From the NCBI GenBank assembly GCA_001557505.1, contig LSAX01000008.1, positions 186,001 to 250,000 of the forward strand: a stretch of DNA of 64,000 bases. The letters are read 5' to 3'. This DNA comes from Reticulascus tulasneorum. Its lineage: Eukaryota; Ascomycota; Sordariomycetes; Glomerellales; Reticulascaceae. Positions 1 to 64,000 of this stretch are shown here, one piece after another; within the stretch, counting starts at the first letter, position 1, and each line of letters begins with the position of its first letter. The notes beneath the pieces were generated by a model. That model saw only the letters and a program-made list of their open reading frames with translations, searched no databases and was not told the origin of the DNA. The position numbers and the translations under genes were made by a program.

Positions 1-1082
1 TCGTGAACCTCGGTGGTCAGAGTGAGGAGATGGAGACCCAGCGTCTGGGCATGGTGGACGGCCCGACCGCCAAGCTCAGCTGGCACGTCAGCCTCGTCCG
101 GGTTTGACGGCTGGAGGTATAGAGAGAGCATGGCGAGGGCGCGAATGTGCACAGTCTTGTCTGATATAAGACTTGTATCTAAGGTCGCCCTAACGGCTCC
201 TGATACAAGTCGAGAAAACTCTGCAAATGACAATATCCTCGATCCCTGGTTGACGAGACGTAAGTGGCCCATCATGCTAGGATCTGTCGCTGCGGCGAGA
301 GAAACCACCTGCCGCATGACGATGGAGGCTGGGGAGTCGCCGTCCTCGACCGCGCTCTCCGGAACAAGGGCGAATATGGGGTGGATCTTGTCCACGTACA
401 CCTTGTACAGGTGGCGAAAGTCCCTCTCCGGCGGAACGCAAGTCAAGCCCTGTTCTCTAACGAATGGTAGCAAGATCCTGTCCATGACCACGGGTTGGCG
501 AGAGGACAATGTGTTGGTGGACTCGGAAGACGTAGATTGTGCCGGCCGCAGCCACACCCCAACCTCGTCCTTGTTGGTTAGATCTCCTGCTGTGTCCGAG
601 CCGGTCGCCTCGACAAACATTCCTTCTGGGTTGAGGTCGCCAACGAACCTGGAGGGGTGAGCAGTCGTCGGCGTTGGTGCCCCCTGTCCTGTATCCCGAT
701 CAGAGCGACTGAGAACATCTCGGCTATGGTCGGAAACCCCGTCAGCCTTTGGGAGCGACCGATGAGACGACCCGGATCTATTAATTGTAAGAATCGCCCA
801 TGAATGAGCGCACGCAAGGATGGAGAACCAACCCTCGGTGGCCTGAAGAGCGCGGCCGTTCTTCTATGGCGGCTGGGGCTTCCAGCGAGTGTTCCTCCGC
901 ATGAATGCAACGTTTCTAGACCGGACAGTCAGCCGGGTATCAAGAAAGTATTTTCGTGAGCGCGCGAACGGTACCTTTCTCCGCCGGCATGGCTCACAAG
1001 CCTGCTGGACCTGTTTACGCTTCAGTGGCAAGCCAGAAGAGTCTGTGGCCACAAACTTGACAGCCTTGGCGGCGCTGGCCAT
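1..1082 (-). CDS. Fungal-specific Zn(II)2Cys6-type transcription factor, 5' part (3' end outside window)
   Basis: Probable nuclear transcription regulator. Reconstructed exons on the minus strand are 1082-975, 915-833 and 777 to beyond position 1. The introns 916-974 (59 bp, CTGAC branch site) and 778-832 (55 bp) join in frame. Exon 1 holds KRKQVQQACEPCRRRK and the splice adds KRC, giving C-x2-C-x6-C, the first half of a zinc cluster. I see no second Cys-x2-Cys half. Exon 3 contains RFVGDLNPEGMF and then a stretch typical of the fungal transcription factor middle homology region (LLPFVREQG, KIHPIFALVPE, VVSLAAATDP, AVHHAQTLGLHL). The frame is open to the window edge, so the C-terminus is missing only because of the cut. 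Family assignment is from remembered patterns; the target genes are unknown. The NRPS remnant 8.5 kb away could hint at a former metabolite cluster, but that is inference. Confidence 0.8.
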
Positions 1083-1952
1083 GCTGAGGCAGGAGGAATG
1101 TGTGAGCCAGAAATGAGGCCCAAGCTACATCTTGGTCGGCTATTTTAATTATCGACAGGGTTGAGCAAAGCCGAGACTCAACCAACTAGAACGATATCCG
1201 ATACGGCAGGGTCTCATTTGTGTGTATGAGGCTAAGAAGGATTGACACGTTCCTTTGTTGGAGGTGGTCAAGTTTGATTGTTTCTGGCGCATGGTGGTCC
1301 GCGAAGGCGAGTGGCATGGCAGAATTAGCCGCTGGCAAACCCCGCCATCAATCCTCCTTATAGGCGTCAACGCGCACTGGAGCCACTGAGAACACAAGCC
1401 AACGCAGCCGTCCCCGCTTTATAGGCGTTTAGCACTGGGTACATTAGCGTGCGGACACATCAACCGTGACTTCAATTACTATTGAACCCTGAACGCTAAT
1501 TACCTAAACCCCTGACTCACGGCTAATGGTGGTCGCGAACCTCGATGGTACAGGTTCTTTATGGGACACATTTGATGCCGCCATCACCTTATACTTCTCA
1601 GTATTGCTTTGCGAAGTGTTTTCCTTCGGCCCTTGTAGCCCGGCCCTCCCAAAATCCGACTTTACTCGGAAACCAATGCGACGGCTCCGAGGGCGGACGA
1701 TTGTCGTCTTGGCAGCTGATATGCGAGCTTCTTCTGTGAGGCTGAAAACTGCGCGTGTAACATGGGACCATCAGCACTGCCCAGCGGCCTACAGATGCAG
1801 GAGTCCCTCCTCTCAGCCTTACGCCGCAAACGACCTTCGGCTTCATCTATTGCTTGCCGTTCATGTTCAAGCAGCAACGCGTTTCCCATGAGATTGCGAT
1901 CTTCTCCTTTGTATAATCAATTTGTAGGGGATTTAGCGATACTGAGCACGAG
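1083..1952. other. Intergenic, divergent promoter region
   Basis: This stretch separates the minus-strand transcription factor from the plus-strand ankyrin-like gene, so it should hold both promoters. I see no convincing coding frame, RNA gene or repeat in it. Confidence 0.5.
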
Positions 1953-4649
1953 ATGGATCCTGGATCCGCTGCCGTCGCCTTTATCGGGCTGAGTGCCAGC
2001 TTGGTCACTCTTGGAGCCCTGGCAGTGGACGGCTACAACACATTACGAAGGGTGCATACCCGCTTCAAGAATGCGCCCAAGGATGTAGATCGACTGTGCA
2101 GGCAGTTGAAAGACTTGGAAATTCTTCTGGCGGAGATGCAGCTTCAGGTCATGGATAAGCATCATCCCCTTGGAATCCTTCTAGCCAGAGCAGCGGACAG
2201 CATGTACCAAGATCTCTGCAGCCTCAAATACATGATAGAAAAGTTGAAGGGTATACTTGACGCAGCAACAGGGCCGAGGAGGATGATAGAGATCCGAGTG
2301 CGACGTGTTCTTAGCGACGGGGAGCTGAAGGACCTTGGGCGGCTCCTCGACTCTCACATGACACATCTGACCTTACTTCTTGCGTTGGCGAACAGGTGAG
2401 GCTCCTCTCTAGATTTTCCATTTACGCCCGTCTCACATGCGTCCAGTTACAAATTGGATATCATACAGGCCCAGACGTCTGCTCAACGTCGTTTGCCCGC
2501 GGCCGCCATGGTCGAGAGACAGTCTCGGGCCATGGCACGGCCGAGAGTCACCGGTACCGCCAGGAATACGGTTATCGCATCATATCGCACGCCAATGGGC
2601 ACCTTGTTCTCGAATCGAACAACCGAGTCTGAAAGTCCACGGCAAGCTCGGAGATGGAGCAAGCACGGGTTCATATTTGTGCCTCCCAAGTGGTTAGGTC
2701 ACCGCTTCTTGTGCTGGGAAGCTGGTCTCAGATACACGGCCCAGAGGTTCCCCACAATCACCCTGTCTCTGACACCGATATCTTATAACAACGACCCGGC
2801 CCTCAAGCATGCCATTTTCAAATTTGATATTGATGCCTTCCGGGTACTACTCCGCGACGGAAAAGCCAGGCTTTCTGATTACGTCGTTGATAAGCAGCCC
2901 CGAACTTTGCTAGAGGTTTGTGTCGATGAACGAACGGACAAGGTCGGTTCTAAAGGGATGTAGGCTGTCAGCGCACGGGTCCATCAACCGGGCCGCGAGA
3001 AAGCATTGGCTGAGTTCTACGACTTTCTCCTCACCCATGCTAGTTCAGACCTCCCAACAGATCAGTACGTACCGCGCTCTTAGCGCGCAGATCAGTCATT
3101 TTCATGCTTATGATATCCTAGGCTCGAGGCTCACACGAACATCCTGATCTATCTCGTGACAAAGTCTCAACAGCATTTCCAAACCAGCTTGGAAAGCTAT
3201 CTGCGTCACGGTGGCTCACTATTGCAGCACATAGGGCTTGCGAACACACCCTTGACACTCTTGATGCGGCGCGGTGCAACATTCAGTATTATCGAACAGT
3301 ATCTGTTTCGGCAAGCCGAGCCATGGGCTGTCGAGGATCTTAGCTCGATGGATAGGTGGTTAGTTGGGGTTCTTGCCTACGCGAACGAAAGTTTCTTCAA
3401 GGCATTGGGGACGTATCTCAACCCTCCAGTATCTTCTTACACGCGGCAGAATCTGAGGAACCCCCTAGACGCCTTTGCCATTTCGAAAATTGTCGACGAT
3501 GTTGCCTCCGCTGGGGCCCCAGCCAGGTTCAACTTCTACAAGGTGGTTAGCAAATGGGGCACTCGCAAAATGCTGGAGCCTTTTCTGACTGGCGCCTTCG
3601 ATGTGGACGAGAAGCGCTTCAACCGGGGCATCCCGTTCTTAAGGTTGAGCTATCTGAGCAAGGCTGCCAAGTGGGCAAACCCGGATACGTTCGCGCTCCT
3701 TCTTGAAGCTGGTGCATGCCCAACAAGGGGGCTGACCTATTTGTCTCGGTATCAGTGGACGGCCCCCACTGTTTCTATTCACATAAGAAAGAATCTCATT
3801 TTGCAACTTGCTGGCATGGCTTCACCAGATCACGTTGCGGGTGACTCGGAGGCGTACCTTGCTGTTCTGCTTCGAACGGATGAGGTGCGGGATTACAGCC
3901 TTGCCGCTGCAGACGCGCTTATCGAGCGATTCTTTATGACCGCAGGGGACCTCGTTAGGTCAGACCAGCAAGGGGGGCTTCTCAACACCTACATGTTTCT
4001 TGCCATCATTCTCGATATTCCCCATCTTTTGGATAAGCTGTTGTTGCGGCATGGACATCATGTCAACGTAATGGAGCCGATCCCACCCCTGTTGGAGTCT
4101 GACAGAATCGTCATCAGGTCATCCCTGTTGCAGGCCGAGTCTTACCTGGAAATCGCGGTCCAGCAGGCTAATTTGGTTGCGCTCCGTCGCCTGCTGGCTG
4201 AGCTGGACACGTCCGCGGCAGCACTCTTCGCTGTATCCCAAGCAAAGATATCAGCGGAGAAGAATGTATTAGTGAAACACCCGAGAAAGGCCTATCCTGG
4301 GAGCATATGGCCCTGTCAGCCGCGCCCCAGACACGCTACAGCAGAACAGGACGCCGCTATCGTCGAGGCACTCCGTACTTGGCAAGCATCGGTCGGTCCT
4401 ATAGAGCAATTGGGGGCTACATGTTACACGGGCTACGGCCGAAGGACGAAGCGAGAGCTTTTGATGCACGCTCTGGTGACTTTGGGGACAACAAAGGCCG
4501 CTGCGAAGGTACGATCGCTGACAGGCGCAGCAGTGAGCCTGTTGCATTTGAGTTTTTGGGAATCACTACTTCTGAGGGTTATCTTTCTGCTGAGTCTCCT
4601 GATTCTCAGTGCTTTGGAAGCCGCCGAGTTTGTCGTTGGCTTTCTCTGA
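1953..4649 (+). CDS. Fungal STAND-type N-terminal domain protein with ankyrin-like body
   Basis: Four exons splice cleanly: 1953-2395, 2447-2915, 2964-3064 and 3122-4649, with introns of 51, 48 and 57 bp; the product is 846 residues. The start ATG opens MDPGSAAVAFIGLSASLVTL, the usual beginning of the fungal N-terminal domain found before NACHT, ankyrin or kinase modules (residues 1 to about 140, helical). A middle block with FIFVPPKWLGHRF and LKHAIFKFDIDAFRVLL matches the linker seen in fungal ankyrin proteins. The C-terminal half has degenerate ankyrin-like helices (for example DTFALLLEAGACPTRG and DKLLLRHGHHVNV), and the last 50 residues are strongly hydrophobic, possibly a membrane segment or a missed terminal intron. 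Such proteins are often linked to signalling or heterokaryon recognition; the specific role here is unknown. Confidence 0.75.
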
Positions 4650-4833
4650 TAGATACAGTGTATAATACCTAGATAAAACGCACTCCACACAGTGTGGGGC
4701 ACGTCTACTAAGCATCCAACTGCCATTAAACTTCATCCTTCCATTAATTCCTCTGTTATTTTCTTCTTGTTTTCTTCCACAAAATCAACATCAATCGCAA
4801 CGGTAATACCACAACCCACCAATATAAGTCGAG

Positions 4834-6732
4834 CATATGCTAAGTGTACAGATGGCTGCCTAATACAATCACGTCGGCGTCGACGGCGCTGTGAACCCCC
4901 ATCCCGATTATGGTCATTTCCATGGTAAGCATGTGTCAAGCATATGCGACACGTCGCGTTAACATAGAGCAGGCCCAATTGAAAATCCCAATCCCAATTG
5001 GGTTCCTGACCGTAACAGTACCCCGCACATACTACACATATACAGAACACTGATCAAATGCAGACATTGTGCAGCAGCGTGCAGACGCTGAAGCCGAAGG
5101 TCGCCGTCCTCCCCGTATGCTCTCCTCTGTGTTGGGATATGTCCTGCATATGCTGACGACATGCTAGCTGCCGCTGTCACGGCTTCACAGAACAGTACGG
5201 ATCTGCCGGTTAGCATATGCTCGGCACATACTGACGTGTCGCAGATCCTCCCATTCCAGGCGCCAAGCTTTCTGGTGTCAACACTGGAGTGTATGTCATG
5301 TCATCTTTCGGAATGTGTTGAGCATATGCTGACTCTGTGTACAGCTGCGATGTTGTTGTGGCTCCTGGTGTTATGTGTGGCTCGATCTTCGAGAACCAGC
5401 CTACTGTGAGTATAAGCCAAGCACATTCGAAGTATATGTGGTTGACAATGAAAGTTCCGCCGACATATTCGTCTTTCTCACTTTGGTGCTGGTACGTGTC
5501 AATCTGTACATGAGCTCTGCATATGCTGATGATATACCTAGTCCGCAACCCAAGTCGATCCAACATTGACGCCATCGAAACGGCTGCTGGTCAGAAGTAT
5601 GATCTTTGCGCATGTCTAGCATATGCACAGCTAACAACATTAGTGCTATCAAGCTTTGGGTCCGTTCGCAAGGTTGGCGTAATGCTGTTTATGCCCGTGA
5701 GCCTGGGTATATATCTAACATCTACTTTGTATATATATATTAACAATGACAGCTGTGGTCCGCTGAATGGCGTGATTAATCAATATGCGACTGCGATGGA
5801 AAACCTTGCGTGAGTTTACCATGTTCCCAGCATATGCTTAGTACTGACCTGTCTGTAGTCGCATTGATGCCACCTTTCGTGACCAGTATGGTTCTGAATT
5901 TCACCGTGAGGTAAGTACAATCTCTGCATATGCTGTGCTGGTGTTTGAGCGAAGGGATCTACCATTTATTTGCTATTTATCTACTATTTACCATGTTTCA
6001 ATACTGATCCAACTGCAGCCTACGCCGATACATTGACAACGGCGTCGTGTTAGTGCTTCTGCTCGGCATGTGCTGGGCGTCATCTCACCTGAAGTCTTCA
6101 ACAGACAGTGTATAACACCTGTTTCTTTATTGAAGATTGCTTTTGAAACCTAGCACATGTCAAGCTTGGACGATACTACAGTCAAACCAACAATATAACA
6201 TCAACATCCTTAATACCTAATTCCCAACGAATTACCTATTCTGCTTTACATATACTATATTTATATTAAGCAGTCAGATATCAACCTTGGCCAGGCTATT
6301 CCTGTTGTTACTTCGTCCGGTAAACGCAAGGTAATGTCCATGCTACGCATATGCCAGATACACGCTAACCTGACTCCAGCATGGCCCTGACGTGCCTGGT
6401 CGTGGAGGTACTCCACCTTCACCATCTCCCGCACCTGGTATGCGTCCTATGATTGCCCATCATATGCATTGTTAACGTTCAGCAGCTGGTCGAGCTCCGA
6501 AGAGAGGTCGTGGTGCCCGCCCCGCAGCGCAGGCTGCTCAAGGTAAGTATATACTTTCTGTGTGCCTGGCATATGCCGAACTAATGCTTTGCCTAGGTTC
6601 CCGGCGCCTTGTTGCCATCACTTCTGATGATGATGAACTGAACTGAGCATATGCGAAGCATATGAGACTACTGGGATTAGACCAGTGACCTCCTGCCAAC
6701 CAGATTTATACTGGAATGGAATTTGGCATATG
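4834..6732. repeat. Recurrent GCATATGC palindrome, mostly inside introns
   Basis: CATATGC occurs at about 4834, 4941, 5147, 5214, 5323, 5520, 5620, 5831, 5927, 6348, 6461 and 6570, each within a separate predicted intron. All but the 5927 copy lie 11-25 nt before the 3' splice site; the 5927 copy lies in a 108-bp intron, about 85 nt before its end. More copies follow the stop codon at about 6648-6662 and 6726. Several run straight into the branch site (CATATGCTGAC at 5147 and 5323). The palindrome appears only about twice in the other 62 kb that I noticed (near 18101 and 41409). Introns beginning at 5012, 5406, 5707 and 6110 lack it. Confidence 0.85.
4852..6646 (+). pseudogene. Intron-dense gene of unknown function, interrupted by in-frame stops
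   Basis: I do not recognise the family. Consistent exons are 4852-4924, 4973-5011, 5064-5114, 5168-5194, 5245-5290, 5345-5405, 5455-5491, 5542-5596, 5644-5706, 5753-5809 and 5859-5910. A less certain exon lies at about 6019-6109, and 3' exons end at 6330, then 6380-6437, 6483-6542 and 6597-6646. All phases agree, and the joined protein has coherent segments such as HIRLSHFGAVRNPSRSNIDA and KLWVRSQGWRNAVYAREP. The tail is Pro/Arg/Gly-rich (PKRGRGARP, AT-hook-like) and acidic (SDDDELN). A 49-bp leader intron (4803-4851) ends exactly at the ATG. Codon 4 is TAA (4861-4863) and a TGA lies at 6034-6036; both are one C-to-T step from Gln or Arg. The 6110 to about 6270 junction is unclear. It may be a recently inactivated gene, possibly from a mobile element. 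Confidence 0.6.
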
Positions 6733-9565
6733 CCATGCCTGTATTTTAGTTATACCTTGCTGGTAAATTGACCTCATGACCGCTGGCCGTATTGGCGTGG
6801 CATATACGCTACTCATTCTGTTCGTATTGTACTGGTCTGCATGCCTCCTAGTTTGCCAGCAGCTGTTATGCTATAATTGAAATCAATGTTACTGCCTACC
6901 TATGAAGTTTGGGCTTTTGTACGCTGCCAAGATTTTTGTATATACGACTCACTGCGACCCTGTTTCCAGATGCAAAGGCAGTTTCGAGGTCGATGGAGAC
7001 TGCCGATGATGTGCTTCCTTCATGGTGCTTAATATGTCAGTGAAGAGGTTACCTAGCAAACCTAAGTAGCTCGCCATGGGTGACTTCGATTGCTTGATAA
7101 AGTCGTGGACTTTGGAATGTTCAGTCTGCTGCTTCGCATGATTGGGTTCTTAGATATCTTCCCTAAGCCATTTGCTATCGATGGGCACTTCAGTATCGGA
7201 TTAAGACTGTTGAGACGGGCGATATTCCTCGCCCTGAGGAAACCAGCTAAATCCGCAGAAGCAGCTTTCGCATGGACTTCTCTACAATTCGTATGTTCGG
7301 TGTAGCAATTAGTATGGTGTCTGACGCGTTCTCACCTACAGAACTGTTCAGTCCCATGATGAATATCCTGGGGAGCAAAACGACGAGCCGTTGACCAAGT
7401 CCCGCACATAGCAAGGTGTGCTCGGAAGAGGAGCTCTACGAAACCGAGAGAAAATGGGGCGTGAGGTACTTGGGGGAGTTCTCAGATGCGTCGTTGTCAT
7501 GTCTGGTTGTTATAACAGTAGCCTGGCATTTAGTTAGACTGGAATTTGATAGCGTGCCAGGTTAAGGCCACGACGGTGCTAGGACTAGGCACTAAGAGTT
7601 GGGCTAATCATCTAACTACCTTGCCTAGGGTACGTTACTTATCCCATCGGGTGCGGATGGCCCTCGCGCTAAAATGCGTTCCAATTGCCAGCGGTAGATG
7701 CTATATAAATTAGGGGATACAGCTCTGTAACCCCCCACCCTACCTAACACTCCTCTGCAGCTTGCCAGTCGAGGAACAGCAGCAGTTCAGTGTTGCACAG
7801 CATCTGTTCTGCCCAGTTTTAACCTGCGCAGCGCCACGCCCAGATAGGTATTGGCTGGACGTCTCCACTCCTCCACTACTCTTGCCCCGGGTCGGGCCAG
7901 GAATTACCAGGTGGTCTTTCAGTGGCCGAGCTCGCTAAATGCCCCGTAGGAGTAACTGACCAGTCTCATTGTAATTCGCTAATATCCCGGCTTGGTACCT
8001 CTGTGGGTCACTCGAGGGGCTACATTGGTTTATCAGTTCTCCGTCATATTGGGATCACGTTTGTACCCTTGGACGGCTTTTCGGAGGGGCTCCACGCCTT
8101 CGAAACGTAGCAGCTCGTATTGTGTCTCGAGATAAATGGCCTTGTTGGCTGGAGGAGCCTTGACATTATTTTCGGGAGGCATGGTGGCTTGGTGGCTTGG
8201 CCAGCCATGATCTCCTCGGACGTAGGTATCTCAGGGGAGGCACACCATGCTTGCTTGGTCGACTTGGACAGTAGATGGCCATGGCAGATTGGCTCAGAGC
8301 TTATGTTGTGGCCCTTTCACTCTCTACAGAGACCGTCGTTAGCATGTATGGAATATCAAAGTATAGGAAGCGCGACATACACATGCTGTGACAATCGGTG
8401 CACTCAACTACACCTTAAAGGACAGCTGAGGGATTGGACTAGAAGAAGAGGACAATGGAGACGTCGATGGATCGTAGGAAAGGAGGAGAGCTTGAAGGGG
8501 TTTTTGGCCCGGGGGGGGACTATGATCGCGAGATGGTGATTAGCTGTGCTCTCGAGCGATAGCTTCTCTGACGTTTGACGATCGGGCGGAAAGGAAGTAA
8601 TGGATGGGAGAAGGCGGAAGTCTTCTTAAATGACAGGAATAGAGCGGCAAAGGGACATGGCGAGAAAGAGGTAGGTACAGAAGCGGTACGCAGACGTACC
8701 TTCTGAGAGCAAAGTCGGGGAGGATCGAAATGATTGAGGTCTGGAGACGGGGGTAGACGCAGCTTGTAATCCTCCAGATTGGTAATATCTTGAAATCGGC
8801 CAATATGTGTAGGCGCCTCATGATCGCTGTGAAGCGCCACATGCACACCAGCTAGGCGAGTACGGTGGACGAAGTCGCCTGGCCAGCAAGGCAGAACGCC
8901 TGGAGACAACGAGATATCGCACTCTCAATGGCGAGCTGGATGCTTCCGGTATCGCCAGAAAACATGGCCGGTCATGGTCGATCGCTCAGAAGTTCCACGG
9001 GGGAGCTGTCCGCCACTTGTGCTGTCAAGTATCCTCGCTATCTGTCACCTGCTCAGCCTGCTTCTGCCATACGGCACAGTCACGTTTCTGGATGGAGAGC
9101 GGCTTCACTCGCGACAACGTGCCCACTGACCACGTCGGCATAAAACTGGTCCAGCCCTTTTGCGTAACACGTCGATCGACCAGTCGTCAGAGATGGCATA
9201 GTACATGACGATAGAAAGGATACGGTCGGTATCTCTTAGTCATAGCATCGATACTATCCACCCTAGCTCAGAGAATACGACAAAGGGGACTGACTGCTCT
9301 TGTTTAGAGGCTCACTGTACCTTATATCGACCTCACTGATGTACCAAACAGGAATATTGGCCAATTACGATTGTCAATTAACTTAATGCTATACGACATC
9401 TAGCGGGTTTAGCCACTGAATGACCATGTTATTCCCGGGAATTATAAGGGACTTGGCACTAATTTATAGAGCCTCTACCGCTCGCAATAACGAATTTTAG
9501 CGGGGACCATGGTGCGGGGCGAGTACAACAGTGAGCCTGGAGGTCCACTCGCACCGGAGGGGATA
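6650..9565. other. Decayed non-coding DNA
   Basis: No supported gene. Short AT-rich frames are broken by many stops. A 20-base word at 8819-8838 recurs at 17447-17466. A run of nine or more G lies near 8510. Confidence 0.5.
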
Positions 9566-9569
9566 CACT

Positions 9570-10910
9570 CGGCTGATATGTCAATTATTCTGAGCGGCTT
9601 CTGGTGGCCGATATGAAAAATTCGCATGCCTATGCCGTCCTCATACTTTCGTGCCGCTGCTCTAGAGCGAATAAGGTAGTTGTAGTAGCCTCAAACGTGT
9701 AGCGGCCCGCGCATTCGTGCGGCAAGTGGCAGGATGTACCACGACGCACCGAGATCCTGCTGGTCGAGGAACCACAGGTGGCCTTGAACAGACGACTGCT
9801 CACAGACCCATCGTACGTAGTCATGGGGGATTTGGATTTTATATAGCCAAGCCTTGGTGGACGGTGACAGCGAGGTCAGCGGGGACGGGCCGTTCAAAAA
9901 ACATATTTAACAGAAACACGGGTATATAGATGACGAGTGATGTAGGCTACAAGCTTGGCTGATATGAGGGAGTGACTACCAATACCGAAGACGCTATTGG
10001 TGATCCTGACGTCCAAGCCAAGCATATCAGCGAACTCGCACAGCGCCACTTCTTTGTTACCGGGAGCCACGCGTGTATAGACCAGCTTGGTCTTGAGAAC
10101 GGTCTTGGCCTTTCGAGCGAGCCTTTTCCGGCCGACCTTGCCGTTGGCATTGATTGGGATTTGGTCTAGTATCACAATCTTTCCGGGCACCACTCGAGCA
10201 ATGCTTGCAGTCGTTCACGGGTCTGTGCCTCAAGCCACCGACGATGCGTTCCCACGATCGACCACCTTCGTGAATAGGTGAATAATGATGGAATACAGTA
10301 TCGAATGCGCCGTGTTGGAACCACTACCTGGCCCAGCTGATCTCGACACTGAAGCCAGCCTCGCAAGCTATATGAAAGAGGGATGCGCAACGGGCGAGGG
10401 CCAGGCGATTCCATCTAATGAGCCTATCCCGGTCTCGTTGATGTTATCGTCGTCAAGTAACTCGGCAACGTACCGCGCTAGAATCGTTTGGCTATCTAGG
10501 ATGTTTCCGACAGGTACCACCACGACTTCTGACAAACTCTGCACACGAACGATCAGTCCGTATCGGTCCATACACGTCCCAACGAAGTCAATACGGGAGT
10601 TTACGTCGATAGATGCGTAGGCGGTGCACCTTTCTCTGGATTGCCCACGTACACGACGGCTGCGTATCGGTACGAGCTCAGTTCATTCGTGGCTCTCATC
10701 CTTTTTTCGGCAGAACACTAACGTGGTTGCTCCGACCGGGCATTGGAGAATAATGCTGGGTCGACGAGCAGCTCTTCCTCGTGCTCTTCCATCTCTCCCA
10801 TCTTCCGTTGGACACTCTCCTTGTTTGCGTCTCTACATAGCGTATGAAAGCCCTGTCGGCGAAAAAGTCTTTGTTTATGGGATAATGCTATCCAGAATGC
10901 TCTCGGCATA
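9570..10910 (-). pseudogene. Non-ribosomal peptide synthetase fossil (N-methyltransferase, A9-A10, T, start of C)
   Basis: Read on the minus strand, fragments in changing frames line up in NRPS order. The stretch near 10890-10640 gives GEMEEHEEELLVDPALF and then ATNELSSYRYAAVVYVGNP, typical of the N-methyltransferase domain nested in adenylation domains of enniatin- or cyclosporin-type enzymes. It is followed by MDRYGLIVRVQSLSE and NILDSQTILARYVAELLDDD (10571-10400). At 10290-10140 are a VFHHY-like segment, RERLQALL and VILDQIPINANGKVGRK (A10). At 10110-9910 lies a carrier domain with GIGSHSLISAKL, where the pantetheine serine is in the GxxSHSL context. At 9860-9570 lies the start of a condensation domain (LWFLDQQDLGASW and FALEQRHESMRT). 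Several stops and shifts make it non-functional. Upstream modules are absent. Confidence 0.75.
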
Positions 10911-11320
10911 TCATGTCGGCTTTTGCTGGGTCGATGCGTGTATTGAGACGACGACCATTCTTAAACACCATTGCTTCATAGCGTTTTGAAAGTGCGCCGA
11001 GCAGCCTCCACTCTATGCCAAACGGCGCATTGAAACCTGCGCAACATACTGGTCAGAAGGAGCGAAGCGATACCAGAGGAGAACTGAACTTACGACTTAG
11101 GTAATTTAGGGCCGGGATTGATTCGACCATGGTTAAGCACCGTTGGTGCAGGCCACATCTACCCCATCTCCCACACCCACTATTCCACCCTCTTCCAGAT
11201 CATCCACAGGTTGCAGGGGCCTTCACGACGTATCTCTATAATAGGTTTTCCAGGATGCTCTCGGCATATCATGCCGGGTTTCACCGGATTGATTCGTGTA
11301 TTGATCCGATCATTATTCGG
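10889..11320. repeat. Two diverged copies of a ~70-bp segment, 360 bp apart
   Basis: Segments 10889-10960 and 11249-11320 share ATGCTCTCGGCATATCATG plus similar flanks (GTGTATTGA further on). Differences are mostly transitions. They lie at and beyond the upstream edge of the NRPS remnant. Confidence 0.55.
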
Positions 11321-11462
11321 TAACTTGATTAGTACCGTTCAGAGAACGTGTCGACTGGCTTCCATTCATTACCGATAGCATATTGTAATATACCTACGTA
11401 ACATAGAGGTCGGATAACGAAGCTATACTTCAAGTAGGGCCAGATTTACGACTCAGGCACTT

Positions 11463-12002
11463 CTAGGCCCTATATGGTGTCATCCCAAGATATTCTTCCA
11501 TTCGTTGGATTATCGAGATACGCAGGGTTTCGTGACGAATCTTCTGTACGTAGTCCTTCTGGTTCTTCTTGTCGGATACCTCGTTTGCCTCTTCGAATCC
11601 AGGTTCGTTTTCGTAGGGATTGCCGGACATCAAGCTTTGAATGGATATCAAGATCGACTCGGGTCCTTGGGCAGCTGACCATTCTTCCCCACGCTCGCCT
11701 CGCCACGTGCCTAGAATTGACAAGCAAACTTTGCCCGAAGCATATATGTTTGGGTTGAACCGACATCGACCTCCGTTCGTTGTGACGGCGGTAACACTTG
11801 GTGACTTGCGAGGATAGTCTTTGTTGAACCGGACTGAAAACTCAAAAAATCCAAACTCGTACGGGGTATCGTGGGGGCCGATTATCAGCGCCTTCACATT
11901 CCGAACATCGACATCGCGACATGCCACGGCGAGGGACAGGTCCGAACTCTTTTGTATGTCGCTGAGCTCCGTCGTGATGCGAATGATGGACTGGTCCGCC
12001 AT
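11463..12002 (-). CDS. UBE2Z-like E2 ubiquitin-conjugating enzyme
   Basis: Single-exon frame of 179 residues with a full UBC core. Motifs in order are IGPHDTPYEFGFFEFSVRF, YPRKSPSV, RFNPNIYASGKVCLSILGTW and then ILISIQSLMSGNPYENEPGF. The catalytic cysteine is Cys93 in GKVCLSILGTW. The usual HPN tripeptide is FNPN here, as in the UBE2Z/BIRC6 branch. E2 enzymes carry thioester-linked ubiquitin from E1 to E3 in cytosol or nucleus. The protein ends about where the UBC fold ends, at MTPYRA, shorter than UBE2Z relatives that have a C-terminal extension, so it may be a truncated copy. It lies between an NRPS fossil and decayed DNA with no obvious partner gene. The core is uninterrupted, so activity is plausible. 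Confidence 0.88.
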   Translation of the reverse strand: MADQSIIRITTELSDIQKSSDLSLAVACRDVDVRNVKALIIGPHDTPYEFGFFEFSVRFNKDYPRKSPSVTAVTTNGGRCRFNPNIYASGKVCLSILGTWRGERGEEWSAAQGPESILISIQSLMSGNPYENEPGFEEANEVSDKKNQKDYVQKIRHETLRISIIQRMEEYLGMTPYRA

Positions 12003-13190
12003 GATGGCTTAGTGTCGAGTTGCCGCGATCAGCGATGAGGATATTTGCAGAGGTAACGCCGGGGTCGATTACTGTTGACCTTGACCGAATGCTAACGAGG
12101 AGATTGTTGAGCGGCTAGATAGGTTACATGACAGATTAGTTAAGTACGTTTGAGTCGGAAAATGAGCTAATCTTACTCGGGTGCGTTTTATGTTGTTAGA
12201 TTTAGATTGAGATGACATCTTGACAGCGGAAAGCCAAACTGGGAATGTGATGTATGAGGGAGAGGGAACTGGAGATTAAGAGACGAGAGAAAAGATGCGG
12301 AACATCAGGTAGAGAGGGGCACATCAGGGGTGCGGGGTAATGGAAGGAACAGGAGTTTCGGTCTTGAGCCTGATGGCGACGATTATCGGTTTGCGGGCTG
12401 AGTCTGTCAGGCTTCAAGACCAATCCCCCATCCCCGCCAACGATGCATCGGCAAGAGATGTCGCCCTATGAGCCACATCAATGATTTATTGTATACTTTG
12501 CGAGCCGTGCCTGGCATTGGCATATTGAAGATGGTCGGTTCGTCTCTTGGTTTTCTGGATGGAGTTATGCAGATTGTACCCGGTGCCGTGGCATCGGTAT
12601 ATCGACGTGCTAAATCCTCTTACCGCTGGGGCTTTGACGAGTTGGAGAACGCCCTTATGTACACAACCGTGACTATTGCGTATCGGATGGGTGTACCGCC
12701 GGACCAGAGATGAGTTCCGTTGCTCCAGTGCTGGATGATCGAATGCCCGGCCTCTACGGAGACTGCTCTTCAAGCCATCCGACCCAAAGCCCGACCATCT
12801 GCATTGAAGATCGCTTCATGTGGAGAGTAATCGATTCGACACTCGTGGAGGTCGGTCGTTGTGTCGAAGGGAACCACGGACTTTGTCGCCGCCAGGCTCC
12901 GAAGCCGAAAAGGTCGAAGAAGAACCTCCGATGAGTGGGCCTATTGAATCCGAGTCGCTGGAAGTTACGGTCGAGGCTCAGTCAGAGGTGGAGACGGAAG
13001 TGAGCCTGCGAAGGTAGATGCAGATGTAGACCTAGCAGAAGAGAATGACTCCCCTTTCGTTCCGCCTCAACGGGATGTCGCGACGACTCGTGGTTCTATT
13101 TGTTAAGGGGCTGCTATCTCTCGCCAGCATCTCCGTTTACGTACCATCATTATATAAGCACCTACACATTACCCGCCGGCGTACACTAAT
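12003..13190. other. Intergenic, short unassigned frames
   Basis: An 81-codon frame at 12468-12713 (starting MSHINDLLYTLRAVPGIGIL) could be a small or partial gene, but I recognise no family and see no supporting introns. Otherwise the stretch appears non-coding. Confidence 0.35.
12410..12461 (+). repeat. Dispersed repeat, copy 1 (partner 15779-15829)
   Basis: The two segments share GGCTTCAAGAC, CATCCC, CCAACGATG and GGCAAGAGATG in the same order and spacing and differ mainly by transitions. The identity of the parent element is not visible. Confidence 0.55.
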
Positions 13191-13191
13191 C

Positions 13192-13400
13192 TAAAGTATA
13201 ACAAATGGAAACCATAAATAACCTCGAAACTAGCTTTAAGACCGGGTTAGAAAACGAGGGGTGCAAGCGACGGGGAGGTTACGGCAGCCAAGTTTCGGAT
13301 AACACTTCAAGATTCGGGCAAGAGTTCTACCTGGGGCATGAATGCAGCGGGGTGCAAGGTACGGAGGGTCTTAGGCACCTAGTAATTAGGCCCATGGGCT
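13192..13400 (+). repeat. Dispersed element, copy A
   Basis: The core reads ATAACAAATGGAAACCATAA and encodes METINNLETSFKTGLENEG. It matches copy B at 46712 (MEAINNLKTGFKTDLENE) and the minus-strand copy C at about 57478 (PSFNTDFENEGG). All three are followed by a related GC-rich stretch. This looks like a RIP-diverged repeat family rather than a gene. Confidence 0.6.
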
Positions 13401-14079
13401 ACAGGAACCATGGATGCTAAACTTTGCCAGAACCTAAAGTTAACCTATTCCCTTGGGTAAATAAATTGGAGCGTGTATCTCAATTGGCCGAATTCGCCCC
13501 CCCACTAAGTTTATCCGTCACGGGTAGATGGCACACTGACCGAGCTTACCAGCATTGGACCAATTCAAGCTCGATCGAACATTCGATTTTACCAACACGG
13601 CGACGTGCGAACGAGGAAAATGTCTTCGTATGTCTGTCAGTGGCCTCCAATTGATCACGGTTAGTGTCTCCTTCTGGATCCTAATACTTATACTCTGAAA
13701 ATGGCCTCCAAACGTGCTGCCGTGGAATCTGGACCACTCCACGCTGATCTTAACCTCGTCCATTCAGATCGCCTTCAGGGTTCAATAAACCCAGTCAGAT
13801 CACTTTAGCTTCGAGGACCCTGGGCTTGTCGGGAGGTAGGCTCAGCCAGGATGCTGGGAAGGGTTCCTTTTGTTCGTCAAACGGTCGGACGTGGAATTGG
13901 CGGATATGGCATTGCCGAGCCGGTTATTGTGGGATGGGCGGGATGGAGGTCGTTTCCCAGGTACTTTCCTGCGCAGTCGGTCCCCGCCCCGAACAGGGTG
14001 CCTGCACTGGATGGTTACCAAGACTGTGTATCAGGAATTGGGCTGCCAATAGAGGCATACTCTGATCCCATTTGCTTAG

Positions 14080-14300
14080 ATAATACGAAAGGGCTGCAGA
14101 CCAAGCTTTTGGTGTTGACCATGAATCGGACGGCGCGTTCTTAGGATTCATCGGCCTCGGACCAGACTTCTTCCCGGATTTTACTTTGAAATTGCTAACT
14201 ACGGTATCTTGAACACCATGGTCAGCCAAGGATTGATCAATAACATGATCTTCAGTTTGGCTATTGAGACTACTCTGGCATTGAATACCGAATCTCCGAA
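14080..14300 (+). pseudogene. Possible aspartic protease (pepsin-like) remnant
   Basis: Around 14098-14200 the sequence reads AFGVDHESDGAFLGFIGLGP, resembling the FGxA...DGIxGLGP block of fungal pepsin-like proteases. It is followed in another frame by NTMVSQGLINNMIFSLAI (14211-14270), resembling the VSQGLI..xVFSLxL segment that normally follows. No catalytic DTG/DSG is visible and stops intervene, so this is at best a fragment. Confidence 0.4.
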
Positions 14301-17300
14301 TATACCCGCTTTTCACTCGTTGAGACTATTTTCTGACAGTTTTCGTAGAGTCACTGATATTTGGAGGTGTGGACAAGAACAAGTTCAGGAGGGGTACATA
14401 ACTTTGCCTGTCCGCTTCCCGGGAAGGGGAGCCTCCATCGAATCACGGCAGCAACAGAAGATGGCCGAAGGAAGGTCAAGTAACGCCAACACTAAGCTTG
14501 TGGAATTGCCTGCCTGGGGTACCTTAGGGAGTCATCGAGGATAGAACCACACGCATGTAAACAGCAGCAGCAGCAACGAGAAGTTTATCAACGGCAGCCA
14601 AGATGTCCAAACGAGTCATATGAGTCTGAAGCCTCTTCCGCTTCACTTACTACAGACACATGGCGGTATTGGAAAGACCTCAGGTCTTTCGCAGAAGCTG
14701 GCAGTGCCGCCGTTACCTCGACAGCCCGCGAGAGTGAGTGAATATGCAGATCTTCCCTTGGATGAGAATCGGGAGGAGCCTATCGAGAAGCGATGGGAAG
14801 ATAGTGTGGCAAGAACTCCATTACAGCCACTCCCGTCGGTCGTGCGAAAGCCCCTACTCCGGCGACGACGTCCGGTCGACAGCCATGACGATGAGTGTCA
14901 ACACCAATTCAATTGTTCCAACGGCATCGAAAATGAATTGGGTATCGAGGGCGCTTAGCTTGTCAAGGCACTTTTGAACCACGTGGTTGATATTCAGATC
15001 TTAGATAAGTTCTACTACTTGGTATTGAAGAGCGTCGATGATTCTCTAGATATACTCAGGTGGGAGTAGTGATAAACTCGATCATTTTCTGCAAGACACG
15101 GGTGCAATACTGGTTCAGACAATACAATCTTCATCATTGTAATACTTAGTAAGCTTTTGGCATAAACAATTACCAAATGGATCTCTCATTACCTCAATGA
15201 CGTGTTGGTTCGTCTCAAGCTAAATCATGTGAACCTCTACAGGCATACGATCCTTAAGCTTCTTCTGGAGGTAATGGCAGGCATGCTGATCCTTGCAAAG
15301 GTCATAGATCTGGCCACCGACAGCCTCAGTCTCAAGTGGAAGGTTGTTGTATCGGGACATAACAACGGGATTACTAGCATACCCTTATTATCAAGTTGCC
15401 GATGATGTTGGATGACATGGGCCTGGCTATCGCGAGGCTGGGGAGGCTGGAGAGTCTGACCGTACAGTACATCATATCTGGTATGGTTCTGAGCAGGGTA
15501 ATCTGTACACAGAGCCCCTTCCACAGTCATTCAGGCGACCATTCGGATCACTGTTCAGACCACTGTTCAGACCACCATTCAACCCACCATTCAGGTTCAT
15601 GTTAATCATGCTCCTTGCAGAAGGGGAACACGGAAGGCGCCAGTGGTTGATGGACCATTGGGTGTCGGGGGACCGTACTTAGGACCAAACTATTCAGATA
15701 TAACCTCCGTTAGAAAGGTGAAGAGTCAATGTGAGAATGAAAAATACCTACCCCCCCGAAATCGAAATCGGTGTCGTCTGGCTTCAAGACTAAACCCTCA
15801 TCCCACCAACGATGAGCTGGCAAGAGATGCTTGGCGGTTTGCGGTCGGGGTGTCTGCTATCATTAGTGGTCACGAGGGGTGAGAAGGCTGTGAGAAGGCT
15901 GTCGCATACCATCTCTGGTGGAGAGAGACGCCACCATATTTAGCAGGTCTGCCTTGAGGGCCCGGAGGCTTGATGGGTAAGGTGATGTGTAGTATGTGGT
16001 ACACATTTGATTGAAGGTTTGAAATTTTATTGTTGAAAATATTTGAAAATTGAATGGTGGGAGTTTAAATGTTTAAAGGGTTGGAAGTGGAAGGTCGGCT
16101 GGAGGGGCAAAATTAAGTGATGTGGGCCATTGCTTGACATTAAAGTGAACGAAAACAATTACGCCAAATACCTGCCCCCTTCCTTTGTCCAGCAAGTACA
16201 TACAACACGAAATATCTCGGCGGCTAGAGGAAACAATCCTTAATTGGAACAGTAGAATAATAGCACATAAATGGGAATATAGCAGGCTTCGTCCGCCAGT
16301 CACTCCGTGGCGCGAGATTGACCGGTGCAATGTTTGGTAGTTACCTAGGTAGTGCATGACACCTGGGCGCCAGGAGTGTACCTTGCTAGCCATTTAATTA
16401 TGCCCATCTGGTACGGATGGACACACCGTGGACATGGCACTATTAATTAATGTGCACATTTTAATCCACTGTGGTCGGGACCCGGGCGTGCCCGGGCCTG
16501 GCCATCCTCAACCTAGGTAGGTATGTGAAAATGCGCTACATGCCCTGTAAAGCCGCTCTAATTATGAAGTTATTACCTGAGGTAATTATGCTGCGTATTT
16601 CCCTGCAGAAATGTATTGAAAGCGGCGGGTGGGTTCACTACCTACATAATAACTTACCTATCTTACACCATAGTTTGGGTCAGCCCCCTCAAGTTCAGTT
16701 TCAACTCATCCATCCCCGGGACAATGCGAAAATCTCCTCTGGCCCCTCAAGACTGGCCCCATCATCCAAACCAGTACTAGAACATCGGTGAATCGCAGCT
16801 GAATTTAACCAGTACGTCTACTGATGGTATAGATGAAGATGAGTGTGTATATGTCAATGATACCAGCACTAATCTGCTTGCAGCCCTCGAATCATAAACT
16901 TCCCAGAGGCCTCGATGCTCACGAGCAGCTTTTCGAATTCGATGACGACGAGCCCCCCCCCCCCCCTCTTTAGTCACAGGCACGATGGGCCTCGTGGAAT
17001 CTTGGAAGGTCAAGAATCGTGTGAATGACAGATCTGTGGACCCCTGGACTCATGGCGGCTCAATGGCTGGCCTACACAAGGGAGAGGACCTGATCTCATT
17101 CAGCGAAGCCAAGTGGTCCGACACACCCGAAGATACCTGCCACGATTCTCGCACCGCCGATTTTGCAATTTCCCGCGACATCCCGTCGGCTAGCGATTAT
17201 TGGGAGAATTCTAGTGTCTCTACTTCAACTGCCTTGCGCTAAAAGAAGCATGAGGATGCCGCCAATAACGCGATTGCGGCGAAGGAAGAGTTCATCGGAA

Positions 17301-18500
17301 CTCAACTTTAGCTCTCGGAGGTCACACCTATGGGAAAGCCATGTATGTAATTGAACACCTTCCGGTTTTCAGCGTATGTGATTGCTTATACATATTCGTC
17401 TGCCGTTGGGATTATGTCTCAAACGGGCCACTTTGTGTAAGCGTCCCATGATCGCTGTGAAGCGCCGCAAGCTGACCCAGATCTCTGGGCCGGGCGATCT
17501 AACGACGCATCGTCTACGTAGCACACTAATGAAGTCACAATGTGCGTGATGTCTGGTCTAGTCAATTAGATACTTTCAGCAATTGCAATACAATTTAGCC
17601 ACATGTCGATAACACGTAACATAAATGCAGTTTTATGATAGAATCGCGAATTCACTCATCCTCTCTAATTGACCTCGAGTATATCAGCAACAAGCGAGAC
17701 ATCGCAATATGAGCATTATAATTCTCAGTAATAAGCCTCTCGAGGTTCTCGGGAGTAACCTTAGGCCAGGCCATTGATTCTACGCTGTCGATTCAACCCT
17801 GCATATTCGAGCAACTCGTCACCTTGAGCCGAGTTCCACCCATGGGATGGCGAGAGGAGGCTTTGTTTCTACCGAAGAGTGTTATTGATTTTCTCGTCAC
17901 AGCCTACAAAGCTTTACGTTGCATACGCTTTCTCGGCCTCCCGGTCGAGCGCCACCTCTTCTATCAAGAATCCCTTGAGGTTTGGCGATAATGCTTACAT
18001 CCCTTGGACTTTCAGCAGGTAGACAATATCGTGACTCCTCGAGCTCCCAATCTCACAACAAACAAGATTATGATCTCCTCACGGCCTGCGAAGCTATGGT
18101 GCATATGCTGGGTACCTCGGCCCGCGGGCATTCGCCACCTCTTCCAATATGTTTTCCGTCGGTCATCTGATAAGAAACCAGGTAAGCCTCACAATGGTGA
18201 CGCTTACTCCCAGGTTCGTGTCCTTACTCCATATGGACGACACGCGAGAATCCTGAAGTAAACAGTAAGTCCTCGACAAAGCCAGAAAGAAAAACCCGGT
18301 CCGCTCCACGATGCGCAAGTCCAAGGAAAATATGCCTACTGCGTTTCGGTCGACTACCTTACTCGTAAGTGCATGGCTTCCTAGTCCTTCTGCGAAGCTC
18401 TGCAATGATTATTGTGAGCCTCGAAGTACCCAAAGGCGACCTGAACTAAGAAAACATCCAATATGACCGATTTAAGCCCCAGAAGCCTGAAGCAGAATCG
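14300..18500. other. Decayed intergenic DNA
   Basis: No supported gene. It contains the minisatellite at 15527-15599, a repeat at 15779-15829, a run of C at about 16956-16969, and the second copy of a 20-base word at 17447-17466. Confidence 0.45.
15527..15599 (+). repeat. 12-bp minisatellite
   Basis: About six imperfect copies of a unit like GACCACTGTTCA / CACCATTCAGGC in tandem. No reading frame is associated with it. Confidence 0.7.
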
Positions 18501-18519
18501 ACATGGATGGGGAAGACAC

Positions 18520-18720
18520 CGCACTTGGGATGAACGGGCTTCCTGTATCACCTGTTGCCACGATGACTTCGACAATGGAGCGATGACACGAATGGCATGT
18601 CACATCGAGCAAAATCAGGTATGGTTGATTTGCTGCCCACGCTATTTCTTCAATGTAACTTGTGTTGGTAAGAGGCGGTCCATGAGTGATGGGCACACTT
18701 TATTGTCTTTACGATGATGA
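18520..18720 (+). pseudogene. Possible RBR/RING E3 ligase remnant
   Basis: The frame holds CITCCHDDFDNGAMTRMACH followed by ICCPRYFFNVTCVG. The spacing of CxxC, a later CxH and a YFxNVT helix resembles RING1 of fungal RBR ubiquitin ligases, but several zinc ligands are not in their usual places and no IBR domain follows. Treat as a weak fragment call. Confidence 0.25.
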
Positions 18721-19283
18721 CACCCAACTCAGTGGAGGGCCTGCGCACGAATCCTACTCCAGAGCCAAAATCGGTTCAAGTGCTGAAGTTACAATAACTT
18801 GGTGCGACAGAAGCATTCTCGATTCCGTACCCAAGAGTGCCACTCGTCTCTCGATAATTTCGATGGTGATTACAAGCTGGCATACGAATATGGGATGACA
18901 ACCGGGTGGATGCAGCGAAGAACGTCTCGAGATATCAGGATGGCACTACCATAGGCACTTGAATGTCAGAACATTACGGAGCGATTTTGATCACTGATTT
19001 ATTACCAATGACCCCAATGTAGGCGATTCTGACCCTATGTAAGTGGCACTGTATGGCTGTGTCATCCATCAGCCATCCCAAAAGTCAAAGTCAACTCCAA
19101 ACCATTCCGAACCTCACGAGATGATGCAAATCATTGCAAACCCAACTGCAAACGTCCAACGCTCAGTCCCAATACCATGCGTACTGTTCCCATAACTAAA
19201 CGTTGTCCTTTGTAGTAATATGTATCTAGTTGCAAATTCGCCACGATGGATTAGTAGAGTCCTGGTACGCCAAAGGTTAGCAT

Positions 19284-21297
19284 TTAGTGCGAGGAGTCGG
19301 AAAACTGGCGATAAGTACCAGTCTGTGTGCCTCCGGTGACATAAAACTGGCGATAAGTATCAGTCTGCGTGCCTCCAGTGACATGAAACTGGCGATAAGT
19401 ATCAGTCTGTGTGCCTCCGGTGACATGAAACTGGCGATAAGTATCAGTCTGTGTGCCTCCGGCGACAAGAAACTGGCGATAAGTATCAGTCTGTGTGCCT
19501 CCGGTGACATAAAACTGGCGATAAGTATCAGTTTGTGTGCCTCCGGTGGCATAAACAACGCTTGGTGCTGCATCGCCATCGTTAGCAACCGCAAGAACCG
19601 ACGAGCTAGGATGTGCAAGATATACCATCATCATCGGAACCTTGCTCCTTCTTTAAAGTAGCGCGTAGCATCGCACGGTGAACCAAGTCGTCATCGGCAA
19701 GTCTGGCGCATAAGCCACCCACGTGGCCGTGTTCACGGCATACACGGCAATTGTGTGAGCTGATTCTGTGGTAGATATCATCCTCAGTCTCGTCCAGTAC
19801 TTTCTGCAGCTCTTCTCGCACGGAGATCGACTCTGGGGATGCCAGATGCTCTTTGAGCTTGTCTAGACGAGTGATGAGATTTCGCAACTTGCAAGCCTCG
19901 AAATCTTTCGAAGGTGGACTGTGTGTCGAGTTGCAGAATTTGCATAGGGTTTTGCTACAAGTACGCTCTATATGGCCATTCTCGTGGCATACAGTACACG
20001 TGTGGTTGGCCAGGGCCGTACGGTGTTCTTCTCTGGCATCCTTGCTCGCTTTCTCGAGGTCATCGATCTTAGACCGGTTCCTGTGTTTTTTAGTAAGCTC
20101 CTGCTTGAGATCATATTCAATCGCCATAATGTTATGCATGAGAGTCTCGATCTTTGCTGTAAGAGCAAGGCGCCGCATTTGACGCTGATGACCTTCACTC
20201 TTGTTTCTGATCTTTTTGTCCTTTCGAATTTCGACCGGACCAGAGCCGTGATCTCCAATATCTGAGCCTGTTCCGGCAGCACTCGTGATTTCCGCAACTG
20301 AATCAAAGATGAAGATGTCCGGAATTGGGTTGAAAGTGACATTTCGAGCGGCACGATCTGAATCTTTGGCTTCATTGAGTATTGAAACTGGTGTTCGGGG
20401 ATGTTTCTGAACTGTAGCAACCTGGGCTGGGGCAACCTGGGCTGGGGCAACCTGGGCTGGGGCAACCTGGGCTGGGGCAACCTGGGCTGGGGCAACCTGG
20501 GCTGGGGCAACCTGGGCTGGGGCAACCTGGGCTGGGGCAATCTGTGCTGGGGAATTACGGGCTGGGTAATTGTGGGCTGGGGGGAGGGTTGGATCGTTGA
20601 GGAGGCTTCCGGAAGCATCTTCAGAGAAAGCATGTTGAGCAATATCCTTTCTCCGAATCTTTTTGAGAGGGCTCCGAGCTTTTTCGTTCTGTTCCCCTTT
20701 TGAACTCTCGCTCTTGACAGATGGCGGGGGTGATTCGATAGCCTTGCGCTTTATCGACTTCAATGTCTTCTTTTTTTCGGCCTTCTCTATGAGACTGGGT
20801 AGGGGTAGAACAATCTCGGGGGTGCCGGCTGTGATACCAGGCGTTGGCACTCGCAGATACGAGTTGAAGATATTAGCATGGTCGTTCGGACTAAAGAATG
20901 AAGATAACCATCCAAACTGACCCCGGGCTATCATCATGTTCATGATTCCTTGTGGAATACTGCCATTCAATGCGTGCATTGCTTCCATCAAATGTACTGG
21001 AGGTTCGCGGTTCACCCAAGCACCATCGGCAACTTCATTCAGCCATTTCGAGAGGTCTGTGTAGACAGGCTCAAGTTGCGATGGTGTACCAGGACCCTTA
21101 TACCGACTCGTTCGGAGGATGATCGACTCAGTGGTGCTGACGATGAAGTCGTTCCAGACAGAACGCCGGATACCATTCAGACCGATGGTGATGATGTTGA
21201 CGAACTTGGCGCCAGATGAATGCTGTTTGAGTAGGTCTTGGATCTCATGTAGAGTAGGTTTACGAGATAGATCTCGCCTGCCTGGCTGAAGTTCCAT
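19284..21297 (-). CDS. CCHC zinc-knuckle protein with two repeat tracts
   Basis: Two exons on the minus strand, 21297-19626 and 19567-19284, separated by a 58-bp intron (donor GTATAT, branch GCTAAC); the product is 651 residues. Residues 1 to about 165 form a helical domain I do not recognise. A basic Ser/Lys/Arg-rich stretch follows, then about nine copies of the pentapeptide APAQV, then a coiled-coil-like segment. Zinc knuckles come next: CTVCHENGHIERTC (CX2CX4HX4C), a half-knuckle CKFCNSTH and CRVCREHGHVGGLC. Reading through the intron donor would stop at once, but splicing opens a tail of seven 14-residue repeats of the type TGGTQTDTYRQFYV. CCHC knuckles usually bind single-stranded RNA or DNA. 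The knuckle/half-knuckle layout resembles that in the helicase at 25469-31576, suggesting related function; this is inference. Confidence 0.75.
19300..19552 (-). repeat. 42-bp coding minisatellite (about 6-7 copies)
   Basis: Near-identical 42-bp units encode TGGTQTDTYRQF followed by a variable dipeptide. They form the last exon of the zinc-knuckle gene. Confidence 0.9.
20409..20559 (-). repeat. 15-bp coding minisatellite (about 9-10 copies)
   Basis: Tandem CTGGGCTGGGGCAAC on the plus strand encodes APAQV on the minus strand. The copies are almost identical, implying recent expansion. Confidence 0.92.
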
Positions 21298-21624
21298 ACT
21301 GGCGTTGAATGGAAACGAGGATTTCGCGAAGAATATGATGGATTATCTGATAGGGGACATGAGGAAGAGACGAGCAGGTTGCAGGGGAAGTTGAGGGAGA
21401 TGAGGAAGAGGAGAGAACGTCGGACGGGAAGTGGAGGGAGGAGGAAAAGGTGAAAGAAACGAAGAGCGAGAATACGGACTGAGTAGGAAACACCAGTGGG
21501 CTGAAGCCATATCGTGTTGAACGAAATGTGAGATTTTCGTGACTTGGAAAAGCTTTGAAAGATTTCTGTCCCGGATCTTGGAACTTGCGCCCCAATAGCC
21601 AGGAACAGAATTAATCTAGTATCC

Positions 21625-21690
21625 TCTGGATGTCGAGAGCGAGTCAATCAACATCCAGAGGGAAATGTGATACAGAATGGGGCCGAAATG
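21625..21690. repeat. Shared upstream segment, copy 1 (partner 52541-52606)
   Basis: Both copies read GGATGTCGAG..GCGA..CAATCAACAT..AGGGAAAT and end in a GCCGAAATGG-like stretch. Copy 1 lies about 330 bp upstream of the minus-strand zinc-knuckle gene; copy 2 lies about 870 bp upstream of the minus-strand gene at 49294-51672. The orientation relative to the gene is the same. It may be a duplicated promoter or a transposon footprint. Confidence 0.65.
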
Positions 21691-21976
21691 GGATATAGGG
21701 ATATTGGATGGTAGTTTGAGATTCGGAAGTTTGCTGACGTTTTCGGAGATAATCAAGATGGCGGAACGAGACGAGTTCTATTCCATATCGACGCTGGTCT
21801 AGCGGATATGTCACCAGTTCCTCAATCTGCCACGCAATTAGCAGTCCGAGTACAAAGCCGAACACCTGTCGAAATGCTATAGTGATGCGACCTCGCCTGT
21901 GCCCAATCCATAAACTCGTTGTTCTTTATGTAGTGGAACATGGGCTTCTCGGAAAGCTCCATAATTATCCGTTGGA

Positions 21977-22634
21977 TTGGGAGACTTCTTCGAAAGCGTT
22001 GGGCACCTACCAGCCGGTGTCGTTCGGTTCGTTACCAGGGAAGTTGGGAATAGTGTACTTATCCTTTCGGAGAGCCTTTGGGCGGTCAGACATATTTGCT
22101 TGTATCCCAGGTCGGCAGGACTTCGTTTATGGGTTGCAAGATTATTGAGGAGCTTATATTCGGCGAGGACAAATGGGCATGCCGCTTCGCTGCTTGTTCG
22201 AGGAGATAAGGACGATTGCGTCTGGTATACTCGATGGCAGTGGAGTTATTGTCGTGGAACTGCTGCATGGCATTGTTCGGCAAGCGTTTGGCCGTTGGTT
22301 GACGCGTATATATTCCATGTGGATGTGCAGGATGTTCTGGCAGAGCTTTTGATGACATCTGTGAGAGAGGCCGAGACCTAGCTCAGTGGACTACTCGAAG
22401 ACACTATTGCTAGAGAACATCATGCAACGAACGTGACTGAATTGTCGGCGATGCACAAACTCTGTGTTGCGGGTGATCTGGACGCTTCTGGATAGCTCTG
22501 GTGCATTGCTCTTGCTACAACTAATAATCTGACCGCAAAGGCTGGTGACCAAGCTGGATGGACCATGCTCATATCGAAGAAGCGCTGGTCAGAGCCGAAC
22601 GAATTCGAAATCGTCTCTAAGAAGGGCATCCACT
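21977..22634 (+). pseudogene. Unassigned frame interrupted by two TAG codons
   Basis: One frame continues from about 21977 to the TGA at 22634 with TAG only at 22379-22381 and 22493-22495. The segments DVQDVLAELLMTSVREAET, TELSAMHKLCVAGDLDASG and WTMLISKKRWSEPNEFEIVS look protein-like. I recognise no family and the first 300 bases are less convincing. It could be a decayed gene. Confidence 0.3.
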
Positions 22635-25246
22635 GAATGCGGACGACTCCAACACTCGCTCGCTGGCAGTTCCATGACTCATGGTGGCACAGCTCCAGCG
22701 CGGCAGTGAATCTGAGCTGCTCGCGGGGTGTTACTGAGAACGCTTCTGATTGTCATCGTCATAACGGGGCGCGAATGTCGCCCGACGATTTTGTCGCGGA
22801 TGCTATAGACGATGCTAGTGTGACAGGAGGAACGCTGACCGTCGATATCGGGCGGCGTCTTGGTGGAATTCAAGGGTGGTAGTCTCTGTCTAACGGATTC
22901 AGCGTTGAATTAGCTACAGGGGCCATATATGAAGCATGTTGTGTGGCCTGGATACCTAGTCTGCAGTGATGCAATGCATGAGTGGTCACATTCAACCTGT
23001 CACTAGCGGACATGTGGAGGCAACACGGGGCTGTTGGGGCGAGGAACGAGTTTGAAGGCGATGATAAAGTGCTACTGGGAGGACTTCAACGGTATTAACT
23101 GCCAAACTCGTACGCTTGGGGAAGACCATTGTCGCGCGAGGGAATCTTGGGTGATGGTAGATGAGGTTGTCGAGGCTGCTGCGCGACAGAAACACGATTA
23201 TAAGAGACCGGCTTGTCGATTGAGGTGGCATCAATTCTTGTCGAATGGTAGCCTGAAAGTAAATTGTAACATCTGGATTCTGGTGGGGGAACTTCGATAG
23301 AGTGGCGCGATGACCACCTATTCTGTCCGACAACTGAAAGTCAAAGCACCGTTATGCACATAACTTTATACTTCACAGCGTTTGGATGGGCGTCTCTATG
23401 CCAGGGTCTGTGCTAACACGAACTTGCTCGGCAAAACTGGTAGTTTATCCAGGGATGATGGGATCCGGAATTGGGATAGCTCTGAGAGGTACTCAAGGGT
23501 GTGCTAGATTTTCCTATGTTCCAAACACGTCAGTACTTACGTTTCCATTGCTTGTCGAATGGTAGGAGGTCGCAATCCATCGGTTCCTTTGAACTTAGGC
23601 TTGTACGAGTGGCTGACCAGATATTCTAGACCCGATGGCTATCCAGAGTCTTTGATGCCGGAGTTGACTGAGACGTTCAATAATCAGGGCGCCTCTCTGA
23701 GGTCTTTGATTTGGATATCGCTGGTAAAGTGGTTGTCATTGGAGATAGCCAAGGCCTTTCCGCTCTTTGCTTCAGCGCCATCGTTTGTGAAACAGGTCAT
23801 CTTTCTTGGTTTTCGGGGGGGGGCAGTTGAGGTTCTGAGAGAGCGAGCCAAGCGATTGGCAGAATAAACAATTAGATTCGGTCTTTGAAAGCAAGCAGCA
23901 GGCAGCAAGGACATGAAGGATCGGAGTATTCCATGGGTCTGTATCTGACAGAAGGGTTAGCATTACTGGTCAAGACGCCACGAAGGGAGGAGATAATGTG
24001 CCACAAGGCATGCTGGCAGACATAGTAGAAGATCACCCATAGACAAAGATCCTTTGCTAGAGTACCGAAAGGCAGAGATTATTGGATATGACCGATGAAA
24101 GATACCGAAAAGTCACACGTACTTGTGAAAATTTATTTTCGGGTGGTGATGGGAGGGAGGTATGATGCTACGATGGCCTGGCTCCGAAAAGGAACTTGGG
24201 TGTAAAATATTCGAAAAGGCTAGGCTCCAAACCGCACCTCCGTAAGCTCTGCGTCACACCCTACTCGTCGCTTCCAATATGACGCTAGGTCAGAGGTCCA
24301 GGGTCTACTTGTGATTTATCTGGTGTACATAGCCGGCCTGTATTCTTTCGCGCCATACTTCCCCATATGCCCTATCTAATCTGGCCCATCTCGCCTCCGG
24401 TTTGGATAATTTCCACCACGGCCAATCTGTCGAAAGAGAAATGTTCGGATCCCATTCGTCCATGCGACGTACAAGTTGCTTGGCAGCCCTACACAGAAGC
24501 AACTGTAATCAAGCTCCCTGTATCTCCACATCGACCTGTCGATGAACAGTTTACTTCGTAGGAATGTTATAATTAGGTACTAAGTTATGCCTTAACACCT
24601 CACATATGGACTGACACTTGTTTCTCTACGGATCGCATTTCGGCCATGTGGCGTTTGACATCAACGTTCTCATCGTCGTGGTCGTATCCAATCGACCTTT
24701 CTCATGGCCCATGTCGTAGAGTCAGTAGACTCGTTGTTCCCGGATGCATCCGAAAGAGTCGTGTTATCACGCGTCGGGTTGTAAATCGCCGAGAGATTGG
24801 CCAACCCCTTCATCGTGGGCCCTTCTGGCAGCACTTGCGACCTCGGGACGGGAATCGACACGAGAGGCAGACCCGAGAGTCCATCTCAGCTTCGCATCTG
24901 CCAGCGATGGGGATGCGGAAAAGAGAATATGCCCAACCAAGCAAGGTGTAGACGTAGCTTAGTTACTATTACCTGGCGGAGGAGTATTTACTTGTTTCTG
25001 TCAATGTCAAGGTATTAGATCAAGGATCTCGCGCGTGTGTTGCGTTCATTGGCGAGCTTGTAGACTCATCACAAGGCACAAAATTTGTTTTTATGGTCAT
25101 TTATTGCCTATGGCATGTGTACCAGCTAACTAAAGAGTAGTGGTGAATCCATGACTATGACCTTTTCCTTTCCTGTATTCTTCTCCGATGACTATTTTCT
25201 CATACTTTTCTGGTGTTGTTTGTGTGACCTGGAATATTAGGGTACC
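22635..25246. other. Intergenic, no supported gene
   Basis: Frames of 60-100 codons occur on both strands (for example 23559-23867 plus and 24305-24502 minus), but none shows a recognisable motif, intron or start context. I would not call them genes. Confidence 0.4.
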
Positions 25247-25397
25247 TGGGGGCATTCTCTCTGGGGGCATTCTCTCTGGGGGCATTCTCTCTGGGGGGCA
25301 GTCTCTCTGGGGGCAGTCTCTCTGGGGGGCATTCTCTTTGGGGGCAGTCTCTCCGAGGGCATTCTCTCTGGGGGCAGTCTCTCTGGGGGGAGTCTCC
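25247..25397. repeat. 15-bp minisatellite just downstream of the helicase stop
   Basis: About ten units of TGGGGGCATTCTCTC with CATT/CAGT variants. It lies 70-220 bp beyond the stop of the minus-strand helicase, in its probable 3' UTR. Read on the minus strand it would encode RENAP-type repeats, but I find no clean splice that joins it to the gene. Confidence 0.85.
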
Positions 25398-25468
25398 GAT
25401 GGTTATCTCCATCATTCTTTGGGGAACTCTATGGGGTCATATCCATGGTACACACTCTCTTCCTGCAC

Positions 25469-28400
25469 CTAACCACCGATGTTCGCTCCTAAGTCCAGTA
25501 GGTCGGAATCTACCGATTCTGTAGAATCAACAGAGGACATGTCGGGGTCTTCCTCATCTGGTGGGCGAGTTCTCATTCCCTGAGTTCCAAGTCCGCGAGC
25601 ACTCGCAGATGCGAACGTTCCCGAAAATCTACCACTAGCCGAAACACGATCAACACTGATGGTCGGCGAAACTGACGAGCGGAATGGCTGAAGGCTTCTC
25701 TGGGACGAGATGCTCGGCGTTCGTCCTGCGCTCGGAGTTGATGCCAATGACTCGGACTTATTCTGCTTGGCAAGATTGTCGGATATACCAGCATCCGAAG
25801 ATGGACGTGAGATGCTTGGGTGTACGCCACTTGGTACTCTGGATTCGGCAATGGGAGAATCATTTCGCACGGTTTCTTTGGGAGGCGATGCCGGAAGCTG
25901 ACTCTTTGACTTGCGGCCATCGGTAAAATAGCTGGTGGAACTGTGATGACGCGCCGACGAGTGAAGATACCGTGAGGGGACATATGTAGGGTCATTTTTG
26001 TCTTCGCTGACATCCTGACGCATGTTTGCCTCTCTCTCGCTCTTCTTTTCCATAATCCGACGCGTCATGCTTGATTTCTGTTCACGCCAATCGGTAAACT
26101 TGCCAAGCTTCGAGCCGGCGAACTGACGTCTGGACATGTAGAGTCGGGAAGGATTGTTGAGCACGACGCCGTTTCGTTCGGGGATAGTCGGCACCTTCGA
26201 TGGTCCTGGCGTTTTCTTGAGCTCCTCGAACGTTGTGGTTGCTTTCCGAACGCCCTCATTTGCGTCGTTCTCATTCTGAAGATAGCGGCCCATCTCTTTT
26301 GGCGTGAGGATATCGCTCATCGGCGGAGCACGAGGACAGTTATTATGATGATGGCTACCATAGCAAAGGCCACATCTGGGCATAACCGTGCAGATTCGCT
26401 CCCCGTGGCCAATCTTGAAACAACGCATGCAAGTTTCGGTGCTTCTCTTGTTACGGTCTACCCGGGGGGGGCGGTAGATAGCAGCATTCGTCTGGTAGTA
26501 CTGATACCATTCCCAGAGCTTGTGAGTCAAAGGACTTGTCGTCTTGTTCCGAGTCTTGTCGAAAACGTCAGGATTGAACAGAACAATATGGCCGAGAATC
26601 GGGCGTGTGTCATTGACGTTCAGCCTCTGCGGGTAGCCGATGAAACCTGGGCTGCGACTTCTGACCATGGAAGTGATGACGAGATCTCCCTCAAATGACA
26701 TGGCTGAGTCAATGGTTCGGACTCGAACGAGCTCGTGGACGATTGTCTGAGAAGGAACTCGGCTCAGAAGTTGCTTGATCTTTCGGACTTGCGACTCGTA
26801 AGGTGACAAGATCAGAATCATTGCACGTCTTCCCATGTTCTTGAATGAAGGCAGACCGAACGCATGTGCTCGTATAACCAAGTCCACGACGGCCGTAGCT
26901 TCGTCAGGATTGAAGAAGCTTGTACCCTCTCCTCGCTCGTCAGCCCCATCAACGCACATCATCCAACGGCTTAAGTGACATTCGGGGAAGATGGTCTTGC
27001 TGAACTGGCGATAGATTTCCACAAGCGCCTGCTTTGCTCCGACGGACAGGTCCACGATCATATTTTTCCCGTAAGTTAGCAATTTCGGGAGCATTTCGAG
27101 GTCGCCTTGGAAGCGCAGGGTCGAGCGGAGGACTGACACGTCGACCTCGGCGACTTTGAGACGCCACAAGAGAGGCTTTGCTCGCTGTAGTGAGTGCTGG
27201 GCACCGGTCCATCGGTTGTCCCAGTCTTTGCCTTTGCCTCTGTGAGCATCTTTCGCTGCACAGTAAGGTTGAAGCTGCTCGGCATCTCCGAATATGGTGA
27301 CGTTTGTGGTGAGGAGACCAAATACGATGGAAAGCGAGCTTTCGGTGATCCTTCCGGCCTCTTCGACCATGACATGAATTGGAGCTACATCTTCAGCTTC
27401 TCTCATGAACAGGGCAAGTGAGCAAAACCCGGCTGGAGTAGACACAATGACCGGATGACGCCGAATCCATATTCTGAAAACTGCTTTGATTGCTTCGTTC
27501 AGCGCCTTTCTGCCATCCTTGTCTTGAGGTGGCATGTCGATGGCATCTTGGATGGTATGGGCTAATTCGGAGTCTTGTCCCAACAGCTCCTCAACGATTC
27601 GGACGAGATCACTGAACCCTGTATCGGGTCGCGTGTCTGGAAAGAGCTTGCTGGCCTTCTCTGATTTCTCCTTGTGAGCAGCATTCAGGACGACCTGCAG
27701 AGTGGTGGCGTTAGGTCCCTCCATCACATCGTAGTCATATGTTTCACGCTTGCGCTGACTGAGCCATGCTTTCAATGCTCTCTCAGACCTTCGCACTGAA
27801 TGGAAGCGCAAGACGTTGGCTTGAATGCCCCAGCTTCTCAGATGCTTGAGAATTCCGTCATACGCATCGTCAACGAGCTCGTTCGTCTCGGCAGTACACC
27901 AGACCCTTGCATAACCACGTCCATATGGCAGGCTAGAATGAACTGCTGCTTGATTTGACTCTCCCTGATGGAGATCGGGACCTTTCTGTGGGGGATCGGG
28001 ACCTTTCTGTGGGAGATCGGGACCTTTCTGTGGGAGATCGGGACCTTTCTGTGGGAGATCGGGACCTTCATTGACCGAATAGGCAATCTCTCGGTCGATT
28101 TGGGTGAATCTCAACCCAGAATAGTGATTCAGGTATGGAACAGCCGGGTCGGGATCGCCGGTCGCGTCTGTGAAGATGAAGAGCGAGACGTTGCGCAGCG
28201 AACTGTCCCCATGTGTCGGAACATCCATATACTGGCCATTCGCCCATGCGACAGATAGAGAGATATGTAATTTTCGGAGTCTTCCCCAGTGTCCAATGAC
28301 GACAGCCAACTGATCTACAGAGTAGTTGTTGATGTCATTCTCTATTAGTTCGGGGTCATTCACACCCGAGAACAAGGCCTGGCAGTAATCGTGGTGGCGC

Positions 28401-31400
28401 GACAATCTTAGCTGACCGATCGTTGGAGGGACAATGTTGGGATGCTGTGCGACCATGCTCGAAATCATGGCATAGAAACCACACTCCAAGTTCGTCGACT
28501 CGGTAGGAATCGTCACAAACCGAGACTTGAGCAAGTAGCCATTCTTCGTCAAGTTGAGTGAGTATGTAGGTTCCGCATCCTCTTTGGTCTTGAGCTCGGG
28601 AACATCGCCAGAACCGGACTGTGCAGTATCGCCCCGGTCACCTGTGGTATCGCCCCAATTGCCTGTGGTATCGCCCCAATTGCCTGTGGTATCGCCCCAA
28701 TTGCCTGTGGTATTGCCCCAATTGTCACTCTGATTTACGGGATATTCAAGTGAAGGTGCAGGAGGTTCATCCCCGCCAGTAACATCAGCAGCATCGAAAA
28801 GCGTGGCATGAGGATCTGACAAGGCGCTGATAATCTCTGCGGTTTGGGGATCTTCGGGCCCGTCGTCATTCTTGAGCTTCTTCTCCTTGCGAACCTGTCT
28901 TCGCGTCTTCTTGAAAACTCCAGCCTTCTCCAGCACAGGGATCTCGTCTTGATACGAAGATGCCTCCGCGTCAAGGTCAACACGCTCAGCAAGCATGCAT
29001 CCGATCATGATATCTCGGAGCAAAGTCTTGCCACTACCAGGAGGTCCAGTAACGGCCGAAAACCCTTCTCGAGTACGCTGCAAGCTGGCGAGGGCAGTCC
29101 TTTGATCGGCGTTGAGATCGGAAATTTGCGAATTGAGTATTTCCAGGTGCATGGGAATGTTGTTGATTGCCTTGAAGAGACCTGGATGGATGCGACCGAG
29201 ATCCTTGTGGCTGATGGGTGACTTGAAATTCACCATCCACTCCAAAAGTCGATGCTTGGAGGTTTCATAACCTCCCTCCTGCCAACCATTAAGTCCTTTG
29301 AGCTCGGCCATGGTGGTGGTGTCGTCACTTCGGCGCTTGATTCGCACCTTGAAGCCATCGTTGTCAGATTCTCTGTCCCAAAGATCTCGCTGGACCTCAT
29401 TGGCGAAAGCTTTCGGGTCTGCACGAAATGTGACATACTCGAGACCAGCCAGCTTCATCGGCGGTCGTGCAAATTGGACGGGCCAGTTGCGTTCCACTGG
29501 AACCTTGACGCAGAAGAGTGCAATATCCTCAAGTCGAAGACCACTAGGCTGCTGCATCCGAACTGCTCTGCATGGGATGCCATCTGGACCGAAATCGAAG
29601 TCTGGCATTCGAAGCATTTCCATGTTCTCTTTGATCCACTCGCGTACTCGAGTTTCGTATGCATCCATGGTCTCTTTCCACTGTTTGACATTGTCCGACT
29701 TCCGCCGAAGAACTTCTAGTGCATCTGACGCGGTTGACTTGAGCATGAACTCTTCTTGATCTAGTCCAAGGGTTGCATCATATCCCTTGAGCTCATCCCA
29801 CGTCAGGTTCAGTTCGTCAAGATCATTGCGACCAAGTCCCTGAATATTGATGAAGTCCATGAGCATATCGCCAACATTCGATTCCCATTCCTCCTCGCAG
29901 TCTCCATATACCGAGGTGAAGTGCATGATTCTGCGTGAAACTTCCTGCACGAGTTCATCTGACTTTTCCTGCTCTGTCATCTTCGCTCGAACTTGCCTGG
30001 AAACTGTAGTTTCGGCGCCAATCGTGCTGTTGCCATTGTCTGCTGGTGCCGATCGTGGCGTTGGAACGACTGAAGGCCCCAGGTAGATGATGCATGGTTC
30101 TCCAACTACTGGCATGCAGTCCCTGTACTCGTCAGGCATGTTCACGGCAAGGAAGAACTCGCGAAGTGTTCCATCCGGCTCCATTCCATAGTTCTTGTCA
30201 TCTGGCTTCCATGCGGATGTGGGGAATGGAAAAGCAGCTGCGTCAATCTCGTCGAGCAACTCCCAAGCTCCTTCCTTTCGTGAGTCCTCCAGTGCAAGCT
30301 CCTCTCTTGCTCCGTAATGCAGGTTCTTGATGAACTGCTTTCGGTTTGCAAACAGAGCAACGGGAGGGATTGGTGCGTTGGCTAAGGGCCATTGATGAGG
30401 CTCGAAAGAGCTCTTGGTGCTCAGGACTCCTTTTCCTCGAACGTTGGAAGGAAACCACGCTGAAAGGTTATCCGAAATCGCAAGATTGAGGTAAGTGAAC
30501 ATACGACCCCGAATGAACTTGGCCCCTTTCTGAGGGAGAAGAAGTTGCAGGAGAATATCACCCTTTCGCGTCATTAGATCATGAAACTCATCCAACGAGG
30601 CTCGCAACTCTGGGTCATTAAGTTCTCCAATCTGGGCGCATGTGTCCTCCCATGCCTGCTTGTGCACAATAAGTAGTGCCTTTTGGGTGTCAACGTTAAT
30701 GCTCATCACCCATCCACTGACGCATTCTGTTGCGTTCGGGCATATTTTCTGTACCATCGCCAGAATCTGCTTGTCGTTGGCATCGAAATCTCGAATCGAC
30801 CCCTTTTCCTTCGAATGAACAGGAAGTAGTGCAGTTGTAGGGATGTCCCACGAGAAGAACTTATGTCTCTTGCCAGTCGTCCGAAAATAACTATCCACAC
30901 AGATCCGTGGGATATCATTTTCCGGTGTGTTGACGGAGATTTCGTGACGGAAACCCCATGAGCTCAAGCTTGTCTGGCCGATGCTTTTGAATGATTCGGA
31001 GGAATATCGCGCGAACTTGGAATTGATGGCGATCAGCCCAGAAATGATGGGTGACTTGGCTTTCGTGGGAATATCATTGTCATATCGTGGGACTGGAACA
31101 ATGTATTCCTTGTCGCCGTCTTGACACACATTCCCGCCTTCAGGCTCGACAGGATTGAACGGATCGTTCTCTTTGTTGTCACCCTTGGCTTCTGTGTCTT
31201 TCCACGGATCTTCGGCAACATTGCCTTGGGTCCGATCACCGGATTCTTCATTCTGGGTGCCCCATCCTGCATTATGGTTGACGTCGACTCGTGCCTGATA
31301 ACCAGTTTCTTCATTCTGGGTGCCCCATTCTGCATTCTGGCTGCCCCATTCTGCATTCTGGGTGCCCCATCCTGCATTCTGGCTGCCCCATCCTGCATTC

Positions 31401-31576
31401 TGGCTGCCCCATTCTGCATTCTGGGTGCCCCATCCTGCATTCTGGTTGACGTCGACTTGTGTCTGATCACCAGTTTCTTCATTCTGGGTGCCCCACCCTG
31501 TTTTCTGGGTGCCCCATTCTTCGTTCTGTCCATCGCTGTCTTGAGGCTGATTGCCCCGAGTTTCTTGGTCTGCCAT
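25469..31576 (-). CDS. Giant SF1 (UPF1/NFX1-like) helicase with inserted OTU-like domain and zinc knuckle
   Basis: Intronless, 2035 residues. The N-terminus carries about nine heptad-like GWGTQNA repeats (residues ~20-110). A conserved block around residues 480-560 (MEPDGTLREFFLAVN) is shared with the broken gene at 59408. Walker A is GPPGSGKT at 844-851. Motif Ia-like WCTAETNELVDD follows only about 380 residues later. Between them sit GNWGDTT repeats, a segment with Cys1032 (NLECGFYAMISSM) and His1151 (YLNHYSGLRF) resembling an OTU cysteine protease, and KGPDLPQ repeats. Motif II is VEEAGR (1404-1409, E replacing the usual D). Motif III is IFGDAEQLQP, and motif VI is the unusual LNVNDTRP. 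A CCHC knuckle (CMRCFKIGHGERIC, ~1716) and a half-knuckle follow, then a Ser-rich tail. It probably unwinds RNA or DNA; the substrate is unknown. Confidence 0.85.
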   Translation of the reverse strand: MADQETRGNQPQDSDGQNEEWGTQKTGWGTQNEETGDQTQVDVNQNAGWGTQNAEWGSQNAGWGSQNAGWGTQNAEWGSQNAEWGTQNEETGYQARVDVNHNAGWGTQNEESGDRTQGNVAEDPWKDTEAKGDNKENDPFNPVEPEGGNVCQDGDKEYIVPVPRYDNDIPTKAKSPIISGLIAINSKFARYSSESFKSIGQTSLSSWGFRHEISVNTPENDIPRICVDSYFRTTGKRHKFFSWDIPTTALLPVHSKEKGSIRDFDANDKQILAMVQKICPNATECVSGWVMSINVDTQKALLIVHKQAWEDTCAQIGELNDPELRASLDEFHDLMTRKGDILLQLLLPQKGAKFIRGRMFTYLNLAISDNLSAWFPSNVRGKGVLSTKSSFEPHQWPLANAPIPPVALFANRKQFIKNLHYGAREELALEDSRKEGAWELLDEIDAAAFPFPTSAWKPDDKNYGMEPDGTLREFFLAVNMPDEYRDCMPVVGEPCIIYLGPSVVPTPRSAPADNGNSTIGAETTVSRQVRAKMTEQEKSDELVQEVSRRIMHFTSVYGDCEEEWESNVGDMLMDFINIQGLGRNDLDELNLTWDELKGYDATLGLDQEEFMLKSTASDALEVLRRKSDNVKQWKETMDAYETRVREWIKENMEMLRMPDFDFGPDGIPCRAVRMQQPSGLRLEDIALFCVKVPVERNWPVQFARPPMKLAGLEYVTFRADPKAFANEVQRDLWDRESDNDGFKVRIKRRSDDTTTMAELKGLNGWQEGGYETSKHRLLEWMVNFKSPISHKDLGRIHPGLFKAINNIPMHLEILNSQISDLNADQRTALASLQRTREGFSAVTGPPGSGKTLLRDIMIGCMLAERVDLDAEASSYQDEIPVLEKAGVFKKTRRQVRKEKKLKNDDGPEDPQTAEIISALSDPHATLFDAADVTGGDEPPAPSLEYPVNQSDNWGNTTGNWGDTTGNWGDTTGNWGDTTGDRGDTAQSGSGDVPELKTKEDAEPTYSLNLTKNGYLLKSRFVTIPTESTNLECGFYAMISSMVAQHPNIVPPTIGQLRLSRHHDYCQALFSGVNDPELIENDINNYSVDQLAVVIGHWGRLRKLHISLSVAWANGQYMDVPTHGDSSLRNVSLFIFTDATGDPDPAVPYLNHYSGLRFTQIDREIAYSVNEGPDLPQKGPDLPQKGPDLPQKGPDPPQKGPDLHQGESNQAAVHSSLPYGRGYARVWCTAETNELVDDAYDGILKHLRSWGIQANVLRFHSVRRSERALKAWLSQRKRETYDYDVMEGPNATTLQVVLNAAHKEKSEKASKLFPDTRPDTGFSDLVRIVEELLGQDSELAHTIQDAIDMPPQDKDGRKALNEAIKAVFRIWIRRHPVIVSTPAGFCSLALFMREAEDVAPIHVMVEEAGRITESSLSIVFGLLTTNVTIFGDAEQLQPYCAAKDAHRGKGKDWDNRWTGAQHSLQRAKPLLWRLKVAEVDVSVLRSTLRFQGDLEMLPKLLTYGKNMIVDLSVGAKQALVEIYRQFSKTIFPECHLSRWMMCVDGADERGEGTSFFNPDEATAVVDLVIRAHAFGLPSFKNMGRRAMILILSPYESQVRKIKQLLSRVPSQTIVHELVRVRTIDSAMSFEGDLVITSMVRSRSPGFIGYPQRLNVNDTRPILGHIVLFNPDVFDKTRNKTTSPLTHKLWEWYQYYQTNAAIYRPPRVDRNKRSTETCMRCFKIGHGERICTVMPRCGLCYGSHHHNNCPRAPPMSDILTPKEMGRYLQNENDANEGVRKATTTFEELKKTPGPSKVPTIPERNGVVLNNPSRLYMSRRQFAGSKLGKFTDWREQKSSMTRRIMEKKSEREANMRQDVSEDKNDPTYVPSRYLHSSARHHSSTSYFTDGRKSKSQLPASPPKETVRNDSPIAESRVPSGVHPSISRPSSDAGISDNLAKQNKSESLASTPSAGRTPSISSQRSLQPFRSSVSPTISVDRVSASGRFSGTFASASARGLGTQGMRTRPPDEEDPDMSSVDSTESVDSDLLDLGANIGG
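27971..28075 (-). repeat. 21-bp coding minisatellite (5 copies)
   Basis: Tandem units like GATCGGGACCTTTCTGTGGGA on the plus strand encode KGPDLPQ on the minus strand, within the helicase insertion. Confidence 0.9.
28631..28725 (-). repeat. 21-bp coding minisatellite (4 copies)
   Basis: Units encode GNWGDTT in the helicase between Walker A and the OTU-like segment. Confidence 0.9.
31245..31525 (-). repeat. 21-bp coding minisatellite (about 9-10 copies)
   Basis: Units like ATTCTGGGTGCCCCATCCTGC encode the N-terminal (A/E)WG(T/S)QN repeats of the helicase. Two longer units carry EETG..VDVNQN. Confidence 0.9.
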
Positions 31577-34500
31577 TACGCCAGATGGCTGTATCTATAT
31601 GTAAATATATCAGAAACGTGGAAGCTTGAGTAGACATATACCAAATAGCATCCAGTTCGACCCATTTCGGAAGGTCATTCAACCATGAAGCAAGCTCATG
31701 GCAGAAGACACTGAAATGGGTGGTCCAACTGGGAAGGGAACGTGGAGGATGTTGTGACTTACCAAGGTAGATACTGGTTGTTGCAACACTTTCGTGATTA
31801 CGCGGGGAGATATTGTCGTATAGCGGGTGAGGGAAAGCAGCTTAACATATGTTAGCACAAACCATTCATGTCCTCAGAGGAGCTGACGCGAGGCTGACGC
31901 GAGGCTGACAAGTGGGAGATCGTGATATTTGGATACCGAAAGTTGCAGAAGGCATAACAAGTAAGGGAGGGGGAATATTTACCTTACTCAAATGAGAGCA
32001 ATGATGCTCGTTTCTCTGGTGGTTGTTGTTGCTGGTTGTGGTGCGGAATATCGAAAGTTGCGGCGTGAGGAGGAGAAAAGAAGAGAGGAGGGATCGCGGA
32101 GGGAAAGTAGATTTTGTGGGAGGTTAGGCGGTCGAGCTGCCACAAAGTGGGTCTGTCAACAATCATTCACGATCCGATTTTGATCTATTCAGTTCAAAAT
32201 CACGATGGGCTTTATGAAAGAACTGGTAGATGGATTCTCAGCTTACCTTGGAGTGTTTGGCTATATGAGGACGAACCTCGGGTTTCCTAGACAAATCAAG
32301 CGCGAAGCATCAACTTGGGAAGGGCTGTACTCGGAGAGTATGTAGTATATTGGGAACTTGAAGGCTTTCGAGAGAGTTCGAATGTGACCGAAGGTATGAC
32401 GTGAAAAGGAGAGTTATTATTGAACTAATAAATTGAAGGGTGACGATGGCGGTGGTAGAGGGGTCAGGAAGAGAAGGCAAGAGGAAACCCGAGTGAATTG
32501 AGCTTGGGCGTCACAGGGGGAGTTCCTGTATACTACAAATTGATATTACCATCATGGTTCACAATACAGTCACTTGTTTATCGCAGATGTTGCTCATACA
32601 GTGGTATATCTGTTCAATCCACCGCTGCTTCGCCCGTGAAAGACAATATTACCGTTCGTTTGATTGATTGCTCCTGAATGGCTAAAATTTGCGAGAGATA
32701 TGGGTTCCATAATGCTATCGTGGGATGACAATTGGGGATGATTGACTTATGTAACATGTGTCCCGGAACATCGCGAGCACAGATCGAGGCATTTAATGGA
32801 GCGATAGAAACCACCCTCAATTGCTTGGCCACTCCGGACGGATACCAGTTCTACTTCATCGAGACTCAAGAACGCAATATTTCTAGCTGAGTACCAACTA
32901 AGCAGATTGATATGAAGAGGAGTCCCGTAAAAATTATTAATGTTGATGTTCTGCTCCCACTATCATACATCTTCCGCCCTGCGCATGTTCGTGGATGCGA
33001 TTCAAACCACATTGCTGCGTCATTTGGTACCGATGTTGCAGTCCTAACTAACAATTAAGATCGCGACGTTGATATTCTGGAGTTCCCATAATTTCGAGGA
33101 CCAATCAACGCTGCCTTGGCGTCTGAAACGGGACGTCTTGGCGTTGGTGTAGCTTCAATGTCTGACAGATGGCGGGGTAAAATGTTACCCCGCACAGACA
33201 CAAGGTCAAAATCTGCGTCCAATGTCAACGCCATTTGGGTTGTGAAGTCGCAAGGCGAATCATATTACCAGCTATATATTGGTGATTTGACCTCATTTAT
33301 GTGCAGACGAAGAAACTGCTGAGCCAACAGATGCATAACTCTATCCAGCATCCTCTCGCTACGCATAGCCGACAGCATTGGGGATACACCATCCTTCTCC
33401 GAATCGGCAAATCCACTGCGGCTAGATCGATGCACGACTAGGGACAGTAGAAAGCTGTGGGCAATGTAGGACATAGTCATAATATTCAAGCAGCGTTTGC
33501 AACGTCCGCAGCGATGCAGAGCCCTTGACTTATGCCACTCGCGACAGATTGAAGGTATGGGCTGCTGGACCTGTCAAACCCTCCTCTTGGCCCCTAAGAT
33601 GCCCTGCGGCCCCGAGAAGATGGATAAAAGAAAAGATAACTGCACTCGGTGACAGCCATAAACATCATGTGAGGAGGTATTCATAAACGGAATTCGCCGG
33701 CCATCCTATATCTCAGCAATCTTTGGTATCGGCACCGTATGGACCGTACTCCTCGCCAGACTCAAATCTCTTGATATCCGATGCCCATGGCTTTGCCTGT
33801 TTTCTCTGGTGAGTTGTTGTGAACTCGGTCTTACAGACGGGACTGCCTGAGAGCGACATCGCCCATGGCTCTCTGCCACCCCTGCTGTGTACTGTTCCGC
33901 TCGAAGGGAACAAATGCCGGCGTTATCAGTATCCCCGGCAGCCGTATCGATCGAGGAGATGATATTGGAGGTGATCTTTTTGTTATTCCACGTGAAGCGC
34001 GGGCTCTGAACTGTAGCATTATATGGATCATGTTCCTCGCCAGTCTTGACCTACTGAGAGTCAGCACGCTGTAGGTGACGGCGAACTCTGGTTCCTACGC
34101 AGGACGAAGCTGCGTACACACGCCGTCGAGTATAAACATACTGGGCTGTCGTATTACTATGAGGAGCTTGATGTCGCTCGCGAAGTGGAGATTGTTTGTG
34201 TCGTAATGCGTATTTGTAGCAAAGGGCCATGCTCTGTCGATGTTTTGCCTAAACCTCTCCTTCCTCGACTCTCTACGCTCGCCTGTCAGCTCAGTCTGCC
34301 TGTCAGCTTTGGTCGTCCAGGAATACGTGCTGAACTATCGGCTGCTGTTGGTATCTCAACCATAATACCGACTCATTATGTCGCAGGCAACTCCGTTGTC
34401 GTCGCCGGTTTGCCGTGCGAGCCAGATTCGAGCTTCAGCTTAGCTTGTTCTGTTACTTGGTTCCGCATGGATTCTAGTCGCTTGATTTACCGGGTAGGCT

Positions 34501-37500
34501 GTTTTTCCAGTCCAGGTCTCTTTTTCCAGTCCAGGTCTCTTTGTGTGGCCTCTGAGCTCTCTGTTATCATTGCAACATTCCGCGCCATCGAAGGTCGGCC
34601 GGTTCTGCTAGCGGAGGATACTCTAATATGGCACACATCGTGCTCTTGGACTGGCACATTGCGAAACAAGAAAAGGCGTCTCCTATCTCGGTGGAGGCTT
34701 GCTAGACGGGTTTGTCTCGCATCAGCTCTTGCGTACATCGACTCCGAATATAAACAAGTCTCGCCGGGACAAAGCCATTTCCATTCACCTTGACCTGTGA
34801 AATACAGGACTCCCTTGCCCATGCTGTATGAGTCGATGTATAACCATGGGAGGGGGTATTTGATTCATATTATCTTTGGTGTTTTGCATACATGTGCGTT
34901 AAGAATCTTGGAGTCGATTGGTGCTTAGAAAGCGTCAGCCTCGCGCGACAAGGCTGGCAACACTGTCATGTACATTTCGAACACGATGAACTACAACGTC
35001 ATCTAACCTAGCGAGACAGCCAAGGTGCTATTGGTGCCTCAGCCAATGTCCGACTACAGTCATGAATGAATAGAATTCCATTTCCTAGTAATATATATCG
35101 TTCCCAAAGGCGATCCCGCATTTTCAAAACTTGCTCTCATCTGCTCAACGCTGTTTCTAAGGAGTCTACCAGGTTCCCACGCGCACGCCAGCATACCTTA
35201 TTGTTCTTGCGCTTCAATATTGTCGTTGTGATTCTCGCCCGAGCCAACCACTTCTCCATCGGCTCCAGGTATTATGGCGGGCCCTCCTCTTTCTTGAAGC
35301 TGTTCCATCCCTAAGCTTCCGCTCTCACGTAATCCTATAATGTATCGTGTCATCGTCCGAGCCGAACCACTCTTTCGCCGGCTCTAAGTGGTATCCTCCT
35401 CGTTTGATATAAACTAGCTGGTTGGAACCACGAGCTTCCATCCTTCCGCAAGCTAATCTCATGTCAGTTATCCTCTGAATCAAACCTCTGGCTCCAAGTC
35501 ATGAGTGATCCTTCTCTTTCGATACATATACTTGCGATCAAAGGCAACATCATTATTTTGCCCATTAGCAATACTCGATCGAACACGCTGGTGGGAACAG
35601 GAGTCGTAAAGATAAAGCTATCACAGTCAGCAACTAAAAGTTCTGAATCCCGGGGAATCGACTGGTAGCCGAGATATTGTATACTTTAGAACCCTGCAAG
35701 ATGCAGGCGAGAAGGGTTGCCACAACACTCATGAACTCCCAATATCAACAGTCGGTAGTAATATGCTTGATCTGATGCCCAAGATGGTGACATATGATCT
35801 GGAACAGCGGAGCAGGTCGGATGAGAAGAAGCTTAGGCATCAGATAGGAGTGAGTGTATGCCGGAGCTGCGTTGATGGTAATGATATACGATAGCGTCCA
35901 TTAATTTCAAGACGCCTTGGCAGAATACGGGGAACATACCGACATTCGGAGAGATCTCTCTGTTCAGGTTCTGAGAGATTGAGAACAGATCGAGTATTGA
36001 ATCGGGAGCTATGGTTGGAGCTTAGACAGCGGTACTTTGCGAGTGACGACAATAATCAGTCGGTTGAAGATTGTTATTCTAGAGAATGTGGGACAGGTAT
36101 TAGCGAATGTCGAATATCATACATGTTCCGACGGAAAGTGGTTGCAATTAATGCCTTGGTCATGTCCCAGACAACCCTCAAGCGGCTATATGAGTCAATT
36201 GTCAGCTCGAGACCTGTAGGTGGTATGCGAAGACCGTCAAGGCATGTTGGAAGTAAGATCCGACAATCTCAGCCCAAGGTCTGATCCTTCTCCTCGGACG
36301 TGGCTGGCCTGACACTTGTTCCCAGATATAGCTGGTCCGATCTTCGTCCTTGAATGGTAGGACCGCGATCTCCGTCTTCGAACACGAGGCTGTGGGGCTC
36401 TTTTTGCTTTTGCTGTTGAAAGCTAGTATCGTTACAACATTGTCGATAGTCGAGAGACTCAAACGAACCAGATTCGTGACATGATGGCGGAAGTATCTCA
36501 TCTAGGTTTTATTTGGCTATGCCCAACTACCGTGGCGATTCCCCAAGTTATACAAGGGATACGTCCGGCAGCTGCACAGTCCATTTCGTCAAGGATACTT
36601 ATGACCGACTACAGGCCAAAGCCTAGGCTCTCTGAGTATCGTCCGGGAAGTCCTGTATCGAGGGACTGACCTGACAAAGTATACTTTTGGCTGCGAGAAT
36701 ACCGAGCGGTTGATCAGCCATGGCGTCGGTGTTGGACTCGATATCAAATACCACAGACTGCCAGGTGGTAGGTCAATTACATCGACGTAACGTGCAGTCT
36801 GGGCCAGGATATGGTATATACTTGTTGATAGCTATCGAGCTAGAAGTTCGGCGTTACGTTGAGGTGCGAAGCTCTCTATCCATTGGGGATGTATCAGATC
36901 AGGCTGGCATTAGCAGGCCGTCGGAACCAGGTCTTGGCCAGATCAACCGCCGATATTTAACATAGAACGGGTGTAATGCTGCCTGTGTTAGGTGGAAACC
37001 GGCTTCAAATCCATAACAGAGCGGAACTTACAGACTGATAACCATAACATAGCAATACTTCGCTCCCTGACTTATGATGCAAAGAAGCGCACGAACATTG
37101 GCCAAATACGAGTGGAAATCCGGGAAGGAATATTGACCGACTTTGGGTGCTGTCAAACGATCTCGTGTTAGGTACGTAGACCCGCTGCCGTCGACTTCAC
37201 AACCACAGTTATGGGTACGACATTAGAATCGGATGGAAATAGGTAACTTGGCCCATAGCGGGCCAGTTACGACCTTGAAATTACTCAGAATTGGTGGCGG
37301 CTAATTGCCATCAGATGCGGCGCCTGGATTACAAACCATACTCCAGCCTTTGACACTGGGGATGAATCCAGCCGTGCCAGCTCATGCCGTGTATGCGAGG
37401 CTTGGCGTCGAGTGAAGGGTCATGATGGTTCGCCTACACGTACTTTATGATAATGTCATGCATGGACGATGCGACGGATCACTGTTGAACACCCAACCCA

Positions 37501-37600
37501 TCTAATCCAGGTACCTATGTACCTATGTGTTTATGTCCCAATTGCAGCTAGTGGTTATTTAGGGTTTTGTTAGGGCTAGCACTAGAGGAAAATTGATTAT
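31577..37600. other. Long gene-poor, decayed region
   Basis: About 6 kb without a supported gene. Noted: a 19-bp tandem duplication (34502-34539); a perfect 9-bp inverted repeat with 4-nt loop (33171-33192); two diverged modules at about 35230-35320 and 35350-35450; and a minus-strand stretch near 33710-34060 with coding-like segments (TGEEHDPYNATVQ, SGEEYGPYGADT), possibly a duplicated and mutated gene fragment. Confidence 0.45.
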
Positions 37601-37639
37601 CCGCTCCCAGCCACACAATTAAATCTTTCGCCGAATTGG

Positions 37640-38038
37640 GTAACTTACCCACCACATCCATTTTGCCCTTCCCTCCCCCATTTTTTGCTCATTTCTTCTC
37701 TTCTCCACACACGCTTCCACACACCCACACACCCACACACCCTATCTTGACTCTTCAACCCGCATCACCCCGTCATCCCAAGGTATGTAACAGCATCTCG
37801 TTTATCTCTCGGTCTGTGAGTATTGCTGTGTACGATGGTTCAAATGGACCCGACGACCCGATATTATGTCCCCTGTCTTTCATTCTGCTTTGACGATTGC
37901 CGCCACATCTGTGAGGCTGGCACTAGCGATTACCAGCTCACCCTCCCTTGCAATTTACTTTTGGACAGGGTCCATCTAACTTGGTGCATGCAGATCCATC
38001 CGTCATATTCCCGTGTTGGCCAATTAAATAGCCATAAG
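37640..38038 (+). promoter_or_regulatory. CT- and CACACC-rich promoter/5' leader
   Basis: A pyrimidine-rich tract (CCCTTCCCTCCCCCATTTTT and following), CACACC repeats near 37710-37742 and a GTATGT donor at about 37783 suggest a promoter and spliced 5' leader for the gene starting at 38039. Confidence 0.45.
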
Positions 38039-40379
38039 ATGTCGGCCGACAACCAAACCCCAGCTCTGGTGGCGGGTGCAGGCGCAGGGTATTCCCCTGT
38101 GCTTGTACCTGCTGCCAGTTCGAACAACCGCCCCCCCCCACAGGTTCAGTTCTTAAATGAGCCCACCATTCGATCGCGTCCCTGGTATATGGACCCAGAC
38201 CTGCTGAGCGGACCGTGAGTTTGTTGTCGCATTCGATCTTGATCGAGCTGACTGACATGACATTGATAGGCACCTCGCAAATCAATATCCCAGACACTGG
38301 AGTGCCTCTCGCATCTACTCTCGCTCTCCTTCCTTTGAAAGCTTACGCGAGTTGCTCTTGGAAGGTGATGCCATTGTCATGGCACTAGACTTCGAGACAT
38401 TGTGCAAACAGAAGTTGGACCGCGGAAAGCGATACAATCCAATTCTCGAGATCGGAATCTCCACTTTAGATCTACGTCAGATTCGTGACGGAATCGTCTC
38501 TGGAGGAACTGCTTCCAGGAAAGCCAAACACACGGCTGCCGGCCCTGAGTACTCCTCAGGGCTGGCCCCTCCCCCCACCCCTCCCCCCTCGTACTCGTTT
38601 CCTCCAAGCCTCGACCATCCTGGTGACCGTGGCACCAACTGGCGAAGTCGAATCACCTCCAGCCACTATATCGTGGATGAGTACAATGATCATTATGGTG
38701 GTGGCTGTCAGAAAGCATGGGAGCACAAAACCGCGCCATACAGATTCGCGTTCAAAAAGAGCAAGATCGTGATCGAAAGTCAGCTCCTTCCTTTCCTGGA
38801 ATGTCGATAGGATGACATTCGGAAGATGGGGCGTACACCCGAGGAGAAGAGAATCAATACGCTTCGTCGCGTCATCCTCTTGACATGGGACAGCAATTTA
38901 GAAGAAGGTCAGATGGAGCGATTGGGAATGACCATGTTCTCGGATGACGATGTTATACCATGGGATCTACAGCTGCACCATGTTCTCCAAGCGCGCTTCG
39001 AACGAGATAGAATGAAGGCAGAAGAAGCATGCAAGGCGTTGGGAGTTCCGACGAAATGGCAAGGCTCTGACGAGGATCTTCACCATTGTGCTGGAAATGA
39101 TGTCGCGTTCACCATGGAGATGTTCCTTGCGCTGGGTCTACTCGACACGATACAAATGGAGACACTTCTGCATGGGGGTGACCTCATCATGCTCAAGAGC
39201 ACAATCAACGGATACACTGCCAACCAAGTCAACCAGCCGATGGCACCGCCCAAACCCAAGGCTGGCGCACCACACACACGCCGCCGGGCACCCAACCCGC
39301 CCCTGGCCGGTGAGTTTTCCTCACTGGTCAGCGCGGTTAGGGTGCCGCCCCCCACCCCTACCTTCACATCCACATCCAACCCCGCCCTGGCCGGTGAGTG
39401 TTCCTCACTGGTCAGTGCGGTCGCGGTGCCGCCCTCGACCGAGAATGATGAGTTCATTACCTTCAAACTTCCATTCGAGGCAGACATGAAGAAGGAACTC
39501 GTGAGAGAGATATACAAATGGGTTCCGGAGGGATGGAAAGTAAAAGCACATATTGGTGAGGTGAAGATTCGCAAGACGGAGGTACTCGCTATTTTCAGCG
39601 ATCATCTCGATGAATTTGTCAAACTCCTGATGGGCCAATGCCAAGAAGACTTCATCCGCGTTTTACGTGATCACCAGAGTACATCACAGCCTGAGGTAAG
39701 CAATGCCAATTTCCTAGCGATGATTCCTTCAAGCACTAACTTTCATGCCCAGACACAACCACCATCTGGCCCCGTCCGGCAGGTGCTCCCTGCTGGACGG
39801 CCCAACTCGGTCCAACCTCCTGTTCGCAGCAATTCGCAGGTAAGCAATGGTAATCTCTCATTGATGAACACTTCTATCGCTGACTTTCATGCCCAGGCAC
39901 AACCACCAACTGGCCCCGTCCGGCAGGTGCTCCCTGTTGGACGGCCCATCTCGGTCCAGCCTCCTGCTCCCAGTAATTCGCAGGTAAGCAATGGTAATCT
40001 CTCATTGATGAACACTTCTATCGCTAACTTTCATGCCCAGGCACAACCACCCTCTGGCCCCGTCCGGCAGGTGCTCCCTGATGGACGGCCCGATGGGGTG
40101 AGTGAGCCTGTTTGGAGGGATCTGCAGAGGTATGGCATTGAAGTAGTGGACGGTGTTGTGAGGTTCAGAGTGCCTCCCGGGCAGAAGTGGATCCCAGAAG
40201 ATTGGCGTGAGGAAGGCTGGAAGTACGGTGAATATTGGGTCAATATTCCAGCACAGGAGTTCTTCGATTACCCCAAGTTCCGTCATTTCTATGGCATATC
40301 ACGCTCTGAGGACAGAAATGCGGCTCGTCAAGCGACAAGGGACCAGGACGATTCCGATAGTGGACCCGACGAGCTCTGA
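38039..40379 (+). pseudogene. DEDDh (Gfd2/YDR514C-like) exonuclease gene with one in-frame TAG
   Basis: Exon 1 is 38039-38214 and exon 2 begins at 38270 after a 55-bp intron; the frame then runs to 40379 with a single TAG at 38808-38810 (codon 239). Exonuclease motif I is MALDFETL (Asp98, Glu100), followed by PILEIGISTLDL. Motif II is probably LLTWDSN (Asp266), and motif III is HCAGND (His331, Asp336), a good HxAxxD. The stop thus separates motif I from II and III; a 238-residue product would lack the catalytic set. Three further 57-bp introns (39696-39752, 39840-39896, 39984-40040) lie in the 3' repeat region and are stop-free, so both splice forms stay in frame. The C-terminus has a conserved-looking WIPEDWREEGWKYGEYW block. 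Either a fresh pseudogene (CAG to TAG) or a gene rescued by A-to-I editing of UAG or by readthrough. Confidence 0.75.
39696..40127 (+). repeat. Triplicated exon-intron unit (3 x 144 bp)
   Basis: Each 144-bp unit is a 57-bp GTAAGC...CCCAG intron with CTRAC branch site plus an 87-bp exon encoding QPPxGPVRQVLPxGRP and a linker. Unit starts at 39696, 39840 and 39984 are exactly 144 bp apart; all introns are phase 0. Confidence 0.88.
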
Positions 40380-43300
40380 TTCGGATGATCCTATAATTAG
40401 TTCATGGATCAAACCTTAGATACTTCCGTTTATGCTTATTGTACAACGAAATGGAATCAAACGACTAAAACTCTCCATTGATTCCATTTGCGGTGACGGT
40501 CAGCAACCCACTGGCGAACGTGAGTTGTTGTTCCAAGCCCCGTGATTGTCATTGGTCTTGAGCTGGTTTAGATACGGGAATAGCATCACGATTCGGAACT
40601 CATTGAGGAATGAAAACATATGGAATAGTCGAGTATCGAGTAATGAACGGGCTACACATTCTTGTATCGACACACAGATAAACATCCTCGGAATCAAGGC
40701 CTTGAACGAACCTCGCGAATCGGAGCCAAGAGTGAGGAAATGTACAAGGGACGAATGGCATCTTCAAAGGGTGGTGGTCAGTTGGGCCCAGGTAGGGACC
40801 CACCAACGTCAGCAAACTATTCACAGTATACCGATATGTTACGAAGGAAACCTTTTCGGCATGGAGCTAATGAATCCGACACCGAAGCTGACATAATCGA
40901 CGATTCCTTGCTGTCTATCCGTCACTATGTAGAAACAAGCTAAATCATATCTACATAGGTTCAGGGACATGAGTGCTACATATTGGGGGGAGGGCAGCCG
41001 ATACTTGGTCAAAACAGACGACAACCTTGTCGAGACAGAGGGGTTCACATGCGTGATCTAGGCGCCGCGAGTTGGAACTCTACTCTAGACATGCAAAATG
41101 GCATCTGGTAGACGGGATGCATACATTAAGTACTGTACGTTTTGGGTTTCGTCGATAATCCTCTCGTTCGGAAGGAAATCTAATGTCGGGCCTCGATACT
41201 AACTACAGCAGAGAGCTGAAATTGCCAGGGATGTGTCCCAGCGGACAATTCGTTGAGACGCGCATCGTGGGGATGTGGCCCAGTGTAAATCTCCATTTGG
41301 GCGGCCCTCTTGGAGAGCCCCATATTTGCAAGTCTTGGTTTGGCAGCGAGGTTTACAGGGGAGGTTGGCTAGCAGTTCTGGATTTGTACGACGAGCATAC
41401 TCCGAACGCATATGCCGAAATTTCAAGACCTGACTCCCCCCGACAATGATGTGATTTCACGTCCCACTCGATTTTACCAGGTCTCGTTTCAGGTTTGCCT
41501 CGCTGGTATACATCCTGTATGGAAAATTCATTGCTGTTCGGTTCTTATCGGGCGTTGAGGCCCAGGCATCCTGTCCGAGCTCATTCCCTTTAAAACTTCA
41601 CACGCACATCTGACAGACTCTGCAGACAAGTTTCGATAGCTCGCACCTTGTGCAGTCGAGCAAATGGCGTCTATCTGCTGCGCTAGCAAGGTTTTCATGC
41701 GGACGACAGCTCTTGGTGATTACTTGAGTGGTGATAGCTTAGCCACCAGTTCGAGTGCAAGCAAAGACCCATCCTCAACAATTGGGCTCTACGACGACTT
41801 CGAATCGTCCGCGAGCACACCATTTTCACTGCCGGCCCGGACTCATTCTCTTCAAGTGTATTGGTTCTCATATTTCCATCAACCGAACTCGATTCTCAAA
41901 ATATATCAAGATATATTCTGTTTGACCTTCAAACGTGTCAATTCAGACCTCTATCGATATCGGCTCTCCCCTCAATGGCGTCTACTCTACACCCCTGCCA
42001 TCTAAGCTCGATTCAAATAGCTGTGCCAAGACATCCTTCGATCCACTTCCAACCAGTCGAATGCGTTCTCTCGAGCACCGGAACCTCAAGTACCGGAACG
42101 CATAAGCCCCATGTCTGTTTGCGTTGAACGATGAGCCCGATCACCCAAAAGGACCACAAAACCCCCCGAAGGGTGGCAAGCACACAGGAAACAGATTGGG
42201 GAGTGAAGAGTCCGAATCAGCGAAGGAACATGTGGGTAGGGGTAGAGCTACTGTCAGAAGGTCCTGTTCCCGTTGCTAATGTCTCACAAAGCGATGAAAG
42301 GTCCTCGCGAACACGACCAAGCAGCCTCCCGTCCCTGCTAGATCTTCTGGCATTTGTTTCGAAACCTGGCGTCATGCGGTCCATACTATCGTCTTGATCT
42401 CCATACGAGGCAAGCTTTCCCTGAGACTTGGCACTGAGTAACTATTTGGCTTATGTATCCTGCTTGAAAGCCCCGAAGTATGGAGCAACAATACCAAGGG
42501 AAAGTCCCTGAGGGTCAACTTCGTAACCACCAACCTTCACCTCAGTGTCCTATTGCCAATGGATCGTGCTCAGAGCAGCGCAGTTGCACCGACAGCTTCT
42601 GAGGCCCTCGTGAGCTCTTGGACGATTAAACACATACAGAAGACGACCTCTGACTTTTTTCCAGTCAATTTCTTACCGAAACCCACTGCCTTTCAAGAGG
42701 ATGAATCAAAGCATATTCGGAAGTACTCATGTATATTTCCGGCAGGCGACAGATATTTAGCATGATGGGCCCAAGGCTGACCCATGCCGTCGGGCTAAAC
42801 ATGTGTGGGCGATGAAGAAACGAACCCAGAAGCACGAATCGTCGGACAGCAGCTCGTATTGGAAGAGTTAGACCTTCTCAGCAAACCTTCGCAGGAGCTT
42901 GGGGTTGAGACATCCTCAGTTTGGTAGCAGTTGCTCTATGGCAAATAAGCCGTGGGCGAGAACGCATTACCCGATGAAAAAGAGAGACCAGTCGCTGGCA
43001 ATGACATATCATGGCCGGCCACGGCACATAGGTAAGCAAATGAAGGGAAGCCGCGGCGAAAAGGCACTGACGGATAATCAGTTTACCACCTGGAGAGATG
43101 TACAAGTCAAAATGCCTGAGTTGGATGATCGGTACACTTCCGTCGACGCTCCTCCACTTATCTGAGATGTTTATCCATAACCTACACCCGAGATGACTAT
43201 CAAGGAGGATCAGCGCAAGACAAATGACAAGATTGGTTGGAGAGAGTCGGAACTGCGAAACGAGCTGGCATATTCACCTGGAAGCAGCTGGGCTAGAGAA

Positions 43301-43547
43301 CCAGTGTCATGCCTTTAGGCGTAGGTTGTTCACCATGTCGATGGCATTGTGCGAAATTACTAGGGGTCATTTTATCAATGTATTACGTTTTGTCTGGTGT
43401 GCATGCTCTATTTTAAATGACATCGACCAGATGCCGTGGAATACATCGTGCATGATTAGCTTTCAGCGATCAGGCTGCGCCACAACCCGAGTAGTAGCTA
43501 CTTAATTAAGTAACATTGCGCGATGTGTGGTTCTGTCGAGCACTATT
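40380..43547. other. Intergenic, weak frames only
   Basis: Frames at 41664-42005 and 42553-42765 (plus) look faintly coding (a CT-rich leader precedes the first), but I recognise no domain. No RNA gene or clear repeat seen. Confidence 0.4.
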
Positions 43548-44737
43548 CTAATGTCCATTTGGGTTCATGTTCTGGTTCGACTGCAGACTGACAGTATCGA
43601 TATCACCAATCCAAGGAAGCTCTCGTTCGACGCCAGTTCGAGCAGTCATCATTACAATCGAGTCCGAATCCGAATCGGAGTAGGATTCCTCAGTCCCCTC
43701 TTCCACCCTCTGCCCTGGTGGTCCTCCAGGAACACTCAATCGACCATAAAAGATATCCAACTGCTGTTTAGTCATGAAAGCCCAGGCCATAGCCAACCGT
43801 AAGGTCAGGACCGCATCGTTTGCAGCGTTATGTTCCAAATTGTTTCGGCCATGTGTATGCCGGATTCTTGCACTATCAAGGGCCCAGAACAATCTAGGTT
43901 GCATAATACGGTCCCCCAAGTGCTTCTCCGCTGCGTGCCATATGATACGCTGCAGATCCAGGACCCTGACGTTGAGTTCACGGACGTTAATACCGAGTAT
44001 GCGCAATGTGTCCAGCTCCGCTTTGGGATCCCAAGCAAATAAGTAGATTGGACGGCGTTCTCCATCACTCACGTCGCCCGGTGTTACTCTGATGCACGCG
44101 CTCTCTTCGAAGTACTGAAGTGTTCGCTCACGCATGGTTGCCGCTTGGGACGGGTCTGAGTTGAATGGAACAAACTCAGACATTGTGAAAGCGCAGTCAT
44201 ATGGTCGTGAGATGTGATATGGTCCTCTTTGACATGTCTCTGGCCCATATGTGGACTCCTCCGACGTGATCCAATGTACTGTAGAAATCCTGTCCCATAG
44301 GCCAGCACCTCGATCCTGATGGTTTGCGCCAGCTCCAAGACTGCTGCGCTCGTCATTCGAAATCATCGTGTCGTATCGACAGAAGCCAACTTCAGTCACA
44401 GGCTGGGGGATAGGTTAGTTTCGATTACTGCCACGGTCAAAGGTTGTCTTGCCTTTGGTGAGAAACGATCGCATCGTCGTTCGACGTCCATGGACAGGAG
44501 GACCGCACCCGTATTGTTATTCCACTTCGGGAGGCCATCGTCTAAAAGTAGTGGGACGTCCAGGGTGGCTTCTGCTTCATGGAAGATGTACGTTGTCTTC
44601 CACTGTTCATCTTGAACTACCTTGTGATCGCCGGCGTTGATGATTCCAAACAGCCACTGCATGAGTCGACGGTCCAAGACCATAGGTGACTCGTCTTGGG
44701 GCCAAGGGAAGTATTTATTGCTCGCATGAGTCGCCAT
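43548..44737 (-). CDS. DEDDh (Gfd2/YDR514C-like) exonuclease-like protein
   Basis: Two exons on the minus strand, 44737-44453 and 44402-43548, joined by a 50-bp intron with a GC..AG boundary (AAAG/GCAAGA ... CTAAC ... CCCCCAG); the product is 379 residues. Motif I is LLSMDVERR (Asp84, Glu86), and splicing then places PVTEVGFCRYDTM where the paralog at 38039 has PILEIGISTLDL. Motif II is probably LFAWDPKAELDTL (Asp220). Motif III is HNAAND (His286, Asp291), matching HxAxxD. All DEDDh residues are present, so 3'-5' exonuclease activity on RNA or DNA is plausible. The C-terminus is acidic (SDSDSDS). The closest relative in the window is the interrupted gene 3.2 kb away on the opposite strand. 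Confidence 0.8.
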
Positions 44738-46092
44738 GATGAGTACTTTGGAAGACGCTGAGGTGGAAGATATGGTAAGTTTGTAAGATCGACGTCTGGA
44801 GGTCAGAGTTTAAATGCCTGAAGTCCAGTGAGTGGAACAAGATGGTGTCTTCTTCTCTGTATTGTTATTTGAAAAGAAACAGCAAACAAATGCAAATGAA
44901 AAGTAATGCGATTATTCAGCTGAGATAAACAGGCCATTGTATTCAATGGAAAATGATATCATTTATTACAGTGAATGAACAGCAACAATCAGTCATCACA
45001 ATGAATGGAGAACATGATTCATTCACTTGGGAACCCGAGCTGCTCGAGGAAGTTACATTCAGACATGGTTATAATCAATTGACATCTTGTCACTATAAAC
45101 CGTGGAATTCGGTTTAATCGCGCTTCTGACTAAGACTGCTTTTGCCGCTTTCCATCGCTCTTGTTACTGCACTACACATGCCTCTCTATCCCCTCTGTCT
45201 GCCTGTCTCTCTCCAACTTTGATTAAGCACCACTTTCTTTGTCATATCGGGTCGACCGTTCGCTTTCAACGGGACTGGCACTCGTCCAAGGAGATATGAC
45301 ACAACACCAACAGTTTTCCCACTGCAACCGGTTACAGATTATACCCAAGGACCTGTCGAACTACCTAGTTTTGGAGCCACATCTAACATATGACGTGGTG
45401 CACCGCGCCTGGAGGTCGCCAACCGCTTCATCGTCTCCACGACAACATCTCCTACCACCCCTTTCTGCACGCGAGATACCCCCAACTGGCAAGAATACCA
45501 AAATGTTGAGTTCTCAGGTCAATACACCTCGTATTATGGGTGTCTGCTAATCTTTTTTGACTCCATGGGGATCCCGTGCCAGCAGCAATCACTCGATATT
45601 GGAGTGAACTGATCGGAGTATCATCCGGCCTCTGAGCGTACAGCCCACAATCACCCGAATTGAAGGAGACCCGAGGTAGAAATCGAATATTAGATGACGC
45701 TGATACCAATGAGATTGAGGTAGTATATGATGGCGAGGGTTTTGGGTGGAAGTTGTTTCACTCGATGCGATATCGTGTTGCTGATGCAGATATTGACCTC
45801 GAAATCTACCCACGTCCACGTACTGTCACAACAGCTGTTGGGAGGGGCCAACTACACAGAAAACGGCCAAGAAAGCCAAGCACATTGATAAAGAAGCTAC
45901 TATATTATGCGCTTAATGGTGTGAGGCACGTCATGCATGACTCGAACTTGAAGCCCAGGACACGTTCCCTTGGAGTGGTGTGGTAGTTTATCAGACACCC
46001 TTTTCTCGATCCACTTGCCCTGTCGTACGAATACCAGCTCCCCTCTGTCACACCTTTCTTCTTCTGTCTACGATTTCCTTATCCCCGACAAG
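44738..46092. other. Intergenic
   Basis: No supported gene. An AT-rich stretch (44850-45080) is followed by CT-rich DNA. A 45660-45986 plus-strand frame contains YDGEGFGWKLFHSMRYRV but has no start or domain I can support. Confidence 0.4.
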
Positions 46093-46248
46093 ATGGCAGT
46101 CGGCAGAAAACAGCAGGTTTCTTTGAGACCCTCCAGTAAGGCAGAAAGAAGCTCGAAGACGCGGGCCAACTTCGAAACAAGTTACTCCGAGCCCTTCAAC
46201 GATGATCCGTTCGTTGGAGGCGACAGAATTTTACTTGGGAGGCGTTGA
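46093..46248 (+). CDS. Short hypothetical frame or decayed gene start
   Basis: A CT-rich leader ends in GACAAGATGG, a good fungal start context, opening MAVGRKQQVSLRPSSKAERS (51 codons). Past a frame change the sequence continues as FTWEALNKDIDTIPSP and SFNYAHCQECLMQYRP, so the original gene was probably longer and is now shifted. No family recognised. Confidence 0.3.
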   Translation: MAVGRKQQVSLRPSSKAERSSKTRANFETSYSEPFNDDPFVGGDRILLGRR

Positions 46249-46514
46249 ATAAGGATATTGATACCATTCCCAGTCCTCTACTCATCATGTTCTCTGGAAA
46301 TTCGCATGGCAAGCGCTGGTCATTTAACTACGCACACTGCCAAGAATGCCTGATGCAATATCGACCCTAGCAAGGGCTGGTTGGCATTCGTACTTAAGCC
46401 AAAGAGTGGTAAAGCCCAAGCACTTTTCAGGATGGTATACGTTCTTGAGTCGAGAACTCAGAGGAACGGTATATGGTCTGGAATGAGTGAGGATACCAAC
46501 AAAGCGTGCAGTGA

Positions 46515-46563
46515 ACTCGCCGTTCGCCGTTGATGGAGTCTAGAGACGGTTGACATTGTCTGC
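46515..46563 (+). repeat. Dispersed repeat, partner at 48930-48980
   Basis: The two segments share ACTCGCC, GTTGATGG, GTCT and TTGAC in order, with transition-type differences. No gene is associated. Confidence 0.5.
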
Positions 46564-46599
46564 TGAACCACCGATTCAATTTCAAAGCATCCGAAACCC

Positions 46600-46950
46600 C
46601 TGCTGTGGTACGGGGCGTGGGACTTAAACGCTGGGCTCGAGGTTCAACGCTCGACGCTAGGCCGACGGCTGGACGTCATTAAACGGTTTTAAGCCCCCAT
46701 GTCTACAAATTAAAGTAGCATATAACAAATGGAGGCCATAAATAACCTCAAAACTGGCTTTAAGACCGACCTAGAAAACGAGGCGGTGCACACGAAGAGG
46801 GGCGGTGGCCCATGTCGAGCCGTAAGCCCAGTTTCAAGCCTCGAGTCCGGAGTCGAGCCCCAAGCCCAGCGCTACAGCAATGGTTTCGGACACTTTAAAA
46901 TCGAATCGGTGACCAACATGCCATGCGACAAAAGAGGCTCCCAAAGCTAA
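46600..46950 (+). repeat. Dispersed element, copy B
   Basis: The core ATAACAAATGGAGGCCATAA at 46722 matches copy A. It is flanked by GGCTCGA/GGCTTGA-rich DNA (46620-46680 and 46820-46880) that also accompanies copy C. Confidence 0.6.
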
Positions 46951-46960
46951 GGTTTCTGTA

Positions 46961-49293
46961 GTTCAGGAATGAAAAGGGTGCGCGAGCTTGGCCAGCTTAT
47001 TGTGGGATCAAGGTAATTATCGTCTCTGCCTTGTTCTTCTCATCCATGGATCATGCTAACGCCTCTGAGTGGATTATCCTCAAGCTGGCTGTAGGACTGA
47101 ATCTCGTGACTTGTCCAACATACGAGAAGTCGAGATGATGGTCACAGATGTCATCGTAATCCTCCGATCGCCCTGGATGCATGGGCGTGAGGGCAGAAAA
47201 TTGGCTCTTGACTGCCTTCTGCCTTGGTTGACTGTCTGTAGCTACGACGTGATGTACTTGGCACTCAGGTTGATGTCAGCTCTAGGGCTACTTAATTACG
47301 TAGATTGCCGGTACACGTTCACTATTTAATTGGAATGCGAGCTACGCAGGTCGGTGGCAATTCTCGCAAATTTCGACACCAAGGTCACTTCGGCGGCGCA
47401 CTGATATCACGCATATCCCACTCACAGCATGCATGCATAAGTATAGGGCAATTAAAAGCCGCTCAATCATGAGCTTGACCACTAGAGGAGCATGATATTC
47501 CCCGGAATTACAGAGGAGTACGCCCAGTCTGCTTCTGTCACAGGATCCGCATATCGCGCCGACCCATATGATGCTCACAGGGCCAGATCCGCCTGCGCTG
47601 TGTATCACCTGTAAACGGCCCGCAGCACCAGCGGCCATCTATCGTGCAAGGTCTGGACGCTGAAACTCCCGTAATAGCCTTGAATCCCAGGGCATTATTC
47701 GACTGTGGTGGGTAGTTACTTCTCGGGTCTGGCAAGCTGGTTATTGAAGCGATCATGCAAGAAATCGTATTCACACGATGGTTTTCACTGATGGTTCGAA
47801 ACTGAGGAACGACTCCCGAACTGTCTTTGGCATTAGCTTCTGAATGAGGGCAAAGACCGCGTAGGAACTCATCTTTGCATCAACACGGAGTTTGGTTTAC
47901 CAGATGAGATGGCTGAGAAGGCCCAGAAGTACCTCCACGCGATAAGGGTGCCGGTGATTGTGAACTTGATTCGTCCCAACCTTGTGTGCGAGACTGATCT
48001 CTTCAGGGGTCCTCCTCTTCCAACTTAATGCTCTTGATATACTTCTCCTCTTGACCTGTGTTGCCATACCTCACGACCTTTCCGTATTGTGTGTGATCCC
48101 TTATCGATGTGCCATTCTGTAGAGCAGTTTCTTGGCCTGTGTTAGGCTATTCGACATACTCACTGGGGTGTAGTGCTCGGGTGGGAAATCGTTATCTAGG
48201 TTGTGTCGCCACGATGTCGATACAGGTAGGCTTGTCGAATTGTGGAGTTCGCCTTGAGTTCGTGAATTCCCTGGTGAGCTGGTTAATTCACGACGTGACG
48301 AAATGGAGTTGGTGACCAGGCGAGGGAGTGATGACCTCCTTGAGTTCTACCAAGGTCCGCCAATGTTGTGGCTCTGACCCCCCCCTGTGTACTTGAAGCA
48401 CAAGCGGTTCCCACAATATACCATGCAAAGAACCAAAGCGCTCTTTCGTACATCTATGCGAGCCGGCGGGTGCGATTCCGTGAACGGCGGGGATTGGATT
48501 CACAATAGGAGGCGGGGATGAGACCGGGACCAGAGTGCATGCCAGACGCTTGGTCATGCCCCATTCCATCCATTCGAGCTCAGAACCCGATAAACTGTGC
48601 CTCAAATGCGTCAATACGCAAATATCACAGCGATGGCAAACATCCCAATTGTTGATTCGTGAACTGTCAAGCTTGAGACCGATGCCCACCTTCGGCAGGC
48701 AGCAGCAGGTGTTCCACACCCTTCAATGTCAATGGCCAAAATTGAGTTCGGATCCGGACAATCATGTCCATCTGCGCCCACGCGTAGATGCTTGTCGCTA
48801 AATCATTTGCCTTCCTTGCGTACCTTACGTTATGTCACGTACTCATAGGCCACTCTTCAGTGGTGTTGGATATAAGATGGCCCCAAGGGGTATGCGGTCT
48901 GAAAGGAACGAAAATATGAGCAAACGTGGTACTCGCCTTCGCAGTTGATGGTGTCTGGATACGATTGACCGTGTCTACTGGGGAAAAACGAGATAAACAT
49001 GGACAAGCAAAAAATACTTTCTCCCCCGGCAAGTCTGATCTTGCGATCTTGTGACTGCTAGCTGATATTAGATGGTTGTTAAGCGGAGTATTGAGTTGGT
49101 TACTGCTTGGTCAGTAGGTGACATAATGCGACGCATGTCTTGATGTGAATGTGTCAGGTGTAAGTAAGGTAGTTGGAGGCAGACTGCACGTCACATATGG
49201 TGGAGCAAATCAATCCCAAACTCTGACCAGAATAGCAGTAATAGTTGCATTCCATCTACGGCACAAGCACTAGAGAGATATCTATCATTACTT
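46961..49293. other. Intergenic, decayed
   Basis: No supported gene or RNA. It contains the 48930-48980 repeat copy. The stretch next to 49293 is the 3' flank of the following gene. Confidence 0.45.
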
Positions 49294-51672
49294 CTATTGC
49301 TTTTGGAGCTCTTCTTCCTTCTTCCTTTGCCGAGATTCCCTCATCCGTTGCGTCCTCTGCGCCCTACGAGCCTTCTGCTGCTCAGGGGTTAGACGCGCGA
49401 CATAATCCTTAGAATACTGAGCAACCTGCTTGTTATATACTTTCCGATCTTCCTCACCCATGTGTGCCACCCGTTCCCTGCGGCGTTCCGTATCCCTTGC
49501 ATGCATGGACACCCCGCTCTCGGCATGCTCCTCCTTAAACTCGGCCTTCTTTCGCATTTTATATTCGCGAGAGGCCATATTTTGCATCTCTACCTCTTGT
49601 AAGTTGCGATTGTCACGGCGAATCTTCTCTCGAACTCGCTGCAGCTCCAGCTCCTCCTCTTTCTTGTCTGGTGGCATGTTATCTCTCTTTGACTGCTTCC
49701 ATGCTCGAGCACGTTCTCTAGCGGCCATAGTCCCCTTGGCTGTCAGTCCACGAAGATGTCGTAATATCACTTCATCACTAGACTTCAGTACCCATTCAGG
49801 ATCAAGAAGCGGACTACGAAAGGCGACATTAGGCGATTGATCCAAGGTGGACAGCCACGGGAGTACCGGAGGCTGCTGACCATCAGAATTAGCAGCAGTC
49901 GAGGTGGGCAGCCGCGAGAGTACTGGAGGCCACTGACCATCAGAGGTAGCAGGAGTCGAGGTGGACGGCCACGGGAGTACCGGAGGCTGTCGACCATCAG
50001 AAGTGGCAGGATTCGAGGTGGGCAGCCGCGGGAGTACCGGAGGCCGCTGACCATCAGAAGTGGCAGGATTCGAGGTGGGCAGCCGCGGGAGTACCGGAGG
50101 CTGTCGACCATCAGAAGTGGCAGGATTCGAGGTGGGCAGCCGCGGGAGTACCGGAGGCCGCCGACCATCAGATATGGCAGGATTCGAGGTGGACGGCCAC
50201 GGGAGTACCGGAGGCTGTCGACCATCAGAAGTGCTAGAAGGCGAGATGGGAATCAACGAGTCATTGATGTCGGGATACTGGATACCACGAGGCAGACCTA
50301 GATACCATGTTGGCAGACGACCTTCTTGTGCGAATTGAGCTGCAAATGGTGATGCTGCAAGGGTAGACCAGGATGCTAGTAAAAGCTTGTTGCATGTCCT
50401 CCACGTTGGATCGTCGGCATGATCAATATGGCCTTGAATAGATGCGAATGATGAAGGCCAAGTTTCGTGAGGAACGACAAGACGTTTCAGAAATCCACAC
50501 GGAGAGCTCGAGAATGATCTGAGGAGATTTTGCTCAATCTCAAGTTCTGGCAATCTTGTGATTTGGGCTAAGATAGGAAGAATGTGCTCTCGTAGACAGG
50601 CGAGGAAACTGGTTCGGGCAGTTTTGTTGGGAACACCAATGAACGAAAGCCACCTTGGATGATTGTCGTAACGGAATATATCTCCTAAAAGGTTATTAGG
50701 AACACCAGGGACAGGTGCAAGTATCATGTCTATACCGCCGCCAAGACGCGCGACGTTACTTGCCCAACCAATTGTGTGAGTGAATATGATACCGAATACA
50801 TTCCTGGCGATCAATAGTTCGACGACCGTTGCCATCGCAAGCATTAAAAGCTCAGGCTTGGTATTGAATGCACAATGTTCGCCATTGCTTGTTCTCCGGC
50901 ATTGTTTTCGAAAGTCGATTGCAATTGTTGGACATCCCAAAGAGTCGTGTATAATCGAACCCATTGGGACCAGAAAAGCATGGGTAAATGCATTCGAATC
51001 AGGCGCTGGCGTATCCATGTCCAAATACTGGCTCCTCTTGGGACAGTCCAATAGAAACAAAACAGCCTTCATACCACGATAACGACGGTATGCAGGAAGA
51101 ACTTGGTAAATCCAACCAGCCTCTGTTGGTATACCTGTCGTAGACAAGAATGAAACGAGTTCGTCCTCGCTACGAGAAGACTTGAAGAAGCCAATGGCGT
51201 CAGCCAGCCTTTTAAGGGACGATCCGCATTGTTGTTCGAGCCATGTTAGCCTGCACCATGGATCGATATTATCGTTGGAGGTACCAGTGGGAGAACCATC
51301 CGGCACTGTCCGTCCATGGTGGTTATCAGAGGGTAGATGGATGTACTCGAGGTCGAGCGTGGAGGTACCAGTGGGAGAACCAGCCGGCATTGTCCATTCT
51401 TGGTGACCGGGGGACAGATGAGTATACTCGTGGTCGAGCGTGGAGGTACCAGTGGGAGAACCAGCCGGCATTGTCCATTCTTGGTGACCGGGGGACAGAT
51501 GAGTATACTCGTGGTCGAGCGTGGAGGTACCAGTGGGAGAACCAGCCGGCATTGTCCATTCTTGGTGACCGGGGGACAGATGAGTATACTCGTGGTCGAG
51601 GGTAGAGGTACCAGTGGGAGAACCAGCCGGTCCCTGGACGGAAAAATAATCTTTGATAGACGAGTTCCGCAT
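49294..51672 (-). CDS. Repeat-rich protein of unknown function (792 aa)
   Basis: Single exon. The N-terminus MRNSSIKDYFSV is followed by four copies of a 27-residue unit (AGSPTGTSTLDHEYTHLSPG...) and a globular region of about 330 residues (for example GMKAVLFLLDCPKRSQYLDM, NVFGIIFTHTIGWASNVARL, HPRWLSFIGVPNKTARTSFL) that I do not recognise. Then come seven to eight 19-residue repeats (SDGRQPPVLPRLPTSNPAT). The C-terminus is a long charged coiled coil (MPPDKKEEELELQRVREKIR to the end), compatible with nucleic-acid or protein binding. The globular part has no stops or shifts, so the gene is probably active. Residues 3-10 (NSSIKDYF) are close to a PCNA-binding (PIP) motif except for Asn in place of Gln; this is suggestive only. 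Confidence 0.7.
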   Translation of the reverse strand: MRNSSIKDYFSVQGPAGSPTGTSTLDHEYTHLSPGHQEWTMPAGSPTGTSTLDHEYTHLSPGHQEWTMPAGSPTGTSTLDHEYTHLSPGHQEWTMPAGSPTGTSTLDLEYIHLPSDNHHGRTVPDGSPTGTSNDNIDPWCRLTWLEQQCGSSLKRLADAIGFFKSSRSEDELVSFLSTTGIPTEAGWIYQVLPAYRRYRGMKAVLFLLDCPKRSQYLDMDTPAPDSNAFTHAFLVPMGSIIHDSLGCPTIAIDFRKQCRRTSNGEHCAFNTKPELLMLAMATVVELLIARNVFGIIFTHTIGWASNVARLGGGIDMILAPVPGVPNNLLGDIFRYDNHPRWLSFIGVPNKTARTSFLACLREHILPILAQITRLPELEIEQNLLRSFSSSPCGFLKRLVVPHETWPSSFASIQGHIDHADDPTWRTCNKLLLASWSTLAASPFAAQFAQEGRLPTWYLGLPRGIQYPDINDSLIPISPSSTSDGRQPPVLPWPSTSNPAISDGRRPPVLPRLPTSNPATSDGRQPPVLPRLPTSNPATSDGQRPPVLPRLPTSNPATSDGRQPPVLPWPSTSTPATSDGQWPPVLSRLPTSTAANSDGQQPPVLPWLSTLDQSPNVAFRSPLLDPEWVLKSSDEVILRHLRGLTAKGTMAARERARAWKQSKRDNMPPDKKEEELELQRVREKIRRDNRNLQEVEMQNMASREYKMRKKAEFKEEHAESGVSMHARDTERRRERVAHMGEEDRKVYNKQVAQYSKDYVARLTPEQQKARRAQRTQRMRESRQRKKEEELQKQ
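49851..50230 (-). repeat. 57-bp coding minisatellite (7-8 copies)
   Basis: Units encode the 19-residue SDGRQPPVLPRLPTSNPAT repeat. Copies differ at a few positions (PRLP/PWPS, Q/R). Confidence 0.92.
51337..51660 (-). repeat. 81-bp coding minisatellite (4 copies)
   Basis: Unit starts lie exactly 81 bp apart (for example 51361 and 51442). They encode the N-terminal 27-residue repeat; three copies are nearly identical. Confidence 0.92.
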
Positions 51673-53886
51673 TGTTCAGAACGACCTGGGAGACTGATCG
51701 AGTTTCAATGGCTAATCATTTGTTAGTCTGTGCGAGCACTTTATTCAAGGACAGCACCTACAGCAAATTGAGTGTGATCTGATTCGTATACACCATTAGG
51801 AGATGGTCACGACGGTGCTGGAAAGGTAGATTGATTCGTAGTGGACGCGGTAGAGGGTCTGGGAAATCAAAGACGCAAATGTTCCCTGTAAATCCGACGA
51901 TACTGACATTGACAATCGACGAGAATAACAGGTATCGGGAATATACCGAGGAGAATGATCGTGGTTAGAGGAGTAGTGGGAGAGGAATCGAAGCCTGGTG
52001 ACTGAAATGCGTTGAAGAGGGGGGGAGGGACCAGAATGGCTGGAGCTCAACCATTTCCTTCCTATGGAAGGCACATTTGAATGGCATAATGGAGGGCGCT
52101 GTCGAGTGTCTCAAGTTCAAGGGAACAGCGGGTTTGCACACGCCCAGTCGGAGGAAGGAAACTATGAACTCGCCAGGAGGGTCATATGCATGTTGGTTGT
52201 CGCTGTGGAAGGAATGATTTCCCAGCTTTGAACAGGAGGGAGTCGCACCTGGAACATGCCGGCTCTCGTGATGGAGTGGTGATTCTCTACCCCCCCTGCC
52301 ATAATCGGGAGGAAGCCACGCTGTATGAATGTTAGTCATCGATACCTTATGGAAGCAGTGATTCGCCATATTTTCATAGGGAGGAAGCCACCATTACAGG
52401 AGATGTGAAGCAGGATCACAGAGGGGGCCAGAACGGGGTAGATACTGACCGGGACCTGAGGTGGACCCAAAGAGAGCCATTCTGTATTGACAGAAGTGAG
52501 AGTATGTAGATTTTCAATGAGGAACGGGGTCCCGGGTCTCCTATGGATGTCGAGCGCGAAGCAATCAACATTCAAAGGGAAATACAGTATAATGGCGCCG
52601 AAATGGATGGAGGCACTGGCACTCCTATACTGCATGGTGATGGAGAGCGGGGTTAGAGGATGGGAACGCTCGATGATATTCGGAAAATCTCGAAGACTGG
52701 TGGTTACGGTCTCCTGGACGCAGTGGTTGCGTTGCAGCTTCTCACCGAAAGGAAGCTGTCCTTGGTGGAGGAAGTCGGCGTCTACCTAGGCGAGCCATAT
52801 GGATTAGCAGGAATGGACTCGTCATTGTATCGAACGGCAGGCACAACGCTCACTGGAATGGTCTGCTAATTGCTCAAGTAAGAAGCCCGGGCTACTTTGA
52901 TCTACATACCTTGATCTGCCTGCAGGTTTGACGGAACCCATTTAGGGTCAGGGAGTTGCGAGTGTCGGTAGTTGTGAATGCTTTCGTACAGTACCTCGCC
53001 ATGGGAGCGGAAGGAATGGAAGTGGCCAACAGGGCCTGCGATCAGTATCTGATCTATTCAGTCTAATACGGGAGTGCGAGTAAGTAGACAGCAGGCGCGC
53101 TTCCTATGAGCTTCTTGCATTTGTGTTCCCAAAAGGAATCTAAAGAAATACCTAGTAGTCAGAAAGAGACCGGGCTGCTCGTTACAAACGCAAAGGCAGC
53201 TCCGGGGCGTGGATAACATCGAGGTGGATCTGGACTTCGTACCTTGTTTTTTATTTGAGTGGTAATGTGTCGCCGCGATGAGTTGCAGATGTCCCGTGAT
53301 TATTTCCCAGAGTAGGCGGTGTTGGGGGTAGAAAGAGATAATTACCACTTCTCATTTTTATTGTTTGTTAGATGCCCCCCTCCTTGGAGGCAGTCCACAA
53401 CTGACCTGGGTGGCACGGATGGGAGCTGTACCCCGCGCTTCGCACAAAAGTGCCCCACTAACCAATTTTCAAGAGGCAGATCCAGAGTGCATGTTGCAAT
53501 GCTATTATCTCCCATTTGAGATATCATTAGTACATGTAGTCCTAAATAATGGCCTGACTGCTTGTCACATGGCCAACCTTTGCGGGTAAGAATATAGATG
53601 CCCCGAGCTTGCGTGGCCTCCTCTCGCTGGGTGGGGTCTGCCGCCATTCGCCTTTTCGTACCTAGTTACCGTCACCCAAATGATGTGAGGTACGAGAATT
53701 CTGAGAGTGACTGCCATAACCATACCTGGTCACTTGCAAGTTTGGGAGCTCGATTGACTTATGGTCTAAAAGGAATAGGCTTATAGCTAGGCTGGTTTTC
53801 ATGAATATCCAACGTCACAGTCCCAATTCCTCAATAGATATGTGATAAGCTATATATATTTTAATTTGAACACAAAAATCCAATAA
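51673..53886. other. Intergenic
   Basis: Contains the upstream region of the preceding minus-strand gene and copy 2 of the shared upstream segment (52541-52606). A 69-codon plus frame at 52660-52869 (MGTLDDIRKISKTGGYGLLD) looks coding-like but is unassigned. Confidence 0.4.
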
Positions 53887-54011
53887 TCCCTTATAGCTCA
53901 GTTGGTAGAGCGTGTGACTGTGTGCGTAATCAATTCAAGCCCCTCTACTTTTACACCAACTAATATCACTTAGTAATCACAAGGTCGCAAGATCAAGACT
54001 TGCTGGGGGAG
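53887..54011 (+). tRNA. tRNA-Asn-like gene with ~52-nt insertion in the anticodon loop
   Basis: The 5' part (53887-53921) has TAGCTCAGTTGGTAGAGC and a GACTG anticodon arm; the 3' part (about 53974-54011) has TAATCACAAGGTCGCAAG, a T arm with a perfect GCAAG/CTTGC stem, and TGGGGGA. Acceptor strands TCCCTTA and TGGGGGA pair fully with wobble, and TGTGA pairs with TCACA. Joined, the loop resembles that of tRNA-Asn (CTGTTAA). However, the canonical splice position after base 37 would leave anticodon GTG, and the T loop is ATCAAGA instead of TTCRANT, so this may be a mutated or pseudo-tRNA. Confidence 0.5.
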
Positions 54012-54013
54012 AA

Positions 54014-54022
54014 TTTTTTTTT
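54014..54022 (+). terminator. T9 run, likely Pol III terminator
   Basis: Nine consecutive T start three bases after the tRNA-like 3' end, as expected for an RNA polymerase III terminator. Confidence 0.55.
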
Positions 54023-54173
54023 GCCTTTCCATGTTTAAATCCCCCCCTAGTCGGATCAACAACACGCCTTGAAGTCACGTGATATGGAACCCCCACCTCA
54101 GAAGTTATCCGCTTTCAAACCAACACCACCCACTGCGGTCATTTTGCAAACAGCGGTTGAACTGTACAAGGCA

Positions 54174-54561
54174 ACTTTTATTACCCTGTTGTGAATGTGC
54201 ATCTTCAGAGAACCAGTGATACCTTTTATCTTGAATCAAAGCATGGCAATCTTACAGGTATTATAGTGACCTTGCTCAGGTCTGCCTGGAAAGCGACAGA
54301 TCAGCGAACCACACCCTGATCGGTCCGCTAATCTAACTGGACAGTTAGGTCGTTGAACACCATCATCAATACAGGTATACCGAAGAACAGAAGAAAGCAC
54401 CCACTTGCTGATCGAGTTGCACCCTTTACTGGACTGCAAGGCGTATATCTAATCGTCAGGATCAGGACATAGATCTTTGATACCGCGACCCGTACTGGTC
54501 TCTCCGGGGACAAAGACAGTCTCTTGCCGCTGAGTTCTCGACTCCTCAGTACAGTACAGTT
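54174..54561 (+). repeat. Direct repeat, left copy (partner 58165-58531)
   Basis: Shares GTACAAGGCAA, TTCAGAGAACC, AGAAAGCACCCACTTGC and TGCCGCTGAGTTCTCGACTC with the right copy, in order. Both end sharply after CAGTACAGTT. Differences are largely transitions. Confidence 0.8.
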
Positions 54562-55111
54562 CAACTTTCCAGTCGGCTTTTACCCGCCGATTTCGACACT
54601 ATACTCCAATTGGCGGTTATATCTCAGCATCTAGATTGCGATAGTCCCCGTTGTCTTCATAACAAGGCTAAGCAAATCCCGCTGGGAGTTATGGTGGATA
54701 TGATTGTCTATGCCTCGCTATGGAATAGTTTAAATCGGGAGATGAAGGGACACGTGAAGACTGGACTTGATATCAGTCATATCAGGTCTAACAACCCACA
54801 TCACATCTGATACTCTACCAGCAGCGTGGCAGGGGACCAAACTTCCTTCCTCGTTGATATCTAGAATCCGATGACCTTCTGGTAACCTCCCTCGAAGTCA
54901 ACTCACCGTTCGATCATCTCATTGCAGCAATATCACCGTGCAATTAATAATGGGATTACCTTCTTAAGTTATTCCACCCACAAACTCCCTGTCAAATAAA
55001 TCTTCTTCTAGCCACATTCCACATCCGTACCTGTGATCGTACTGCCATCGATCGAAAACCGAACTCAAAGCGCGTTGGCTTCAACAAATCTGACGTAAGC
55101 ACGGAACCACG
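54562..55111. other. Promoter region of the following gene
   Basis: Non-coding as far as I can see. It should carry the promoter and leader of the gene starting at 55112. Confidence 0.4.
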
Positions 55112-57067
55112 ATGTTTTCATCGGCTTCATCGTTAACATTACCCAGGTCGCCAACAATCATGGCATCCCGAAGACTGTCCAACCCTTCGGACGCTTCCTC
55201 CCCTTTCTCGGGACGCTGTCTGGATGCTGAAATCGACAATCCGGCCGACAGTGACGTGGAGAGAGAGACATCTGAAGCCCCCCGACCTGAATCATCGAAG
55301 AAGTTGACGCCACAGAAGCGCGCCTGGACTGGACAACTGCTCCAGACTAAGATAGCCGAAGCTAAGGCTCGTATTCCCGTCGAAGTGGTCGATAATCTCC
55401 GACGAGAAGTTGAGATCCTGGTCGAAAGCTACCACAGCCAGAAATCTCCGGGAGACTCACGATTGTCTCGAAAACCAATTGAAAATATGAGCGAGGAAAA
55501 TCCCTCGATCAACAGTAAACTGGCCATTGCATGTGTCGTGGCCTGGGGTATGAAGGCCCAGACCGTGAGTGCAGCATTTGAGAATGCGTTCGTTGGAACG
55601 TTCCAGGGATACTACAATGACGTTTTGAAGAAGGTGGCTGGAAATGGTAACGCCCTGATCGAACAGCCGAAGCGGCACCCGTCCTTCAACCCCAAGCCCA
55701 AAACACCCAAAAAGCATCTAGCATCACTTAGCGTGGCTAGACAGCATGGAACAACGCCTGACGTGGTTGTGTCGCTCCCATGCGTGCCATGGAACTTAAA
55801 AGACAATCCTCAGATCATCGCGAAGATCGGCGAGATTTGCACTATCGTTGATCATCATAAAAGTCGATCCGACACAGCTGCTGATCCTGTAAACACTGAC
55901 GACGTTTTCGTGGAGAAGATCACACACACCGTTGAGGGCAATATCAGAGCTGCTATGGAGAAAAATATTGATGTAGCTGTCCGGGACAACATCGAAGCCA
56001 CTGTTCAGAGCAAAATCGGAGCAGTTGTTCAGAGCAAGATTGGAGCTGCTATCGACGACAATATTCAGCCAACAATGATCCGCCTGATCCAGGGCTTAGG
56101 TGAGAAGGAGATATGCGAGCGTATCGACAAGTCAATTGGGGGATTCGTCGGGGCGAAACTCCGAGGACATATCAATATCATTGAAGAAGCCGTGGAGAAG
56201 AGTATCCGAGCAGTTGGCAAGGAGCACATCGGAGGATTCGTCGAGGAGCTCATCATGGAACCCGTCAAGCAGCACATCAGAACGGCTGTCAAGGATCACA
56301 TCGGACAGGATGTCGATAAGGCTGTCGAGGATCACATCGGAGTGGCTGTCAGGATGGCTGCCAAGGATCACCTCGATGCGGATTTCGGGAAGGCTCTCGA
56401 GGAGCACATCATAACAGCTGTTAATGAGCGCATTAGAACAGATGTGGATAAAACTATCGATGGGTATATCGGAAAGGCTGTCCAGAAGGCCGTCGAAGAT
56501 CAAATCGGAGCGGCTGTCAAGGAGCACATCAGAACGGCTGTCAAGGGGGGTATCAAGGAGTACCTTGGAACAGCTATCGAGAACGCTCTCAGAGAGCACT
56601 TGGGAACAGATGTCAAGACAACCGTCAAGGATCACATCGGAAGAGATGTCGAAAGGGCCGTCAAGGAGCACTTCGGAACAGATGTCGAGACAGCTGTCGA
56701 ACAGCACATCAAAGCAGCCATCGACAAGAACCTCGCAGAAGCTGACGTAGAAAATGATAAGCGGGATTCAATGGCCCTTGCAGATCTTCGGGAAACGTCC
56801 GGAGTCTCGGCAGGAGCGATCGAGGAGCTTGGAGAACTTTCGACGAACAAGTTTCGTGAGTTTTTCAGGAAGCTCAGGTCTCTTCGTAAGCGGTCTCGCG
56901 GGTCGTCATCGAGCTCCAGCGGTTCACACGATAGCCGCAAGTCCAACAAGGTATGCGCGCGCATCGACTCTAGCACCCGACTCGCTAAATTCGTCTTCGT
57001 TTCGACGCTATCCCTGTTTACCGAAGTGAGTTGCATCCCGATGTTTCTTGTTATTTCGTTTAATTAA
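55112..57067 (+). CDS. Amphipathic 11-residue repeat protein (about 620-651 aa)
   Basis: The frame opens at ATG (context CACGATGTT) and has no stops. Residues 1-75 are Ser/Pro-rich and probably disordered. Residues ~80-200 form a helical domain with AWGMKAQTVSAAFENAFVGT that I do not recognise. From about residue 270 to 550 come many copies of an 11-12-residue motif of the type AVKEHIGTDVE, predicting a long amphipathic or coiled helix with conserved His-Ile. A basic Ser-rich tail follows (LRKRSRGSSSSSSG). The last ~40 codons may be intron, because GTATGC after SRKSNK is a good donor and a CTCCCAG acceptor lies near 57081; the true C-terminus is therefore uncertain. The gene lies between two direct repeats 4 kb apart. 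Function unknown. Confidence 0.65.
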   Translation: MFSSASSLTLPRSPTIMASRRLSNPSDASSPFSGRCLDAEIDNPADSDVERETSEAPRPESSKKLTPQKRAWTGQLLQTKIAEAKARIPVEVVDNLRREVEILVESYHSQKSPGDSRLSRKPIENMSEENPSINSKLAIACVVAWGMKAQTVSAAFENAFVGTFQGYYNDVLKKVAGNGNALIEQPKRHPSFNPKPKTPKKHLASLSVARQHGTTPDVVVSLPCVPWNLKDNPQIIAKIGEICTIVDHHKSRSDTAADPVNTDDVFVEKITHTVEGNIRAAMEKNIDVAVRDNIEATVQSKIGAVVQSKIGAAIDDNIQPTMIRLIQGLGEKEICERIDKSIGGFVGAKLRGHINIIEEAVEKSIRAVGKEHIGGFVEELIMEPVKQHIRTAVKDHIGQDVDKAVEDHIGVAVRMAAKDHLDADFGKALEEHIITAVNERIRTDVDKTIDGYIGKAVQKAVEDQIGAAVKEHIRTAVKGGIKEYLGTAIENALREHLGTDVKTTVKDHIGRDVERAVKEHFGTDVETAVEQHIKAAIDKNLAEADVENDKRDSMALADLRETSGVSAGAIEELGELSTNKFREFFRKLRSLRKRSRGSSSSSSGSHDSRKSNKVCARIDSSTRLAKFVFVSTLSLFTEVSCIPMFLVISFN

Positions 57068-57379
57068 TCCTGTTCTCCCAGTTGCGCTCGCGTCATGTCT
57101 CATGCCCAGGCAGAGACACAGGTAGCCAGTTGATCATCTCTCCATTACTCGTCCAATGCGGCATATCGGGAGATGCAAGTAGCTATCGTAATGAAATCGT
57201 TCTACTCTACAGTATTCTCTTTTAGCCAGTCTCTTCTGTCGTATAATCCCACAGCCAGTCTTTCTCTGTTGTGCTCGAAGTAAACTTGGAGTGAAAATTC
57301 CCACTCGCTCTGGAGGCCCATAGATGCGGATTAACTTAAACCCCGTGCATCGCACGCGCCTCACCACACCATCCAATCT

Positions 57380-57660
57380 TAAAGTATCTTGCCTGAAACC
57401 TCTGTCGGTGGCACCATTCTCGTGTGCACCCCCTTCGTTTTCAAAGTCGGTATTGAAGCTAGGTCTGAAGCTTTTCACAGTTTCCGATTGCTACTGATTG
57501 CTTTCAGCTGATTAATTTCGATACTCTAGAGGCTCGATGTTGGGCTCGACACTAGGCTTGAGGCTTGATGCCGGGCTTGAGGCTCGATGCTGGGCTCGAG
57601 GCTTGACGCTGGGCTTGATACTCTGCGCTGGGCTCGGGGTACATGGCAAAGTCGATGAAA
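57380..57660 (-). repeat. Dispersed element, copy C, with GGCTCGATG-type tandem repeat
   Basis: On the minus strand 57478-57420 encodes PSFNTDFENEGG, matching copies A and B. The adjacent 57530-57650 is a tandem array of GGCTCGATGCTGGGCTTGA-like units of about 20 bp. Confidence 0.6.
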
Positions 57661-59407
57661 TATATCCACTTCAAACCTTCCGAGGCTCATCGAGACGTCC
57701 TTGTGCAGCTGTCTTGGGGTAGTAGCCAGCAATCATGTATTGTACCGCACAAAATCCGTTGGTTAAACATACAGCATACGAGATTCAGTAGGTGACATTC
57801 TGGTTTTAACAGTGATGTCTTATACTGCAAGATGCTCATCTTGCTATCGGCAGGGAATATGTTGATACTGATGGAATTTCGTGGCTCTGGATCATTGTTC
57901 GAGCCATGCCTCTAAATGAACATCAACCTCATTGGTACTGTAATTGAAGATAGCAATATCGTATCCTCGGATTATCGAAGATTGATTTTAAACAGTTGTA
58001 CATTGAGTACCCAGTGATTGACTTATTGACAGTGTTGTCACATGACAGCCGTGCCTTCTCTGACTACGGCTCTTCCCTGCAACCTTCTCTCTCCTCTCCT
58101 TGAATGACCGAGTGGCACGCCTCCCTTGGGATACCTACGTTTGATAGCCGATACAGTTGCAATCGTACAAGGCAATCCTTATTACCTTTTTGTGATAAGT
58201 GCTCTTCAGAGAACCGGTACAATATCACTTCATCAAAGGGTAAGAATACTATTGGCATTCAGACAGGTTGACGTAACGACTGACGACAAGTAGTCATTGG
58301 CGAACTGACCTCTGACTCGAATCGAGGGTTGGTTCGACATCGATAGCGTACACGAAGAACATAAGAAAGCACCCACTTGCCGACCGAGTCGCACCCTTCA
58401 CTGGATTGCAAGGCACCCATACCGCCAGGATCAGGACATAGATTTTCGACACCATACGCCCCGCACTGGTCTCTCTGGGGACAAGACGGTCTCTTGCCGC
58501 TGAGTTCTCGACTCCTCAGTACAGTACAGTTTGCACGTGGTCATACACATACCTCCTGAGATACACGACACAGATATAGAACGTGCATCCAGTAGGATAC
58601 AGCACATCTTCAGCTCAAAGTTCATGGTTGGTCTTGGTACCCCTGATAATTGGAACGACACAGCCCTCGACGCTCCCGACAAGGATGTCGAGGTTTATCT
58701 GATGCAGTGACAAGACTACATACAAAGTGTGAGATTGCACCCATGGTTTACCTTCCAGGGTTGTTCTTAGGCTAATGTTTTACCAGAATTTCCTGTCGCC
58801 ATCCTGGATAGAAACAAGCCATCGACGAAGTTGACACCAGTGGAACTCGAGCAAAAGATAATACACAGTGGAACGGTAGAGCCATCCGGGTTTACTCGAA
58901 ACCAGTCGACCCGCTAGAGATTGGCATGTCTTCATTGCTACAACGCTATAGCAGCACACTGGCCAGTCGATTCTCGATTTGATGAAGAGTGTCTTTATTC
59001 TGGATACAGGAATCACCCTATTCACCAGCACCACGGACATCGCAGGTAGAAGTGGACTCTCGTCTCCGACAACTTCATACCGGTGAGCTTTTTACCTAGC
59101 AGCGTTGAACTGCAAATTGTTGAAAGCCACACATTTCCCTCCGTAATCGTAACCCTTTCAGCTTTATCACCTAGAGCTCACCGCCATATCACACGTCCGA
59201 GAGAATGCATCCATCACGCTCCGTCCTTTATGAACTGCCCACGAAAAAAGGATTTGAAAATCTCAATTTCCAAAAACCTCACTCTTTCTCTTTCTCTTTC
59301 TCTTTCTTCTACTACACAAACTCATACAGCAAACATCATCACTGTCGCGCAACACGAAGAGAATCTCGTACTCTAGGTTCTTGATCCTCAAAGCCACTTG
59401 AAAAACG
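57661..59407. other. Intergenic, holds right direct repeat and a CT-rich leader
   Basis: Contains the right copy of the direct repeat (58165-58531) and a TCTTTC run near 59282-59310, probably in the promoter or leader of the helicase-like gene that follows. No supported gene. Confidence 0.45.
58165..58531 (+). repeat. Direct repeat, right copy
   Basis: Same orientation as 54174-54561, with matching internal blocks and the same right edge. The two flank the 55112-57067 gene. Confidence 0.8.
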
Positions 59408-62400
59408 GTGATAGATACACCTTTCCCCCTTTTCCCCTTAGCTCTTCAACCAAAGACTGCCCTCCTACCCTCTTACCCCCCTACTCCATACCACATACAC
59501 ATCGACTCATTCCCACTATTCGTCCACAACATCAAAATTGACGAAGACAAGCAGGCCATCACTGCAGAGGAGGCTCTCCAGCACGTAAAGTCGGTAGATG
59601 CGGTCAGCAAGAACCGGGCAAATCCCGGCACTGCGAAAGCCAAGGTCACCCAGGCAGAGACTACCGCGGTTGAGGCGGCGTCCAAAGGCAGCATGAACGG
59701 CATCAAGCCTCCATCTAATAATCAGCCACCCATACTCCTTCCCAACTTTGAAGTCGTTGAAATCGCTCAGGATATCTCGGTTTCCCGTGATGGCAAATAT
59801 CGCTTCGTTAACAACCCTCCTCTTGCCGGTACGGATCAACAGGTTGCTCCAGTTGACACTGAGGTCACTACTCCTGTCGATGTTTCTACCAAGCCAGACA
59901 ACGCTCCCGCTGACACTAAAGTCACTACTCCTCTCGATGTTTCCACCGAGCCAGACACCGTTCCCACTGACACCAAAATCACTACTCCTCTCGACATTTC
60001 CATCGAGCCAGACACTGCTCCCACTGACACTGTCCCCAATTATGAGTCTGCTGAAGTCACTGCTCCAGTCGAGAAAGAAGTCGAGGCTGCCGATGATAAC
60101 GAGGACGCTAAGCTCCCTGACGACAAGTTTTCCAAGCCACTTCCCAACCTTGAGATCGCGGAGAATGCTCAGGATATCCCCAGCCGCGGTACAGATGGAA
60201 AGTTTCACTACTTCCGTGCCCCTATCCTAGCCGGCGGCACTCAGAGAGCTACTGCAGTTTCAGCTACCGTGGACATTGACGGTCTCATGCCAAAGGGATA
60301 CCATGAGGACAATCTCGAAACCGTGGGATTGTCACCGAAAGATGGACTTCGTTGCGCTTTTCGCTTCCATACCGCCGAGTACGATATGCCCCACTTGGTT
60401 CTCAAGTGCTCTTACGTTCAGAAGGGCTCCTCTGTTCATTTCCTGACCCTCATGATCCCCTTCCTCGCCATCACGGCTCGTCCTGTTGTAGATCGAATCC
60501 CCAAGAATGAGACTACCACTCTCAAGCGATACGCTTTGCTGCAGTCCGATTTCCCGAAGTCTGTGCGCACCCACACCCGCGTTGCCCTATCCTTCAAACC
60601 TTCGGAGACTGTCTACATCCAGACGTCGCTAGAGAAGATCGAGGTCACCCCAAAAGCCGCCTTCAGCATGGTCACCGTGCTCAAGCTTCTGGACTCTAAA
60701 AAGTCCAACATCAACATCGGTATTAACATGCTTCGTGACGGCTATGTCAACGAGAGAATGATCGATCCCATGGTCGCGGTGTGGGGCGAAGATACCTTGG
60801 AGGCAATCTTTCGTTGTATTCCACAGAATCCTGCCCAACTCAATTGGAAGACCGTGCCAAAAGACCTTCCCAGAGCCGAACACCCAGTACCAAGCTGTCC
60901 TGTGTTTTTCAATCTAGCGCATCAAATGGCGGCTCTGCAAGTTGGCGCTCTAGAGGAACATCAAATCGAAGCTGCACTGGCGTTTGAACTTGGCCCCATC
61001 ATCCACAAGGCTTACTTCATACCGATCCCGAACTCTCGATGGACTGAGTCCGACGGTCGCGACAACGGCATCGAGCCAGATGGCACATTGCAGGAGTACT
61101 TTGTCATTTGCTTGACTGACGATGTCACTCGTGGACTCATGCCGCAAACAGATGAGCCTTGCTGTCTTACTGTAGCCGCCCCAATTAAACAGCGACTCGT
61201 CCCTGACACTGTCGAAGATCCTGCCAAGACTACCGAACGCGTCGCCGTCAGCATTCGCCAGAGACTGAACGCCGCCCGACAGGACGCTGCTGCTTCCCGA
61301 TCTGAGAGACTGGAGTCAGACCCCAAGACAACAGAAGACAAGCTCCAAGAAATCGTGGACTCTGTTTATACAGAACGTGCAACTTTGACCCTTTACGATT
61401 TCCTTCCCGGACCATCTGATTCTATCCGCGAGCGATTCCCAGACAAGTTGCACGATCGAACTTATCTAATGATCAAGGAAGCCGAATCTTGGGTTCCAGC
61501 TACCCGACAGAACGATCTCACGGAAGGAGCATGGACCCAAAACTTGATCGCCTGGGTTGAGACAACCAAAGCAGTCGGTTAGTCATCCAAAGCCAGCGCA
61601 CCAGTTTGGCGAGCTAGACGAGTCGCACTGCCCAAAGCCACAAGTTATGGCGACACGGTCTTGTTTCGATGCCATGTTCCCGGACAACCAGGATGGCCTA
61701 GACACCTAATTAGCCCGCCGGCCGATGTTTCCTTCAAGACTGTTGCACCCCAGGGTACTCTTGCAGAATACTTAAGAGCATCCATGGACGGGAAGCCATA
61801 CCAGATGCAGATCACTCGCTTGGTAAATGACATAACCACCACACATGAGATGGCCGCAGTCCAGAAGATGGCATCATTCAGTGACACTACCCTTCGTGGA
61901 AAAGCCTGGGCTTACGCCCGAAAATTCGACACCTCAGATCCGACGGATGTCAACTTCTTCGACATATTTCCCGGTCTGAAGTTAGCCGACGAGAAGATCC
62001 CAGGGTCAGTCAAGGAAGCTACAGGCAGCACCCAACGGTATTTGTCTCGTGAATGGTGGACCAGGTGGTGGGAAGTCTACGGTTTTTCGCAACGTGTTGT
62101 GCAATCAGGTGAAGCTCATCACCGACACACAGGAAGAAGCAATTCCCATCGACGATGATGATGTCGGATTCACTCTCCACGGAATCTCAGCTGCCGCCCA
62201 CTCCTCGGCATACCGTAATGAACTTGAGGCTGCTAGACAGGCACGGCTGGCAAAGAAGGTAGCCGAGGTCCATGAGGAAGTTTTAGAAGATGACACCAGT
62301 CAGGATGGAAAACAGACTGATGCAGATCAGACCATGGCGGACAACGGATGGGGCAACCAACCCGCTGAGAATTCCGGATGGGACGATGCAACAGCTGAAG

Positions 62401-64000
62401 CAGCCACGCGTGCCGCCACGGAGCCACAGGAGGATGCAGCAACCACAGGGCCACATGAAGATGCGGGGTTCCAGAACGTACCCCAAGTGACGTTCAAGAT
62501 TGTGAGCACCGCCACAACCACAGGCAAAGCCGTCCAAGCCCACGGATTCTACTGCACTCCGACAAATGCAATATGCGACACGGCCGTGGACGAGTGTTTG
62601 GAGACATTCGAGGAACAGCAGCAAGCCAAACGCGTCGCTCGCGTTTTCCCCTGGGACGCAGAGCTCAAGGCATTCATGGGAGAGGATGAAGCACGTGCTC
62701 CTCCACCGCCTAACCCTGGTATGGTGACAGCAGAAACACAGTTGGTGAAATTCGCAAATGACTGCTACAAGACTCGACGATCGGACATTCTCTCCAATCC
62801 AAGATCCCTCGCAAATGTCGCTCGCAAGATCGCCAAGAACTCACGCTCCACCAAAGCCAGAGCATGGACAGCATTGCACAGAAGAAGCAGGGAACTTGGT
62901 AGCAAGCTCCCCCAAAAAGAGCGCGACCAATTTATCGAGATGTCGAAGACTATGCTAGCAGCTGCAGCTCGTAGTTGCTACATCATTGTCGGTACCCCAG
63001 TCGCATTGGCACAGCTAGCCAAAAATGTCGCAACCTGGAAGCCAGTCATCGGAGTCATCGACGAAGCTGGTCGTCTGGCGGAACCTAGCTTCTGGATGCC
63101 AATGGCGGCATTTCCTGAAGCGCACATTATCACTGGAGGGGACGTTCTTCAGTTTTCCTCAATGTCCAGAAGTCACTTTGCTGCGCAAGGCGCTGACGCT
63201 ACTTGGAGAACTATTTACAGCCCCCAACGTCAGACCTCGTATCTGCGAAGAGCGGTGACAATGCATGCCAAATTTGCGGAGTTATTTGACAACTACCGAG
63301 CTCACGGTGATGTTTGCGAATGGGCCTCCTCCAGGATTTACAAGAACAATATGACCATTGTGAACAAGATCTCTAAAACGACTGGAACCACTATCGCCAT
63401 GGCGCGCAGGATCATTCCATTGCGAGCCGATTCACAGAGCATCGTTGTCGACATGACAGAGTCCTCTGAGGAGAAGTCGGGCACAAGCTACATCAACATG
63501 GCAACTGCCAACTATTTGACTGGCCGGCTTCTCCCCGAGATCTTCCGAAGCAATGCTCTAAGCGTCAAGACGGGAGAACGCGCAACTGTCCTGGTTCTTA
63601 CCCCTTACAAGGCTCGAGAACATCTACTGGCCAGTCTTATCAAGGGACTTTCTCCTGGCGAGGTTGACCACTCGAAAATCAAGCTCAAGGTCATTGACGA
63701 TTCGCCAAGTGAACAGGCAGACGTAGTCGTTCTGGACTTGGTCCGCACGGAGGGACTTGGGTTCATTCCAGATGCTGAACGTTTCAACGTCGCAACTACA
63801 CGCGCTCGGCTGTTGATGATCACTCTTCTCAACACGAAGGGCTGGGAAAAGAATAGAGTCTCCTCGGAAATCAAATCGAACCTCGTCGTGGATTTTGTCA
63901 ACTATCACCGGGACAGACTTGCCGTTCTGCACATTGGCAAGGACCGTAACAGCAGCAACGGATGGCGAATGTTGTGCGACAGATGTTTCGCACCAGCACA
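59408..64000 (+). pseudogene. Second SF1 helicase-like gene, with one in-frame TAG and one frameshift (3' end outside window)
   Basis: Paralog of the 25469-31576 helicase. The frame is open from 59408 (the first in-frame ATG is only at 59692, so the start is unclear) to a TAG at 61580-61582. It continues in the same frame to about 62010, shifts by one base, and is then open to 64000. Landmarks are a MEPDGTL-like block (IEPDGTLQEYFVI), Walker A NGGPGGGKST (62052-62081) just after the shift, an insertion with NGWGNQPAENSGWDD, motif Ia YCTPTNAICD, motif II VIDEAGR (~63060), motif III TGGDVLQF and motif VI FNVATTRAR. Unlike the first helicase, motifs II and VI are canonical and no OTU-like segment is seen. 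The N-terminal part has four 19-residue TDTKVTTPLDVSTEPDTVP repeats. Probably a young pseudogene, unless the stop is edited and the shift is a sequencing error. Confidence 0.8.
59846..60036 (+). repeat. 57-bp coding minisatellite (3-4 copies)
   Basis: Units encode (A/P)TDTKxTTPLDxSxEPDTxP near the N-terminus of the second helicase. Confidence 0.85.

Follow-up and report, generated by a model that had tools for sequence, protein, structure and literature searches.

A palindromic motif repeated at an 11-bp pitch in the introns and 3' flank of a single fungal gene: candidate binding sites for a DNA-binding protein

Short units set at a constant pitch and bound cooperatively are familiar from plasmid iterons and from the met-boxes of MetJ, and the common view of introns is that, splice signals aside, their sequence is unconstrained. 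The nearest known design to the locus described here is, as far as the published account describes it, that of the VANC targets of Arabidopsis (PMC5735166). In the descriptions given by two reports, the VANC21 motif YAGTATTAY occurs in introns and in the intergenic and terminal non-coding parts of VANDAL elements, coding-region probes being without the motif, and VANC motifs often form tandem repeats that are bound as double-stranded DNA by an element-encoded protein (PMC5735166, PMC10398659). Introners are described as similar to one another nearly to both splice sites and as present in many genomic copies; ascomycete introner families are reported there without target site duplications or terminal inverted repeats, so that these features are not diagnostic (PMC9860276). 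Within the open-licence literature we found no paper on an intron motif resembling GCATATGC or on an 11-bp periodicity in introns.

In the window, i.e., the whole 64-kb stretch of DNA analysed, GCATATGC occurs 15 times, 13 of them within positions 4833-6733, against a mean of 0.97 and a maximum of 5 in dinucleotide shuffles of the whole window, none of 100 of which reached 15. This bears out the original prediction of a dozen-copy cluster where about one copy would be expected per 64 kb. The genome (42.8 Mb, 35 contigs) holds 900 copies in all, and a search for pairs of GCATATGC, limited to the three spacing ranges seen at the locus, returned 6 places with a gap of 86-116 (4 at the locus), 5 with a gap of 55-85 (3 at the locus) and 5 with a gap of 186-216 (4 at the locus); together, 11 of the 16 pairs lie at the locus and the other five are single places. 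Apart from such genome-wide pattern searches, our control regions comprise 264 kb, or about 0.6% of the genome, and the control introns are predicted like those of the locus. When interspersed 8-mers were counted per 2 kb in this 264-kb sample, the locus reached 13 copies and the next best regions, which are minisatellites, reached 7.

The best gene model for the locus has 15 predicted introns with GT-AG ends, all of 46-54 nt except one of 363 nt, and a branch-like 5-mer (YTRAY) stands about 8-12 nt before the intron end in 13 of the 14 short introns, intron 1 being without it. The predicted coding exons are 15 pieces on the forward strand (4852..6646: 4852-4924, 4973-5011, 5064-5114, 5168-5194, 5245-5290, 5345-5405, 5455-5491, 5542-5596, 5644-5706, 5753-5809, 5859-5910, 6274-6330, 6380-6437, 6486-6542 and 6597-6646), which join into one frame with a single internal stop. 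This predicted frame begins with an ATG (4852), ends with a TGA (6644-6646) and meets an in-frame TAA at 4861-4863 (codon 4), so that the predicted protein may not be made as modelled; the gene is either recently broken or has a start of an unrecognised kind. Codon-use scores, calculated on 15 exons of which some had provisional ends, put the chosen frame first in 10, level with another in 1 and behind in 4; another frame stays open from about 4910 until it meets a stop in exon 10. As judged from the sequence, the chosen reading frame is not beyond doubt. An automatic splice-path search had yielded paths in another frame and was replaced after frame-by-frame coding scores.

Exactly one CATATG is found in 12 of the 15 predicted introns, 11 times as GCATATGC and once as TCATATGC, close to the twelve of about sixteen introns that had been predicted. 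Exons make up about 40% of the stretch 4801-6740 and contain none of its 15 CATATG copies (chance 5e-4, computed before two intron ends were moved by a few bases), so that the claim of a motif almost confined to introns stands with respect to exons; it does not stand for the 3' side, where three further copies follow the stop codon, at 6647, 6658 and 6726. In 11 of the 12 CATATG introns the end of the motif is 11-25 nt short of the 3' splice site, as foreseen; the exception is the long intron at 5911-6273, whose copy begins 15 nt downstream of the 5' splice site. Fusion of the motif to the branch site, also foreseen, is exact in two introns (CATATGCTGAC at 5147 and 5323), beside which stands CATATGCTGAT at 5520, and the final C of the motif is common to the branch consensus in three introns. 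Across the 11 short introns concerned, the motif lies closer to the branch site than random donor-to-branch placement would put it (p = 0.0008, with intron 1 given an assumed branch position), in agreement with the branch-site zone of the original prediction. The branch-near position is also roughly the middle of a 50-nt intron. One copy in each of 12 introns, the branch-near placement and the shared last C would all suit an RNA-level splicing element, i.e., an RNA-binding protein reading GCAUAUGC in mid-intron beside the branch site and thereby co-regulating the removal of most introns; yeast Mer1 acts through an intronic enhancer. The other introns sampled carry CATATG far less often, in 4 of 103 strictly predicted and 10 of 395 loosely predicted cases versus 12 of 15 here, and the motif is thus not equally frequent in introns at large, within that sample. 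The motif cluster is real and peculiar to the locus.

What is new relative to the first reading, which had taken the rest of each intron to be unconserved, is that weaker versions of the motif recur at an 11-bp pitch in the introns as a set, and that these degenerate copies extend to three introns without CATATG. At offsets of -11 and +11 from the core, degenerate copies of GCATATGC match at 4.27 and 3.93 of 8 bases over a background of 2.00 (4.15 and 3.85 of 8 without the pair 6647/6658), and none of 5000 flank shuffles did as well. Base-identity autocorrelation over the 14 short introns reaches 0.373 at lag 11 and 0.400 at lag 22, the remaining lags from 2 to 30 lying at 0.19-0.30; shuffled short introns average 0.256 at lag 11, with none of 2000 reaching the locus and none of 300 doing so for the maximum over lags 2-30. 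The shuffles used for flank copies, array scores and autocorrelation keep base content and not dinucleotide content. In the 103 strictly predicted introns elsewhere, the means at lags 11 and 22 are 0.253 and 0.255, and none of 5000 resamples of 14 introns reached the locus. Taken singly, 10 of the 14 short introns fall in the top 5% of the 103 others, and introns 1, 5, 9 and 14 are within the others' range. Exons have an identity of 0.217 at lag 11 and no 11-base periodicity, their top lags being 6, 12, 3 and 21 (0.30-0.31), as in coding DNA. Between 4000 and 8000, two-unit arrays scoring at least 12/16 have 23 starts, 20 of them intronic, 3 in the 3' flank and none in exons or the 5' flank, and such arrays are held by 13 of the 15 introns, the exceptions being introns 10 and 14. 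Arrays of at least 13/16 at pitch 11 number 13 in the locus and 2 elsewhere in 264 kb, and at pitches of 9, 10, 12 and 13 the locus has 1, 0, 0 and 1. Two units with at most 2 mismatches occur genome-wide in 21 places at the 11-bp pitch, 4 of them in the locus, and in 28 places with one extra spacer base, none of them in the locus, which makes the pitch a property of the locus and not of the genome. Several of these tests share the same 15 sites, and a single p near 0.01 is not to be relied on. Short introns and a predicted gene model do leave some freedom of choice, on which an explanation by chance or compositional artefact would have to draw; as shuffles, other introns, exons, other pitches and genome-wide searches all fail to reproduce the pattern, that explanation is contradicted by the controls and its probability is close to negligible.

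The individual arrays, all on the forward strand and with coordinates that rest on the gene model and on the scoring of 8-bp units at an 11-bp pitch, can be followed along the gene. Intron 1, in the 5' leader (4803..4851), holds ATATAAGT-cga-GCATATGC at 4822-4840, and intron 2 (4925..4972) holds GCATGTGT-caa-GCATATGC at 4929-4947. A three-unit array, GGATATGT-cct-GCATATGC-tga-CGACATGC, spans 5135-5164 in intron 4 (5115..5167); intron 5 (5195..5244) has GCATATGC-tcg-GCACATAC at 5213-5231, and in intron 6 (5291..5344) the array GAATGTGT-tga-GCATATGC at 5311-5329 is fused to the branch site CTGAC. Intron 8 (5492..5541) again has three units, ACATGAGC-tct-GCATATGC-tga-TGATATAC at 5508-5537, followed by GCGCATGT-cta-GCATATGC at 5608-5626 in intron 9 (5597..5643) and CCATGTTC-cca-GCATATGC at 5819-5837 in intron 11 (5810..5858). 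The 363-nt intron 12 (5911..6273) carries one array at 5915-5944 around the GCATATGC at 5926 and a second, GCTTCTGC-tcg-GCATGTGC, at 6055-6073. Further units are found in intron 13 (6331..6379; GTCCATGC-tac-GCATATGC-cag-ATACACGC at 6336-6365) and in the three-unit array of intron 15 (6543..6596; CTGTGTGC-ctg-GCATATGC-cga-ACTAATGC at 6558-6587), while intron 14 (6438..6485, its acceptor being 6482 or 6485) has TCATATGC at 6460 and hardly an array (10/16). The CATATG-less introns 3, 7 and 10 played no part in finding the pitch. Intron 3 (5012..5063) holds the degenerate array GCACATAC-tac-ACATATAC at 5025-5043 (two-unit score 12/16, p = 0.001 from 3000 shuffles; three-unit p = 0.011), intron 7 (5406..5454) the three-unit array GTATAAGC-caa-GCACATTC-gaa-GTATATGT at 5410-5439 (18/24, reached by 0/3000 shuffles; two-unit p = 0.0003) and intron 10 (5707..5752) a weak three-unit array, GTATATAT-cta-ACATCTAC-ttt-GTATATAT, at 5707-5736 (15/24, p = 0.001; two-unit score 10/16, p = 0.025).

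The pattern continues past the coding sequence. Right after the stop codon, GCATATGC-gaa-GCATATGA at 6647..6665 has the exact 11-bp pitch, and it is followed in the 3' flank by GCATATGC-cat-GCCTGTAT at 6726..6744 and by a weak array, GTATTGGC-gtg-GCATATAC, at 6789..6807. Lags 11 and 22 stand at 0.37 and 0.36 in 6647-6760, and 6761-7000 as a whole is without periodicity (0.25 at lag 11). The 5' flank, 4650-4802, was not counted: its lag 11 is 0.38, but its lag 12 is 0.37, and it has no array of at least 12/16. When the long intron is taken in two parts, lag 11 is 0.44 and 0.35; in 6019-6273 lag 14 equals lag 11 (both 0.35), and the periodicity of that part is weak.

One account of these repeats is that they are a relic of intron birth, an 11-bp tandem repeat having spread or expanded in one gene and become spliced, with the 8-mer as its best-kept unit. 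In the published description, repeat expansion created introns in Cryptococcus gene CNN00420, which provides a precedent (PMC2395259). The present gene is the intron-densest stretch in the 264-kb sample, with 9 predicted introns per 1.5 kb and 6 in the next best, and the 11- and 22-base periodicity extends to the introns without CATATG. Lag 11 is still 0.322 after units of at least 5/8 are masked (388 base pairs compared), and intron 12 holds, at 5957-5990 on the forward strand, an 11-bp tandem repeat of a different unit (ATCTACTATTT); these two findings fit a relic better than they fit a set of DNA sites. The plain identity of the flanking units at 13 of the 15 sites, which is higher direct (0.375) than mirrored (0.298), also points to a relic. 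A profile of the upstream units scored on the downstream units of the same 13 of 15 sites gave 16.4 bits mirrored and 8.9 bits direct; since the two measures disagree, we do not count a mirrored arrangement of flanking units as support for DNA sites. A decaying array, however, should not leave exactly one CATATG core in 12 of the 15 introns, and the likeness between introns stops short of the splice sites, where boundary duplications are absent, the repeat length there being 1.8 bases versus 2.08 in the 103 introns elsewhere. Two units from the same intron resemble each other no more than units from different introns do (p = 0.25; spacers, p = 0.49), which makes recent slippage inside each intron unlikely. 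Arrays also lie 3' of the stop codon, and our searches found them in one gene only; we regard an origin of the pattern in intron birth as doubtful. The introner-like spread suggested in the original prediction is not supported, given the one gene, the short-stopping likeness and the missing duplications.

A different role for the spacing is suggested by repeat-induced point mutation (RIP) in Neurospora, which, in the published description, detects homologous triplets interspersed at 11 or 12 bp (PMC4858203); the introns might then supply matching homologies to one another as a pairing signal. The match with the Neurospora spacing is a striking coincidence, and the genome has at least two clear cytosine-5 DNA methyltransferase genes, plus a weaker match on another contig (C16). 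The same source describes effective homologies that span hundreds of base pairs and a 100-bp test region in which the 11-bp spacing was not the best, whereas the arrays here are of about 30 bp each (PMC4858203). The sites of different introns share no common helical phase (p = 0.22), which sets them apart from that class, and the RIP indices are ordinary (0.80 and 1.33, versus 0.65 and 1.25 for the window). We thus think it very unlikely that the arrays serve homology pairing.

Whether the arrays are read as DNA or as RNA bears on the splicing element introduced above. Flank and core can be paired as a hairpin with a three-base loop in 66 of 90 cells, where 35 are expected, but with a palindromic unit such pairing merely restates the 11-bp repeat. 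Such a hairpin was rejected as an RNA structure: the folding energy of flank plus core, summed over 12 introns, is not below that of shuffles (upstream p = 0.17, downstream p = 0.91), although intron 2 alone gives p = 0.005. Whole-intron folding has a mean z of +0.24 versus +0.08 in the 103 other introns, so that the introns do not behave as structured RNA. Wobble (G-U) versus anti-wobble (A-C) changes number +16 versus +6 upstream and +11 versus +11 downstream, and favour neither reading. Splicing of the introns is an unlikely role for the 3 of 15 copies that follow the stop codon, and a reader of single strands would leave a strict palindrome spaced by helical turns without explanation; we consider a splicing element unlikely. 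The 11-bp pitch, the copies past the stop codon and the lack of excess RNA folding together favour double-stranded DNA over RNA as the recognised form, with one helical turn per unit. The protein- or RNA-binding site for splicing of the original prediction survives in so far as a binding site is best supported, with its setting moved from RNA to DNA.

We therefore tentatively prefer, at somewhat short of an even chance, the explanation that an iteron-like set of sites for a sequence-specific DNA-binding protein is spread over the introns and the 3' flank of this single gene, the sites being placed by coding constraint and the state of the gene being controlled through them. The candidate protein would bind most tightly to the perfect palindrome GCATATGC of 8 bp and nucleate there, and further molecules would be held on the same face of the DNA by the degenerate copies lying 11 bp, or one helical turn, from it. 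Coding constraint would keep the sites out of exons and so leave them in non-coding segments, and protein spread along the gene body would set a chromatin or transcriptional state, by autoregulation or by protection from silencing. The arrays, their pitch and their confinement to non-coding segments are observed, as is, within our searches, a clustering restricted to this locus; protein binding, cooperativity, self-recognition and an effect on expression are what we infer from them. Several findings speak against this explanation, namely the closeness to the branch site (p = 0.0008), which a pure DNA reading does not predict, the missing common helical phase between introns, the four introns that are singly unremarkable, and the state of the gene product, with its in-frame TAA at codon 4 and a C2H2 match below the Pfam cut-off.

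The likeliest binder would be the gene's own product. Residues 85-104 of the predicted protein give a weak match to zf-C2H2 (E = 0.29, 12.1 bits versus a Pfam cut-off of 25.2), the Pfam search finding nothing beyond it, and the basic tail, PKRGRGARP, looks AT-hook-like by eye; with these two features the protein could bind its own gene. A structure search with the predicted protein matched no solved structure, and protein searches with the predicted proteins found no homologue at E <= 10; a control with the helicase part of another ORF of the window was also without a match at E <= 1e-20, from which the collection appears to lack close fungal relatives, and the missing homologues accordingly say nothing. 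In its own genome the gene finds only itself at the DNA level and is single copy, and 11 of 12 protein matches are its own exons, the twelfth having E = 0.69. Signs of a mobile element were sought without result: no inverted repeats bracket the gene in 2500-10500, and in a search for a Starship whose cargo it might be, the DUF3435 captain gave 7 matching pieces on C2, C12 and C17 only and none on C34, the contig of the locus. Repeats shared by the 5' flank and intron 12 (4655-4670/6105-6120 and others) were taken as chance. We propose, as a specific version that we regard as improbable, that the host gene marks itself, its non-coding segments forming a phased operator on whose arrays its own zinc-finger/AT-hook-like protein sits, so that the introns would be DNA addresses for autoregulation or anti-silencing and not RNA signals. 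Judging by DUF3435, the methyltransferases and the style of its genes, the host is probably a filamentous ascomycete. Given the methyltransferase genes noted above, the arrays may have their setting in silencing or in escape from it.

A helically phased pattern is thus common to the introns of one gene and missing from its exons and from the sampled introns elsewhere. Should the pattern be an array that binds protein, introns would be able to serve as a DNA operator distributed along a gene; should it be a relic of intron birth, the locus would offer an uncommon view of how a short repeat gave rise to introns inside a single gene. Both outcomes are relevant to the questions of why some genes become intron-dense and of what introns encode. 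In the use of short units at a constant pitch the locus resembles iterons and met-boxes, with binding here proposed by analogy, but those stand in origins or promoters of bacteria and plasmids and the present arrays in the introns of a eukaryotic gene. GCATATGC is also part of the MORE element ATGCATATGCAT, where it serves POU factors as a palindromic dimer site; these factors belong to animals, and we know of no 11-bp array. Like introners, as the source describes them, the locus shows introns of one genome sharing sequence (PMC9860276), but the shared part is the array only, at a varying distance from both intron ends and in one gene, and the locus does not belong with them. The sister stwintrons of Hypoxylaceae are likewise related ascomycete introns, and are called internally symmetrical in the reports on them; unlike these nested, highly similar introns of many loci, the introns here are simple, of about 50 nt, and share the array alone (PMC8469720, PMC9024468, PMC12403724). 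The comparison with VANC targets, as far as their description extends, goes further: there and here the motif is confined to non-coding parts (none of 15 CATATG copies and none of 23 two-unit arrays being exonic here) and is organised in tandem repeats, at this locus of degenerate units at an 11-bp pitch (PMC5735166, PMC10398659). The unit at the locus differs from the VANC motifs so described in being palindromic and degenerate, with a fixed 11-bp pitch and two or three units per intron, and the locus is a single-copy fungal gene and not a VANDAL/MULE family with VANA, VANB and VANC genes (PMC5735166). Because it is no multicopy transposon, the locus falls outside the VANC family itself, but by analogy it may possibly work like a VANC system.

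In the predicted spliced gene (window 4852-6646, forward strand), the joined exons carry a TAA in frame at 4861-4863, three codons past the ATG of the long spliced frame, beyond which the predicted frame stays open up to the stop at 6644-6646. The gene may have been broken recently, or it may start in another way. Within its long intron, a tandem repeat at 5957-5990 comprises 3.1 copies of the 11-bp unit ATCTACTATTT, which matches the palindrome arrays of the introns and 3' flank in pitch but is unrelated to them in unit. Downstream, a pair of 30-nt inverted repeats (7684-7713 and 9459-9488; 90% complementarity, 1745 nt apart) possibly marks the ends of a small DNA transposon.

Minisatellites are numerous in the window (19301-21440, 25246-25396, 27970-31551, 39736-40091, 49845-51630, 55987-56707 and 59854-60031); the majority lie within long open frames, and their units are mainly multiples of three in length (15, 21, 42, 57, 81 and 144 bp, among others). 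An open frame of 2035 codons on the reverse strand (25469-31576) encodes the helicase domains AAA_11 and AAA_12; when its residues 1200-1700 were searched against the protein collection, no relative reached E <= 1e-20.

Elsewhere in the genome, two clear cytosine-5 DNA methyltransferase genes are present, one on the window's own contig (C34:1811968-1813122) and one on C25 (1644350-1645222), besides a weaker match on C16; repeat-induced point mutation (RIP) or DNA methylation is therefore possible in this fungus. The same assembly holds seven pieces matching DUF3435, the domain of Starship captain-type proteins, on contigs C2, C12 and C17, with internal stop codons in one of two, both of two and none of three, respectively.
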